From Prostheceraeus crozeri (Eukaryota > Platyhelminthes > Polycladida > Euryleptidae), in the NCBI GenBank assembly GCA_907163375.1, contig CAJQUW010011515.1, forward strand, positions 1-64,000: a stretch of 64,000 nucleotides of DNA. Reading direction: 5' to 3'. Positions 1-64,000 of this stretch are shown piece by piece. The notes under the pieces are model-generated. The model did no database searches. It was not told the origin of the DNA and was given only the letters and a program-made list of their open reading frames with translations. The first letter of the stretch is position 1; each line of letters begins with the position of its first letter. A program made the translations under genes and the position numbers.

Positions 1-484
1 TCTTTCAATGTCTCATTATTCAAAGCAAATTTTGGTACATTATGTTTTTTCAATAGTTTAAGAAAGTATGACCAACCAGGTGAACATAGCCCTGACGGCG
101 CTTTCTACGTGTCGCATACTGAATCAAGTCTTCATAACGTGAAGCATCAATCACTTTATTTTCATCTGTAATGATTTCTCCTCTATCATTTACATTGAGA
201 TGGGGTTCAATACTGTTGAAAAGAGATATGGCATGTGCGCGAGATGCTAAAGCTGTAGCAGTCGATACAGAGTCACGCATCTTATTCTTCAAGTTTTTCA
301 ATTGCTCAACAGTTTCCGATTGTAATAATACAGCACGATGTGGATCTTTGATGCGAACATTTTGCTGATAATCTATTTCTTTCCTATACATTTGATTTGC
401 AAGAGGTTGCTTTACTTGCTGCATGGCAGTCAATTGTACATATTCATCCTGAGGAATAACAATCATGCGAGAATAAGAACTCAT
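1..484 (-). pseudogene. Conserved Polinton protein next to the ATPase, C-terminus cut by window edge, frameshifted
   Basis: This is the copy of the 230-aa gene at 47831-48523. The start is the ATG at 484 (MSSYSRMIVIP), just upstream of the ATPase gene on the same strand. It reads about 130 codons and then loses frame near position 80-86, where one G present in the other copy (accaggtggaac) is missing here (accaggtgaac). The original frame would run off the window's left edge. No catalytic motif is visible. The N-terminal half is charged and helix-prone. Its fixed position between integrase and ATPase suggests a virion or packaging role, but this is not established. Confidence 0.6.
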
Positions 485-1142
485 AGTTTGTAGATAATCA
501 TGGGAGTTTTCAAAATATCACTTCGAAATCTAAAATTCTTCCGGACACTCTTGCGTAAAGTCAATGAATAAGTAACCGTATGGTTTTTCAGTAGCTGCTT
601 GAAAAATTTCAATTAAGGCTTTTGATCCTCTGGGTGCAACTTGTCGCGCTAAAATTTCAAATTGACTTTTATCTCGCGGATTCTTGAAAATAATAGTGTG
701 TATTCAGGTTTCGTGTACGAGCTTCTTTTCCATCAGGAAACAAATTTTGTGTGATATAGATGATAAAGCACCTTTTATGATGTGCTGCGCGAGTGAACAT
801 ATCTGTAACATCTTTTGAATTCTTACTTTCTTTTAATAAATCATCCAATCCAACAACATCATTAGACTGAAGTTTATCCACTGGAATAATTCCTTCATGT
901 CGAATAAAGTTGCGACTTTGCAATTCCTGAAACAGCGACGGTTGATAAATACCATAACACCAAATCACTCGATTGATAGGTTCCTTAAACAGCTCCCTTC
1001 TTTTATCCAATAAATTCAGCGTGAAAACAGTTTTACCTGCATGAGATGGACCTGATACAGTCAGAACTTTATCACATTGAAGTCTGAAATCCATTTTATT
1101 ACTTTGAGACTCAACATTTGCATAATTAACGCTTAGAGCCAA
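482..1142 (-). pseudogene. FtsK/HerA-type genome packaging ATPase, frameshifted copy
   Basis: It starts at ATG 1142 and carries Walker A GPSHAGKT near residues 31-38, the signature of the A32/FtsK-like ATPases that pump DNA into Polinton and adenovirus-like capsids. Compared with the intact copy at 48520-49185, five bases (gcata) are missing near 690, so the frame ends early at 669. The remaining third is still readable in another frame down to about 482. The 5' end overlaps the basic-protein gene by 17 nt, the same arrangement as in Polinton C. The family assignment is firm; this copy is unlikely to give a working enzyme. Confidence 0.8.
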
Positions 1143-1476
1143 AGATATTACCCAATAGGTTGCCCACGGCAGGAGCCATCATTGGAAGTATTGCTGAAAG
1201 GAAACCGCCCTTTTGTGTTAGAGTTTTCCTCTTTCTTTGAAGGGTGACTTTAGGATTGGAGATGAAACGCAATTTTGTGGCATATCGCTTAAGTAACTTT
1301 CGTTGTTTTGGCGCTAATTTCTTCGTCCTCAACTTCCTCACATGAGAAATAATTTCACAAATGAATTTATCGTTAGCATGTCGTATAGCATTGTATCGCT
1401 GATTTGCTTTCATTCGTCGGAGAGCTTGAATGGCTGAAGAAAACTTTGAAGACTTTTGACTTTTACGTTTCGCCAT
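1126..1476 (-). CDS. Small basic virion-type protein with hydrophobic Gly-rich tail
   Basis: 116 aa, extremely rich in Lys and Arg over the first 95 residues, followed by a hydrophobic glycine-containing C-terminus (GGFLSAILPMMAPAVGNLL). A polybasic body joined to an amphipathic or membrane-active segment resembles the small core and membrane-lytic proteins of adenovirus-like virions, but I do not recognise a named family. It lies between the RING gene and the ATPase and overlaps the ATPase start. The Polinton C counterpart (49169-49534) is five residues longer at the N-terminus because of an extra MAKRKMTKRK repeat. A DNA-condensing or membrane-penetration role is inference. Confidence 0.6.
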   Translation of the reverse strand: MAKRKSQKSSKFSSAIQALRRMKANQRYNAIRHANDKFICEIISHVRKLRTKKLAPKQRKLLKRYATKLRFISNPKVTLQRKRKTLTQKGGFLSAILPMMAPAVGNLLGNIFGSKR

Positions 1477-1527
1477 TTTCCGTGTTAGTCTTTGCTAAAA
1501 CCTATCTTTACCACATTTGCATAGGTA

Positions 1528-1857
1528 CTAACTATTGCGACATAAGTGACACTCGAAATGAGCAATATCACAGTGGTTACATTGGCAAAGTTGAATGCAA
1601 TTACGTATGAAACAGCGTTGACAAAAAGCATGCTTACATCTCTTGAAGATGCGCTTTTCATTTCCATCCTTTCGCTTACATACATCGCAACACATAGTTT
1701 CACCGTTACTGATGTCTATGGCAAGTCTTTTTGAAGATATGAATTTGCTAGCCTTTTCTAAATAATAGACGCATGTACAGAAGGAATATACTTCGAGAGT
1801 GAGCAGATATAGCTCGAAAACCAGTTGTGCTACAATCAAGTACCACTGCATTTTCAA
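1528..1857 (-). CDS. RING-finger-like protein (Polinton A copy)
   Basis: 109 aa. A hydrophobic N-terminal stretch (residues about 5-32) is followed by a Cys/His cluster: CCDVC, then CKHAFCQRCF, then CNHCDIAHFECHLC. The spacing C-x2-C...C-x-H-x2-C-x2-C...C-x2-C matches a C3HC4-type RING, so an E3-ubiquitin-ligase-type role is plausible. The N-terminal segment could anchor it to a membrane. It is adjacent to the 136-aa gene, overlapping by 4 nt (1854-1857), which suggests co-expression. The near-identical copy at 49586-49915 has one extra change in the ligand-rich region (CNHGD rather than CNHCD). The substrate cannot be inferred. Confidence 0.6.
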   Translation of the reverse strand: MKMQWYLIVAQLVFELYLLTLEVYSFCTCVYYLEKASKFISSKRLAIDISNGETMCCDVCKRKDGNEKRIFKRCKHAFCQRCFIRNCIQLCQCNHCDIAHFECHLCRNS

Positions 1858-2264
1858 TTTTTCTTTATGGAAATTTGAATGTGAATATCTGAAATCGCTT
1901 CAATCACTAGACTGCTACCATGATGGTTAAATGCGTTAAGACGTTCAGCAATTTTTATCATATGTCTTTTAAAAAATTCTTGGGGGTGAACTACCACTTC
2001 CATTGAATAAGAAGCAAAATGGAAAGAGCGACTTTCCACCTCTTCCTTTCCAAAATGACTAAACTTAATTTTCGCAACTAATCGCGCCATGATAATGCTA
2101 TCAGAGAATGTATTCATTAACTCTAGAAATAGAGTGCTAGCATCATCGACCACTGCTTCGATGTCGGTCTCATCTTTATGAAAATTTATCACATAATCTT
2201 GAACAGCTCCTTTTAAACTTTGCCTATGAAAATGTAATGTTCCGCAGTCGTTTGAGAAAGACAC
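1854..2264 (-). CDS. Conserved Polinton protein, 136 aa, unknown function
   Basis: It begins MSFSNDCGTLHFHRQ and has alternating hydrophobic and charged segments consistent with an alpha/beta fold. The arrangement 'KIKFSHFG...SFHFASYSMEV...FNHHGSSLVIE' resembles the N-terminal region that precedes the polymerase in many Polinton PolB open reading frames, where a similar 'GSGW' element occurs. Here it is a free-standing protein. No catalytic residues are obvious. It overlaps the RING gene by 4 nt and follows the exonuclease gene in the same orientation, and it is conserved at 49912-50322. The resemblance is from memory of family patterns and should be treated as weak. Confidence 0.5.
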   Translation of the reverse strand: MSFSNDCGTLHFHRQSLKGAVQDYVINFHKDETDIEAVVDDASTLFLELMNTFSDSIIMARLVAKIKFSHFGKEEVESRSFHFASYSMEVVVHPQEFFKRHMIKIAERLNAFNHHGSSLVIEAISDIHIQISIKKN

Positions 2265-2351
2265 GATCGCCCTTTATCTAATCCATCCATTGCATGAAAA
2301 CAACAACTCTTCTCATAGTAACATTTATTGAATAACGGTAACAAGCATGCA

Positions 2352-2882
2352 TTATAAATCAATGGTTTGAAAGAGATAAAATAGATACAGCTGGTAACTA
2401 TCATACAGCGAGCAATGATAACCATACAGGACTTTGGCAGTGTTGAGGTAAGGAGGAAAGAAGCATTGGTTATGAACGTAGCTACTACAACGAATAGACA
2501 AAATAGGAACACACAAATCCTTAAAACGTTTCGTGACTTCATGATAATGTTGATTCACTCTACTATCCCAAGGCGGGAGCAAAATATCATCAATGATTAG
2601 ATTGGGAAATACTTTCCTCTCCTTACCAGGATTATTACAAAAGATGCGTATAACATTGAAAGCAGCTAAACATCGTTTAAAGTCAATAAGAAGAGCACTC
2701 TCACAAGAAAAGCCATAGTCTTGCAAATATTTCAGATTAAGTCCATGAATGTGTTTTCTCGCCCATTGATCAACATTGGGATCGCAGTTGGCATGTTGAT
2801 GATAGACACTAACAATCTGATATGTCCAATTGTTCATAGCAATAGCACTGAGCTCCTGTACAGGTTCACCCTCACAATCCAT
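2352..2882 (-). CDS. DnaQ/MAEL-like (RNase H-fold) exonuclease, intact copy
   Basis: 176 aa. It opens directly with MDCEGEPVQELSAI, a D-x-E motif followed by 'QEL', typical of the first strand of DEDD-type exonucleases. It then has HGLN near residue 47 and ends with a conserved block containing YGYHCSLYDSYQLYLFYL. The late Cys-His-Cys cluster with an early Glu recalls the ECHC variant of the DnaQ-H superfamily seen in Maelstrom (MAEL) domains. The start is firm because the motif begins at residue 2. This is the undamaged version of the gene; the Polinton C copy (50410-50941) has a 1-bp insertion. It could process nucleic acid ends or degrade RNA; the substrate is unknown. Confidence 0.55.
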   Translation of the reverse strand: MDCEGEPVQELSAIAMNNWTYQIVSVYHQHANCDPNVDQWARKHIHGLNLKYLQDYGFSCESALLIDFKRCLAAFNVIRIFCNNPGKERKVFPNLIIDDILLPPWDSRVNQHYHEVTKRFKDLCVPILSIRCSSYVHNQCFFPPYLNTAKVLYGYHCSLYDSYQLYLFYLFQTIDL

Positions 2883-2933
2883 AAAAATGATGATAGAAGC
2901 CTAAAACGGAAATTACACATCTAAGGAAACGTT

Positions 2934-3182
2934 CTATAACATATTACAAAATGAAGAATTACATCGATGCTTTTCACGACAAAATACACAAATGATATGA
3001 TGGCAACGAAGAAGTAAAATGTATCTAATAAGGCCACGTCTACGACACTCAAAGCACATAAGCGAATTGTCATAGGGTAGAGTTAGGAAAGGACTAGTAA
3101 TTCTCCTTCTTTGATTTGCGTTTTGATGCAGCATTCTTCTCTGACTTGCGCTTCGTACCACTGCTGTTAAGGATTTGATCAA
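2934..3182 (-). CDS. Short Cys-rich zinc-binding protein
   Basis: Up to 82 aa; the true start may be an internal Met (MLHQNANQ). The C-terminal half contains CFEC, then CHHIICVFC, then C, a C-x2-C...C-x-H-x3-C-x2-C arrangement resembling a truncated RING or zinc-ribbon. It overlaps the 3' end of the leader-intron gene by 89 nt in a different frame and is preserved in the Polinton C copy (50994-51242). That supports it being real, although the two elements are so similar overall that conservation alone is weak evidence. Confidence 0.4.
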   Translation of the reverse strand: MIKSLTAVVRSASQRRMLHQNANQRRRITSPFLTLPYDNSLMCFECRRRGLIRYILLLRCHHIICVFCREKHRCNSSFCNML

Positions 3183-3869
3183 TTATGTCGTCCACGTTGG
3201 GTGGTTTTGGAATATATAGGATGGATTCCATATGCATGGAGAGAGAGGCTATTTTATTATCCTTGTGCCGACCATAATATAGCCCATTCACTTTGAAAAG
3301 GATATCCCAAGTACCTTCTCCGAGCTCGTCGCATGTGATGGGTATTGATTGATCTCCATCCTTTTTATAATAACTACACCAATGTGATACCGGTAGGCAA
3401 ATGTGATTACCACCCCAAATCGTTCTATAGGGAGTATCCTTGTCATCTCTCGCCTTCCACTCTTGAGCAAGAGGAGTAGGAATGTCCATATTTAATGTGA
3501 CGTACTCCTCAATGATATCAAGTTGGCAGCGAATGTACGGACTCACGGGGATCAGTATGTAGTCCCCATACTGATTGTGCATTATCTTGACATCCGTGGA
3601 AGGAAGCATTCCCGTTTGGAGTACTACGCTATGATCGTCATAACGCAAGACTTGTTTAAATTTACGCTGTAGCGGTGTAGGATTATAAACCTTGGTTGTT
3701 TCTTCCACTGGCCTCAGTTGTAGATGATCTGACCGTAGCGAACCTTGTAACGTTTGACCGCCATTTTGTCCTACTAGTGCAGCAGATGGAGTAGATGCCT
3801 GAAAATGAAAAAAGATTGTATTAAGTTTACGTTCAAGGGAGGAGAGGGAGGGAAGTAGCGACTTACCAT
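3094..3869 (-). CDS. Two-exon Polinton protein of 235 aa with start-codon leader intron
   Basis: Exon 1 supplies only the start codon (ATG at 3869-3867). It is followed immediately by a GTAAGT donor, a 68-bp intron (3799-3866) with a pyrimidine-rich tract and a CAG acceptor. Exon 2 (3798-3094) continues in frame, starting ASTPSAALVGQNGG. Without the intron the only start would be an internal ATG at 3708. The product ends in a strongly basic tail (KRKSEKNAASKRKSKKENY) resembling a nuclear localisation signal; the body (WDILFKVNGLYYGRH) has no motif I can name. The same splice arrangement occurs in the polymerase gene of Polinton C. The function is unknown; the tail suggests nuclear or DNA-associated action. 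Confidence 0.6.
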
Positions 3870-3968
3870 TTTAGTTGGATAATAGAACAGGGAATTAGAG
3901 AGAGAAAATGTGCGTCCGTCACTCGTATGATTCAACGATGGAATGATTCTCACTGTGGAAGGCTCGCT

Positions 3969-3975
3969 ATTTATA
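3969..3975 (-). promoter_or_regulatory. TATA box of the leader-intron gene
   Basis: On the minus strand the sequence reads TATAAAT about 100 nt upstream of the start codon of the two-exon gene. The Polinton C copy preserves it as TATATAAATAG (around 51969-51980). Confidence 0.45.
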
Positions 3976-4009
3976 AAGAAATGCTTGATTCTCATTGGAT
4001 GATGATCCT

Positions 4010-5112
4010 CATTGGACAATCACATCAAGCTGATTCCAAATCTGGTCTCCGTTTACCCATCCGAGCCTTCGTTTTGGCGCTACAGCCCAAAACGTCCCAA
4101 ATTCTAACTCTGTCGTTTTTCGCCAATGTCCCAAAATCTTAAATGGCGTCTCACATCTAAACGAAGACAGATAGGAACAAACCGTTTCTTTCACTGAATT
4201 TGTCTCACTCTTAGCTTTCAAACGAGCTATGGCACGACAAAATCCGTCCACTGGAAGCCAAGATTGAAGCTAGCTGTCCCGATGGGGGGGGACGTCAGCG
4301 AAAATTTTTCTCTCCGATGGCGTTCAAATTCACCATACCGATGCAGAATTTCACGCTGAATCCGAATCTGGCCTCCGTTTTCTCATCCGATGCTTCGTTT
4401 GGGCGCTACACACCAAAACGTCCCAAATTCTAACTCTGTCGTTTTTTCGAAAAATGTTGAAAATTTTTTCTCGCCGATTGCCTTGAAACTCACCATACAG
4501 ATAGAGAATTTGACGCTGATTCCAAATCTGAAATCCGTTTTCCAATCCGATGCTTCGTTTTGAAGCTACAGCCCAAAACGTCCCAAATTCTAACTCTGTC
4601 GTTTTTCGACAATCTCTCAAAATCTTAAATGGCGTCTCACATCTAAACGAAGACAGATAGGAACAAACCGATTATTTCACTGAATTTGTCTCACTCTTAG
4701 CTTTCAAACGAGCTATGGCACGACAAAATCCGTCCACTGGAAGCCAAGATTGAAGCTAGCTGTCCAGATGGGGGGGGGGACGTCAGCGAAAATTTTTCTC
4801 TCCGATGGCGTTCAAATTCACCATACCGATGCAGAATTTCACGCTGAATCCGAATCTGGCCTCCGTTTTCACATCCGAGCACTCCTTCCACTCGAAACAA
4901 CCCATTTTACAACCCAACATTCAGCAGATTGCACGAAAAACATCACACACTATAGCCTCAAGACAAAACCTGGCGGTCGCCCAAGACCACCACGACACTC
5001 TGTCGTTCCAGAGGGGGGGGAGTCAGACCCGAAGCACCACGGCGGCCGACCACGACACTCTGCCGTTCCAGAGGGGGGGCGCCGGTCGAGTGTTTGCCGT
5101 TTTCTTACTACT
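4010..5112. repeat. Subterminal repeats and right terminus of Polinton A
   Basis: No gene is supported here. A module containing 'CAAATCTGGCCTCCGTTTTC', 'CCAAAACGTCCCAAATTC' and 'TCTAACTCTGTCGTTTTTCG' recurs near 4020-4140, 4280-4450, 4500-4620 and 4770-4870, in places with an attached run of 7-9 G. The last 150 bases hold two copies of a GC-rich CACGACACTC..CGTTCCAGAGGGGGG unit and end ACTACT at 5112. Such arrays form the terminal regions in this Polinton family; short ORFs inside them change frame between copies and look non-coding. Confidence 0.7.
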
Positions 5113-5514
5113 TGCGATCATCGAAACATTGTGACTTGGAGTCCATGACACTCCATTTGAAAAGTTAGCGAATTTGACACCATCTATTCCAGGAAATTTG
5201 AATCTGCTGCTAGCACAGCGGATGCCCCGTAAAAAATTAGCAAATTTTCATTCCCTTCTCCCATAATCTAATTGATGCTCAAAATTTTCAAACATCTCAT
5301 TGATTTGACAGATCGAAAGATTTTCGATTAGTTATCAAAAAATAAAATATGAAAAATAGTAAAAAAATCGAAGAAGTTATCATTGTCCACTTTTATCTGT
5401 TCAATTCATCCAAAACAAACCACGTCTACTAAATTTGTTTGGGAAGTTTTGACTGACTGTATTTTGATTGGCCTATGAACTCTATTCAATAGCATTATCA
5501 ACTTTCATAACTTT
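5113..5514. other. Flanking host sequence, no feature seen
   Basis: AT-rich sequence after the end of Polinton A. I see no open frame with coding character, no RNA gene and no repeat shared with the rest of the window. Confidence 0.5.
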
Positions 5515-5979
5515 CACTAGGTGACATGCCACGCGTAATTCACGCGTAATTGCGCAAATTGTAACACCCCAAACATCCGTGCTTAAGGACATTCTATTCT
5601 TCTACCCGCGTACATACGCGCTGCACTAAGAGTCAGAAATCACTTGATCTGATGCTGCTAAGACATGGGGAATGGTTATGAATACGCGCTGGCGAGCGTT
5701 TCTAGTTTGCGCATCGTCTACGGTTGTCTGCGCTGCCGCTTCAACCACGGATGAACCGCTAAGCATGTTCTGTCTTCCCTGAGTATGAAATTATGGTCCT
5801 ATCACATTCTTTAGCCTCTGATACATGCAGACACATGAGACGCAAAGTCTATATAACAGGACTGCCGAAAGATGTCGCAGCATAATGTCACGCATAGCCG
5901 CGGATGTTTAGGGTCATGTGTAATTACGTGTAGTTTACACGTGAATTACGCGTAAATGAGCGTGGCATGTCACCTAGTG
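5515..5979. mobile_element. 465-bp MITE with CACTAGGTGACATGCCACGC inverted ends
   Basis: The first 20 bases (5515-5534) are repeated in inverted orientation at the other end (5960-5979). Just inside both ends lie further ACGCGTAATT/AATTACGCGT words. There is no coding capacity, as expected for a non-autonomous DNA transposon. I could not recognise a convincing target duplication, so the superfamily is left open. Confidence 0.65.
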
Positions 5980-6229
5980 TTGTCTTATTATTTTCGCATG
6001 GTTCAGGTTCGAAGTCGGGATCTACATGTTTGATAAATGAAATCTTAATGATTTTCATGAAGTGTCTAAATGGCTGCACCTTACGCACTCGAATGTGTGA
6101 CGCATAAACTTTCCGATTAATTTGATTTATGAATAAACTAGAGGTTGAATGGAAATGCCTGGAAAATTCTGCCGTTTCTTAAAGCTTATTCAACAGATGC
6201 GCGCCTGATGCATGTACATACATGTACAT

Positions 6230-6968
6230 CAGCGATGCGGAGTCGGAGTCCCGGAGTCCTATCATTTTTGCTGGAGTCGGAGTCCTATCAAATGAAAGGA
6301 CTCCGGACTCCGGCCTAGAACTAGACCCGAAATATGATACAAACTAATGATTTATTCTAGTGCATAGCTGTCAGTGTCTTCTTGATGTCAACTTTCTCCA
6401 TCAATCAAAAGTAGAGACAGCAGTGTATGCAAAGCTTGTAATAGTTGAAGGAATGAACCGTGATAGTGAAAAAAGGATTGTCTTTTCACTCGGTGATTTA
6501 GTAGAGAAGACAAGCCTTCCTAGCCTCGATCACACCAACGCGCCAAAGGTCACATCAGAGACAAAAATGAAATGCTAGTTTGTTTGAGAACATTGCCTCT
6601 TACCCAAACACTAATCGTGTGTGATGGCTTCTCTATTAAAATCGAAGGTATGCTCATATTTTTTGGAGAAGAATGGGGATTTTCCTGCCTTGTAGAGACT
6701 GGAGAAAAGACATCAAGAAGATGAGAGGAGCCGAGTCGCATGCATCCAACTGAAAGCGACATTTGATCAACTTTCATCGAAAATGATTGATAATTGATGC
6801 AGCAAAGATCACTAAATATAGGTTCAGGTAAGCCTATAATGATCTATGATGTAGGTTACCAGTTAATTTTTCAAAAAAGGCTTTATGTACTTGACACCCG
6901 GAGTTGGAGTCGGAGTCCTATCAAAAGCCGGAGTCTTATCAACCCCCGGAGTCGGAGCCGCATCCCTG
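6230..6968 (+). mobile_element. hAT-like MITE, copy 1
   Basis: It begins CAGCGATGCGG and ends CCGCATCCCTG, matching the CAGGGATGCGG...CCGCATCCCTG ends of three other copies in the window (25787-26495, 28560-29212, 60210-60933). The interior includes GGAGTCCTATCA-type short repeats near both ends. This copy has degenerate flanks (ATGTACAT against ATGCACTT), so its target duplication is only partly visible. Open frames at 6360-6578 and 6550-6777 recur in copy 4 only because the whole element does. Confidence 0.75.
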
Positions 6969-7203
6969 ATGCACTTTTATTTACGCACACCTAAATTTTA
7001 TTTTCTATGTCAGAAGCATTTTAATGTATTCCATAGTTATACTATGGTTGAAAAACGAAGGCATGAAAGTGCCCTTCTGATTTGGTGCCCTTGCCTCTTT
7101 CATCCTCCTCCATCGTCCCTGATCTGCAGAATTTCATTATTGAAGATTTCTAAATAATTAGAGTACAAGAGAAAATGCATTTACAATAAAATCCAAAGAC
7201 TAA

Positions 7204-7430
7204 ATGAAAAATAGAGCTCAAACGCAATGCAAAGTACAAAAAGCGGTACCGTGGAACGTTGGAGATAAAGTAATGACAAGATGCTTTCCAAAATCTAATG
7301 TTGGAGTTTCAGCTCCTCACGAATATCGGGAAAAAATCAAAATGGTAGATGAAAAATCACATCTTGTTCAGATTGAAGGACGGGTACTCAAGACGTGATG
7401 AGGACAGTTTGAAAATGGAAAAAGCAAATC
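7204..7430 (+). pseudogene. Possible retroelement integrase C-terminal fragment
   Basis: A 64-codon frame reads PWNVGDKVMTRCFP...SHLVQIEGRVLKT. The 'VGDKV' strand and the following beta-rich sequence look like the SH3-like C-terminal domain of gypsy-type integrases. It ends shortly before the insertion point of Polinton B. It has no start-codon context or neighbouring exons and is probably a dead fragment. Identification is tentative. Confidence 0.25.
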
Positions 7431-7525
7431 GCGAAGATGTGAAGCACAAGCAGATTGAGATTACCAAACAGACTTCGAGACTATCGAAACGGTAGAAATT
7501 GTCTATTCTTCGATGTTCGAAAGAT

Positions 7526-7531
7526 GTCGGA
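7526..7531. repeat. Target site duplication GTCGGA, left of Polinton B
   Basis: GTCGGA precedes AGTAGT at the left terminus and is repeated exactly at 25144-25149 after ACTACT at the right terminus. A 6-bp duplication is what Polinton integrases make. Confidence 0.9.
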
Positions 7532-8139
7532 AGTAGTTTATAGTGTGACATCCGGCGCGACGCTTCGCTTCGCTTTGCTTCGCTTCGCTTGCGCCGGATG
7601 TCACACTTTTGCGGGGGTTTTTCAAAATTTTCAAAAAAATCAAAATTTCAAAAATTTAGGTAGATTTCAAATTTCACGTGGCCGAAGGGCGAAAATTTAA
7701 GTTGTCTCAAAATATCACGTGGTCTAAGAATTTTGAAAATTTAGGCAGACGAAAATTTAAGTTGTCTCAAAATATCACGTAGTCTCAATATACCAGAAGA
7801 TTGTATTCAAAATATTTATTCAAAATATTTATTCAAAATATTCATTTAAAAATGGAAGAAACAAAAGTGGATGAAACAAAAGTGGAAGGAACCTCAAGAA
7901 TATATCCTTCGTTATCATATGAACGTAGTTCTACTTTAATGGACATTGAAAAGATTAACATTGAAAAAATGAATAAAGAAAAACACAAAGATAGAGTTAG
8001 GTATATGAAAGATAAGGAATCTCAATTATTATTAAGATTAGTGCATTATAAAAAATTAAGAAAGAGATGGTCTAATGCTTTAACAATTGTCATTTCATCT
8101 GGCGTTCTTACAATTCCAGTAGTTGCTACTGCTTTAACT
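7532..8139 (+). repeat. Left terminal inverted repeat of Polinton B
   Basis: It matches 24507-25143 in inverted orientation. The outer part is nearly perfect; the inner part carries the 5' third of the TIR-proximal gene but lacks about 20 codons relative to the right arm, and similarity stops near 8139. Inside the outer 80 bases is a 17-bp-stem hairpin (7542-7558 with 7591-7607). Confidence 0.9.
7542..7607. repeat. Terminal hairpin in the left TIR
   Basis: AGTGTGACATCCGGCGC is followed by a 32-nt CGCTTC-rich loop and then its exact reverse complement. The same hairpin lies at 25068-25133 in the right TIR. It could mark a replication or integrase-recognition structure; no function is proven. 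Confidence 0.8.
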
Positions 8140-8172
8140 CGATACAAAATGAAAACACATTTCCATCTTTGA
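7801..8172 (+). pseudogene. Truncated TIR copy of the terminal membrane-protein gene
   Basis: This is an inverted duplicate of the beginning of the gene at 24101-24823. The natural start is the ATG at 7852 (MEETKVDETKVEG). Compared with the right arm, the segment between RKRW and LTIVISSG is deleted, removing most of the first hydrophobic segment. After TALT the frame runs into unrelated sequence and stops at 8172. It is probably a by-product of TIR extension into the gene; a short product cannot be excluded. Confidence 0.7.
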
Positions 8173-8205
8173 AATATTTTATTCACATCACAGACAAGTA
8201 CTATG

Positions 8206-8765
8206 TACAAGTAGCATGGTTTACAACGAATAAAATATGTTGACTAGAAAATGTGTTATGACATGATACAATTGTTTCTGTATGAGTAAAATAAAGTAAG
8301 GCTCATAGAACTATAAAACCAATGAGGACAAGTAGCATGGTTTACAACGAATAAAATATGTTGACTAGAAAATGTGTTATGACATGATACAATTGTTTCT
8401 GTATGAGTAAAATAAAGTAAGGCTCATAGAACTATAAAACCAATGAGGACAAGTAGCATCGTTTACAACGAATAAAATATGTTGACTAGAAAATGTGTTA
8501 TGACATGATACAATTGTTTCTGTATGAGTAAAATAAAGTAAGGCTCATAGAACTATAAAACCAATGAGGACAAGTAGCATCGTTTACAACGAATAAAATA
8601 TGTTGACTAGAAAATGTGTTATGACATGATACAATTGTTTCTGTATGAGTAAAATAAGGTAAGGCTCATAGAACTATAAAACCAATGAGGACAAGTAGCA
8701 TCGTTTACAACGAATAAAATATGTTGACTAGAAAATGTGTTATGACATGATACAATTGTTTCTCG
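8206..8765 (+). repeat. 121-bp tandem repeat array next to the left TIR
   Basis: A unit beginning ACAAGTAGCAT(G/C)GTTTACAACG recurs at exact 121-bp steps (8211, 8332, 8453, 8574, 8695), about 4.6 copies, nearly identical to each other. It has no coding potential. Its position just inside the left TIR makes it a candidate origin, promoter-enhancer or recombination site. Confidence 0.85.
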
Positions 8766-8823
8766 TAAATTGAAATAAGGGAAGGGTCATAGTACTATTA
8801 TCTATTGGGAGTAGCTTACCGTT

Positions 8824-9414
8824 TCAATTGATTGAGTTTAAAATTTGATCAAGGGTTGGGCGGTGTCTCCCATGGCGAAGATACGAGTCAATAATAGCGA
8901 AGTTCCTTTTGAAAAATGATATAGATTCCGTCGAGTTCTTAATAAACGGAAATCGTAAATATAGTTTATAAAATTTTCTTAAAAAGATGTTATAGCCTCT
9001 GGAATAACCTAATTGTTTACAAACATGGCCACTTCCCCGGATTACAGTCAAAGCTCTTCCTTTTAACAACGATAACTTCACAGTATTGTTCACCGAAATG
9101 TCTTCTTCTCTTCTTAAATGTGCTAAATAATTAGTTAGCTCTGATGCCAAGATGTCTCTTTGAATTTCTTCTTCAAAATTATAGTTTGAACTGATATTGA
9201 TGGCGTTATCTTGCAATGTGTCTTCAAATCGATTTATCACTAAAAATTCTCTGAATGTTTTTGATGCGTGGATGTCTTCTTCCTCCCTTGGTTTAAGATA
9301 TTTCTCCTGAAATTCTGTTAGCATCTCAATACACTTCTTCCGTTGATCTTCGTTCACAATAGTGTCTGAAATTTTTCTTTTCAAATCGGCAAAGGCGATG
9401 CTTGAACGTGCCAT
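8824..9414 (-). CDS. Hypothetical protein, 196 aa
   Basis: An intact frame starting MARSSIAFADLKRKISD. The N-terminal half is helical and charged; the C-terminal half is basic and aromatic (LRKFYKLYLRFPFIKNS). I see no catalytic motif, signal peptide or membrane segment and do not recognise the family. It stands alone at the left end of the element, divergent from the protease gene across a 680-bp repeat-containing spacer. Confidence 0.55.
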   Translation of the reverse strand: MARSSIAFADLKRKISDTIVNEDQRKKCIEMLTEFQEKYLKPREEEDIHASKTFREFLVINRFEDTLQDNAINISSNYNFEEEIQRDILASELTNYLAHLRREEDISVNNTVKLSLLKGRALTVIRGSGHVCKQLGYSRGYNIFLRKFYKLYLRFPFIKNSTESISFFKRNFAIIDSYLRHGRHRPTLDQILNSIN

Positions 9415-9810
9415 TTTCGTTAAAACGTAGTGAATTAATTATGATAAAAATTAAAATTGTTGAAAGTCGCTGATGAAATTGACCAAAATAGATAAAGGTC
9501 ACAGATGATTCGTAAGCAGTCACAGTCTCGTAGAACGCTCGCAGAATGAATAATGCACGCAGTAATACGTGGAATAATGGCAGCAGCTGTTCAAGTGAAA
9601 AGTTGAGTTATGCGGGTCACAAAGAATTCTCTCATACTGAATAGCTTAAACTGGTAGCAGCTGTTCATGTTGAGAAATTTGGTAACAGATGTTGCTAATG
9701 TCTTAATACAGATAAAACAATCAATATTCTCTTAACAAGAGTTCATAAGAATAAAAAAAAACAATGTAACGTTTTAATTTAGATTAAATTAAATCATTTC
9801 AAAATCGAAT
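9415..9810. other. Intergenic spacer, no feature seen
   Basis: AT-rich sequence between the 196-aa gene and a short tandem array; no gene or RNA seen. Confidence 0.5.
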
Positions 9811-10056
9811 AAGTAGCAAGGAAAGTCATCATTGTGGAACAGTTTTAAATCAATACCCCCTCCCTTCTGTCTAAGTAGTAAAGAAAGACATCATTAGAGA
9901 ACAGTTTTAAATCAATACCCCCTCCCTTCTGACTAAGTAGCAAGGAAAGTCATCATTGTGGAACAGTTTTAAATCAATACCCCCTTCTGACTAAGTAGTA
10001 AGGAAAGACATCATTAGAGAACAGTTTTAAATCAATACCCCCCCCTCCTTCTGACT
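9811..10056 (+). repeat. Four-copy ~62-bp tandem repeat upstream of the protease
   Basis: Units start AAGTAG(C/T)AAGGAAAG and end in ACCCCC-rich sequence plus CTTCTG, at 9811, 9873, 9935 and 9993 (62, 62, 58 and 64 bp). Units 1 and 3 share TCATCATTGTGG and units 2 and 4 share ACATCATTAGAG, so a two-unit block was duplicated. The array ends 35 bp before the protease start and may hold its promoter. Confidence 0.8.
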
Positions 10057-10091
10057 TCTAGGGGTCCCTTAAGAAATTTTTTTATTATAAA

Positions 10092-10553
10092 ATGAGCAAC
10101 ATAAATGAGTTTTTTAAATTATATGGAACGCAAACTACGACAAATTTCGACCTAAAGAAAATCGCAAATGAATTAGGAATAAAGAATTTTCATGTTCTAA
10201 TGAGAAACGAATTACAATTCCTAAAAAATAGGCCAACAGGAACCTTCAGTTCCCGGAACAAAGTTCCATCAATAACTGTAAATTTCATAACGAATCTTCA
10301 CACTTCAGACCAAAACGGCGTACATTGGTCAGCAGGTATCTTTAGTAAAAACGGAGATAATTATTATTTTGACTCATACGGGCTTCCACCTACAAATGAA
10401 GTAAAAGAATTACTTGGAACGGGAACATACAATACGTTTCAAATTCAAACACCAGGCACTACTTATTGTGGACAATTATGTCTTTATGTTTTATTTAAAC
10501 TACAGGAAGGAGTACCATTTCTAGATATAATGTTAGAATTGAACGAACCGTAG
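10092..10553 (+). CDS. Adenain-like (Ulp1/C5-type) cysteine protease
   Basis: 153 aa. The catalytic residues are recognisable in order: His78-Trp in GVHWSAG, Asp94 in YYFDSYG, an oxyanion Gln (117 or 119) and nucleophile Cys126 in TTYCGQLCLYVLF. This is the layout of the adenovirus maturation protease and of Polinton PRO, which trim capsid precursors during virion maturation. It is intact and close to the family's minimal size. It is one of only two major plus-strand genes in the element and converges with the PLA2-integrase gene. A short GGAAC-AAA-GTTCC palindrome is embedded in its coding sequence near residues 50-58. Confidence 0.85.
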   Translation: MSNINEFFKLYGTQTTTNFDLKKIANELGIKNFHVLMRNELQFLKNRPTGTFSSRNKVPSITVNFITNLHTSDQNGVHWSAGIFSKNGDNYYFDSYGLPPTNEVKELLGTGTYNTFQIQTPGTTYCGQLCLYVLFKLQEGVPFLDIMLELNEP

Positions 10554-10624
10554 GTTCTATGGCTACGCCTAACAAGGGAATTTCATTCCCGAAACGTTAG
10601 TTCCAATAATAATAATAATGATAA
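10554..10624. terminator. Convergent-gene spacer with two hairpins
   Basis: Between the convergent protease and integrase genes lie GAACC..GGTTC and GGGAAT-TTC-ATTCCC palindromes followed by AATAATAATAATG. This could serve both 3' ends; it is inferred from position and structure only. Confidence 0.35.
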
Positions 10625-11929
10625 TTAAAAATCAGTTCGTTGTAATTCATTTTGATAAAAACGGCCTCTGATATCCTCATTATCTAAATCTTTAATTTCA
10701 TAAGTAATCGGATAAGTTTGATTTATTTTGCAAACTTCAAATATTTCTTTAGTCCAATAGCCAACAAAGCCTTTTTCAAATTTATTCTTATATTTAAATA
10801 TTCTAACTCTATCTCCAATTTTAAATTTCGGTTTAAGTTTCTGCAAATTCGGATTACTCTCATTCAAATTATTATTCTCGAATATTTTCTTTCGTATCAA
10901 ATCAGGGTCGTCAGAAGCATTCTTTGGGGTTTCTTCAATACCAGAATGAACTTTATTATTGTACTCTTCCACAATTCCTGGTAATATCTTCAACCATTTC
11001 TGATTTCTTTGCTCAGTAAATTTCTTGAATAATTTATTTTTTAACGTCCGATTGAATCTTTCTATCACTACGGCCTTCCCAGCGTTTTCAGTTGAATAAA
11101 CAGTTTCAAATAGTGGCTGAACGTTTCGGTTATAAAATTCCGACCCTTTATCAACAAACAATTTTTTTGGCTTTCTATTACTTTCTTTAAAGATTTCTTC
11201 AAACGCATATTTAACTGAAAGACCACTTTTATTTTTTAAAGGCTTTACCCAAGCATATCGTGTATATAAATCTATAACGGTCAATGCGTATTTGTAGTCC
11301 CTTTCATTCGGCATATGAATAAGATCAGCACTCCAAATATCATCTTTATTAAATACTTTTACTTTTAATAAATATTTAGGCTTTCTATATTCTTTATGAA
11401 TTTCAGATGCATAAACGTCTGAATTATGATTTTCATTTAAACCCTGGCCGAATAATATTTTAGCTTGTAAAGCTTTCTTAACAAACATTCTTTCAATTTT
11501 TTCTCTAAATGTAGGATTCTGAATACTATCTAATTCTTGAATCATCTTCTTGTCAGCTGCATGTCGAGAACTTAGATCATGATTTCGATAAGCTAAATCA
11601 TGCCTGTAAGCGGCGGCATCTACTCTATTTATTGGTTCTTCACCTGGTTTCGGATTATTATTCTCATCTAGTCTTATATCTAATCGAGTTCCTGGACCGG
11701 TATATGAATGACCAGGAAGATGTTTTTCTTTCGAATATTTACTCCAAATAAATCCAGGAAAGTTTTCTAATGTTTTTTGTATATCACCACCGAAGTGGTG
11801 TGGAACTTTGTTCTTGTCACCTCCAATATGCTGACAATTTGAGTTTTTATTTTTGTTTAATAGATAATTCAATAAATCTAAATTAGAAATTTTTAATTTA
11901 ATTAAATTTTCGGAATTTTTAGAATTCAT
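10625..11929 (-). CDS. Phospholipase A2-integrase fusion protein
   Basis: A single intact 434-codon frame. Residues 71-135 carry a parvovirus-VP1-type PLA2 domain: LPGHSYTGPG forms the Ca-binding loop (GPG 78-80) and DAAAYRHDLAY the catalytic helix (His110-Asp111), followed by ADKK. Residues about 195-300 form an rve/DDE integrase core with Asp202 (SADLIH), Asp260 (FVDKGSEF) and Glu290 (VIERFNRT). Residues 365-430 form the SH3-like C-terminal domain. No HHCC zinc domain is present; PLA2 occupies its place. D260-to-E290 spacing is four residues shorter than in Polinton C. Between the domains, LFGQG (159-163) fits the adenain consensus (M/I/L)xGx-G. PLA2 would help virion escape from endosomes; integrase inserts the genome. 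Proteolytic separation is inference. Confidence 0.85.
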   Translation of the reverse strand: MNSKNSENLIKLKISNLDLLNYLLNKNKNSNCQHIGGDKNKVPHHFGGDIQKTLENFPGFIWSKYSKEKHLPGHSYTGPGTRLDIRLDENNNPKPGEEPINRVDAAAYRHDLAYRNHDLSSRHAADKKMIQELDSIQNPTFREKIERMFVKKALQAKILFGQGLNENHNSDVYASEIHKEYRKPKYLLKVKVFNKDDIWSADLIHMPNERDYKYALTVIDLYTRYAWVKPLKNKSGLSVKYAFEEIFKESNRKPKKLFVDKGSEFYNRNVQPLFETVYSTENAGKAVVIERFNRTLKNKLFKKFTEQRNQKWLKILPGIVEEYNNKVHSGIEETPKNASDDPDLIRKKIFENNNLNESNPNLQKLKPKFKIGDRVRIFKYKNKFEKGFVGYWTKEIFEVCKINQTYPITYEIKDLDNEDIRGRFYQNELQRTDF

Positions 11930-12005
11930 TTTAAAAGATAAAAAAAATTTAAAAGATAAAATAAAATAAATGTTTTACCGAAAAGAACCAAAGGTCTTGA
12001 GGTTA

Positions 12006-12488
12006 TTACCTTATCATACTAGGACTTAGATATATTCCAGAACCATCTTTAGTTTCTTTAATTTCAATTAAATCATCAACATTGTGGAGAATATTTTTAA
12101 GAACTCGTTTTCCTTCATCAACTAATTTTAATTTACTAATAAAATTATCTACTATTCCTTCACCCCTAGCAACTTTCTCTAACTCTCTGTTATGACGTTT
12201 TTGTTCTTCTAATGCTGCCTTCTCTGATTTATTTTTATTTACTGCTTGGACAATACCAGCTGTCCCACCTGCAACACTTCCTGCTGCAGCTATGCCTCCT
12301 ATTATTAGTGGAATTAATGGGAGAATACCGCCATTCTTTTCTTCTTGTAATTGAATATTCTCTATCATTGGTTTACTTATGTAATACTTTTTTTTGTTAA
12401 TCGTAATAGTTTTAGGGGTATTTTTGTCAACAATATTACGTAATTTTAATTCAACAGTTTTATTATTATTACTTTTCGCTTGCGACAT
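12006..12488 (-). CDS. Virion core or membrane-active protein, 160 aa
   Basis: A basic N-terminus (about 50 residues) is followed by a hydrophobic glycine/alanine-rich segment (GGILPLIPLIIGGIAAAG, residues about 53-72) and an amphipathic charged C-terminus ending DGSGIYLSPSMIR. The IIGG-I step matches the adenain (M/I/L)xGG-x cleavage pattern. This layout resembles adenovirus pVI/pX-type precursors and the small 'GSG-YL' proteins of adintovirus-like elements. It sits between the integrase and capsid genes on the same strand. The role is inferred from composition and position. Confidence 0.5.
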   Translation of the reverse strand: MSQAKSNNNKTVELKLRNIVDKNTPKTITINKKKYYISKPMIENIQLQEEKNGGILPLIPLIIGGIAAAGSVAGGTAGIVQAVNKNKSEKAALEEQKRHNRELEKVARGEGIVDNFISKLKLVDEGKRVLKNILHNVDDLIEIKETKDGSGIYLSPSMIR

Positions 12489-12707
12489 TTTTAATAAAAA
12501 AATTTTAAGTTATCAAAAATTTTAATCTATTCTATTTATGAAAAAATTTTAAGTTAAGAATTTTTTTAATCTATTCTAGTTATGAAAAAATTTTTAAGTT
12601 AAGAATTTTTAAGTTAACAAAAATTTTAATCTATTCTTGTTATGAAAAAAATTAATTAATCGACTAAGTCTTGGGCTTTAACCTATCGGAGCGAAGCTCC
12701 TCTGGCT

Positions 12708-14042
12708 TTAGCCGATCCTAACCATCTTCCCATTAAGAACTTCAATAGAATATTTTACATCTTCTAGCAATAAACCATAAGCCATCAATGAAGTTGTGGA
12801 ATCTTTCTTTTCAATATTAATTGTTACATCACAACCATTTTTAATAATATCTTCAGATTGTGCACTTAAATCGAAACAGAAAATTGGATATAAATGTCTC
12901 CAATCTCCAGGAGTTAATTGTGGTTCAACTCCAAATTCTGTACAAAGATTTCGATAACAATCATATCCTTCCATAAATTGATTATTGGTATCATCGAATC
13001 TTAATGGATCAATTGGATATCGAGTTTGATTTAATGAAACTTGTAAACTTCGAATTGTATTAATATGAAAAATATTATTGTTCTTATCAAAACTTGGAGA
13101 ATTATTTCTTTGAAATGTTAGTAATAAATATCTTGGGGTATTCGCAGTTCTAGTAAAATGCCAGTTAAATCTTTGTTCGGAAAAAGTTACTGAACTAGCA
13201 GTACGCTTTAGAAAATTTACTGGAATTGGTTTGTTAGTATTTAATCTTTTTGCAATAGCTGTTTCAACCTCTAAACTAGGAGTAATATGCGTAATCCACC
13301 ATTCAAGTCTATCAATTTTTAAATATTCTTTTTTTCCAGTTTTGCCAAAAAAGATTAATTCATTATTTGCCGTACGATGAATTATTAATTTAAATTTAAA
13401 TTGATATGATATTTTGTCATAATCTAAATATCCGAATAATGGAGACAATGACCAATTTACTGTCTGTTTACTTTTCTTGTTAAATTCACGTCTTTCTTTA
13501 TATGCATCATTATTTGTTTTATTTAAATGTTTTGCAATATTTTCTACATCTTTCGCAATTCCTGCTGCATCTGTTCCAGCGTGAGTTAAATCATCAACAA
13601 TCATACCATCATTAGTATCAGGAAACCAACCTTCGATTTCAGACTTTTTATTATTTTCACCAATTGTTACAAATCTAAGCATTGTATCAATTACACCTGG
13701 GGAATCACTTATTGTTTCTATATTTTGAGTTGCAACATCTAAACGCATTTGTGTAAATAATCTTGGAAAAAAATTATTCTCTAGTGTAATATTATCGGTA
13801 TCTGGTAATGGTGTTGTAAAATTAGCATCACTATATAAAGAATATTCACAGTGTAAAAATGAATCAGGTAAATATAAATAACTCTGCTGATTATCAACTT
13901 CAAAAATTAAATCACCTCCAGTATTTACTCTACTGGAAGATCCGGGATTCATAGCAATTCTTATATAGTCATTCTTTTTTTGATTGTAACTGGTGAACGG
14001 AGGATCATCTAATCTAAATTTATTTTCGATAAGCGAAGGCAT
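12708..14042 (-). CDS. Major capsid protein (double jelly-roll)
   Basis: 444 aa, intact. The beta-rich sequence begins with the early 'DLIFEVDNQQSYLYLPDSFLHCEYSL' type strand pair (residues about 44-70), has a polar loop at 140-190, and ends with the 'YPIFCFDLSAQSE' strand and a hydrophobic terminal strand, as in Polinton hexon-like proteins and the MCP of Polinton C (44785-46062). Length is typical. It forms the trimeric capsomers of the icosahedral shell. Neighbours on the same strand are small virion-type genes, consistent with a structural module. Identity rests on family pattern and context rather than a catalytic motif. Confidence 0.8.
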   Translation of the reverse strand: MPSLIENKFRLDDPPFTSYNQKKNDYIRIAMNPGSSSRVNTGGDLIFEVDNQQSYLYLPDSFLHCEYSLYSDANFTTPLPDTDNITLENNFFPRLFTQMRLDVATQNIETISDSPGVIDTMLRFVTIGENNKKSEIEGWFPDTNDGMIVDDLTHAGTDAAGIAKDVENIAKHLNKTNNDAYKERREFNKKSKQTVNWSLSPLFGYLDYDKISYQFKFKLIIHRTANNELIFFGKTGKKEYLKIDRLEWWITHITPSLEVETAIAKRLNTNKPIPVNFLKRTASSVTFSEQRFNWHFTRTANTPRYLLLTFQRNNSPSFDKNNNIFHINTIRSLQVSLNQTRYPIDPLRFDDTNNQFMEGYDCYRNLCTEFGVEPQLTPGDWRHLYPIFCFDLSAQSEDIIKNGCDVTINIEKKDSTTSLMAYGLLLEDVKYSIEVLNGKMVRIG

Positions 14043-14158
14043 TTTTATAAGAAATAATTTGACTTTTTGTTTTTCTCACAGACAGAAAAAAAATTTTTAC
14101 TAAAATATAATTTTAGAATTTTACTAAATATAATTTTAGAATTTTACTAAATATAATT

Positions 14159-14680
14159 TTAGAATTTTGCTAGACCAGCTCCGCTACAGCTTTGCTGGTT
14201 AGACCGAAGGTTGCTGCTCACGCCATTACCTCTTATTTCTTCAATTGTTTTTTCATTATGTTTACTATCACCATCCACAGCTATGTTAGCAATTTTATTT
14301 TTTGTTTCATCTGAAAGTTTTTTTAATTTTTTTAGTTCTTCAGAATCATTCCTAAGTTTACGAATAGCTTCTAGTTGTTTTAATTCGTTTTGAGACTTAA
14401 CAGCATTTGATATTGCACTAGCTGTACTACCTATAGCAGCTGCTCCTTTTGCAGCAGATGTAATCAAATCTTTATTATTTTTAATTAAGTTAACGATACT
14501 ACCAATACCAGAAAAGATGCCATCTCCTTCTTTTTGGACGGCACCTGCGGTGCCTAGGAACTTTTGTGTTCCGACAGTTTCTACACTATCATAATGGTAC
14601 ACAGGTTTCATAGATGGTTCATGAGCAATTTTATTATTTGATGCAAAATGTTTAAGATTGTGTTTATAAATTATAGGCAT
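14159..14680 (-). CDS. Small virion protein with amphipathic segment, 173 aa
   Basis: After about 50 N-terminal residues comes GDGIFSGIGSIVNLIKNN and then an Ala/Gly-rich stretch (AAKGAAAIGSTASAIS), a likely amphipathic or membrane-active region, followed by a Lys/Glu-rich helix. The combination resembles membrane-lytic internal capsid proteins such as adenovirus pVI. It lies directly upstream of the MCP gene on the same strand. A compact hairpin (GCACC-TGC-GGTGC) lies inside the coding sequence. Function is inferred. Confidence 0.45.
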   Translation of the reverse strand: MPIIYKHNLKHFASNNKIAHEPSMKPVYHYDSVETVGTQKFLGTAGAVQKEGDGIFSGIGSIVNLIKNNKDLITSAAKGAAAIGSTASAISNAVKSQNELKQLEAIRKLRNDSEELKKLKKLSDETKNKIANIAVDGDSKHNEKTIEEIRGNGVSSNLRSNQQSCSGAGLAKF

Positions 14681-14722
14681 TTTTTAGGATTAAATTTGAC
14701 TTTTGGGAAAAATATCTACGTG

Positions 14723-15611
14723 TTAAGATTTACGTTTGTGAATGGACAACAACTTCGAGATAACTTTATTAATTGCCTGTTGCACTTTATCTATTGCGTC
14801 AAGCAGCGTGTGATGTACTTTAATTTCTCTTCTATTAACTTGCATTTTCTGCTGATTAATCTTCAACGCCGTTTTAAGAGCATTTAACTTAATTTTAAGA
14901 ACATCTAATTGTCTTTTAACAGCATCTAACTGTTCTTTATTTTCTTTAGAGTTTTCTTGTAAATTTTTCTTTAATTCATTTTCTAAATTGATTTTAAGAG
15001 TTTTCATTTTATCAACTTTTTCATTAAGTGAGTTTACTTCATTTATTATTCTATTCATCTTTTTCATTTGTTGAGTAATTTTAGAACTCAATTCATCAAC
15101 ACTTTTTTGGAATGTAGTTTGTAACTGCTTTAAATTTTTTTTAATTCTTTCAGGTAGTTTTTCTATTTCATCTTCTAATTGTTCTTTTAACATTTTTATC
15201 TGATGTTTATTTTTAATGACTGCAGATTTTAAATTTATAGAAAGTAATATTAAAATTTTTGATTGTTCAGAAATCTTTTTAAAAAGTTTTGCTATATCTG
15301 CTTCTAGCTCTCTATCCTTTTTATCAAGTTTTAATAATTTTTTCGTTTAATGATTTGTCATTAAGTTTAAGCAACTTCAATTCGTTCATCAGTGGAACCA
15401 AAACATCGTTTATATATTTTTCCTTTAAGTCATTGATTTGTGTATCAACATATTGTTTATTTGTTAACTCTGTATTTTGTTGTGGAAGAATAGAAAGATG
15501 CAATGGACCAGATAAAACGTCTCCAGTTTTCATAATATAATTTTCTATCTCTATTTCTAATTCACGATTATTCGGGATATATGCACCTCCACCAACATTT
15601 GGTAACATCAT
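14723..15611 (-). CDS. Fibre-like coiled-coil protein, frameshifted
   Basis: The N-terminal part (15611-15324) contains YIMKTGDVLSGPLHL...ELTNKQYVDTQI, the 'M-x-G-x-L...K-x-YVD' pattern common at the base of trimeric phage tail fibres. Downstream the frame stops at 15324, while the adjacent frame is open from about 15346 and continues as a long Lys/Glu/Leu-rich coiled coil (14723-15193 and upstream). The shift falls in a run of six A (minus strand) near 15339-15344, so a single indel or sequencing error is likely; programmed slippage is possible. The whole would be about 295 aa. Location next to capsid genes supports a spike or fibre role in host attachment. Confidence 0.55.
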
Positions 15612-15707
15612 TTTTTAACAATAAAAAAATAAAATTTTTTCTAATAAAAATAAAAAAATAAAACTTTTTCTAATAAAAATAAAATTTTTTCTAATAAAAA
15701 TAAAAAA

Positions 15708-17042
15708 ATGGAAACCCCAAATTTAAAAAAATTATATTCGTCCGCATCATCCTGTTCTTCTTATTCGACGAGATCAACGGGATTTGAAAATAAATGTTTT
15801 GATAATAATAATAATAATACTATTACAAATCCATGTATAGATGTTAATATTTTATTTCAATTACAAGCCGAAATATTTAGAGAACAGACTAAAGGTTTAC
15901 CTTCTATAGAAACCAATTATTGTATTTTTCCAGGTGATCCATTTATTAAATTTATGGAGACTGTTAGTAAATATAATGATGTAGCTTATGTGGAATTAAA
16001 TAAAGAAAATATGGTTATAATAGGTCATAATAATGTTTATGGATTTATTAGAGCAGTGTTACCAATTAGTAATACTGATTGGATAGAAACTAAAATTATT
16101 AATTATATCAATATTAAAGAATTAGTTAAAAAATTAAAATCTTTTTCGAAAGAAAAAATTAGATTATTTGTTGACGAACAAAATCAATATAACATTCACA
16201 TAGAGAGTAAAAAACATAATGAAGAATTATTATGTCAAGTTTATTATAGAGACACAATTTATAAACAAGAAACATTAGAAATGCCGCAAAGATATGATGA
16301 TGATACGTATATAGGATTATATTCAAACTTAAATATTAATCTGCTAAAATCTTACATAAATGGCTTAGCTCAACAAGAGAAAATTTATATGTGGACTACG
16401 CCTTATACTATTAACAATGACCATAATCATATTCATAATAAACGAACTGAAGGTTCTAGGGCTTTGCCCGATCTTAAAGAATCTTATGATAATAATGATA
16501 ATAATATAGATGATAATAATGATGATTCTGAAACATCTGAAAATGGTGTAAATGGTAAAAAAGATTATAAAAATATTAGTAATTATAAAAATTTATCTAA
16601 ATTTCATTTTCTTACAATTGAAAATAATAATGATGGTATAGTTGAAGATACTGTTAGACAACTATGTGTCGGGTCTACAAAATTTAAATTAGGATTTACA
16701 TCTAATCAATTTAAAATTTTATCATCTTTAACAAAAACTAAAAGTGATTCAGATTATGGTGGTGTTATTAAATTTTCCAAAAGAGATCAAAGACCAATAT
16801 TTTTCTCTATTATATTATTATCAGATAAAAGATGTAATTTAGAGTTAGATATTCCAATAAGAGAATGGTATCCTATCATGGAAGGGCATCCTATACCAAA
16901 AAGTGTAATTTATGATAATGAAGAAACAATTTATGATGATGATGAAGAAACAATTTATGATGATGATGATGATGATGAATCAATAGTTAGTGAAAAAAAA
17001 TTTAAATTATCTTTTGATAAAACATTATATGATGAAACTTAA
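15708..17042 (+). CDS. Possible PCNA-like sliding clamp with Asn/Asp-rich insertion
   Basis: 444 aa, plus strand. Residues about 70-110 ('FIKFMETVSKYNDVAYVEL...MVIIGHN') and about 350-390 ('FKILSSLTKTK...RPIFFSIILLSDK') resemble the beginning and end of sliding-clamp repeats (helix then paired strands, and a late 'PLxxxYxL' strand). Two such halves separated by a low-complexity Asn/Asp segment (about 255-285) would fit a two-domain processivity factor. The C-terminus is highly acidic. It is divergently arranged from the fibre gene and convergent with polB. No signature residue proves this; it could instead be another replication accessory or structural protein. Confidence 0.4.
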   Translation: METPNLKKLYSSASSCSSYSTRSTGFENKCFDNNNNNTITNPCIDVNILFQLQAEIFREQTKGLPSIETNYCIFPGDPFIKFMETVSKYNDVAYVELNKENMVIIGHNNVYGFIRAVLPISNTDWIETKIINYINIKELVKKLKSFSKEKIRLFVDEQNQYNIHIESKKHNEELLCQVYYRDTIYKQETLEMPQRYDDDTYIGLYSNLNINLLKSYINGLAQQEKIYMWTTPYTINNDHNHIHNKRTEGSRALPDLKESYDNNDNNIDDNNDDSETSENGVNGKKDYKNISNYKNLSKFHFLTIENNNDGIVEDTVRQLCVGSTKFKLGFTSNQFKILSSLTKTKSDSDYGGVIKFSKRDQRPIFFSIILLSDKRCNLELDIPIREWYPIMEGHPIPKSVIYDNEETIYDDDEETIYDDDDDDESIVSEKKFKLSFDKTLYDET

Positions 17043-17092
17043 TAAGATAAAACTTAATAGAAAATACCAAAATATTCGATAAATATATTTTC

Positions 17093-17262
17093 ATATGTAA
17101 TAAAATTTTTAGATGTAATAAGTTTTTAGATGTAATAAGTTTTTAGATGTCATAAGTTTATAGATGTAATAAATTTTTTAGATGGAATAAGTTTTTAGAT
17201 GTTATAAATTTTTTAGATGTTATAAATTTTTTAGATGTTATAAATTTTTTAGATGTTATAAA
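17093..17262. repeat. Short tandem repeats between clamp-like gene and polB
   Basis: A 16-19 bp unit resembling TTTTTAGATGT(A/T)ATAA is repeated roughly nine times between the convergent 3' ends. It probably arose by slippage. Confidence 0.7.
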
Positions 17263-17269
17263 AAAATTA

Positions 17270-20200
17270 TTATTCCCACGTGTCATCATCATCACTTAAA
17301 TTACTCTCACAGATGATTGTTTGAAATATTTCAGCTTGAATATCTTCTCCGTTATAAGGTAACATAATTTCATTTTCATCAGGTGCTTGACGTTTAAGAA
17401 TATTTATTTGACCAGAAAATTTTTTTTCTTCAGTATTATTATTTTTATCAGGAATACTAATTCCAGTTTCTAAAGATCTTTTCCATGGTTTATTAACTGT
17501 AGTCGATAATGTTTTCCCCGAATATAATTTTAGAAAATCTTCTACTTTTACTTTATCTTGTGAATATCCTTTGAATGTTTTCTTTTCACTAAGTCTCCCT
17601 TGTTCATCTACAGTAATACAGTATTTTATTTTAGGAGCAATAAACATTGCAAAAATAATTCCACCATTTCCATAATCATTTTTTTCCTTGACACAATTCC
17701 CCACCAACATATCCAGCAGCATCTAATTTATTAAAGAGCTCATTGGAAATATATATTGAATCAGTATCTGTATAATGAATGTATTTTTCTTTGAAACCAT
17801 TAATTTCTAAAATAAAGTTATTCATGATTCTTCTAGAGTGAGAAAGAATGAAAGAACCTAAGTGTGATGGCATGAATGACGTCTTCCCATCTTTTACAAT
17901 ATTAGTTTTGAGAAATTCATCATCTTCCATTTCTACTTTCGCTAAATATTGTTCATCATTTAATTTTTCATAATCTTTTACTTCTTGAGTGAAATTTTTT
18001 CTCAATGTATTCTCATTCCATAAATGATATTTAGTGGTTATATCTTTTTGCACAGTTTTGCCATATAGCGAATTCATCAATAATTTAATTAACTCATCAC
18101 CTACAGTATTTCCTTCTGTTTTATATCTTTTTCTCAAATTAAAAAGTTTTTCAATATAATTTCGAAATGGTGAAACTTGATAATTTTTTTCATAAATTAT
18201 ACCATCAGTAATATGTAAGATTTTCCCCCCACATCTAACAATTTCTTGTATGTCAACAGAAGTTAATACATCATAACATATACCATTTCTAAACCTGATT
18301 ACTTTTACATGAGAATTATTATTTTGATTTTTAACTTTATCTTTAATAGGAACTGGTTGGAAAAACATATCATTCGGATATTGAAACACAACAGAGAATA
18401 TTCCAGTTTTAGGTCTAAATGTTTGAGTATTAAATTTATATACTATTTCCCGCTCTTCTTCTTGACGAAATTTTCTAGCTGATTCAGCTTTAAGGTATTC
18501 TGAATTTTCATCATACATAGCTGATGGATATAAAGATGTTGCATCAAAAGCCATTAGAAATTCATTTTTTTGTTCAAGTAGTTGATTTGAAATTTTCTTA
18601 CAAATTTCAGTTTTATCTCCTAAATCTCGATACTGTTTCATTAAATCTATTAAATTATTTCCCGGGGACAAAGTCCCACCAGCGTAGCGACCAAGGGACA
18701 AAGTCCCCCCAGCGCAGCGACCAAGGGACAAAGTCCCCCCAGCGCAGCGACCAGGTAAATACTGTTTTAATATTGGTAACAAGATGCTACAAAATGGCGA
18801 TATGTATTTTCTTATATTTGCTGAAACTCTTCCACCTTTAACAGATTTTCTAATATAATTTCTTGCCCATAAATCTATATGAGAATGAATATTTATATTG
18901 TCATTTTGTACGCTTTTCATCCAACCGTTAAATGTTAAAGCAGAGGATGTCAAATTAGTAGTTATATCTTCACCAACTAAATCTCGCATAACATTATTAT
19001 ATTTGTAGATACAAAAAGCTAAAGAAAGAATATCGTTAACTAAATATGGTCTCCATTCATTTTCTTTTTCTTTATAATTTTCATGTGTTATGTCTCCAAT
19101 TTCATAATTTAATTTACACACATTCGTAGGAATTTTAAAATTCTCACACCATTTAGAAAGACTTGTTTTTACATGTTGATAACTACATTTCATTATAATA
19201 GTTTGAAGTGCTAATTTACCTGAAGGTGAATCTTTTTTCATATTGTTTTTAAATCTAAAAGATTTTTGAATGTATCTACTAACACATTCAGTTGTATAAG
19301 GATTTTGTAATGAAGCAGTCAATATTCCTCTTGAAGTTTTAAGAGGCGGTTTAGATAATTTAAAATTAGCTTTTATCGGAAAATAGGAATCAAAACCTGA
19401 TGAATTGTGTGCTATTAAAGTTACTCTAGAATAATTAAATTTTCCAAGAGTTTTAAAAAATTGATGGATCGGACATACGTCCTCTGGGTTTCCCCCGATC
19501 GAACATTCATCATCCTCAGTTCTCGTAAATATTTTCACACAATTTTGAAGTTTATTAAATTCTAATTCAGTTAAATTATTATACTCATTAATCTGTTTTT
19601 TAAGTTTTTTAATTTCATCTTCATCTTTTGATCGTTTAATTTTAATCATATCACTTAGCAAACGTGTTTCTAATTCTTTCAATCTTTGTTTCGGTAAACA
19701 ACATATAAATTTATTAAAATTAATAGCTCCTACAGCGTAGGGAATAGGATGAGCTGTTGAACAGTTAGGATCGGGAAAAGTTTCGAGATCCCAAATATAT
19801 GTTGAACCATAGTCAATTTTTTTCTTTGTTATGATTTTATATGGACGCGTTGTTAGATTTTCATCAGTAACTGTTTTATATATGGGTTTGAAATTATTTT
19901 CAATTTCTCTAATAGCTTTTAATTTATGAGATTTATTAATTAAACAATAGTGACCAATTGTTGAACCTGCGTGAAAATAATTGTAATAAACATAATTATG
20001 AAACGTTTCAATTCCTCTAGGATTTAAATGACGATTGGCAGGACTATAATATTGAACACATTCTCCAAAATATTTATTGAATTGAGAAAATTTGCAGTTT
20101 GACATTACTCCTGTTCTAGATGTGGCTTTCTCTTTATATAAAAAATTATTAAACATTTCTTTCATAATTTCTCCTTGTTCTTCATTAAAACCTCGTAAAA

Positions 20201-20837
20201 CATTATAACATTTAATAAAACAAAAATCTTCAGAAGGAATATAACAATATTCACCGAAATATTCTTTGATTCTATATTTCATATTAATCCCTGCCCCTCT
20301 ATGCGATCTTTGTACTAACTTCATTCCAAAATCTTCATATTTAATATTACCTGTAAAAATCCATTCGTTAGCATCGGATTTCTCATCCAGATTCGAAAAC
20401 CATGTTTCAAATGATTTTTTATTATAGAAGGTTACGTAAAAATTTTGAATTATATTTTCCTGATCTTTAATAACTTTTCCAAGTAAATTAATAATTTTAC
20501 CATTTGCTAAAAGTTTCCGCATATCATTTACTACATTAATAAAAGATACATTTTCATATTTAATTTCATTTGGATTAAATAAATTACATAAATCATCACC
20601 AAGTTCATCCTTAATTCTATCATCGAAAAAGATATCAGTAATAGGAGTTTCTAATATTTCTTTTGTTCCACTTTTCTGTTTTTTAGTATTACGTCTAATA
20701 CTACGCCTAGTACGTTTCTGTTTTCTAATACGTTTACTACGTTTACTATGTTTAATTTGCGCATCAAACTCAGCAATTTGTTTCTCGATTAATTCATCAA
20801 TCCTAGAGGTTTGTCCGAGTGACATTTCACGATTCAT
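17270..20837 (-). CDS. Protein-primed type family B DNA polymerase, one frameshift near the 3' end
   Basis: The main frame (20837-17676) has 1053 codons. After a Lys/Arg-rich N-terminus come the 3'-5' exonuclease motif WDLETFPDPN (near 19780), later exonuclease residues (YLVNDILSLAFC), polymerase motif A FDATSLYPSAM (near 18525), motif B LLMNSLYGKT (near 18065) and motif C YTDTDSIYI (near 17760). The last 140 codons are in another frame (17722-17270); the switch lies in a run of seven T (plus strand) near 17688. A 30-bp minisatellite adds three in-frame decapeptides ahead of motif A. The enzyme would replicate the linear genome from a terminal protein. The catalytic core precedes the frameshift. 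Confidence 0.9.
18665..18753. repeat. 30-bp in-frame minisatellite inside polB
   Basis: Three units of 30 bp, each containing the palindrome GGGAC-AAA-GTCCC, encode repeated GRCAGGTLSL peptides on the minus strand. It lies between the exonuclease domain and motif A. The GC-rich sequence contrasts sharply with the surrounding AT-rich gene. Confidence 0.9.
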
Positions 20838-20862
20838 ATTTTTTAAAAGAAAAAATGAATTT

Positions 20863-21258
20863 TTACATAGAACCTCGGTTCCGTTTTTGCATATACACAG
20901 GAATATGTAATTGATGTAATGTTTCTAATTCATGTGCTGTTAAATGTTCTTTCTTAACCAACCACCATAAATTATTATACGCCAAAAATACTCGGAAACT
21001 TCTTAAACAAAGTGGAAAGTCTTTTGTTTTAACACACGGTTTAATACCATGTTTTGTTTTATAATCTGTAACGAGCGCTACGTATTTATGATGATAATAA
21101 AATCTAGCTTCTTTCTTCGAATTTACAGGATTTGTAGGATGACGATAATCTTTTAAAACTGGTACATGCTCTATCTTATAATCATTCAACATATTTTTTT
21201 TATTTTTATTAACAAAAAATTTATAAGAAAAAATTATTCGGCCACTCCGTTCGATCAC
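20863..21258 (-). CDS. Hypothetical basic protein between polB and ATPase
   Basis: The open frame is 131 codons; the likely start is the internal ATG at 21192 (MLNDYKIEHVPVL), giving about 109 aa and avoiding overlap with the ATPase gene. It is basic, with aromatic-rich segments (FYYHHKYVALVTDYK, FRVFLAYNNLWWLV) and no motif I recognise. It is tightly packed between polB (25 bp) and the ATPase on the same strand. Confidence 0.5.
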   Translation of the reverse strand: MIERSGRIIFSYKFFVNKNKKNMLNDYKIEHVPVLKDYRHPTNPVNSKKEARFYYHHKYVALVTDYKTKHGIKPCVKTKDFPLCLRSFRVFLAYNNLWWLVKKEHLTAHELETLHQLHIPVYMQKRNRGSM

Positions 21259-22043
21259 TCCTCGAAAATATTTTCTATAACTCTTTCATGAATTTTTTTA
21301 TCAATATTAATTGTGATAAATCCATAATCTTTTGACCAAGCATTGTTACACGATTGTTTAAATTCATCTTTATTTCTTACACATAAATCTCTTAACAAAT
21401 CACTTAAGTTTCTTGCATTTATTTCAAATAGTATAAATATATTTGCATTCTTTCTAATAACACTTCCGTCTAATGAATACATACTTTGTGTTAAATAAAA
21501 AACACTACAGTTATTATGTCTACCTCTTGTGAAATAATTTCTCTGAACTGACTGATTTCTATCATTAACACAATCATCAAAAATTACACAATGTTTCATT
21601 GTTTTATCTAGTTTACTAGGATCTTGCATATTACCACTATCATCTATTAATTGTATTTTTATATGCTTATTTTTATTGGATTCAACTAATTGTTTATTTT
21701 TTGCTGCTTCTTCACACCACAAATTTATTTCTTCTTCATATTCAGATTTTTCGTATTCTTCGAATAGAGAAGCAATTGCTGTTTTTGTAAGATTATTTTC
21801 AAATCCATATTTTAAAAATTGATAGACGGGTTGTTCTGCCGTTGTTGTATAAATTATAAGATTGTTATAATCCAAAAAATTTGGAGTCGTTAAAATTTTA
21901 AATAATAGATATGTTTTTCCACATCCTGATCTTCCACAAATAACTGACAAAACTTTATTAGATAAATTTGGATGATGATTAAATTTAAGTTTTTTTTTAT
22001 TTAAAGACATTTCATTCATTTTTAAAGTAATAAATTCATCCAT
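21255..22043 (-). CDS. FtsK/HerA-type genome packaging ATPase
   Basis: 262 aa, intact. Walker A is GRSGCGKT (residues 37-44), Walker B is in HCVIFDDCVND (about 150), and a sensor-like SVFYLTQSMY follows, the order seen in A32-like ATPases of Polintons and nucleocytoplasmic viruses. It would translocate genomic DNA into the empty capsid. It lies in the minus-strand block with penton and polB. It is only distantly similar to the ATPase of Polinton C (48520-49185), supporting separate lineages. Confidence 0.88.
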   Translation of the reverse strand: MDEFITLKMNEMSLNKKKLKFNHHPNLSNKVLSVICGRSGCGKTYLLFKILTTPNFLDYNNLIIYTTTAEQPVYQFLKYGFENNLTKTAIASLFEEYEKSEYEEEINLWCEEAAKNKQLVESNKNKHIKIQLIDDSGNMQDPSKLDKTMKHCVIFDDCVNDRNQSVQRNYFTRGRHNNCSVFYLTQSMYSLDGSVIRKNANIFILFEINARNLSDLLRDLCVRNKDEFKQSCNNAWSKDYGFITINIDKKIHERVIENIFEE

Positions 22044-22203
22044 TATTGAATTAGTGTTTTTAGAAATAAAAAAATAAAAATAAAATTTTAATTTAAGTTT
22101 ATTTTTTGTTTCTAATAATAAGATTAATAAGATTAATAAGATTAATAAGATTAATAATGAAAATGATAAAAAAAATTAAACTTCTCTATTGTAGCGTAAA
22201 AGT

Positions 22204-22990
22204 TTATACCTCCCGAACCAAAAGATCTATCATAATCTCTTCACCTCCAAAATTTATTTCTTGTCCTTTTTCATCAGTGATTCTAATGCCAATGTTGTTA
22301 ATAGTTTTTCTTGTAATAGGAAAATATATTAATGTTTGTGGAAATACATTTAATCTATAACCAATGGGTACAGTAAAAGCTGGAAAACTGAATATTAAAT
22401 TTGACAATTTACCATTTATATATCCTCCTTCAATAATGTCACAATGTACAACAATTGAATTTATTTCAGTTATTTTTGGAATCTTCTCACCTAAATGATA
22501 ACCTTGACTATAGGTTTGTTTATTAAATCCTAATAGCTTTGACAATGATCTATCATGATTAAAATCAACTTGATGATTTTCGTCTAAAGTAAGAGAAAAT
22601 TTATTAACTGCCGGTTCAACTGCAAAATGTAATTGTTTCTTATCTTTAAATGGTATACCTAAATGTCTCTTAATTTCATTTGATATTGTTTCAACTTCGT
22701 AAGAACCAGGAAGAAAAGTTAATATTTTCCATGTTTTGCCTTTATCAGTAGAATATCTAAATTGATCATTCACATCTTTGATAACGTTTTGAATAGTGTT
22801 AAATGTGGAGAAACTAGTCAATGCAATTTGATAATTTTTATTTTGTTCCAAATGTAGAATGGGTTCTAAATTACAAGTGTGTGATGAAGTAGTTGTTATA
22901 ATTTTAACGTCGTACTAAATTTTGATGAACCCAAAATCTCTGTCAAATTTTCTAAATGATTATTAATTTTGTCTAAATCTGCTGAACACA
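22204..22990 (-). CDS. Penton-like minor capsid protein, frameshift near N-terminus
   Basis: The main frame (22851-22204) gives 215 aa ending 'IGIRITDEKGQEINFGGEEIMIDLLVREV', the terminal strands typical of single jelly-roll penton proteins. The annotated ATG is probably not the natural start. Upstream, a frame beginning at 22990 (MCSADLDKIN) runs about 25 codons and then the reading shifts near 22915-22925 into the frame that continues as SSHTCNLEPI and on into the main ORF. A one-step indel there is the simplest explanation. The protein would occupy capsid vertices. Confidence 0.7.
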
Positions 22991-23097
22991 TTTTTTAGTT
23001 AAAATTTTAAATAAATATTTTTTTATGAAATATTTTTTTTTTATAAAAAATTAAAAACAACAACATATTTCAGCTACGGGCGAAGCCCTTAAAGACA

Positions 23098-24000
23098 TCA
23101 GAGATGACCGGTTATACTTTTATAATCCTCTTCATTTAGAATCTTCTTTTCTAACAGTCTTTTCAATATAGCATGAATTTCATTGAAACTAGAATTATGT
23201 CCTTCTTTTATTGCAGATATTAAAATATTTAATCTATTTAGTAATTCTTGTGGATCATCTGGTAAAAATATGGTTGTTTCTGTTTTCTGTTTTTTTGTTT
23301 TCTGTTTTTCAGATAAACCTTTCCCTACTTTAACTCCCGTTGATAATAAATTTTCTAATTGTTTATAACGTCTAAGAGATTTTACTGCACCAACTCTGTC
23401 TAACATAGCTTTATATTTTATGAGATCTTCTACAGCATAATTATTTAAATCTGCTCCTCTTAAAAGATTAACAAAATTTCTATCTAAATTAAAAGGAGAT
23501 TTATCTGGTGAAAAAATTATACCTCGAAAAGGTTGTGGAAATATTTCTTTTTGTCCGAGATAAAATCTAGGTATTGTTTTTCCATCTATAAATGAGATAG
23601 AATGTTCAAATTGCATAGATTTTGGTAATTTCTTATTAATGTTTGATTCTAGTAATCCATAGTCATCTAATACAGTTTTGTGCTCTGGATCTGTTATATC
23701 AATTTGTTTATCATTATTTGTACTTTCTTTTTCAAGAGTTTTAAATGGTTTCATAGTTTTCTCAAAATCAGTTTTTACTTGCTCGGTTTGCTGCATTTTT
23801 TCAAACATATCAGATTGAATACCAGCTTTTATCATTCTATGTTGAAGATGATTTTCTTTCATAATATTTCTTTGTTTTATTAACTCTTCTAATTGTTTTA
23901 TTCTTTTAAAATTATCAGCTCTAATTTTATCCATTTTTAAAATATAATATTTGAATTTTGTGGTAACATTGGTATACAGCAAAAACATTTTACTGAACAA
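23098..24000 (-). CDS. Conserved Polinton-type protein, about 280 aa, unknown function
   Basis: The likely start is the ATG at 23934 (MDKIRADNFKR), which has the AAAAATG context shared by most genes of this element; the ORF itself opens 22 codons earlier. The N-terminal 80 residues are helical and charged. Residues about 120-165 contain the hydrophobic 'RFYLGQKEIFPQPFRGIIFSP'. The C-terminal 'LPDDPQELLNRLNILISAIKEGHNSS..IHAILKRLLEKKILNEEDY' block recurs in proteins of many Polinton-like and adintovirus elements. I cannot name a function. Confidence 0.55.
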   Translation of the reverse strand: MFSKMFLLYTNVTTKFKYYILKMDKIRADNFKRIKQLEELIKQRNIMKENHLQHRMIKAGIQSDMFEKMQQTEQVKTDFEKTMKPFKTLEKESTNNDKQIDITDPEHKTVLDDYGLLESNINKKLPKSMQFEHSISFIDGKTIPRFYLGQKEIFPQPFRGIIFSPDKSPFNLDRNFVNLLRGADLNNYAVEDLIKYKAMLDRVGAVKSLRRYKQLENLLSTGVKVGKGLSEKQKTKKQKTETTIFLPDDPQELLNRLNILISAIKEGHNSSFNEIHAILKRLLEKKILNEEDYKSITGHL

Positions 24001-24100
24001 ATTATTTTTTTATTGCTTTGTTGTTTGTAATCTTTTCGTTTAAAGTTTTCACGTTTAAAGTTTTCACGTTTAAAATTTTCTCGTTTAAAATTTTCTCGTA

Positions 24101-24823
24101 TTAAGTTTTGTTTAATAAAGTTTTGTCTAATAAAGTTTTTAGCTCTTCTAAAAAAATTTTATCATTTTCTTCATTAAAAATTTTATCATCAATAAAAGTT
24201 TTACCATCACTAGAAATTTTACCATCACTAGAAATTTTACCATCCTTTTTATTTTTATCATTAACTTTTTCTGTCTGTGATTGAAATGATATTTGATTTA
24301 CTTCATTAGCTATTTGATCAAATTTTTCAATCTCATCTAACGTAATAACATTATCATCACATACTCTTTGAAAGTAGTAATGTAGTTTATCATAGACTTC
24401 TTTAATATGTAAATGCTTAGTTTTTAATGATTTTCGTTTCTTAGTTATTAAAGATTTATCTAACATTGTAGCAAGTGAAGTTGCAAAAACACCCGTACCT
24501 GTTAAAGCTGTAGCAACTACTGGAATTACTAAAACACCTGAAGATATAACAATTGTTAAAACACCTAAACTTATTGTTAAGAATATGCCAATTCCTTGTG
24601 TTACATTCTTAACTTTAGTCCATCTCTTTCTTAATTTTTTATAATGCTCTAATCTTAATAATAATTGTGTTTCCTTATCTTTCATATAACGTACTCTATC
24701 TTTGTGTTTTTCTTTATTCATTTTTTCAATGTTAATCTTTTCAATGTCCATTAAAGTAGAACTACGTTCATATGATAACGAAGGATATATTCTTGAGGTT
24801 CCTTCCACTTTTGTTTCTTCCAT
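24101..24823 (-). CDS. TIR-proximal membrane protein, about 240 aa
   Basis: The likely start is ATG 24823 (MEETKVEGTSRI); the frame is open a further 17 codons upstream. A charged N-terminus with a coiled-coil flavour is followed by two adjacent hydrophobic segments (IGIFLTISLGVLTIVISSGVL and IPVVATALTGTGVFATSLAT), then a soluble domain and a repetitive tail with DGKISSDGKISSDGKTF. The first part lies within the right TIR, so its 5' end is duplicated in inverted form at the left end. The family is not recognised; a membrane or virion-envelope role is inference. Confidence 0.55.
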   Translation of the reverse strand: MEETKVEGTSRIYPSLSYERSSTLMDIEKINIEKMNKEKHKDRVRYMKDKETQLLLRLEHYKKLRKRWTKVKNVTQGIGIFLTISLGVLTIVISSGVLVIPVVATALTGTGVFATSLATMLDKSLITKKRKSLKTKHLHIKEVYDKLHYYFQRVCDDNVITLDEIEKFDQIANEVNQISFQSQTEKVNDKNKKDGKISSDGKISSDGKTFIDDKIFNEENDKIFLEELKTLLDKTLLNKT

Positions 24824-25143
24824 TTTTAAATGAATATTTTGAATAAATATTTTGAATAAATATTTTGAATACAATCTTCTGGTATATTGAGACTACGTGA
24901 TATTTTGAGACAACTTAAATTTTCGTCTGCCTAAATTTTCAAAATTCTTAGACCACGTGATATTTTGAGACAACTTAAATTTTCGCCCTTCGGCCACGTG
25001 AAATTTGAAATCTACCTAAATTTTTGAAATTTTGATTTTTTTGAAAATTTTGAAAAACCCCCGCAAAAGTGTGACATCCGGCGCAAGCGAAGCGAAGCAA
25101 AGCGAAGCGAAGCGTCGCGCCGGATGTCACACTATAAACTACT
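24507..25143 (-). repeat. Right terminal inverted repeat of Polinton B
   Basis: The inverted counterpart of 7532-8139. It ends ACTACT and includes the mirrored hairpin at 25068-25133. It retains the roughly 60-bp segment that the left arm lacks. Confidence 0.9.
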
Positions 25144-25149
25144 GTCGGA
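25144..25149. repeat. Target site duplication GTCGGA, right of Polinton B
   Basis: Exact repeat of 7526-7531 immediately after the terminal ACTACT. Confidence 0.9.
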
Positions 25150-25264
25150 GGAAGCGAAGTGTATTCTACTGTTCATTTATATGCTTCGATAGTTATGCCG
25201 CAGCAATTGAACATTGGAATTTGTCGTAGCCTGCATGTAAATAGACCAGTTGCTACAAGACGAC

Positions 25265-25771
25265 TTAGGCCGCTGTCACACAGGCAAAGGCGTCTTCCAT
25301 CTTCCATCGGACATAAGGCATGAAATTATGCGGCTGATAAAATTCATTTCCTCCAGGCGTCTTCCATCAGCCGCGAGACTGTTCTAAAATTAGAACAACG
25401 TGAAGTGACGTCTGAGGAAGATATAGGAAACTGTGATTTGCAAAGAGAAGCAAAGTATCAGAAAACGGCTCTTTGTTCACCTTATCGGACGAGAAGAGCT
25501 CAAACAGTAGTCATAGCAACGGTTAACAGTAAAAAAATAGCGCTGACTGTGTCGGAAATGGATTTCCTTAGTGTGACTGCGGCATTGGACTGCGGTAGGT
25601 GGAAGATGGACGATAAGGAAGAAGGCGGAATAAGGAATAGGCGGAAGAAGCAGATGAAAATCGTCTCATCACGCCTTATGGAGGACGCCTTATGAAGAAT
25701 GTGCAAATAGGCGAGTGACGGAAGTTGGAAGATGGAAGACGGACGCCTTTTCTTGTGTGACAGTGGCCTAA
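25265..25771. mobile_element. 507-bp MITE with TTAGGCC(G/A)CTGTCACACA ends
   Basis: The left end TTAGGCCGCTGTCACACA is matched by the inverted right end (TGTGTGACAGTGGCCTAA). Inner subterminal AAGGCGTC and CATCTTCCA words are also mirrored. The open frame at 25405-25695 lies wholly inside and shows no domain. It is probably a non-autonomous DNA transposon; the superfamily is not assigned. Confidence 0.65.
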
Positions 25772-25786
25772 TATCATTAGATAACG

Positions 25787-26495
25787 CAGGGATGCGGAGT
25801 CCTATCATTTTGATAGGACTCCGACTCCGGGTGGCAAGCATATATAGCTTAGTATTTAAAAAAAAACTGGTAACCTACAGCATAGTTCATTATAGGCTTA
25901 CCTGAACCTATCTTTACTGATCATTGCTGTATCAATTATCAATCATTTTCGATGAAAGTTGATCAGATGTTGCTTTCAGTTGAATGCATACGACTCGGCT
26001 CCTCCCATCTTCTTAATGTGTGCGTTACACGGAAATCTCCAGTCTCTACAAGGCAGGAAAATCCCCATTCTTCTCCAAAAAATATGAGCACATTTTCGAT
26101 TTTAATATGCGCCTTAGAGAAGCCATCACACACGATTAGTGTTTGAGTAAGAGGTAATGTTCTCAAACAAACTAGTATTTCATTTTTGTCTCTGACGTGA
26201 CCTTTGGCGCGTTGGTGTGATCGAGGCTAGGAAGTCTTGTCTTCTCTACTAAATCACCGAGTGAAAAGACAATCCTTTTTTCACTATCACGGTTCATTCC
26301 TTCAACTATTACAAGCTTTGCATACACTGCTGTCTCTACTTTTGCTGACAGCTATGCACTAGAATAAATCATTAGTTTGTATTATATTTCGGGTCTAGTT
26401 CTAGGCCGGAGTCTGGAGTCCTATCAGTTGATAGGACTCCGACTCCGACTCCAGCAAAAATGATAGGACTCCGGGACTCCGACTCCGCACCCCTG
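25787..26495 (-). mobile_element. hAT-like MITE, copy 2, with 8-bp TSD
   Basis: It starts CAGGGATGCGG and ends CCGCACCCCTG, flanked by the exact 8-bp duplication AGATAACG (25779-25786 and 26496-26503). Relative to copy 1 it is inverted. Eight-bp duplications with CAGGG ends are typical of hAT elements. Confidence 0.88.
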
Positions 26496-26503
26496 AGATA
26501 ACG

Positions 26504-27031
26504 GAATCTAAAATAGGCATTGGCAAGTCCCCAAAGAAATTGCAAATTACCTCTGATAGCGCCCGAGAGCGCTCGAAAATATGGTTATATATGGTTAATA
26601 TATGGTTATAAATATGGTTATAATATGTATAAGAACTATTGGATTTCAACGATTTCTGGCAGAGGCCAAGCCTCCATTTCAAAAATGAAATTTCAAATCC
26701 TTGTTAGCGCACAAGGGCGCTCAAAGGAAAAAACTGAAAATTCACCAAAGTCACATCTATTTTCAAAAAATAGTGAATTATACCTAACCAGCTACAACCA
26801 GTCACACAGCCGCCAATTCTGGACCAATTTCTTTTGTTGATGACTCATTGTGACGAGAGAGGCATTGCGAAGTCCTAATTAGATAAAAGAAATCTTAATA
26901 TATCTTTGTTGGAGCCCGAAAGCATGAATTTGGCGAAATTTTGCATCTTCAGCTTGAGTCGCTCTCGAGCGCTAGCAAAAATAGTTTAAAATTTCGCTTT
27001 TGTGATAATTTAAACGACATTGGCAGTGCTT
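26504..27031. other. Gene-free stretch with a TATGGTTA microsatellite
   Basis: Contains TATGGTTATATATGGTTAAT-type repeats near 26580-26630. No coding region is supported. Confidence 0.5.
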
Positions 27032-27164
27032 CTGCCGTCATAAAAAGGCATCAACGAAGGAAATCGGTGTGGAAATGGTGGCTGACTCTTGGGCAATTGC
27101 AACCCCGCATTCAGCCGCCATTTCCCCATCGCTTTCCTTCGTTGATGCCTCATTATGACGGCAG
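27032..27164. repeat. Inverted repeat (fold-back) of 133 bp
   Basis: CTGCCGTCATAA(AA)AGGCATCAACGAAGGAAA at the left is mirrored at the right with a few mismatches; arms are about 50 bp. It may be a small MITE or a remnant. Confidence 0.6.
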
Positions 27165-27556
27165 AGGGGAATTACAAAAGTGATTCTAGCAATTCCAAAA
27201 TCCCAGGATCTCCCACTTACATCCTGGGGAAGAGGCAATCGGGTTTGAAGAGCCTTTTCTACACGTGCATTAGATAACTAAAGGAATCGTGTTTTGACGT
27301 GAGCAAGCAATTTATTATGCTTGGGCATTAGCAGGCATGGCCAGTCGAGTCATGAAACGCATAGAAGCGCATTTTATTCCGATAACTCAGACGTACTCTT
27401 TCAATTACTCCATGCTCCCTAATGAGACTTCCATTACCCATGACCGTGCTCCGAAAAGTTATATAGCAGAAAACCAATATCTCAGATTTAGAATAATCTT
27501 TTATTGAATTGACCTTTACCACATCAGGACCGGGCGATGTTTAGCGTCGTAGGAAC
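27165..27556. other. Gene-free host sequence
   Basis: No coding frame, RNA gene or shared repeat was seen between two inverted-repeat elements. Confidence 0.5.
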
Positions 27557-28302
27557 GGGGGGGCACATAGTCCGGCAGCCAGAACGAGTTTCTGCAGGGA
27601 ACGAGGCCGAAAGTGAGACTTTCACAGAATGATGTACACCCTATGCCTACTACGAATCGGCACGTCTGCCGAGTTCTAGTCCGAGTTCTTGTCAGACAGG
27701 ATCATAGAAAACACATGTAAATCCAATCGGACGCAGATTGCAGTTTTTGGCTAAAATGAAATTTTGTATGTTTTCTCTGATTAAAAGAAAAGTACTAAGC
27801 CCGGAGTCATAATTTTTGGCATGGAGTGTCTTCAGGTCATTTCCTATGATGTACATGTGCTTTTATCGTGCCTTTAATCAGCCATGTACGTGAGAATGAG
27901 GTTGAATGTGGATAAAGTAGCTCAAAATGCTTGTGTTTGCCGACATTAAGAGGCTCGCCAAATTGAAATGCGTTTAGCTATATAGACAGGGGTGCATGAA
28001 AATGAAAGGAAATGACCTGAAGATGTTCCATGCCAAAAATTATGACTCTGGTCTTAATACTTTTCGTTTAATCAGAGAAAACAGACAAATTTTCATTTTG
28101 GCCAAAAACTGCAATCTGCGTACGCGTCCCATTGGATTTACATGTGTTTTCTTTGATCTTGTCTGACAAGAAGAGGAACTCACTAGAACTCGGCAGACGT
28201 GTAGATTCGTAGTAGGCATAGGGTGTACATCATTCTGAGAAAGTCTCACTTTCGGCCTCTTTCCCTGCAGAAACTCGTTCTGGCTGCCGGACTAACACCC
28301 CT
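27557..28302. mobile_element. Fold-back element with ~290-bp inverted arms
   Basis: The left arm 27557-27845 and right arm 28007-28302 are reverse complements with scattered mismatches, including TAGTCCGGCAGCCAGAACG at the outer ends and ATGACCTGAAGA at the inner ends. The spacer is 161 bp. Such long arms with a short loop are typical of fold-back transposons or large MITEs. No target duplication is clear, partly because of the terminal G run on the left. Confidence 0.7.
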
Positions 28303-28559
28303 CAAATCTTCCATGTTCCGATGGATAAAACTTATTTAAATCAGGGTAACTAAATATTTCGAGCCTCCTCTTTCGAATGGTATAGTGCCTATTTTGCATG
28401 ATTCGAAACCTTCATACCAAGAATTTTAATTTAAAAATTGAATCTTCAATTTTTTCATTTTTCATGAATCTATGTATATTTTTTGACTCTTCAAAAGTTG
28501 CTCATTACAACTAAAGTATTTCTGCAAATTTTTACTCAAGCATATGGTGTTATACGTAT

Positions 28560-29212
28560 CAGGGATGCGGAGTCCTATCATTTTGATAGGACTCCGACTC
28601 CGACTCCGGGTGGCAAGTATATAAAGCCTAGTTTTTTGAAAAAATAACTGGTAACCTATAACTGATCATTATAAGCTTACCTGAACCTATTTTTAGTGAT
28701 CATTGCTGTATCAATTATCAATCATTTTCGATGAAAGTTTATCAAAAGTCGCTATAAGTTGGATGCATACGACTCGGCTGCTTCCATCTTCTTGATGTAT
28801 GCTTCACACGGTTTTTCTCCAGTCTCTACCAGGCAGGAAAATCCCCCTGGAGGAGCCATCACACACGGTTAACGTGAGGGTAAGAGGTAATGTTCTCAAA
28901 CAAACTAGTATTTTACTTTTATCTCCGATGTGACCTTTGGCGGGTAGGTGTGATCGAGGCTATGAAGGCTTGTCTTCTCTACTAAATCACCGAGTAAAAA
29001 GATAATCCTATTTTTACTATCACGGGTCATTCCCTCAACTATTGCAAGCTTTGCATGTACTGCTGTCTCTGTACTTTTGTTCGCCGGAGAAAGTTGACAG
29101 TGACAGCTATATGCACGAAAGTAAATAATTTGTTTGTATTATATTGCGGGTCTAGTTCTAGGCCGGAGTCCGGAGTCCTATCATTTGATAGGACTCCGAC
29201 TCCGCATCCCTG
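28560..29212 (-). mobile_element. hAT-like MITE, copy 3, with 8-bp TSD
   Basis: CAGGGATGCGG...CCGCATCCCTG ends, flanked by exact ATACGTAT duplications (28552-28559 and 29213-29220). It has the same orientation as copy 2 and a shorter interior. Confidence 0.88.
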
Positions 29213-29220
29213 ATACGTAT

Positions 29221-32200
29221 ACGTTAATTTTAGTGATATAAGTAGCAATTCGAACGTAAATAATGTCTTTTCATGAATCATTGCATTTTCTGTCTTTACA
29301 AATGTCTCGCTCTAATGACTTATTCGTTTTAAAGACAAGGTTATGATACATTCCAAATGCATTACTCTGTCGGTTTCATAACTAGGGACGCCAGCAAGGG
29401 TGCTGCAGGTGTTGCATCCGTGCCCTCTTCATAAATTGCGGTAATTTTCCTTAAACTTGATAGAATGTAAGAAATCAGCAATAACTTTGATCATTATTAT
29501 ATTGTATCATTACTTTTTATAAAATATATTAATTTATACTGCATGTGTGAGTGTATATTGTGCTTCAATGAATTTCTTATCATTAGGTAGGCATGCGAAT
29601 TGCCAAAAATCAATATTGAAAATTCATTTTCAAATCAATGGTGAAAGTGTTGGGTAAACTTTCCGCAGAAAAACATGCATGCTTTGTACACATACATGTT
29701 TAGTACAGGCCTTATCTTCTCCATCATGTAAAGCATCGCATTTGCACGTTTTCTCCAAATACCGGTGTAATGGATTCAAGCAATCATCACAATAGCTGCG
29801 AGATTGTTTCCACACTTGTGACAGCATCTTGTCTTTCGTGGAAGTGGATGTAAAAGTGGAATGAGTCTCTTCAGGAAACCCGAAGAACTTTCCAACAATT
29901 CGGATTGACGATGATATCCGCTTAAGTTCAACGAATGTCGGCGTCTTCCTCGCGCATGTGCTAGATGAAGGGACAGATTCTTCAAAAACGACTTCCGAGT
30001 AGAAGAAAATCCGCCTAAAATGCATTGAAGCAGCTGACATTAATGTTATTACATGTCAGCAAAAAAAGGCCTTCTTTGGGTCTTTTAGCTTGCAACGTCA
30101 GGTGAATTCCTTCATGTTTTGATCCATCTATGCCTCTATGCCTAAATTACAGTCTAAAACGAGTGGAGGCTTGTTTTCAGCTTCTGCTTCCTTACCAGAA
30201 TGAGAAACTCAGCAGCATGACGCCCATGCTCCTGCTTATTGGCAAGGATTATCGAAGATCCAAGTTGCTTTGTGTTCTTCAGCAAATTCAGAATCTCTCT
30301 TCGATAGTTTTGGATGCGGTTCCCAGCAGTGTTAGGCCTTTCTGAAGCAAATCACAGGTTGAGGCGTGAGAAGTGAACAGGATATCAGTCACTACTACAG
30401 AATTAAATATTTTGTTTATCTGCTTCGGTTTGCTAGAAGTGTGATTAATACGAAATTGACGGCACATCGAGGAACCTAAAAAGTGGGCAAAAAGGAATTC
30501 TTAATACCTTACAGAGATAGGAAAAAAGTCGTGCGTTGCTTGCGGATTAATGTGAGTTCCAGCAAAGTGCTTCGATTGCCAAAATTCCTTCAGATTCGAA
30601 GAATTCAGATCAATGAGCACAAGTTTTCTCCATAATGTTGGCCCTCTCGATCATTATTAAAGAAAGTTGCAGGCGTGCGAAAATTAGGTCACTTGATGTT
30701 TTCACATCCTCTCCTCGGCATTGAATCGCATACATTGCATACATTGAATCGAAGCCAGGCGATGTGTGTTTTGGTGTGTGCGAAGTGATATCACAGCACG
30801 CACGCATTTCTCACTGGCTCTGGTGTCCTCTCACCACAGCTTATTGTTTGCCATTTCCATAGCAAGCGATACACGAATTATCCATTCGAGAAGGAGCAAG
30901 TTGTCTAATTCTGTGATGTGCCATTTCGATATTAAGATTACATACAATTCTTCCTTTCTAGGAAACCGAAGCGCGCAGACGAATCTAACTCTGTGGTCAC
31001 TACACATATATCGCGCGATTGGTTCTAAAGTAAGGAACACAGAGCTCATAACAATATCAGGTCCGAAATCATGGTGAAAAGCGTTATTTACACAGCCTGT
31101 ATACATTTTCGCATTCAAAATAAAGGTAGGCAATGCATCACGAAACCAAAAATTTTAACCGCAGACCTATTTCTGAGTTACTACTTGGTAAGTCCACCCG
31201 GAGATTCAATCCATTCGACCGATTGCTAGTCGAAGGGAAGATGCTATCTGGAATTTAATGAAATCGCATATTCTAAGGAAATGGTGTTCAAGGTACATTT
31301 GTTTTAGGCATTCAATCATGACTGAATCATTATAGTTTCATAGAAATGTCTACAGTCAATGCAATGAAGCAAAGACATCATAATCCGCACCTGCACTGCC
31401 CATCCTGGGTTGTCAAAACTTGATAATAATTCAAAGTGCTTTAAAGCTCTTTAAACGTACTAACTATTTTAATGTTACTTTGAAGTTGCTTCAAAACTAT
31501 AGGAAAATTAAGAAGAGAACTAAACTTTATGAAGTTAAGTATGTATGCAACTTTGAAGTCAAGTGAACATTACATCATTAAAGTTATCGTCGAATTACTT
31601 TAAAGCTGATTCGTAAATTAAATAAGAATTCTTATTAGCAAGGTATACTGGAGAAGGTGATGAAAACGTCATTTATTTTGTATATGAAAAAAATGACAAT
31701 GATTCAATTCCGAGCGTTTCGACTTTTCATTTTAACTTGTACGAACTTCAAAGTTTTCCTAGTAGGATTTTGAAAGTTTATAACAAGTTTCATCAAAGAG
31801 CGTGACATTCTTATGACGTTCTTGCGACCCGGGACAGTAATTAGTCACATGAAAGGTCTCTCACATGTCATTTTGAAATAGAATTACGCAAGTAAGAATC
31901 CTGTGCATAAGCTGATAGCACGTAGGCCTATATAAACTGCGGATAATGATCTTCATTCTGTATCCTCAGGAGCCAACAAGCGATGGTCCAGATGACAAAA
32001 ACATGTGGTTTGTCAAGTTTCCCGTGTGGCTTCTCGCATCTTCAAAGATTGTTAAGCGAAATATTAAATCATGACAGTGGACCAGGGCCCAACTTCATGC
32101 ATGCTGTTGATATCATTGATCGTTAAAGAATTATTGTTGTAATTCTTAGCATGCACTGACAAAAACCACTATAACTGTTCATTCTCACACTGTCTCAGAA

Positions 32201-32272
32201 TGTCCAAAATATCCTCACGATATTTTCCAGATCAATATTATTTGAGGGATGTAATAACTATTTCAATAAATG
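29221..32272. other. 3-kb host interval without recognised genes
   Basis: Several short open frames occur (for example 29630-30040 on the minus strand) but none shows a domain, coding-type composition or splice-linked partner. No tRNA, rRNA or repeat shared with the rest of the window was seen. It is probably intergenic or intronic host DNA. Confidence 0.45.
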
Positions 32273-32278
32273 AACAAA
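32273..32278. repeat. Target site duplication AACAAA, left of Polinton C
   Basis: Repeated exactly at 53533-53538 after the terminal ACTACT. Confidence 0.88.
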
Positions 32279-33020
32279 AGTAGTAAGTAAAACTCCACTT
32301 CTGGATAGCGCAAGATGGCCGCCGTCGCTGACGTCCCACCTCCTGTCCGTCGAGTCGGTCGTGGTGTGCCGCCGTGTTGCTTCGAGTCTGACGTCCCCCC
32401 CCCTCTGGCCAGCCGTCGTAGCGCGAGGTGATGTGCTCTCCAGGTTGGCGTGGTGTGCCGGCCAGGTTGGGCGGGTGGACTGTCGTAGCTCAACTGAAAA
32501 AATCCTAAGTGTCAGAGTGACTTTGTATGGACAAAATTTTGAAAATTTTCCAAAGTGTGGCATTTCGACCTGGGACCCTGACCAAAGTTTGTTTCATCAA
32601 ATTTCACTGACCCCCCCCGACAGCAATCTTCCAACTTTGGTTCTAGTGGACGGATTTTGTCTTACAGCTACTCGTTTGAAAGAGGAGAAAAAACTGCTCG
32701 ACGACATTTTTGTCGCGAGTCAATCGGACCAGCCGTTCAAAAGTTAGAGCTGTTACAAGATTTTAGGTCGGAGCTCACCTGAAAAAATCCTAAGTGTCAG
32801 AGTGGCTTTGTATGGAAAAAATTTTGAAAATTTTCCAAAGTGTGGCATTTCGACCTGGGACGCTCACCAAAGTTTGTTTCATCAAATTTCTCCGAACGAG
32901 GGGGGTCAGTGAAATTTGATGAAAAATGTTTTGGTAAAGGTCCCAGGTCGAAATTCGGAAGTTTTAAATTTTTCAAAATTTTCACCACACTGGAGCTCTC
33001 ACACTTAGGAATTTTTTCAC
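32279..33020 (+). repeat. Left terminal inverted repeat of Polinton C
   Basis: The outer 240 bp (GC-rich) and one following module match the right end in inverted orientation. The inner half, about 32783-33020, also folds on itself around a GAGGGGGGTCAG centre. Short open frames within it are mirror images of those at the right end and look non-coding. Confidence 0.88.
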
Positions 33021-33183
33021 TTGTGGCATGTTACATGGACATGTGCTGACGCACCGACTTTCCGTGGTCATATGAGAATGGTTCAGGTGTCATATGATAG
33101 AGAATGATTAGACGAATCGTTGGCAAATGACAAGAACCGAAAATTCCACATCAAAATGTGTGTGTGCGGTCGAATAAATCGCA

Positions 33184-34278
33184 GTGCGGACGCCAAGGGC
33201 GGGCACTGACCACATGATTATCCTGAATAGGGTTGCGTGTGTAAAGTGTAGAGTGTTGAAGGGTGATGAGGATGAGGCGCGTTTTTACAGAGTGCATGCT
33301 GACTGTAGTGGAGGTTTGGTGAATGACTTGCGATTCACGCAGTTGATTGTTGAAGAGAGGGAGCGAATGTTGGCGATAGAGCGAGACGGCAAGGTGGAGA
33401 ATGTTGTTTAGAATGTTGTTGAGAATGATGAGTTGGCGAGAGCAGTTGCTTCGTTGGAGGCTGAGATTGGGCGAAAGAGAGTGCTTGAGAGTGATGATGA
33501 TGACGTGGATTTAGATAGGGAGCGTGTGAGGAAGCGTGTGAGGAAGTTGAGCTCTTCGTCGTCGGAGGTGTCAAACATTGTCATCACCGACCCCCCGCAG
33601 AGCTCATCTTCCCCAAAAGTGAAGAGTGGTGGGAATCGTAAGCAGTCGGCGAGGTGGTTGAAGGATGAAGAGAAGCATGTATCGCAGCAGATGGCGCATG
33701 ATTTGTTGGTGAATAAGTATCAGAGTTTGAAGAAGGTGAAGGATGAAGTCGTGAAGGAGTTGGATGAGTTGAAAAAGAAGGAACTGAAGTCGAAGGAGGT
33801 AGCGGATGAGAATATTCGAATGAGGCGTAGTGTGACTGATTTGAAGAATAAGACGCGAGAGTTGGAAGAGAAGAATGATGATTGTGAGAAGAGGGCGAGT
33901 GCTGCGGAGAGAAGAATGAGAGATGCAGAAGCGAAGTTTGAGGAGATGATGAAGGAGATGACTGTGTTGAGAGCGAGGAATGTTGAGTTGGAGAGGACTG
34001 TGGCTCGGCGGGGTGATGAGAGGCAGGCGTTTGAGAAGTTGGAGCGCATGAAGGATGAGTGGAATCGTGTGAATGAGGATAGGTTGTTTGAGTTTCACAT
34101 CCCTATTCGGGATAATCATTTGGGCGGTGAAGTACTCGTCAACCGTAGTCTGGACGAGTCAATAATTTGTTATAACGGCCATCCAACCAAAAAATGTCTC
34201 CATGCCACCCTGAGAATGCGCGGCCATCTCCACAAATTTTCTGTTAGGAAGCGTGCGACACTACCTAAGGATGGCTAA
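33184..34278 (+). pseudogene. Coiled-coil protein with N-terminal Cys cluster, one in-frame TAG
   Basis: A single reading frame of 365 codons interrupted only by TAG at 33409-33411. The N-terminal part has C-x2-C...H-x3-C (ACVKCRVLK...HADC), a possible zinc site. After an acidic/basic linker (ESDDDDVDLDRERVRKRVRK) there is a long Lys/Glu-rich coiled coil from about residue 160 to 300. The C-terminal 60 residues are globular-looking. Codon usage is markedly G-rich and uniform through both halves, supporting one gene. The function is unknown; basic plus coiled-coil regions suggest a nucleic-acid or scaffold protein. Confidence 0.6.
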
Positions 34279-34282
34279 CTTG

Positions 34283-34343
34283 GTAAGTGAAAAGTAAATA
34301 AGTTAGTATATCCTATTCTAATACATATCATTTTCATTGCAGA
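34283..34343 (+). other. Candidate short intron downstream of the coiled-coil ORF
   Basis: GGTAAGTGAAAAG at the left and TTTTCATTGCAG at the right form a good donor/acceptor pair about 60 bp apart, the same size as the proven-looking introns in polB. It lies just after the coiled-coil stop codon. A short upstream ATG (34271) would read across the junction for about 24 codons. Confidence 0.4.
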
Positions 34344-34394
34344 TCTTTGCCCGCCTTCACCACCCCATCAATTCACTCCCGAGAACGAACCATC

Positions 34395-34410
34395 GGCTCT
34401 CTTAAGGGCC
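34395..34410 (+). ncRNA. Histone-mRNA-like 3' stem-loop candidate
   Basis: A six-base stem GGCTCT/AGGGCC (one G-T pair) closes the four-base loop CTTA and is followed by ACCTA. This matches the stem size, loop size and trailing ACC of replication-dependent histone mRNAs, although the loop's first base is C rather than the usual T. It lies about 120 nt past the coiled-coil stop. It could be chance. Confidence 0.3.
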
Positions 34411-34412
34411 AC

Positions 34413-34964
34413 CTAGGGGCAAGACATGATAGAACCTCCACGCGGTTTGCCCTGGGCAGTCTTCGGACTGGCGAATACTATTATTAAGTTGAATCTGCTA
34501 TCAGTCAACTTGAACGTTGCAAATGAAGTTCGGTGTAATACTTCCTTTCGACGGGCGTTCCTGTAAAGGAATGCGGTGAAACCCGTAGCTATGTATACCG
34601 CAAGGGACATTCGGCAATGGTCAATCTTGTTAAACCTCTCTGCGTCATGTTTGCAAGTGATTGCCTCTGTCTCAACGTAGTATGCATTCGCGCCAGGGCG
34701 ACATTTAGCCAACTGTCGAAGGTTGCCTAAAACTTTCCATTGCATACGTTATGAGAACCATGAGTTCTACCTGTCTCTATCAATGAGACGAATTGATGAA
34801 TGGAATGAAATGGGAGGACACTCACGCGCCACACGCAACATAACACACTTCTCTCTTCCGTAGTCTAACAAGCTCTTTACACATGGATCGCAGTCGATTG
34901 CTATCCCTGTGTCAGAAGTGTAAGCCATCTTAATTTTATTTAGCACTATTTCATCTACCATCAT
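34413..34964 (-). pseudogene. Possible degraded gene of unknown function
   Basis: Two minus-strand frames in the same phase (34964-34767 and 34745-34413) are separated by two close stop codons. Both have balanced, Cys-containing composition (for example AIDCDPCVKSLLDY and CRPGANAYYVET). I recognise no family. It could be one decayed gene or chance frames. Confidence 0.25.
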
Positions 34965-35166
34965 CGCCCATATGAAATGTTATAAGATTTACAAGTTAGA
35001 CTAAGCGTGCTACTATTTCCAAATGAAAAAGTATACATGGTTAAATCATCCACTGAAGCTCCATTCAAGTAAGTCAGTATGAAAGCAAAGATAATACGAA
35101 ATAAAAATTTATTATGGCATGTATTTCAAAAGGTCTTCATCGTCAATATCGTCCCAGAGTCTGGCT

Positions 35167-35559
35167 TCACATAGATAACAAAAACAGTTCACTTGCTTTA
35201 AATCGTTCTTCTACTGCGAGCCTCACTTTGTCGATATACTCCCACTCCTCCATAGTTCGTGGCTGGGAGTTAGGGGTGTACCACTCCCATAATTGGTGGA
35301 GGAATTTGGTGCTGGTGATCTCCATCACATCATCAGTATCGTACTGGAGATGCATCCACCTCATGCCTGTTAAGTCGGGACACTCCTTCTCACATACACT
35401 CTCTTCGTCGTCCGCTGGTAATGACAACTTTCTGATATTGTCCACTCGGTACACCTTCTCTACCTTCCCCTTCGTTGGAACGTTTGGTGCAACGAGCGCC
35501 TTTGGTGTTGAGCATGGAGAAGAGAATTTTGTGTTTGGCGTTGTCGGAGGGCTTGTCAT
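35167..35559 (-). CDS. Hypothetical protein, 130 aa, divergent from polB
   Basis: Starts MTSPPTTPNTKFSS with a Pro/Ser/Thr-rich N-terminus, then a compact acidic domain (GMRWMHLQYDTDD...HQLWEWYTP...EEWEYIDKVRLAVEERF). It shares an upstream region with the divergently transcribed polymerase gene. No motif is recognised. The overlapping plus-strand frame of similar length is judged a shadow because it lacks a promoter and has low-complexity composition. Confidence 0.45.
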   Translation of the reverse strand: MTSPPTTPNTKFSSPCSTPKALVAPNVPTKGKVEKVYRVDNIRKLSLPADDEESVCEKECPDLTGMRWMHLQYDTDDVMEITSTKFLHQLWEWYTPNSQPRTMEEWEYIDKVRLAVEERFKASELFLLSM

Positions 35560-35609
35560 GTTGACTGTGAATAACTTTGAAATGTTTTCTAATTCTTAAG
35601 TATCAACAA

Positions 35610-35660
35610 GCAACCAATCAGAATGAACAGCCAATGAATGATGAATATGAAAGTATATAT
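35610..35660 (+). promoter_or_regulatory. Divergent promoter of polB and the 130-aa gene
   Basis: Two CCAAT words (in AACCAATCAG and AGCCAATGAATG) lie just upstream of a plus-strand TATATAT (35654-35660). The polB start codon follows 164 nt after the TATA, leaving room for an untranslated leader. Confidence 0.45.
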
Positions 35661-35823
35661 GTAAAGTGACATTCGTGTCATTTCACTCTGTCTTTGAGAC
35701 ATATAAGTGAAGTGTTCTCTGGCGAATTCTATATTTGAGGCGTACAAGTGAACTGCTCTCTCGTGAATTCTAAATTTGAATGAAGTCCCTATCTTGTTGA
35801 AGTATAAACATAATTTCGTTGAA

Positions 35824-38800
35824 ATGGTAAGTTGAAAATTTCTTCACTCATCTCCCTCAAACGTGTGGCTAATAGCATCTTGCTCAATTTCAGGCATCAA
35901 CTTTATCACCAACGCCCTCCCTCCTCGAGGAAAGTTTAGAGTTGTTGAGTCAAAGTAGGTTGTAACAATACACTGAGACCTGAACAGAGATGATAGAATG
36001 ATTTCTCTTTCAGGTGATGTGAGTTCCAGCTCAGGACTCTCGCGACAAGGCAACGAGTGGGAATGTACCGACTGCGGACATATGTTTACAAGGAAGCACA
36101 GTCTCCTTCGACACATCAAACAACGTGTGTGTCAACGCAAAGCGGCGTCAATCTCCGGAGGTGAAGTTGATTCTGACGATGACATCTCCTTTTCTTGCGA
36201 TTTGTGCCCTCTTTCTTTTGATAGTCACTTTCAGCGATCTTCGCACAGACTTCAACACACGCATGCAAATGATCACTACACCAACGGTACCTCTACCATC
36301 TCCCTCATTAATGTTTCACATAATAATTTAGTACGCGACTACTGCATGGAGTCCAATACTCAAATAGTAGATTTTCCTGAGTGGCTCCTTCAAAATTCTA
36401 ACATTATCGAAGCGCTCTTCAACAATTTAGACAATTTTAGAATGAAGGCGCTCATCTACCTTAAACTAAAATATATTAAGATAGATTTTCAAACGGGTCA
36501 AGTGACGGAGAGAATACAGTTTCATGTTCCTTCCTCTTCCGCAACCGAAGTTGTAGACTGCGAGTCTTGGCTAAATTTTCACATTCAATGTTTAAAATCA
36601 AATGTAGATAAATTCAATCAACGCGACAGCGCTCTCATTTTTGATGGTGTGGACTCAGCCATATTCAAAATTTCCCTATTAGAAAGTCATGCAGCTCGAG
36701 GCACATTTAAACTACCAAAAACGTTGTATAATAAGAAAGCTGTCATCAATGTCGATTGTAAATCACAGTGTTTCAAATATGCAGTCCTATCCATCCTTCA
36801 CTATAATGATATCAACGCGAAGTGAAATCATACCTATAGCTATAGACAGTGGGAGGATGAACTAGACTTTGAAGGTTGTGATAGTAACAACATGAAAATC
36901 AAAGATGTAGAAACGTTCGAAAAACATAATTAGATTAAAATTGTCTTTCACGTGTGGGAGAAGGGGTTGAAGGGTGCCCGCCATAATTCACGTTCAACTT
37001 GTTATGAACGTGTAGTCAACCTCTTATTAGTAAAACAAGATGATAGCGAGGAATGGCACTACTGTGGTATTCCCAAAATCTCTCGCTTGTACACTCACTT
37101 GGGGCACTCTAAAAGAGGTGAACATTTTGTATGCGACCGCTGCATCCGCTCCTTTTGGAGTAAAGATAAATTTGAGACTCACTATGAATGGTGCAAGCGA
37201 GGTAAATTACAAATGGAACGCATGCCCAAAGATAAAATATTTTCACATAGGGATAATGGTGACGAATTAAGTCCCCTGCGTGTCATTTACGCAGACATAG
37301 AATGCTACATTGATGATATCATCCACAAACCAGCAGCCATATCCAGCTATGAAGTATGGCATGACCACTTTAGGAATAAACAAAACAAAATGCATACTTG
37401 GCAAGGTGAAGATTGCATTTCAAAATTTCTAGAATTTCTCGATAAAGCTGCTAAATTTCAACAATCATATGATTCCCAATTTCAGCGTAAGTCACTACAT
37501 CTGTCAGATGAAGACAAACAAAAATTTGAAAGTTACACATCGTGCCCTAAATGTCATAAAACGTTTGATGACGATAAAATTAAGAAAGTGCGTGATCATG
37601 ATCACATCACTGGTAAATTTAGAAACGCACTCTGCTCCAAATGTAACTTTTCACTTAGGTTGAGACGTCGTGCACTACCCGTCATTTTTCATAACCTTAA
37701 GGGCTATGACAGTCATATGCTCATAAAAGGAGGGTTGAGCCAGATGAAATCGTGGCAGTTTAATGTAATAGCGAAAACGAGAGAAACATTCATGGCAATG
37801 ACAGCAAAAGTACCAGTAGATAAAACTAAAAAAAATAAGACAGTCTTCTTCGAAATAAAATTTTTACATTCATTCCAATTCATGTCAGCGTCACTAGCTT
37901 CTCTCGTTCGTAATCTCAAGTTTCTTCCCCATAGTCAAACTTTGAAGAAACACTATCCAAACTTAACGGATGAAATAATCACTCGCGAAGGAGTCTTTCC
38001 CTATGCGTATTATAGCTCAATGTCTAAACTAAATGAAACTACCCTTCCTTCCATTGACAAATTCCAAAACGATTTGACGGGTCAAGATTGTCCAGTAGAG
38101 GACTATGAACATGCTCAAGAGGCATGGTTAAAATTTGATTGTAAAACGTTTGGCGATTATATGATCGCTTACTTAGAATTAGATGTCATTTTGCTGGCTG
38201 ATGTCTTTCAGGAATTTCGACGAGTGGCATTAGAAGAAGACAAATTAGATCCTGTCCACTTTGTCAGTCTACCAGCCATGTCCTTTAAATCAGCCTTTAA
38301 AATGACTGGTGAGACCATCCATCTCTTACAAGACCCCGAGATGTATAACATATTTGAGCGCGGAATACGCGGTTGTCTCACATTTGTGAATAAACATCAC
38401 ATAAAATCTAAAACAATAGGTAATGATCATATCCGTCTAAAGTACTATGACCAAAATAATTTATATGGCAGTTCACTGTCTAAACCACTACCTCATTCCG
38501 AGTTTAGTTGGTTAAATCAAGATGAGCTTACGTATTACTCCAACCCTTCAAACATTCTGAAGATTCCAGATGAAGGTGATTGGGGATATTATTTTGAAGT
38601 GGATTTGATTTATCCAAATAGTATTAAAAATAAAACTGCTGATCTCCCACTCGCACCTGAATCTGGTGAAGTGACTGAAGATATGTTTTCACCATTCATG
38701 TCACAATTTCATAATAACTTAACAGAGTGTGGACAGCCAAGGTACAAACCATGCCGCAAACTTTTGCTCACCCAATATGATAAGAAAAATTATCTCGTGC

Positions 38801-39796
38801 ACTTCTGCATACTAAAATTCTATTTAGAAATGGGCATGCTTCTAAAGTCAGTTCACCGCATTATCAAATTTAGACAGAAAGCCTTCCTCAAACCCTACAT
38901 AGATAGTAACAGTCAAAACGTGCACTCGCCCAAAATAATTTTGAAAAGGATTTTTATAGATATAAGAATAACAGTCTTTTCGGAAAGACCATGGAGGATG
39001 TTAGAAAACGTATGAACTACAAACTAGTCGTTGATGAACAAAAATATCACAAATTGACCTCATCACCTCTTTTCATTGATAGAGACATCATCGATGAGGA
39101 TCTTGTAGGTGTTAAAATGATAAAATCTGAAGTTGAGTTGTGCAAACCCATCTCTATTGGGGAAGCCGTTTTAGATTATTCCAAGCTTGAAATGTATCAA
39201 CTCTTCTACAAAATATTAAAACCATGCCCTCTCGTAAAAGAGGTTCGCTTGCTGGGTGGTGATACAGATAGTTTCTTTTTAGGTATTACCACTCAAAAAG
39301 ATTTAAATTTTAATGAAGTAGGTAAGTCATTAGAAAAATATTTCGACACATCTAACTACAATCCCACTCATCCACTCTATTCCATTCAGAATAAAGCCAA
39401 ACTTGTTGTTTTAAGGATGAAACAGCAGGAAAGGAAATAAATGAAATGATTCTCCTCCGTCCTAAAATGTATTCCATGAAATTAAAAGAATGTGCAGATA
39501 GTATTAAGCGTGCTAAAGGTATATCAAAATCCATTGTTCACAAAATGAAACATCGGTCCTATAAGAAGGCCTATAAAAATAAAACTATAACGTTTGTCAA
39601 TATGACAATCTTAAAATCTCAAGTTCATACTGTGAAAACGCACACGTTCAAGAAACGAGCACTTTCAGCATGGGAAGATAAGAGGTGTTGGATAGGACAT
39701 AACACATCTCTTCCACATGGACATCCTGACACAAACATACCTCCACCCAAAAGAATAAAACTCACGCTACTACATTCAGGAGATGTATTGACATAA
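35824..39796 (+). pseudogene. Zinc-finger family B DNA polymerase of Polinton C, spliced 5' end, disrupted
   Basis: Exon 1 ends with the ATG itself (35824-35826). Introns 35827-35893 and 35955-36013 have GT...AG ends and restore one frame starting ASTLSPTPSLLEES. The N-terminus has two C2H2-like fingers (CTDCGHMF...H..., CDLCPLSF...H...H). Exonuclease motif YADIECYID lies near 37290, a CPKC...HDHITG...CSKC endonuclease-VII-like zinc site at 37540-37650, motif A YDQNNLYG near 38450, and motif C GGDTDSFFLG near 39260. In-frame TGA (36823-36825) and TAG (36931-36933) and frameshifts near 38880-38990 (motif B region) and 39430 break it. It replicated the element by protein priming; this copy is dead. 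Confidence 0.88.
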
Positions 39797-39922
39797 TCAA
39801 CTTTAACTCAGTATTTTGATGTTGCTTTTTGTAGATGTACATGGTTGTTTTATGTATCGCATGAGATCGTTTCTTCCTTGTGAATATATGCCTACAGTCA
39901 GCCCATTCCCCCTATATCTGTG

Positions 39923-40130
39923 AAAAGACTTTTTCATATACATATTTTTATTTCAATAAACATATCACAATGACTTCACTTTGTTTTCCGAAACACTAAA
40001 GTTACGAGGGATTTAGTATCATTCACATATACATGACTTTTTCATATACATATTTTTATTTCAATAAACATATCACAATGACTTCACTTTGTTTTCCGAA
40101 ACACTAAAGTTACGAGGGATTTAGTATCTT
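39923..40130. repeat. Tandem duplication of the 3' end between convergent genes
   Basis: A block of about 100 bp beginning GACTTTTTCATATACATATT and ending AGGGATTTAGTATC occurs twice in direct orientation (from 39923 and 40034). It contains the last codons of the minus-strand gene plus AATAAA words usable as polyadenylation signals on the plus strand. Confidence 0.75.
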
Positions 40131-41634
40131 TCACATGGATGCACTCTTGTAAACCATTGGTAATTTTGATAGTAATAGAGGGTATAGTTTGTTTGACGAC
40201 GGGATGATAGAAAATAGATTCAAACATCTTCTCGACTATTCCATATGAAGCGTCTTTATCATGAATGAAATCACGTAAAATGTATTCTTTTTTCTCACCA
40301 ACAGAAATAGGTAGAATCAAATCACTTTGAATGTAAAGGTGCTGTTCATGTTTATCAAGTGTCATTGGTGCTTCTATACCAATCGTATGCGCAGCAGTAA
40401 ACACAGTTTGTAGGATTGAAAAACCAAAGAGTTTTTTCAAATTTTTACTCAACTGACATTGAATGTCATCACCCAGTTTCAGAACAACGCGTTGATTTTC
40501 AATTGAAAACGAAATGTGGTGTGTCTTTACATCATATTTACTTTTCATCACATGCTTCAACTTCTGTTGTATATAAGGATTTACTACATGAATGAAGCTT
40601 TCAACTGTATGATATAGACGCGGCATTATATTGATAGCAACTTTAGATTCTTCATAAGACTGGTAAATTTTCTTGATGCGATCACCATAGATGTCCACCC
40701 ACCATTCATCATTAACTGAATCAGCTTTAGTATGATATTCATGAGAACCATACACCACACCGCTTCCAATAATAGGTGTATAATGTCTTACAAAATGACG
40801 CAAGGTTGGAGAGAAATAAACTGTAAGTTTGTCATTATATTTCTGAATAACCAACTTATTTTTGTCCGCCATAATTTTCTCTCCATACTTCTTACCCACA
40901 GTCTCATTCCATCGTTTTACTAACTCAATAAGTGATAAAGGTTGAACACCACGCTTTTTCAAAATGATGCGTTCTTCACATTCTACAACATCTTCATCAA
41001 ATATTTTAAATCTATAATGAAATTTGTTGATTCGATTTGAATAAACTTTTTTAACATTTGCAGTAGCAATTGACGTTAGATGTAGTCCATGACCAAAACC
41101 GAGATGTGGATAGAATTCATTATCCAACCTCAGTGTAAGACCTTTAGTAAAAGAATGAAAGCGAAGGAACTGTCTCCCACTCCAATGATAGATAGTGAAC
41201 TCATAAGCTTTCTGATTTTTATTCTTCATGATGGAAGTATTACCACTATTGAACGCCTTAATAATTTTCTCATTCCCAAATGGTACATAACAATCTGATT
41301 TTATCTGAATCCATTCATAGTTCCACTTTCCATCTGATGTTAAATTGTATGGGAACTGGAATGCATTATTCATCGTTATTCCATCATGGGTGTGAGGAGT
41401 CAATATCATTTCTTCCAAATCATTCACATTCTGAATATTGCTATCATAGCAAATACTAGAAACGCCAACCTCCCATTCACCTTCTAAATGTAGTGGGCGA
41501 TTTAATTCTACTCGATAGTCTGATGGTTTCTTTTTGGGAAATTTATTCATAGAAGCATTACTGGGTAAGTAGATTAGAAACGAGTCCTTATTTTCACTTT
41601 CCATATTATTCACATTGGAAAAATATATTAGCAT
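40084..41634 (-). CDS. Large penton/PY-type virion protein paralogue, 516 aa
   Basis: Intact. The likely start is the internal Met (MESENKDSFLIYLPSNAS, residue 11). The N-terminal block 'SFLIYLPSNASMNKFP...LNRPLHLEGEWEVGVSSICY' is the hallmark opening of a widespread Polinton virion protein. The C-terminus ends in paired beta strands (ITIKITNG...LVTLVFRKTK). The middle contains two repeats resembling each other (residues about 120-330 and 330-480), each with an 'LKKLFGFS'-like or 'YPHLGFG'-like step. It shares the opening and ending with the next gene, which looks like the true penton. It may form an enlarged vertex or attachment protein. Confidence 0.6.
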   Translation of the reverse strand: MLIYFSNVNNMESENKDSFLIYLPSNASMNKFPKKKPSDYRVELNRPLHLEGEWEVGVSSICYDSNIQNVNDLEEMILTPHTHDGITMNNAFQFPYNLTSDGKWNYEWIQIKSDCYVPFGNEKIIKAFNSGNTSIMKNKNQKAYEFTIYHWSGRQFLRFHSFTKGLTLRLDNEFYPHLGFGHGLHLTSIATANVKKVYSNRINKFHYRFKIFDEDVVECEERIILKKRGVQPLSLIELVKRWNETVGKKYGEKIMADKNKLVIQKYNDKLTVYFSPTLRHFVRHYTPIIGSGVVYGSHEYHTKADSVNDEWWVDIYGDRIKKIYQSYEESKVAINIMPRLYHTVESFIHVVNPYIQQKLKHVMKSKYDVKTHHISFSIENQRVVLKLGDDIQCQLSKNLKKLFGFSILQTVFTAAHTIGIEAPMTLDKHEQHLYIQSDLILPISVGEKKEYILRDFIHDKDASYGIVEKMFESIFYHPVVKQTIPSITIKITNGLQECIHVKDTKSLVTLVFRKTK

Positions 41635-41643
41635 ACTTTTGCA

Positions 41644-43035
41644 TTAACTCTTCATTCGGAAATGGAGTGTGATACTTGTCACAGCATCTTTATGAAAAGG
41701 AATCAACGCACCAGCATCGTCATAAATGGCAATATCAATTTGTGGGATGTAGTTTGATTTCAGCTTTGTATAATGCACTTTCTTGAAAGTATGCTCAGAT
41801 AAAATACTACAGCTTTTTGGCTGGTATGGTATCATTGCTAGCAATGGAGCTTCAACATCTCCCACACGTACATCTTCACCAATATTGGAATATATCTGAA
41901 AATAGTTAATACGACGCGATAGCGACATGTCTGCGCTAGCTTTGGTTACAGTACGACTTTTAAAGATATTTTGATCAAAACCCAAAATGTCCATTAGAGT
42001 TTTATTCATAATTAGTTCAATACCTTTTCCACTTATAGTGAGAGACAAAGTACCTTCTTTTTCAGAAAATGAAATATGTTGCTCATTAATCACTTCATTT
42101 AAATAATCTACAACCAATTTAACTGAAGTAATAATGCGAGGCATCAACACTCTTGTTTCATGTAAGATACCACCTAAAGGCTCTACACACTATCTGTATA
42201 AAGTCCATTCTGTATCAAATTGTTTTGACCTTTCACATGCTAAATGTTGCATATCAAATTTTCCATGAACAGCTGCAGAATGATGTCGTAAGAACTGATG
42301 AAAATCTTTTGAACAAACTAATACTAGATTATCATCATTTAATTTACTTATTGCAATATGATTAGATGATTTGATATAAGTCAATGTTGCCACTTGTTTA
42401 CCATCGACTCGAAGGAGATAATTAAATTTCTTCAATAATGTTTCAGGAGTCATGTTTGTCTTTCTTGGCTTAATCACAATCTTCTTCACCAACGTCTTCT
42501 CATTTCTTGGAATAAGATCTACATAATAAGCTTCCTCTCGATATATTAACTGTTTATAACCACTTATGTGGTAATTAACGTTAAAATTATCATAGCTTGT
42601 TAAGGCGCTAGCGAGGTAACCTAAATCATTTCTTAAACTTGGACTTAAACCAACAATCCAATCTTTCTCAACTACATGATGTACATAATTATGATCATCA
42701 TTGTGCGGAGTAAATTGGACAATATGTTTACACGCTTTATTCAGGAAATCATATATAAACTTTTTACATGATAAGAGATCTTTCTTTGGCCACTGTGGAA
42801 TGTATACTCGGCATCCCTTTTCACATTGGTAAGCAGCTGTACGTCTCATATTAATAGTCATCACCTCATGATCAAAAGTATAGACACAGTTGCTATAAAC
42901 AAGTTGAGTGACACCCACTTCCCAATTTCCATTTAGCTGTTGTGTATGATCAATGGGAGTAGAAAAGAGTGCGGCTCGGTTACTAGCAAATCTATTTGCG
43001 ACCGCATTGCTAAGCAAAATATGATAAAACGACAT
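41644..43035 (-). pseudogene. Penton-like minor capsid protein, one in-frame TAG
   Basis: Two parts in the same frame (43035-42193 and 42189-41644) are separated only by TAG at 42190-42192. The first opens MSFYHILLSNAVANRF...LNGNWEVGVTQLVYSN, and the second ends YIPQIDIAIYDDAGALIPFHKDAVTSITLHFRMK, the terminal strands characteristic of penton-type jelly rolls. The total is about 463 codons. It lies directly downstream of the capsid-region promoter area and next to its larger paralogue on the same strand. A single nonsense mutation is the simplest reading; readthrough is not excluded. Confidence 0.65.
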
Positions 43036-43058
43036 TTTTATATTGCTGATCTGCGACT

Positions 43059-43364
43059 TTGCATAACATCATGAAGACTTGGATTTTGGACTCTCTACAA
43101 TATATCAGAGTTGATCGTGATGGAAACGTACATTTCAAAAATTCTCATGGTCATACATCAAGAGGTATTACATTAACATGGCGACAATTTGTCAACCTCA
43201 ATGATATCATGAGGGATTTGGAATATTTTGAAACATTAAGATTCATCTCCTTGGGTGATCAAGTTTGGCTTCAACATTACAGAAATGAAATTCAAATCTA
43301 CCATTCTCATTTCGCAAATACAATTGGGAGAAGTATAGAAGATACATACATCGCTCCATCATGA
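43059..43364 (+). pseudogene. PC4-like ssDNA-binding protein, truncated tandem copy 1
   Basis: 101 codons; residues about 10-55 (LDSLQYIRVDRDGNVHFKNSHG...ITLTWRQFVNL) fit the PC4/Sub1 fold: strands with 'GxVxFKxxxG', then 'ISLTxxQFxxL' and a helix. The following 60 residues and the downstream TATA-like GTATAGAAG parallel copy 2, but the frame stops where copy 2 leads into the TBP gene. It is therefore a duplicated and truncated promoter-proximal unit, though a short PC4-like protein could still be made. Confidence 0.5.
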
Positions 43365-43430
43365 CATTTATTCATCGTGAGTTCATCGCCCTACTATGCA
43401 AATCTTAATCAGACATGACTACCACGCACC

Positions 43431-44080
43431 ATGAGTTGGAAATTAGATTCCCTACAACGTATTGAAACGGATCATGATCGAAACGTCTATTTCAAAGATT
43501 CAACTGGAAATGTGAGAAGAGAGTTTGCTTTATCTTACCGTCATTTTCAATCTCTACATCAAATCATGAAGGATTTGAAATACTTCTATATGAAAAGACA
43601 TTCACGTATGGAAATCGCATCTGGTTGCGCGTCAACAATCGGCGAATTCAACTCTATCATTCCCAACTTCATACTAACTTCACATTTCATCAAGGTAGTT
43701 GGGAAAAGTATAAAAGGAAGGTACATCGCTCAATTTACTCATTCTTTCATCATGAAGCGTCATCGCTACACCATCGTCAACATTCTCCGTCGCTTCAGAC
43801 TCTACACCAAAATCGATCTCACAACATTACACCAACACCTTCCAAACAGCAAGTATTACCCGGGCCGACCTCAAATGTTAGTGGTGAAGATGAACAATTC
43901 ACGGAATCTTCAACTCTTCCCAAATGGGACTGTACAGATTCTCGGCGCCCTTTCTCATTCATCGGCGCAGTCAATGCGCTTAGAGCTACAAAGACTACTA
44001 CGTCGGATATGGAAGAGGGAGAGGTGTGTGATGTCGAATCTGACTGTGGACAATATGGTGATCTCTACTCAATTGAGTGA
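43431..44080 (+). pseudogene. PC4-like protein, tandem copy 2, probable frameshift, overlapping TBP-like gene
   Basis: It begins MSWKLDSLQRIETDHDRNVYFKDS, homologous to copy 1 through the PC4-like domain (residues 1-55). Near 43585 homology with copy 1 passes to another frame, which then stays open to a stop at 44080. That second frame encodes a His/Ser/Pro-rich linker and an acidic end (DMEEGEVCDVESDCG). Either an indel occurred near 43585, or the N-terminal part reads straight into the TBP-like frame as a PC4-TBP fusion. PC4 proteins bind single-stranded DNA and stimulate transcription with TFIID. Assignment of the fold is moderate; gene limits are uncertain. Confidence 0.45.
43709..43716 (+). 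promoter_or_regulatory. TATA box of the TBP-like gene
   Basis: TATAAAAG ends 35 nt before the ATG at 43752. This spacing gives a transcript starting just ahead of that ATG. The tandem copy 1 has the decayed equivalent TATAGAAG. Confidence 0.6.
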
Positions 44081-44297
44081 AAGTGTATCATTTTTGAAGA
44101 TTCGTACCAGCAGTTACAAGTTGTGTTATGAACCCGAACTTTTTCCTGCAGCTCTCATTAGTTGTTGGTTACCCGTGCATGTGGCAATCTTTCATAATAG
44201 TAAAGTGATCTTTACTGGATTAAAATCTCATGTACAAGCAAATGTGATCCTAGACTATCTCATCGACTATGTACGTACCCAGCGGATTGTAAAATAA
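43752..44297 (+). CDS. TATA-binding-protein-like protein (two-repeat core)
   Basis: 181 aa from ATG 43752, the size of a bare TBP core. Repeat 1 (residues about 4-88) reads YTIVNILRRF...KIDLTTL...SKYYPGRPQMLVVKM...LQLFPNGTVQILGALS; repeat 2 (about 93-180) reads LTVDNMVIS...YEPELFPAALISCW...VAIFHNSKVIFTGLKS. The paired 'Y-x-P-x-x-(F/P)..hhh..N/S-G/K-x-V-x-x-x-G-A/L' pattern, once per repeat, is the TBP saddle signature, and YEPELFP is close to the eukaryotic TBP motif. It is intact, with its own TATA box, immediately after PC4-like genes. It would recruit transcription machinery to element promoters or compete with host TBP; this is inference. Confidence 0.75.
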   Translation: MKRHRYTIVNILRRFRLYTKIDLTTLHQHLPNSKYYPGRPQMLVVKMNNSRNLQLFPNGTVQILGALSHSSAQSMRLELQRLLRRIWKRERCVMSNLTVDNMVISTQLSESVSFLKIRTSSYKLCYEPELFPAALISCWLPVHVAIFHNSKVIFTGLKSHVQANVILDYLIDYVRTQRIVK

Positions 44298-44352
44298 AAA
44301 ACAATTTTTCCAACATGATGTTTTTATTTCAAATCATGATAGAACTTACAAA

Positions 44353-44785
44353 TCATTTTTTCATTAGAGGATGGATTACATGAAAAGTTTTGAATAACAG
44401 ATGCAAATCGAGATACATGTAAACGTTTAAGATGAAGTACAGTACAAAAGCACCACACGTTGATGAAAGTGGATGTTGTAGTATGCGTTCATTTCGCTGA
44501 TATTGACGCGTATGTTTTCTCAACCACTGCTGTGTTGGTATATTTGGAGGTTGAGCAAGAGAGTCAAATAGTTCACCACGTCGGTCTTCTCCAATAAAGA
44601 TCGCTTTCCAATGCTCCACCACCTAAATTCTGCGAATGAGTGTTTAGCACAATAAAGATGGGATAGTGATTTACTGCAGGTGGTAAGGTATCGAGTGAAT
44701 AGACATTATCGAAAGCTTTCAACGTCGCTTCGTCTGCATTACGCTGCACTTTAGTCTTAATATCGTCAGCAGTCGACCAACTCAT
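44353..44785 (-). pseudogene. Adenain-like cysteine protease, frameshifted
   Basis: The N-terminal part lies in 44785-44573 and the remainder in 44622-44353, in a different frame, with the switch near 44600-44622. The catalytic His is in EHWKAIFI, an Asp in ELFDSLAQPP, and Gln plus Cys in LQHPLSSTCGAFVLYF, the order of the adenovirus maturation protease. The gene abuts the MCP gene (shared base at 44785), consistent with co-expression. One indel disables this copy. Confidence 0.75.
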
Positions 44786-46062
44786 TAACGATTATACTGA
44801 AGAATCACGTCACGATACTTTGTAATTTCAATATTTGAATCGAAAACTGCATAAATTAATACATTGATCGTCTCAGGTAGTGTTCTTTCGAACATCAAAT
44901 CCAAACGAATATTATGAGGCACGTTCGCTTGACGATAGGGTGCACTAATATCGCTGTCAGCAGTCAAATCAAATGCATAAATAGTATATCCACTCTTAAA
45001 CTCTTTCATAGTGAGTCCATTGGTGTCATCCGTATTGTAAAAGCCAAAGACATCCATAAAATCAACATAACTGCGCATAAATTGATCCGCAGCAAAATCT
45101 GGTTTGTAGGGTGGACCAGGATGACTCACACCATTTACACGTAAAGCAATTTCACTTAACTGATTGTGTTTAAAATTGAAAGGTTTCTTCTTTATATTAC
45201 CATTAAATGCGTCATTTTCAACCATTGCCACCATGAGGAGCTTCGGTGCTTCCGATGGAAAGAGGCCACCTTTCATGAAACTCTTTTGATATTTCGGAAT
45301 TGTAAAGGTGAGAAGCTTTGTATGCTGAAAAGGGTAAATGGCATTTTGGCGGTTAAGGCCTTCAGCATGCCCTCTAATGACACTTGGATTCGGTACTACT
45401 CGACGAATGTAAAGTGCAATATCTTCCACATGAATTCTAAAATTGTCAACTTTAGCAAATGCATTCAGCGCAAATTCAGGCTTATTCAATGTCAGCTTGA
45501 GTCGCATGCTGATATTACAGAGTAAAAACTTTGACTGTCTAAAGAAGTCTAAATTCAGCGGACCATATAGCTGACATACTCTACTATCTTTAATCATAGC
45601 AGATCGCTTTACAAAGCCACTGTTTGTTTCAACATCAAATTTTCCTGCTTCATCTCTGTACCATCCCATGGCTTCCATATGACTTTTTTGTGCTGCTGGA
45701 TGAAACTGTGATACATGATTGAAATATGATTTATAGGGATAATCGCTTTGACCACCTTCCACCTGCTGCTCTCCAATCGTTAGAGAAACATCGCGAAGTA
45801 ATGTAGTCAATGGTAAATTGTTCAGTCCAACTTTATGTGTATCGTCAATAGCAGTTCCATCTGCTTGCTGAATTCTAAACCTCAAATCAAGCATCGCATA
45901 ACTCAAATCTATGTAGTCATCACTACCACCAGGAATAACAAATGCAATGGGGCCAGCATTCTCAGCTGTTCGAGGATGATAATCTACAATACTTGAACTA
46001 AGAATATCTGTCTGTATGGCTTGTTGATCGAACAAACAAAAACCGGAAGTTTTACACTCCAT
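44785..46062 (-). CDS. Major capsid protein (double jelly-roll) of Polinton C
   Basis: 425 aa, intact. Beta-rich with the characteristic early 'PIAFVIPGGSDDYIDLSYAMLDLRF', the central 'LNLDFFRQSKFLLCNISMRLKL' and the late 'YTIYAFDLTADSD' strand, matching the Polinton hexon-like family often labelled 'F54H12.2-like' in animal genome annotations. Length is typical. The overlap of the upstream basic-protein gene with its 5' end and the protease abutting its 3' end mark the structural module. It would form the capsid shell. Confidence 0.85.
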   Translation of the reverse strand: MECKTSGFCLFDQQAIQTDILSSSIVDYHPRTAENAGPIAFVIPGGSDDYIDLSYAMLDLRFRIQQADGTAIDDTHKVGLNNLPLTTLLRDVSLTIGEQQVEGGQSDYPYKSYFNHVSQFHPAAQKSHMEAMGWYRDEAGKFDVETNSGFVKRSAMIKDSRVCQLYGPLNLDFFRQSKFLLCNISMRLKLTLNKPEFALNAFAKVDNFRIHVEDIALYIRRVVPNPSVIRGHAEGLNRQNAIYPFQHTKLLTFTIPKYQKSFMKGGLFPSEAPKLLMVAMVENDAFNGNIKKKPFNFKHNQLSEIALRVNGVSHPGPPYKPDFAADQFMRSYVDFMDVFGFYNTDDTNGLTMKEFKSGYTIYAFDLTADSDISAPYRQANVPHNIRLDLMFERTLPETINVLIYAVFDSNIEITKYRDVILQYNR

Positions 46063-46520
46063 GATTGGAAGTTATAGCAGCGTCGTCGTTTAGCGCCTGA
46101 TGAATGATTAGAGCCTCTGCGACGTTTGCGTGAATGCCTTTTGACTGAAGATCGCACCTTACCAGCTCCGCGATGTTTCCTCCTTCCTTTATTCATTCGT
46201 TTAGGTGATTTCTTTCCTTGAGTAACACCAGCAAAGGTCTGCTTCAATGTTTTTAAACCGCGTTCCTTCCCACGATTCAACAAACTGCTCTTAAAACTTC
46301 TACCTCTGGAAAGATCACTAGCAACATCACCAGCAAAGCCCACGGCATTACTTAAAACATTTCGTTTTAAAGATCTACCGACATTGGATATGAGAGCTGC
46401 TACAACAGATTTCAGTGCACCAAGTATGCTACCTCCACGTTGGCGGCGAGCGCCGATGTAAATTTGTCCTCCACCAATTACATAGGAGGGTCGTGAATAA
46501 AATGAGGCAGTTGGATTCAT
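45984..46520 (-). CDS. Basic core protein, adenovirus pX/pVII-like composition
   Basis: 178 aa. A short N-terminus with VIGGGQIYIG and RQRGGSILGALK is followed by a hydrophobic/amphipathic region and then an exceptionally basic tail (KRHSRKRRRGS, AKRRR). IGGG and similar steps fit adenain cleavage patterns loosely. It is likely to condense DNA within the virion. The 3' 79 nt overlap the MCP start in another frame, so the last residues may reflect a lost stop. Confidence 0.55.
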   Translation of the reverse strand: MNPTASFYSRPSYVIGGGQIYIGARRQRGGSILGALKSVVAALISNVGRSLKRNVLSNAVGFAGDVASDLSRGRSFKSSLLNRGKERGLKTLKQTFAGVTQGKKSPKRMNKGRRKHRGAGKVRSSVKRHSRKRRRGSNHSSGAKRRRCYNFQSWSVKLPVFVCSINKPYRQIFLVQVL

Positions 46521-46561
46521 AGCTCAAACCCTAAACATTGTTAGCTACAACTTTGCATGAA

Positions 46562-47783
46562 TCACTGTCGATCACTTAGATGAAAGATGTCGGCACGACG
46601 CATCCAAGAGTTCATACTTGAAGGATAACCAGTCCATTTAACAAGACACCATTCTTCACCTTGCCGTTTTTTACATCGAATGATTTTCTCTACCAAATAT
46701 GTTTCACTTTCAGTGACTACCTCAATCTCATCGCGGTAAAAGCTACCCTCAATTTCTTCATTATCGTAATCTTTCAACTTGTATGTGGTCGGAGAGTCTT
46801 TTTGATTAATCCTTGATACTGTAAATACCTCCTCTGTCCAATTCGGGAGGTACCCTTTAGCAAAAACACTTTTCACTTTTGAGATACGAACTTCATCGCC
46901 AATTTTCACATCACTTTTCACATGAGTGCGTTTACGTTGGAATGATTCGCGCACTTTATCTACATTGTCAGCATTTACATCTACTGGTCTGAGTCCAATA
47001 GAACGATGGATAGAGTGATTGTAGGCATGGAGTGTATCTTGTAGAACCTTTGTCCAATTTTGTGTCAAGTTGGCAGTAAAAATGTCGCCACAAGCGATTT
47101 TTTAATGTGCGATTAAAACGTTCAACGAGTGCAGCTTTATAAGCACTCTTTACACTAAACAACTCAATGTCATGCCTCTCAAATAATCTTCGCACATGCT
47201 GATTTTCAAACTCTTTTCCTTGATCACTCTGAATTCTTTTTGGAATGCGACCTTCTCGAAAAATTGTTTGGAATGCTTTTGCTACTCCTTTCCCTTCTTT
47301 AGTTTTTAAAGGTTGAGCCCACGCATAACGCGAGAAAATATCAATGACGGTTAAAATAAAATTATTGCCCGAGTTATGTTTTGAAATGGAGGCAACATCA
47401 CACAAATCTGCTTGCCACTTTTCATCGATGTCATGAACAATATAATGGCGGGTGCGGTACTTCTTTTTCGCTTGTTTGTGGAGTGTATAGGTAGCCTGAC
47501 CTTTTAACCATCGTTTCACTTGTGATTGTGGAAGACCACTCGCTTTTGATAATTTCTTGATTGATGCAAATCCTGCCGGATGTTTTACATCATAATAGAT
47601 TGACTTCAAACGTTCAGCCGATGACGACTGACTCTTTTTCCTCCTTCTCATCTTTTTGTTTTCTTGCCTTTCTACATTTACAACAACTGCAGCATTTAGC
47701 TTTAGCGGTTTTGCGATCGTGTTCACATTGCTTAGGGGTTTCATTGTGAGAGCTGGCGCAGCAAGTGCAAGTGACAACGACAT
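46562..47783 (-). pseudogene. Chromodomain integrase, frameshifted
   Basis: The N-terminal frame (47783-46968) holds a Lys-rich leader, a helix-turn-helix-like segment (IKKLSKASGLPQSQVKRWL), and the rve core with Asp in WQADLCD, Asp in QSDQGKEF and Glu in ALVERFNRT (D-x33-E). The frame shifts at a T run near 47080. The remainder (47068-46562) continues with the SH3-like domain (VKIGDEVRISKVK) and ends in a chromodomain (YLVEKIIRC...WCLVKWTGYP..MNSW). Chromodomains target integrases to modified histones. One indel disables this copy. Confidence 0.85.
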
Positions 47784-47829
47784 TCACCTCTGGCGGCTCA
47801 TTACATGGCAAGCAACACATCTGCTTCAT
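47614..47829 (-). CDS. Small cysteine-rich protein overlapping the integrase 5' region
   Basis: 71 codons with 12 Cys: MCCLPC, CTCC, CEH and CCSCCKC clusters, then a Lys/Glu-rich tail. It overlaps the first 170 nt of the integrase frame. The regular Cys spacing is unlikely for a shadow frame, so either this is a separate metal-binding protein or it is the true N-terminal zinc region of the integrase connected by a frame change. The two cannot be separated here. Confidence 0.35.
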   Translation of the reverse strand: MKQMCCLPCNEPPEVNVVVTCTCCASSHNETPKQCEHDRKTAKAKCCSCCKCRKARKQKDEKEEKESVVIG

Positions 47830-47830
47830 A

Positions 47831-48523
47831 TTAATAGTCTGAAAACATGTATTTCCTGGGAGGAGCTGTTTTACGTTTTCCTTTTACTAGTTTTAATGGT
47901 GATGTAGATCTACGTCGAGTTCTTCCTCTTGTTTGCTTAGTGAGTGTGGGAGGGGATGCAGCAGGTGACGTCTTAAACCAATTTGTTGGCATTTTCATCG
48001 TCTGAAGCATTGGAGCAGTAGCCACTGTTGAATCAAGTTCTTTCAATGTCTCATTATTCAAAGCAAATTTTGGCACATTATGCTTTTTCAATAGTTTAAG
48101 AAAGTATGACCAACCAGGTGGAACATAGCCCTGACGGCGCTTTCTACGTGTCGCATACTGAATCAAGTCTTCATAACGTGAAGCATCAATCACTTTATTT
48201 TCATTTGTAATGATTTCTCCTCTATCATTTACATTGAGATGGGGTTCAATACTGTTGAAAAGAGATATGGCATGTGCGCGAGATGCTAAAGGTGTAGCAG
48301 TCGATACAGAGTCACGCATCTTATTCTTCAAGTTTTTCAATTGCTCAACAGTTTCCGATTGTAATAATACAGCACGATGTGGATCTTTGATGTGAACATT
48401 TTGCTGATAATCTATTTCTTTCCTATACATTTGATTTGCAAGAGGTTGCTTTACTTGCTGCATGGCAGTCAATTGTACATATTCATCCTGAGGAATAACA
48501 ATCATGCGAGAATAAGAACTCAT
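47831..48523 (-). CDS. Conserved Polinton protein, 230 aa, between integrase and ATPase
   Basis: Intact version of the gene at 1-484. The N-terminus MSSYSRMIVIPQDEYVQL is followed by a charged helical region; the central 'YEDLIQYATRRKRRQGYVPPGW' and 'FLKLLKKHNVPKFALN' resemble a compact DNA-binding or packaging domain. The C-terminus is basic (TRGRTRRRS, KGKRKTAPPRK). It overlaps the ATPase stop by 4 nt, indicating coordinated expression. A virion or packaging partner is inferred from position. Confidence 0.6.
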   Translation of the reverse strand: MSSYSRMIVIPQDEYVQLTAMQQVKQPLANQMYRKEIDYQQNVHIKDPHRAVLLQSETVEQLKNLKNKMRDSVSTATPLASRAHAISLFNSIEPHLNVNDRGEIITNENKVIDASRYEDLIQYATRRKRRQGYVPPGWSYFLKLLKKHNVPKFALNNETLKELDSTVATAPMLQTMKMPTNWFKTSPAASPPTLTKQTRGRTRRRSTSPLKLVKGKRKTAPPRKYMFSDY

Positions 48524-49185
48524 AGTTTGTAGATAATCATGGGAGTTTTCAAAATATCACTTCGAAATCTAAATTCTTCCGGACACTCTTGCGTAAAGTC
48601 AATGAAAAAGTAACCGTATGGTTTTTCAGTAGCTGCTTGAAAAATTTCAATTAAGGCTTTTGATCCTCTGGGTGCAACTTGTCGCGCTAAAATTTCAAAT
48701 TGACTTTTATCTCGCGGATTCTTGAAAATAGCATAATAGTGTGTATTCAGGTTTCGTGTACGAGCTTCTTTTCCATCAGGAAACAAATTTTGTGTGATAT
48801 AGATGATAAAGCACCTTTTATGATGTGCTGCGCGAGTGAACATATCTGTAACATCTTTTGAATTCTTACTTTCTTTTAATAGATCATCCAATTCAACAAC
48901 ATCATTAGACTGAAGTTTATCCACTGCAATACTTCCTTCATGTCGAATAAAGTTGCGACTTTGCAATTCCTGAAACAGCGACGGTTGATAAATACCATAA
49001 CACCAAATCACTCGATTGATAGGTTTCTTAAACAACTCCCTTCTTTTATCCAATAAATTCAGCGTGAAAACAGTTTTACCTGCATGAGATGGACCTGATA
49101 CAGTCAGAACTTTATCACATTGAAGTCTGAAATCCATTTTAATACTTTGAGATTCAACATTTGCATAATTAACGCTTAGAGCCAA
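48520..49185 (-). CDS. FtsK/HerA-type genome packaging ATPase, intact
   Basis: 221 aa. Walker A is GPSHAGKT (31-38), a Walker B-like DVVELDDLL is near 96, and the FIIYITQNLF strand carries a sensor Gln. The C-terminal 'QVAPRGSKALIEIFQAATEKPYGYFFIDFTQ' block is typical of Polinton ATPases. The 5' end overlaps the basic-protein gene by 17 nt and the 3' end overlaps the 230-aa gene by 4 nt. It would drive DNA into the capsid. Confidence 0.88.
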   Translation of the reverse strand: MALSVNYANVESQSIKMDFRLQCDKVLTVSGPSHAGKTVFTLNLLDKRRELFKKPINRVIWCYGIYQPSLFQELQSRNFIRHEGSIAVDKLQSNDVVELDDLLKESKNSKDVTDMFTRAAHHKRCFIIYITQNLFPDGKEARTRNLNTHYYAIFKNPRDKSQFEILARQVAPRGSKALIEIFQAATEKPYGYFFIDFTQECPEEFRFRSDILKTPMIIYKL

Positions 49186-49534
49186 AGATATTACCCAATA
49201 GGTTACCCACGACAGGAGCTAACATTGGAAGTATTGCTGAAAGGAAACCGCCCTTTTGTGTTAGAGTTTTCCTCTTTCTTTGAAGGGTGACTTTAGGATT
49301 GGAGATGAAACGCAATTTTGTGGCATATCGCTTAAGTAACTTTCGTTGTTTTGGCGCTAATTTCTTCGTCCTCAACTTCCTCACATGAGAAATAATTTCA
49401 TGAATGAATTTATCGTTAGCATGTCGTATAGCATTGTATCGCTGATTTGCTTTCATTCGTCGGAGAGCTTGAATGGCTGAAGAAAACTTTGAAGACTTTT
49501 GACTTTTACGTTTCGTCATTTTACGTTTCGCCAT
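49169..49534 (-). CDS. Small basic virion-type protein (Polinton C copy)
   Basis: 121 aa, counterpart of 1126-1476 with a duplicated MAKRK/MTKRK start. Polybasic body and hydrophobic tail (GGFLSAILPMLAPVVGNLL). It is probably a DNA-condensing or membrane-active virion component. Confidence 0.6.
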   Translation of the reverse strand: MAKRKMTKRKSQKSSKFSSAIQALRRMKANQRYNAIRHANDKFIHEIISHVRKLRTKKLAPKQRKLLKRYATKLRFISNPKVTLQRKRKTLTQKGGFLSAILPMLAPVVGNLLGNIFGSKR

Positions 49535-49585
49535 TTTCCGTGTTAGTCTTTGCTAAAACCTATCTTTACCACAATTGCATACGTA

Positions 49586-49915
49586 CTAACTATTGCGGCA
49601 TAAGTGACACTCGAAATGAGCAATATCACCGTGGTTACATTTGCAAAGTTGAATGCAATTACGTATGAAACAGCGTTGACAAAAAGCGTGCTTACATCTC
49701 TTGAAGATGCGCTTTTCATTTCCATCCTTTCGCTTACATACATCGCAACACATAGTTTCACCGTTACTGATGTCTATAGCAAGTCTTTTTGAAGATATGA
49801 ATTTGCTAGCCTTTTCTAAATAATAGACGCATGTACAGAAGGAATATACTTCGAGAGTGAGCAGAAATGGCTCGAAAACCGGTTGTGCTACAATCAAGTA
49901 CCACTGCATTTTCAA
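49586..49915 (-). CDS. RING-finger-like protein (Polinton C copy)
   Basis: 109 aa, N-terminal hydrophobic segment then CCDVC...CKHAFCQRCF...CKCNHGD...CHLC. The Cys-to-Gly change in the second-last cluster relative to Polinton A (CNHCD) may alter a spare ligand rather than the core RING. It overlaps the next gene by 4 nt. Confidence 0.6.
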   Translation of the reverse strand: MKMQWYLIVAQPVFEPFLLTLEVYSFCTCVYYLEKASKFISSKRLAIDISNGETMCCDVCKRKDGNEKRIFKRCKHAFCQRCFIRNCIQLCKCNHGDIAHFECHLCRNS

Positions 49916-50322
49916 TTTTTCTTTATGGAAAGTTGAATGTGAATATCTGAAATTGCTTCAATCACTAGACTGCTACCATGATGGTTAAATGCGTTAAGAC
50001 GTTCAGCAATTTTTATCATATGTCTTTTAAAAAATTCTTCGGGGTGATCTACCATTTCCATTGAATAAGAAGCAAAATGGAAAGAGAGACTTTCCACCTC
50101 TTCCTTTCCAAAATGACTAAACTTAATTTTTGCAACTAATCGCACCATGACAATGCTATCAGATAATGTATTCATTAACTCTAGAAATAGAGTGCTAGCA
50201 TCATCGACCACTGCTTCGATGTCGGTCTCATCTTTATGAAAATTTATCACATAATCTTGAACAGCTCCTTTTAAACTTTGCCTATGAAAATGTAATGTTC
50301 CGCAGTCGTTTGAGAAAGACAT
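49912..50322 (-). CDS. Conserved 136-aa Polinton protein (Polinton C copy)
   Basis: Same length as 1854-2264 with a handful of substitutions and no stop, which argues for protein-level constraint. Function unknown. Confidence 0.5.
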   Translation of the reverse strand: MSFSNDCGTLHFHRQSLKGAVQDYVINFHKDETDIEAVVDDASTLFLELMNTLSDSIVMVRLVAKIKFSHFGKEEVESLSFHFASYSMEMVDHPEEFFKRHMIKIAERLNAFNHHGSSLVIEAISDIHIQLSIKKN

Positions 50323-50409
50323 GATCGCCCTTTATCTAACCCATCCATTGCATGAAAACAACAACTCTTCTCATAGTAACATTTATTGACTAACGGTAAC
50401 AAGCATGCA

Positions 50410-50941
50410 TTATAAATCAATGGTTTGAAACAGATAAAATAGATACAGCTGGTAACTATCATACAGCGGGCAATGATAACCATACAGGACTTTGGAAGTG
50501 TTGAGGTAAGGAGGAAAGAAGCATTGGTTATGAACGTAGCTACTACAACGAACAGACAAAATAGGAACACACAAATCCTTAAAACATTTCATGACTTCAT
50601 GGTAGTGTTGATTCACTCTACTATCCCAAGGCGGGAGCAAAATATCATCAATGATTAGATTGGGAAATACTTTCCTCTCCTTACCAGGATTATTACAAAA
50701 GATGCGTATAACATTGAAAGCAGCTAAACATCGTTTAAAGTCAATAAGAAGAGCACTCTCACAAGAAAAGCCATAGTATTCAAAAATATTTCAGATTAAG
50801 TCCATGAATGTGTTTTCTCGCCCATTGATCAACATTGGGATCGCAGTTGGCATGTTGATGATAGACACTAACAATCTGATATGTCCAATTGTTCATAGCA
50901 ATAGCACTGAGCTCCTGTACAGGTTCACCCTCACAATCCAT
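50410..50941 (-). pseudogene. DnaQ/MAEL-like exonuclease, frameshifted copy
   Basis: Counterpart of the intact gene at 2352-2882. Near 50778 the sequence reads AGTATTCAAAAATATTT where the other copy has AGTCTTGCAAATATTT, a net gain of one base. The N-terminal D-x-E part and the C-terminal HCPLYDSY part therefore lie in different frames. The C-terminal block also has Ser-to-Pro within HCSLYD. Confidence 0.6.
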
Positions 50942-50993
50942 AAAAATGATGATAGAAGCCTAAAACGGAAATTTACACATCTAAGGAAACGTT

Positions 50994-51242
50994 CTATAAC
51001 ATATTACAAAATGAAGAATTACATCGATGCTTTTCACGACAAAATACACAAATGATATGATGGCAACGAAGAAGTAAAACGTATCTAATAAGACCACGTC
51101 TACGACACTCAAAGCACATAAGCGAATTGTCATAGGGTAGAGTTAGGAAAGGACTAGTAATTTTCCTTCTTTGATTTGCGTTTTGAGGCAGCATTCTTCT
51201 CCGACTTGCGCTTCGTACCAATGCTGTTAAGGATTTGATCAA
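50994..51242 (-). CDS. Short Cys-rich zinc-binding protein (Polinton C copy)
   Basis: Same frame and length as 2934-3182; all Cys/His ligands are retained (CFEC, CHHIICVFC). Confidence 0.4.
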   Translation of the reverse strand: MIKSLTALVRSASRRRMLPQNANQRRKITSPFLTLPYDNSLMCFECRRRGLIRYVLLLRCHHIICVFCREKHRCNSSFCNML

Positions 51243-51873
51243 TTATGTCGTCCACGTTGGGTGGTTTTGGAATATATAGGATGGATTCCATATGCATGGA
51301 GAGCGAGGCTATTTTATTATCCTTGTGCCGACCATAATATAGCCCATTCACTTTGAAAAGGATATCCCAAGTACCTTCTCCGAGCTCGTCGCATGTGATG
51401 GGTGTTGAATGATCTCCCTCCTTCTTATAGTAAGTGCACCAATGTGATACCGGTAGGCAAATTTGGTTACCATCCCAAATCTTTCTATAGGGAGTATCCT
51501 TGTCATCTCTCGCCTTCCACTCTTGAGCAAAAGGAGTAGGAATGTACTCACGGGGATCAGTATGTAGTCCCCATACTGATTGTGCATTATCTTGACATCC
51601 GTGGAAGGGAGCATTCCCGTTTGGAGTACTACGCTATGACCGTCATAACGCAAGACTTGTTTAAATTTACGCTGTAGCGGTGTAGGATTATGTACCTTGG
51701 TTGTTTCTTCCACTGGCCTCAGTTGTAGATGATCTGATCGTAGCGAACCTTGTAACTTTTGACCGACATTTTGTCCTACTACTGCAGCAGATGGAGTAGA
51801 TGCCTGAAAATGAAAAAGATTGTATTAAGTTTACGTTCAAGGGAGGACAGGGAGGGAAGTAGCGACTTACCAT
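51154..51873 (-). pseudogene. Leader-intron gene, disrupted copy
   Basis: Counterpart of the two-exon gene of Polinton A. The start codon at 51873-51871 is again followed by GTAAGT and a 67-bp intron (51804-51870). Exon 2 has lost about 60 bp near 51545 and changed frame near 51350-51420, so the product is broken. TATATAAATAG lies about 100 nt upstream. Confidence 0.6.
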
Positions 51874-52019
51874 TTTAGTTGGATAACAGAATAGGGAACT
51901 AGAGAGAGAGAAAATGTGCGTCCGTTACTCGTGTGATTCAATGATAGATGATTCTCACTGTGGAAGGCTCGCTATTTATATAGAAATGCTTGATTCTCAT
52001 TGGATGACGATCCTCATTG

Positions 52020-52620
52020 GACAATAACATCAAGCTGATTCCAAATCTGGCCTCCGTTTACCAATACGAGCCTTCATTCGCCCGCTGGAGCTGTTTCTTG
52101 GGAAATTCTAACTCTGTCGTTTTTCGTCAATCTCCCAAAATCTTAAATGGCGTCTCACATCTAAACGAAGACAGATATGAACAAGCCGTTTCTTTCAGTG
52201 AATTTGTCTCACTCTTAGCTTTCAAACGAGCTATTGCACGACTTTCTACGATCTCTAGAACCAAGGTTGGAAGATCGGTGCCGGGGGGGGGGGTTTACGT
52301 CGGCGAAAATTTTTCTCTCCGATTGCTTTCAAATTCACCATACCGATGCAGAATTTCACGCTGAATCCGAATCTGGCCTCCGTTTTCCCATCCGATGCAT
52401 CGTTTTGGCGCTACAGCCCAAAACGTCCAAAATTCTAACTCTGTCGTTTTTCGACAGTCTCCCAAAATCTTAAATGGCGCCTCACATCTAAACGAAGACA
52501 GATATGAACAAGCCGATTCTTTCAGTGAATTTGTCTCACTCTTAGCTTTCAAACGAGCTATGACACAACGAAATCCGTCCACTAGAAGCAAAGTTGGAAG
52601 GTCGGTGCCGAGGGGGGGGG
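52020..52620. repeat. Subterminal repeats of Polinton C
   Basis: The same TCTAACTCTGTCGTTTTTCG and CCAAATCTGGCCTCCG modules as in Polinton A, with G runs at 52264 and 52611. No gene is supported. Confidence 0.7.
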
Positions 52621-53532
52621 GTCAGTGAAATTTGATGAAACAAACTTTGGTGAGCGTCCCAGGTCGAAATGCCACACTTTGGAAAATTTTCAAAAATTTT
52701 TCCATACAAAGCCACTCTGACACTTAGGATTTTTTCAGGTGAGCTCCGACCTAAAATCTTGTAACAGCTCTAACTTTTGAACGGCTGGTCCGATTGACTC
52801 GCGACAAAAATGTCGTCGAGCAGTTTTTTCTCCTCTTTCAAACGAGTAGCTGTAAGACAAAATCCGTCCACTAGAACCAAAGTTAGAAGATCGCTGTCGG
52901 GGGGGGGGTCAGTGAAATTTGATGAAACAAACTTTGGTGAGCGTCCCAGGTCGAAATGCCACACTTTGGAAAATTTTCAAAATTTTGTCCATACAAAGTC
53001 ACTCTGACACTTAGGATTTTTTCAGGTGAGCTCCGACCTAAAATCTTGTAACAGCTTTAACTTTTGAATGGCTGGTTCGATTGACTCGCGACAAAAATGT
53101 CGTCGAGCAGTTTTTTCTCCTCTTTCAAACGAGTAGCTGTAAGACAAAATCCGTCCACTAGAACCAAAGTTAGAAGATCGCTGTCGGGGGGGGGGGGGGG
53201 GTCAGTGAAATTTGATGAAAAATGTTTAGGTGAGGGTCCCAGGTCGAAATGACACACTTTGGAAAATTTTCAAAATTTTACCCACAGAAAGCCACTCTGA
53301 CACTTAGGATTTTTTCAGGTGAGCTACGACAGTCCACCCTCCCAACCTGGCCGGCACACCACGCCAACCTGGAGAGCACATCACCTCGCGCTACGACCGC
53401 CGGCCAGAGGGGGGGGACGTCAGACTCGAAGCAACACGGCGGCACACCACGACCGACTCGACGGACAGGAGGGGGGACGTCAGCGACGGCGGCCATCTTG
53501 CGCTATCCAGAAGTGGAGTTTTACTTACTACT
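52621..53532 (-). repeat. Right terminal inverted repeat of Polinton C
   Basis: A module starting GTCAGTGAAATTTGATGAAA begins at 52621, 52910 and 53201 (about 290-bp period), followed by the GC-rich terminal 240 bp ending ACTACT. The left arm has fewer modules, so the arms differ in length. Long G runs precede modules 2 and 3. Confidence 0.88.
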
Positions 53533-53538
53533 AACAAA
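53533..53538. repeat. Target site duplication AACAAA, right of Polinton C
   Basis: Exact repeat of 32273-32278. Confidence 0.88.
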
Positions 53539-53825
53539 TATTGATTATACGACTCTACCTGATTCTACCTGATTCGGTGACTAAAAAGAAATTTCCTTTA
53601 AAACTGGGATGGCTTTTGATCAGATATTGTCAAAAATCATTTATTTCTCGTATACCATGCATCGGCATTTTGACAGAATTAGCCTACTTTAATATCGATT
53701 GAACATGATTAATTGCTTTTGGGGAACAATGATAATGAAAATTAACTTTCAGCCTAATGTGTTTATTAAGCGGCACAATAATTACTTAATTATCAAAGTG
53801 CCGTTTACTGAACACATATTTGAAC

Positions 53826-53988
53826 TGTGCCGATCTCTATGTTTTGTTTATATTGATCAAATGTCTTTGTTTGTATTCTTGCGATTTGTTCAATATACTT
53901 TCGAGCGCTTATAGCGTGCTAACGAATTTGAGTGTTCTGTCTTGTACACATGTACATTTATTAAGATACCGGTGCATAGACCGGCACA
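53826..53988 (+). repeat. 5' LTR
   Basis: 163 bp with TGTGCCG/CGGCACA inverted ends; differs from the 3' LTR at only a few positions. Confidence 0.92.
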
Positions 53989-54075
53989 TTTATGGTGTCA
54001 GAATAAAACTGATATTTTGAGGTCTCCTTAATAATATTATTTGCTATTTTTCCAAATAATTCTCGTTTACCTATT

Positions 54076-55305
54076 GTGATTATGGCTGGAATTATTAGAC
54101 AGCCTCAGTTGCCCGCTAATCCTAATGCTGAGGACTGGCGCTTCTTTAAGAGATTATTTGGTAAATACTGCTCTATCCACTCTGTGGATGATAAAGAGAA
54201 GCCAGCTTTGCTAGAGATGTGTCTAGGTAGGGATTGTTTGAGTGTTCTTGACGGCTTACCAGACCCGAAATCCACGTATGCTGAAATAGTTGACCGCATG
54301 GATAGTTATTTCCAAATTAGTTCTTCTTTGCTTATCCGTAGGAGAGATTTTATTCACGCTTCACAGAAAGATGGTGAAAGTGCAGGTCAGTTTGCTTGTC
54401 GTCTTCGTAGGATGGTGCAGGATTGTGGTTACACTAACGATAAGGCCAGCTTGTTAAGGGATGTTTTCGTGATAGGTGTACGTGATTCCAGGCTGTGCGA
54501 GCGGCTCTTGACAGAAGACCTTAGTACATTGACTTTTGAGCTAGCTTTACGAAAGGCTGAAGCATGGGAGACTGCTCGCGCTGATAGAGTGAAGGTTGAT
54601 TTTCAAACTAAAGCAGAAGTTAACGCTGTTCACTCAAGCGAGAGTAGGCCTACCAAGCCCAACGTTTCTTTTCTGAAAAATGAAGTTAAGCAGGACTCCA
54701 AGTCAGGTCGGAGCGACTTTTCTGGTGCTAAGTCGGATCAGTCAAAGGTCAAGCGTGCTTGTTATCGTTGCGCCTCAACAGAACATTTAGCCAATAGCTC
54801 CACTTGTCCTGCTCGGAATCGAGTATGCTCAAAATGTCAAAAGAAAGGCCATTATGCGAAATGCTGTTCGGAAAGTAGAACTACTGTTTCCCATGTCACT
54901 GAGTGTTTGAAAACCAAGAAACTTGCTGAGGAGACTCTAGATATTTATCATGTATCCAGTAGGCCTAGGGTCGAGGATGTGATTCGTAGCGTTGAAATCG
55001 ATGGAACTCCTGTTGACGCCTTGGTTGACACAGGTGCTTTCGTTAATGTGATATGTGTAAAGAATCTTTGTGATGATCATACGATCACTGCAGTGCATAA
55101 TAGCCTGAATGCCTATGGGAAAAAGAAATTGACTTGTTTAGGTATCGTTGACCTGCCAGTGAAGTATAACAGCAAATCCGTGTCCGCTACATTTTTTGTT
55201 TGTGAGGAGGATGATCCAGTTTTGCTCAGCTATGCTTTATGTCATCGTTTAGGAATTATTAGAACGGAGGGTGACGTGATGGTGATATCATCCGTGTTTG
55301 ATTGA
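54076..55305 (+). CDS. gag: gag-protease polyprotein of the LTR element
   Basis: 409 aa. An alpha-helical capsid-like region (residues about 15-170) is followed by two CCHC zinc knuckles (CYRCASTEHLANSSTC and CSKCQKKGHYAKCC, about 230-275) and an aspartic protease with VDALVDTGAFVNVICV (about 310). It packages the RNA and cleaves the polyprotein. The stop overlaps the pol frame by 8 nt, so pol is probably expressed by frameshifting or reinitiation. Confidence 0.88.
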   Translation: MIMAGIIRQPQLPANPNAEDWRFFKRLFGKYCSIHSVDDKEKPALLEMCLGRDCLSVLDGLPDPKSTYAEIVDRMDSYFQISSSLLIRRRDFIHASQKDGESAGQFACRLRRMVQDCGYTNDKASLLRDVFVIGVRDSRLCERLLTEDLSTLTFELALRKAEAWETARADRVKVDFQTKAEVNAVHSSESRPTKPNVSFLKNEVKQDSKSGRSDFSGAKSDQSKVKRACYRCASTEHLANSSTCPARNRVCSKCQKKGHYAKCCSESRTTVSHVTECLKTKKLAEETLDIYHVSSRPRVEDVIRSVEIDGTPVDALVDTGAFVNVICVKNLCDDHTITAVHNSLNAYGKKKLTCLGIVDLPVKYNSKSVSATFFVCEEDDPVLLSYALCHRLGIIRTEGDVMVISSVFD

Positions 55306-57148
55306 AGGTCCGAGCTCTGTTCCAATGTCCAAAGCATGTCGTGTTGTACTGAAGGAGGGTGCTGAACCGAGTTCTTTTCGGGCTCGCAGGTTGCCGATTG
55401 CTCTTCATGAACCCGTACGGTCTAAGTTGCAGGAGATGGTGAAGGATGGCGTGATCGAGGAGGTTAAGGAACAAAGTGACTGGTGTTCCCCCATAGTCGT
55501 TAGTTACAAGAAGTCTGGAGATGTAAGACTGTGTGTTGATTTTCGCTATGTCAATAAGTTTGTAAAACGGCCTGAGCTACAAATGCCCACTGTTGAAGAG
55601 ATGACGAGTCGTATCCGAAGAGCTCGTTTCTTCTCTAAGTTGGATTGTAAGAACGGATTTTGGCAGATTCCCGTTGCCGAGGATTGCAGGGATGTACTTA
55701 CCTTTTCCACTCCTTTTGGAAGATTCAGGTTCAACAAATTACCGTTCGGACTAGCATCTTCTCCAGAAATTTTCCAGAAATTTATGTCTGAAATCTTGTC
55801 GGACTTGACTAACGTTTGTTGCTACCTTGATGACATTTTGCTCTACTCGGATACTGAGGAAGAGTCTGCAGTTCTGCTTGAGGTGTTGAGAAGGATAGAT
55901 AACATGGGAGTGAAACTGAATCATACCAAGTGCTCTTTTCACCAACCGTCTGTTGAATTCATAAGCTACACGTGTTCTGAAAGTGGTGTGATGCTTTCCA
56001 GGAAGTTGATTGATGATGTCCTAAACACACCGATACCAGAGAACACTGCGGCATTGCGATCGTTTTTAGGCCTAGCGTCCTATGTCTGTCATTCGAATGT
56101 TCCCCACTGTAGTACGCTACTGCAGCCATTGTGGCAAGTGCTGTCACACGATACTTGGGACTGGACTGCTGACGCTGATGAAGCTTTCAAGCGCCTGAAA
56201 GATGTTATGAATGATATCCACGCTCGAAGATACTTTCAGCCAGACAAGCAAGTTGTGGTTCAGAGCGATGCATCTGGGTATGGATTGGGTGGCGTGCTAC
56301 TGCAAGAAGGACACGCTGTCATGTTCGCTTATCGTAGACTCACTGACACTGAGAGGAGGTATTCGCAGGTTGAGAAGGAATGCCTGGGTGTGTTGTTTGC
56401 GTTGAATAGGTTCCGAAATTTTCTGATTGGACGCAATTTTAAAGTTCAGACCGATCACTTACCTTTGTTGAGACTACTGGAAAAGCCAGTTGATGTTCTA
56501 TCTATGAGATTGAGAAGATGGATTATGAGCATGCAATCTTTCACGTTTGATTTTGAACACATTAAGGGAAAGGTTAACATTCTGGCTGATGCTCTGTCAC
56601 GAAATCCTGTCCATTCAACTGAGGCCACAGATGGTGAGAGGGAGGACGTGACTATTTGTTTTATTCGAGATGTGATTTTTGCTCTTTTCGGTATGCCCGA
56701 AAGAATAATTTCTGATAACGGCACGGCCTTCAAAAGTGTTGAGTTTGAAGATTTTTTGAGAAGATGTGGAGTTGCTCATCATTGTTCTTCCGTTTACTAT
56801 CCTCAGGCGAAAGGTGCTGTTGAGAGAATGCATAGGACTCTGAAATCAAGGATCTCTAGAATGAGATTGTCCCACCCAGAGGTTTCTTTTGAACGCAGAT
56901 TCCAGAAGGCGTTGTATGATATTAGGAGTACTTTCAATGAGTCCACCGGTGAATCACCAGTGAAGAGGTTGTTAGGTCGGGAGATGAAGTCACACTTGTC
57001 GACCAATAGCGAACCAAGAAAGGTTAAGGAACAAAGTCTGGCCAAGCACTATGCTAGGATGAAAGGCGTTTCGAGGAGCTATGGGGTAGGACAGAAAGTA
57101 TATACCGCAGAGGTAGTGGAAGTGATTTCGAGTATCCTGGGGAGGTGA
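55298..57148 (+). pseudogene. pol: pol polyprotein (RT-RNase H-integrase), integrase internally deleted
   Basis: 616 codons. RT motifs include LCVDFRYVNKF, FSKLDCKNGFWQIP, FNKLPFGLASSPEIFQ and CYLDDILLYS; RNase H has VVQSDASGYGLGGVLLQ and VEKECLGVLFALNRF. After NILADALSRNPVHS the sequence jumps almost at once into the middle of the integrase (IFALFGMPERIISDNGTAF...KGAVERMHR), so the HHCC zinc domain and first catalytic Asp are missing. Near 57140 the frame changes and the C-terminal domain (GEATYRVQFPGG) continues in another frame to 57318. RT and RNase H look intact; integration would need help in trans. Confidence 0.88.
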
Positions 57149-57735
57149 TAGAGAGAGTGGGTGAAGCCACCTATCGAGTCCAGTTCCCGGGAGGACGAAG
57201 TTCCGTGATAAACCAATACAACCTGAAGCCAAGGTGGAAAGAGAGCGACTCTGACGAGTACCTCGAGATTTCGTACGATGCAGAAGGTGGAGGAACGATG
57301 AGTATATTCCGTCCGTAGACGCCACCGGAGGAGAAGTCGAGCGAAGCGGTGGGACGAGAGACGCTGTCGGGAGAGACGTCGGACGAATCGGTGGGACCGT
57401 AGACGGGATCAGAGGAGAAGTCGGACAAGCAGGTGGAACAGTGGACGCAGTCGGGAGAGACTCGCAAGCAATGCAGACGAATACATGCGGAGGACGACCA
57501 AAGCGAGGCGAAGATCAGCCGACCGCGAGAAGTCGCCCAGGACGGACGCGGAACCGACCGCGGTACCTTGACGACTATGAGACTGACTTATCGTCGTAAG
57601 GAGTAATAACTATGACTGTTTTCTACTTGCGTCTTGAGATACGACCGTGCTATGAATTTGTGGGAGATTGGGACTGAAACTGTGTTTTTGCTTTCACCTG
57701 ACTAACGGCCTACTTTCTCCAGACAAAAGGGGAAG

Positions 57736-57898
57736 TGTGCCGATCTCTATGTTTTGTTTATATTGATCAAATGTCCTTGTTTGTATTCTTGCGATTTGTT
57801 CAATATACTTTCGATCGCTTATAGCGTGCTAACGAATTTGAGTGTTCTGTCTTGTACACATGTACATTTATTAAGATAACGGTGCATAGACCGGCACA
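57736..57898 (+). repeat. 3' LTR
   Basis: Matches 53826-53988 almost exactly; preceded by the purine tract and followed by the TGAAC duplication. Confidence 0.92.
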
Positions 57899-57903
57899 TG
57901 AAC

Positions 57904-60201
57904 TTAACCTAAATTTTCATTACTTCAACATTGATGAGACGCTATAAGCGCATAGGCTCATTGCCGAGGAGGGTCCGTCCCCCGCCGTTGCCAGTGCCCT
58001 TAATTAAATGTAACTGCACTTATACAAAGGCATTTCATCATAGTTAAGAGCTAGTATATAATACAAAATGCAGGACTAATTCCGGTCAGAAAATCACTTC
58101 TTTCGCACATGTAAATTGCACATGTGTACAGGCCCATCGTCGATAGTGACTGATAATGCAATTGCATGCTTATATTCATTTAACTGCGCAAGCTATCATC
58201 ATTTGGTCAGCGATGCGTGATTTAAAATAAAGTGACTTCAGCACTTAACGCATATAAATATGCCTAATACACGCAGCTACATGCAATTCTCCATTTCTGT
58301 GCTACCGGTACCCTATATGCTTTAGGCCTGCTACCGGAGACTTAGACCCATCAATTCCAGCAGTCGTAGTCCTATCAAACTGATATGACAGCGTTTCCCT
58401 GTTTTGCACTGCATGGAAAGGCCATGCAAAAGAAGGTATGTTGCATTATGCACTGGATAATTGCAAGACATTTCCAAGCAGAAACTAAACGTGGTGCTTA
58501 ATATTATTTCTATTTGAATAGAATTAGACGTTTATGTCTTGCAGCAAAAAAAGTCACGTACATTTACAGAGCGTTAAGTAAATTTACAGAATAAATGAAT
58601 ATGCTGGACCTCGGTTGAAATTGACAGCAATGTGATTTTACTCATTGTATTTGCGCACTCATACATGCCAGTTGAGCATGAAATAGTTACTAATTCAAAG
58701 TCTACAGGCAGGCCTGTGCAAAATCTAAGTAGGCCTGCAACGCATTTGGCATGAATGGGTTGTAGGACGTGGGTGCTGTACCCCAAAGTGCCCTCCTTGA
58801 AGTCGATGCAACACCTGCCCAAACCTCGTGCCGACGAAAATTCGCATCAAAACTTCATACACTTCATAAGCCTATAATACATGTATATTACACTGTAAAT
58901 CGCTGGATACGAAAATTACATACAAACATATACCAAAATTACATACAATTTGAAACTAACATCTGATGCGAGATTCTGGTATGCTTACAGATATCTGGTA
59001 TCTTTTTCATACCACACCTCACTTACTTTCGTATGTGATTGGTATGTAGCGATACGAACTATTCTATCTGTGATTGGCTGTTTTACACTGAAATACGAGA
59101 TGTTGGTATGTTTTACATACGAGACCCGATGCAAATTGGTATGTCTTTCGTATGAGCAGGTTTAAGTGACATAGCAAAAAATATATTACATACTACTGTC
59201 AAATAACATTTTTCAGTAATACCATTCGTGAAAAAAATTTTTTGATAGCGTGTTATTTAAGTAGATTAGATTTATTGTGTAATTTATGCTCCTCGAAATT
59301 GACGTCCTTGCTACTTGTCTAGCAACGTTAACAGGACGTTAGCTCTATTTTATGAACCAAGTAGATAAACATCATTCATTCAAACGATAACTTTTGTGCA
59401 ACCATGTTGACTTATATATCTCAAACATAGCTATTTTTGCGTTCATGAATTATAATGTGTTTTATTTCGGATTGATAATATGCTTACAGTAGTTCCAAAA
59501 TTACATAATGGATAATTGTTGATAACCTCGTGCCGACGAAAATTCGCATCAAAACTTCATACACTTCATAAGCCTATAATACATGTATATTACATGTACA
59601 TGAACATTACATATACAATTATACATGTACAATGTACACATGTACATGCACTCATTTTGGGAGATAAGATGAATGTGTACGTATGTTAACAATCTTGAAT
59701 TGCACATGCACAGAAATTACACAGATATGATACAGAAACATCATATCAATAATGTTCAATGCTACTCTAAATGAAAACCATCAATTTTCTGAAAATTATT
59801 CTTAAAAATGATCTTTAAAACTGACCTAACAGAAAGTCAATTTTGCCCAAATTTTTACTGAAACTTCAACATGCATACATACAACTAAAAGTCACAAAAA
59901 ATTAGACTTCTATCTTACTTATTTTAGGAGATATAAAAAGAAGTTGACATGGGCCCCACGGTCCTGATAGGATTAAGTCGAATTCCAGCGGACAAAGACA
60001 TTCTATCATACGCTGCGCTAAGTCAGATAAACTGTTGCGCTGATTTGGTTCGCTATTTGTTGCCAACAAGCAAGAATTTTTTCAATTTTGAAGTAGTTCA
60101 ATGCATGGATGTGTGTTGAACTTGGTTGACGCTTGGCATTATTGAAAAGCAGTACTCAAATGTTTTAATGAACAAACTAGCTATGCCTACAAATATCAGA
60201 A
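57904..60201. other. Host interval without recognised genes, with a 71-bp direct repeat
   Basis: A block starting ACCTCGTGCCGACGAAAATT occurs at about 58823-58893 and again at 59526-59596 in the same orientation, about 700 bp apart. The stretch between them includes several GGTATGT/CGTATG words. No coding region or RNA gene is seen. Confidence 0.5.
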
Positions 60202-60209
60202 CTTTAAAG

Positions 60210-60933
60210 CAGGGATGCGGAGTCGGAGTTCCGGAGTCCTATCATTTTTGCTGGAGTCGGAGTCCTATCAAATTATAGGACTCTGGACTCCGGCCTAGAA
60301 CTAGACCCGAAATATAATACAAATAAATCATTTATCCTCGTGCATAGCTGTCAGTGTCTTGATGTCAACTTTCTCCGTCAAACAAAAGTAGAGACAGCAG
60401 TGCATGCAAAGCTTGAAATAGTTGAGGGAATGACCCGTGATAGTAAAAATAGGATTATCATTTTACTCGGTGATTTAGTAGAGATGACAAGCCTTCCTAG
60501 CCTCGATCACACCAACGCACCAAAGGTCACATCAGAGACAAAAATGAAATACTAGTTTGTTTGAGAACATTGCCTCTTACCCAAACGCTAATCGTGTGTG
60601 ATGGCTTCTCTAAGGCGCATATTAAAATCGAAGGTATGCTCATATTTTTTGGAGAAGAATGGGGATTTTCCTGCCTGCTAGAGACTGGAGAAAAGACATC
60701 AAGAAGATGAGAGGAGCCGAGTCGCATGCATCCAACTGAAAGCGACATTTGATCAACTTTCATCGAAAATGATTGATAATTGATGCAGCAATGATCACTA
60801 AATATAGGTTCAGGTAAGCCTATAATGATCTATGATGCAGGTTACCAGTTAATTTTTCAAAAAACTATGCTTTGAATTCTAGTAGTCGGAGTCGGAGTCC
60901 TGTCAAAATGATAGTACGTACTCCGCATCCCTG
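60210..60933 (+). mobile_element. hAT-like MITE, copy 4, with 8-bp TSD
   Basis: CAGGGATGCGG...CCGCATCCCTG, flanked by exact CTTTAAAG duplications (60202-60209 and 60934-60941). Same orientation as copy 1 and highly similar to it inside. Confidence 0.9.
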
Positions 60934-60941
60934 CTTTAAAG

Positions 60942-62860
60942 TAGGCCTATTTGGGGTGGGGTGTGAGAAGTAAATATGATCAAGCAGAGAAATAGCAACA
61001 TGCTTTCAAGTCTCTTTGAAAAAAGACAACAGTTAATTCCCGACAGTGCAAAAATCAGTACGGGAAAATTGTAGGCTTTGTTTAAAGCTTTGTAAAATAG
61101 TATATACAGCTCTGTAACCATAATGAGATGCTGAAACTCAAATTTCATTCATGCGACATGTCGGAAGTTTTTATAAACTAAATCAACAACAATCGCTATT
61201 GTTTGTTTTAAAGAAGGAGTGTAACTGTCTACTAAAATGTTATTTTTATTTTTTTCCAATTGTATGCCAGCAGCAGAAGTGCTGCATTGTGCTTATTTTC
61301 AATTTTAATTGATCAGTTATATACAACGATTGATGAAACGAGCTGTATGCCAAACTGCTTCTCATTTCTGGCTCCATTTGTAGTTTTGCAGTCATACTCA
61401 AATAGAATAGTTTCACACCGGTGTCTGTCTTTTCTAACAATCAATTCGTATTTTGCAATGTTGTTGTTGTCAGTCGAAAGGGTTTAATAACGATGAGATT
61501 CATAGCGACAAGTACAGAGTGCATGAGAATTCGCTTATAAAATGGATTCCTTTTATGAAAACACTAAACGAATATGTGAACTTACATTTTAATCATTGGA
61601 CACTCAAGGAAAATTTGCTTGGAATACTCAACATTGCCTTCCACAGACCAGGTCTCACATGTTGCGTGTTAAGTGCATCTTACCATGTCTCACTTCCAAT
61701 TCTTGTTACATTAATTGCTGCAATTTTATCTCGTTTGTTTCAGCTATTTTTGGTCTGATGTTTCAGCTTTTAATGACACAACCTACTATGATATAAATTA
61801 ATGCCGAGTAAATTAGACATGAGCACACCAAAAGGCCTCATGAATCGTCTGTTGTACAAATGTTGCAAAAATAACATCTTCTCGGTTGCGGCAAATATAA
61901 CGCACCAAATGTGAATATGTACTGAAATTCATGTAGCAGTTATCTGTGACTTCCAAGTTGAATAGAATTAGAGATATACAGTCGCGAGATAGCTTACAAA
62001 ATATTCACTGTACCATCAAATGATAGACTGCACGCTGATGACACTAAATGAATATTTGATCACTTTCCTGACTCTTGATTGTTCTCGCTCTCTCACAATG
62101 ACATTCCACAATTTCTATTCGATCCGCCGACAAAGTTCTCCTTCATCAGTCTTTAAAAAGGCGAGCGACAAGGTTAACTTTATCTCTTTTTTCATCGCTG
62201 ATCTTCAATCAAATTTCGCAAAAGATTTTTGAATGGTACATTTTGTGTCATAGACCTGCTGAGAAGTCCTCGTCTCAAGTTATACTGAGAAATGACTCGA
62301 GTATTCTAATGTAGGCCTATCACAATTCACATCATTTCAATTGGATGTAGGCCTCCTGTATTTCGAAGGAAAACAAAGTTTAATACATATTTCGAAATAT
62401 TTCTCGCTTGATTTCTTTTCAGTAAATACATATCTGTCCATATATTATCATTGCACGGAAAATCAGTTTACGAGCTAACTGGATAATGTTACAAGAAGGT
62501 CTACCCCAAAGTCTATTTCAAATAAATCAAAAGCTGAGCGATGGACAGCGTTAGAAAGCATATCAATTTTTTCACCTTATAAAGAAGGATCCCTCCATAC
62601 GTGATATAATTATTGCAAAGACTGTACGCTACTAAGATGAGAATGACAGCTGCTGGAAATATTGAACGATGTAAGATGGAAAACTTGCGGGACTATCGCT
62701 CCTCCAAGTGCTATTCTATCAATTGAAAGATGGACATGTTAAACAAAAGATTCACGAGTTGGAATGTGCTTTTTTTTAAAAAGGTCACTATTCCAGGAGC
62801 ATCTACATCTATGCTGGATGAATAACCATTTGCCATAATATACTGTAGGTAGAAATGTTG
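60942..62860. other. Host interval without recognised genes
   Basis: Short frames (for example 61453-61758) lack domains. A few TAGGCCT words are present. The distal part may belong to the 5' region of the LINE that follows, but it has no recognisable coding sequence. Confidence 0.4.
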
Positions 62861-62879
62861 GTATTCGTCATCATGATCA

Positions 62880-64000
62880 CAGCTCTGTTGGAGTAGCCAT
62901 TATGTCTTTTGATATGTCAGCTGTATTCGATTCAATCGACCACCAACATTGCAGAAATTTACCAGACTTGGCTTCCCTCCTTCCTTTATTTTGTGGTTGA
63001 GCAGCTACTTACATGAGCGTACATGTGTTGCAAAGATTGATGTCAAATGTTCACTCTCAATACTATTCAACGAGGAGTGCCCCAAGGATCAGTTCTAGGG
63101 TCTCTCATTTTCAATGTTTTTGTGTATGACATCAGTAAAAGTTTGTCAAATATGCAAATTCAGTATGCAGATGATACACATGTTGTAATACCACTTTTTA
63201 AGAGATTGACTGAAATGGAAATACAGAATGAAATAAATAACGAGATCAAATGCATGGTGAACTGGTGCAGAAATAACGACTTGGAATTGAACAAGAAGTC
63301 GAGTATAATAGTGTGTTTAAAGGGAATGAAATGCTGCGAAATCTTACGCTTGATATTCCCAAAACAGATAAGATGAATATTCTTGGTGTAACATTCAACA
63401 ATCAGCTGACATGGACAGATCACGTTGATAATATCGTGAAAACATGCAACCGACGTTTATACATATTACGAAAGTCGAAGAAGCTGGTTTCAAATCATGA
63501 ACTTCAACAAATGTATAATGCAATAATTTTGTCGCGGATTGAATACGCGTGCCCATTATTTGTTGGACTCCCTAAGACCTTGTCAGCAAAGCTTGAGCGA
63601 ATACAGAGACGCGCATTTAAGATAATGAACAATGATTTGACCTATCATATCCCTTCGATTGAAAGCAGAAGGAAAGATACAAGTTAAAAAAAACAGTTCA
63701 AGCAGATTTTGACAAACAAGGGCCACCTCCTATACAAATACTTACCAAAACGCATGTAGTATTCGGGACATTTTCTTACTGCCCTATATCGTTTCCAGAC
63801 GAGAAGATACTCCTTCTTTCCGCATGTTGCGAGATTGCTGAACAGTGATTTTTCTAAAAAGCTACCTTGACTTAAAACTTCAAATGGTAATTGTATTCAC
63901 ATCAATGTATATGCACATGTCTACATGCTGCGATGACTGTCCTATTTCTATGTGTACATTATGATTTTCATTTACTTCAATATACACTATTATTATTATT
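62880..64000 (+). pseudogene. 3' part of a non-LTR retrotransposon (LINE) reverse transcriptase, broken
   Basis: RT motif A lies near 62905 (SFDMSAVFDSIDHQ), followed by a frame change. Next come IQRGVPQGSVLGSLIFNVFVYDI and IQYADDTHVV (63060-63190), and after another frame change the thumb region NILGVTFNNQLTWTDHV...RLYILRKSKKL...LSRIEYACPLF..LERIQRRAFKIM (63370-63650). These are typical of Jockey/CR1/L2-type LINEs. The sequence ends in ATTATTATT at the window edge, a possible microsatellite tail. It is 5'-truncated and non-functional. Confidence 0.8.

Follow-up and report, generated by a model that had tools for sequence, protein, structure and literature searches.

An altered TATA-binding protein is carried by a virus-like Polinton-type element of a flatworm, probably for turning on the element's own genes

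The window, i.e. the whole stretch of 64,000 nucleotides analysed here (contig CAJQUW010011515.1 of the polyclad flatworm Prostheceraeus crozeri), contains a Polinton-type element whose features are collected in Table 1. Terminal inverted repeats bound the element, flanked by target repeats of 6 bp, the length typical of Polintons, and it encodes a retrovirus-type integrase. Further hallmarks of Polintons are a protein-primed DNA polymerase B, an adenain-like protease, a packaging ATPase and jelly-roll capsid proteins. The region assigned to a B-type DNA polymerase matched no Pfam polymerase profile and no PDB entry; beyond the Endonuclease_7 match and the GGDTDS motif, its label comes from the usual anatomy of Polintons. 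The candidate major capsid protein matched no Pfam family and gave no convincing profile match, and its weak, partial match to the PHROG family 'late promoter transcriptional regulator' (0.0047) was taken as chance. As convincing profile matches were lacking, the polymerase, capsid and ATPase regions are labelled by their position, their motifs and the usual Polinton anatomy. A 107-aa cysteine-rich frame (49586-49909) has RING-like spacing by eye and no significant Pfam match. Just to the right of the Polinton, two long frames (54082-57148) look by eye like Gypsy-type gag and reverse transcriptase/integrase, with direct repeats of 168 nt on either side (53822-53989 and 57732-57899).

Table 1. 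Features of the element and its surroundings (positions are those of the window, except in the last row)
Feature	Position	Strand	Basis or remark
Polinton-type element, 21,254 bp, termini AGTAGTAAGT...ACTTACTACT	32279-53532		Outermost inverted match
Left target-site repeat AACAAA	32273-32278		Read directly
Right target-site repeat AACAAA	53533-53538		Read directly
Left terminal inverted repeat	32279-32890		620-column match, 95% to right end; further repeats inside
Right terminal inverted repeat	52914-53532		Inverted match to left end
DNA polymerase B-type region, several broken frames in window copy	35998-39796	+	Endonuclease_7 5.6e-07, GGDTDS motif
ATGCAA box	41639-41644	-	40 nt before ATG at 41604
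ATGCAA box	43059-43064	-	29 nt before ATG at 43035
Shorter gene resembling Whirly/PC4-like gene, 97 aa	43071-43364	+	Open frame
ATGCAA box	43396-43401	+	35 nt before ATG at 43431 (Whirly-like gene)
Upstream Whirly/PC4-like gene, frameshifted in window copy	43431-44080	+	P0014/P0016 and relatives
TATAAAAG box of TBP gene	43709-43716	+	Within upstream gene's coding region; starts 43 nt before ATG
Polinton TBP gene, 181 aa, two TBP repeats	43752-44297	+	PF00352 match
C48-like cysteine protease fragment, frame broken	44353-44622	-	PF02902 E 0.0032, below Pfam cut-off
Candidate major capsid protein	44785-46062	-	Position and length only
ATGCAA box	46553-46558	-	38 nt before ATG at 46520
rve integrase	46968-47783	-	PF00665 5.3e-11; PHROG transposase 1.5e-10
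Candidate packaging ATPase	48520-49137	-	GPSHAGKT loop by eye; weak ATPase matches only
ATGCAA box	49161-49166	-	29 nt before ATPase-like gene at 49137
ATGCAA box	49575-49580	-	46 nt before ATG at 49534
ATGCAA box	50348-50353	-	31 nt before ATG at 50322
Family-2 loci	L047, L051, L058 (G000:C2604:277894-296708)		

The element also carries the gene of a TATA-binding protein (TBP). A sequence-only reading had described it as an intact 181-aa frame with both TBP repeats and the motif YEPELFP, and all of this was borne out: the frame is open when read directly, PF00352 matches it in two stretches (E 1.9e-19), and the motif is in place. The protein has the two-lobed saddle fold, which spans its full length with the two repeats, at 18-27% identity to solved TBP structures and without an N-terminal extension. 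The extent of the frame is less settled, as in the window copy the same frame is open upstream to 43419, giving 292 codons; among the best 150 genome copies scored, the open frame at TBP has 234 codons in most and 292 in some besides the window. The 181-aa reading is nevertheless likelier, because relatives start at the TBP domain or at most ~30 residues from it. A single 288-aa fusion protein is disfavoured, since relatives are mostly ~160-230 aa long with starts near the TBP domain, and since most copies have the shorter open frame. E-values, purifying selection and database relatives rule out a chance frame.

The window's own 2.05-Gb assembly was searched for further copies, and the element is present in at least 150 near-identical ones (the best 150 of 11,857 loose first-look candidates were scored). 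Across these best 150 the TBP is 98-100% identical with stops in none, and it is 181 aa long in all 18 readable loci of the 20 fetched for this family (family 1). An older set of seven loci, three of them with stops, encodes TBPs that are 82-83% identical. Comparison of the window gene with six older copies gave omega values of 0.17-0.25 for codons 1-108 and 0.27-0.46 for codons 111-181 (L002, a near-identical copy, was uninformative), and the TBP gene is under purifying selection. With P0010 as the query a second family was found, whose TBP is 43.7-45.4% identical to that of the window (12 loci); part of the 150 matches scored in that search were apparent family-1 copies. It is an abundant second Polinton family of the same genome, and one copy measures ~18.8 kb with 1,565-column inverted repeats (98%). 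In the stretches read, family 2 matches the window family in its polymerase (~61%), TBP and g49912-like genes and retains Whirly-like genes too, and at E 1e-3 no relative of the window family's capsid, ATPase, integrase or protease was found there. Family 2 is possibly a non-autonomous lineage mobilised by family 1. Occurrence of the gene in other elements had been singled out beforehand as a point to check, and it is not a host insertion in one copy: such a reading is ruled out by the PF00352 match, the best 150 genome copies, all open, and the second family with the same gene. Two more TBP-bearing copies ranked high for a distant query, L054 (225-aa open frame) and L057 (180-aa), and are possibly a third family or old family-2 copies. 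The load of TBP-bearing Polintons is very large, as each of four genome searches yielded a full 150 best matches from 7,353 to 11,857 loose first-look candidates, with overlap between searches and three matches of one search being host genes.

The TBP gene shares sequence with its upstream neighbour. The Whirly/PC4-like gene has an open frame at 43478-44080 in the window copy and is open over at least 220 codons in 12 of 18 readable copies; its tail overlaps TBP codons 1-109 in another frame (43752-44080), and this two-frame overlap is conserved across families with ~45% identical TBPs. The TATAAAAG box that had been reported 35 nt upstream of the TBP gene is indeed separated from the ATG by 35 nt, but what surrounds it is coding sequence of the upstream gene and not an empty spacer. 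The box occurs once in the element, both strands counted, and is kept in 18/18 readable family-1 loci (20 fetched) and 11/12 family-2 loci; of four older copies, one (L033) has a changed version. When the shorter, 97-aa gene was compared with L034, it matched its own copy (85%) and also the region of the second gene (37%); it has no Pfam match. An identification as PC4 by sequence was rejected, no Pfam match having been obtained.

Residues of the DNA face and of the TFIIB loop were counted in an alignment of the complete set of 124 TBP-type proteins, among them that of the window, with the sequences that have a residue at the site as denominators; a first alignment had comprised a hand-picked 73 of the 124. 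Position numbers are those of yeast TBP, set on a microsporidian sequence. In repeat 1, the F99 position is occupied by P in 106/107 proteins and by Q in the remaining one, L114 by Q in 103/112, V122 by Q in 112/112, and T124 by L or M in 110/112, while F116 is kept in 112/112. Repeat 2 retains N159 (121/124), F190 (123/124), F207 (124/124) and T215 (121/123), and the glutamates of the TFIIB loop are present at E186 in 123/124 and at E188 in 124/124. Repeat 2 is not wholly unchanged, since L205 is replaced by A in 47 and by T in 21 of the 73 sequences of the first alignment. The intercalating phenylalanines of canonical TBP are F99, F116, F190 and F207, and its central hydrogen-bonding residues are N69, T124, N159 and T215. 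Element-type TBPs thus have three of the four phenylalanines, together with N69, N159, T215 and the TFIIB-contacting glutamates of the C-terminal loop. Because F99 is replaced by proline, the product is a TBP homologue and not a canonical TBP. The replacements in repeat 1 are uniform (P, Q, L or M) and not mere decay, a pattern in the alignment that suggests a selected surface.

Relatives were collected in a first protein-database search, which yielded 17 proteins, 15 of them TBP-type, and in a profile search, which gave 707 at E ≤ 0.001, the best 120 of which were taken; these are known from the proteins alone, without their contigs, so that 'Polinton-type' is an assumption for them. No relatives were found in viral contigs, for which the queries were the window frame, A1, A3 and also the capsid candidate, or in bacterial and archaeal genomes, and phage records contained none of the TBP or of the ATPase candidate. 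TBPs of IMG/VR viral contigs (12 loci matched, 11 readable; L069 was dropped) mostly keep F99 (10/11) and T124 (8/11), unlike the element TBPs, and have both TFIIB glutamates in 11/11, although one of the two search patterns requires them (YEPE). In a 46-row tree, built without L061, L067, L069 and a host TBP-related fragment, a 100/100 branch separates the 33 Polinton-type proteins, which alone make up one side and sit on a very long stem, from the other rows, nine IMG/VR rows among them, so within this sample of IMG/VR matches the element TBPs do not group with those of viral contigs. The tree program warned of long branches, which makes the deep placement of the Polinton-type TBPs unsafe, with no nearest cellular or large-virus relative nameable. 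Host TBP exons were seen in the same genome (L021, L023 (G000:C9306), L022 (G000:C3829), with a second host TBP-related gene). The exons are 72% and 94% identical to microsporidian TBP; the second gene is 39-40% identical, has lost phenylalanines and resembles TRF2/TBPL1, a likeness that would point to a bilaterian animal as the host. The element TBP is distant from the host TBP of its genome and falls in a separate clade.

A short box recurs before the genes of the window element. Of the 4,096 possible hexamers, none is more over-represented than ATGCAA at 18-60 nt before gene starts (7/17, p 1.1e-9, corrected 4e-6). The 17 starts were hand-chosen, one of them set at the second ATG (41604) rather than the first (41634), and moving it to the first leaves the box before 6/17 (corrected p 2e-4). 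The distance from box to ATG is 29-46 nt, similar to that of the TATA box in the TBP gene; ten of the 17 starts are without one, including those of the polymerase region, TBP, integrase and capsid candidate. ATGCAAA is not enriched element-wide (8 found versus 6.8 expected), and only its position is. Comparison with four older copies shows the box conserved in 19/20 gene-by-copy pairs, as against 234/520 for control hexamers of the same stretches, these copies being one subfamily and the 20 comparisons not independent. No ATGCAA precedes the gene starts listed for family 2, and the family-2 counterpart of g50322 reads ATGCTA in place of the window's ATGCAA. Since both families share the repeat-1 changes and the listed family-2 starts are without the box, these changes alone do not specify ATGCAA, which may be family-1-specific or belong to a host factor.

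The proposal that the TBP is the element's own transcription-initiation factor finds support in two features of the protein, a TFIIB loop that has been preserved and a repeat-1 surface with uniform replacements. We lean towards the view that the TBP of this Polinton lineage serves as its own promoter-recognition factor with changed specificity, acting through host TFIIB and Pol II. Its binding, partner, targets and timing we infer as follows. Host Pol II would first transcribe the TBP gene from the conventional TATAAAAG box, and the product would then go to element promoters with altered specificity, where repeat 2 would keep most canonical contacts and the rebuilt repeat 1 would recognise a sequence different from the 3' half of TATA. 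The intact EPELFP loop would bring in host TFIIB and, through TFIIB, Pol II. In family 1 the likeliest target would be ATGCAA, found at the TATA position before genes that include several presumed virion genes. A purely late-gene role fits family 2 poorly, because TBP is kept there without recognisable virion genes or box, and the job of the factor would hence be broader than late-gene switching. A bolder version, which we hold to be rather doubtful, is an orthogonal core-promoter system of Polintons on host TFIIB and Pol II, in which the rebuilt repeat 1 swaps TATA for an element box (ATGCAA in family 1) and the TBP gene, overlapping in two frames with that of a Whirly/PC4-like cofactor that binds single-stranded DNA, is locked to it across families.

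The promoter part of this account has a rival that is quite possible, namely that ATGCAA is the site of a host POU/Oct-type activator and the element TBP binds ordinary TATA. The POU octamer has ATGCAAAT as its core, and ATGCAA resembles this octamer, which host POU factors bind; ATGCAAAT is found in two of the seven boxes, and family 2 is a case of TBP without the ATGCAA box. Yet the following letters leave the octamer incomplete in five of the seven, and the distance of the boxes from the ATG is that of TATA, which for the TBP gene begins at 43 nt.

Other readings deny the protein a promoter role of this kind. The gene content of family 2, in which polymerase-type, TBP and Whirly-like genes occur and no window-related virion gene or integrase was found, would suit a function in replication or transposition, with the TBP fold bending DNA at the ends or at an origin and helping PolB or the integrase. 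This is unlikely, as such a function would not need a nearly invariant TFIIB loop and the genes of family 2 still require transcription. That same loop, kept while one intercalating phenylalanine and the central threonine are lost, could mark a partner binder that grips TATA poorly, and a dominant-negative TBP of this sort would tie up TFIIB or sit on host promoters and weaken host transcription. We regard host interference as distinctly improbable, given that the repeat-1 sites are replaced by the same residues across relatives and not just degraded, and that a strong inhibitor in so many inherited copies would presumably be costly. Frameshifts in some genes of the window copy would agree with a captured host TBP that is decaying without function, but this is scarcely credible in view of omega values of 0.17-0.46, the open frames of the best 150 scored copies, the same residue changes in relatives and the distance from the host TBP of the same genome.

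TBPs are already known in large DNA viruses. Mirusviruses have one in 59% of genomes according to PMC10132985, and PMC10675990 mentions TATA-binding proteins for elements tied to mirusviruses. The words TATA and TBP are absent from the main text of a Maverick survey (PMC8097293) and, by term search in the text, from PMC11071308, PMC11071296 and PMC10120064; in PMC12220804, TATA occurs only within an author's name in the references. In the same Maverick survey, Polinton particles are said not to have been observed (PMC8097293). Among the non-subscription papers listed as matches, none was recognisable by title or abstract opening as a report of a Polinton TBP, which does not amount to absence from print. 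A transposon-like virus of ~20 kb that encodes a TBP of its own would, to our knowledge, rank as the smallest system of this kind. Since the element TBP retains the contacts to TFIIB and has a rebuilt DNA face in one lobe, it allows a direct test of whether a TBP can recode promoters, for which one small protein and short DNA sites suffice, and it offers a handle on how Polintons time their genes.

The element resembles known Polintons/Mavericks in its terminal inverted repeats, 6-bp target repeats, rve integrase, polymerase-type region with Endonuclease_7, and protease fragment. Its TBP shares with cellular TBP (the TFIID subunit, PF00352) the full-length two-repeat saddle, the phenylalanines and threonine of repeat 2 and the EPELFP TFIIB loop, and differs from it in having P, Q, Q and L/M for F99, L114, V122 and T124, in lacking an N-terminal extension and in forming a separate clade. 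A virus-encoded TBP fold is also found in giant viruses, and named giant-virus matches were obtained in a viral structure library; the likeness to the poxvirus intermediate factor VITF-3 is remote and within the range of chance matches. Viral TBPs often lose both TFIIB glutamates and are usually accompanied by a viral TFIIB-like protein, as stated in PMC7221094, and none of the element ORFs submitted to Pfam matched a TFIIB profile. Alike in proposed action is the herpesvirus TBP mimic ORF24 of KSHV, which PMC12529657 describes as a virus TBP that works on a non-TATA box of virus promoters with host Pol II. ORF24 depends on a C-terminal domain and on partner proteins, neither of which is seen for the element TBP, and it keeps the N-lobe phenylalanines and is without the TFIIB glutamates (numbered E184 and E188 in PMC12529657), so that on this description its pattern is the mirror image of that of the element TBP.
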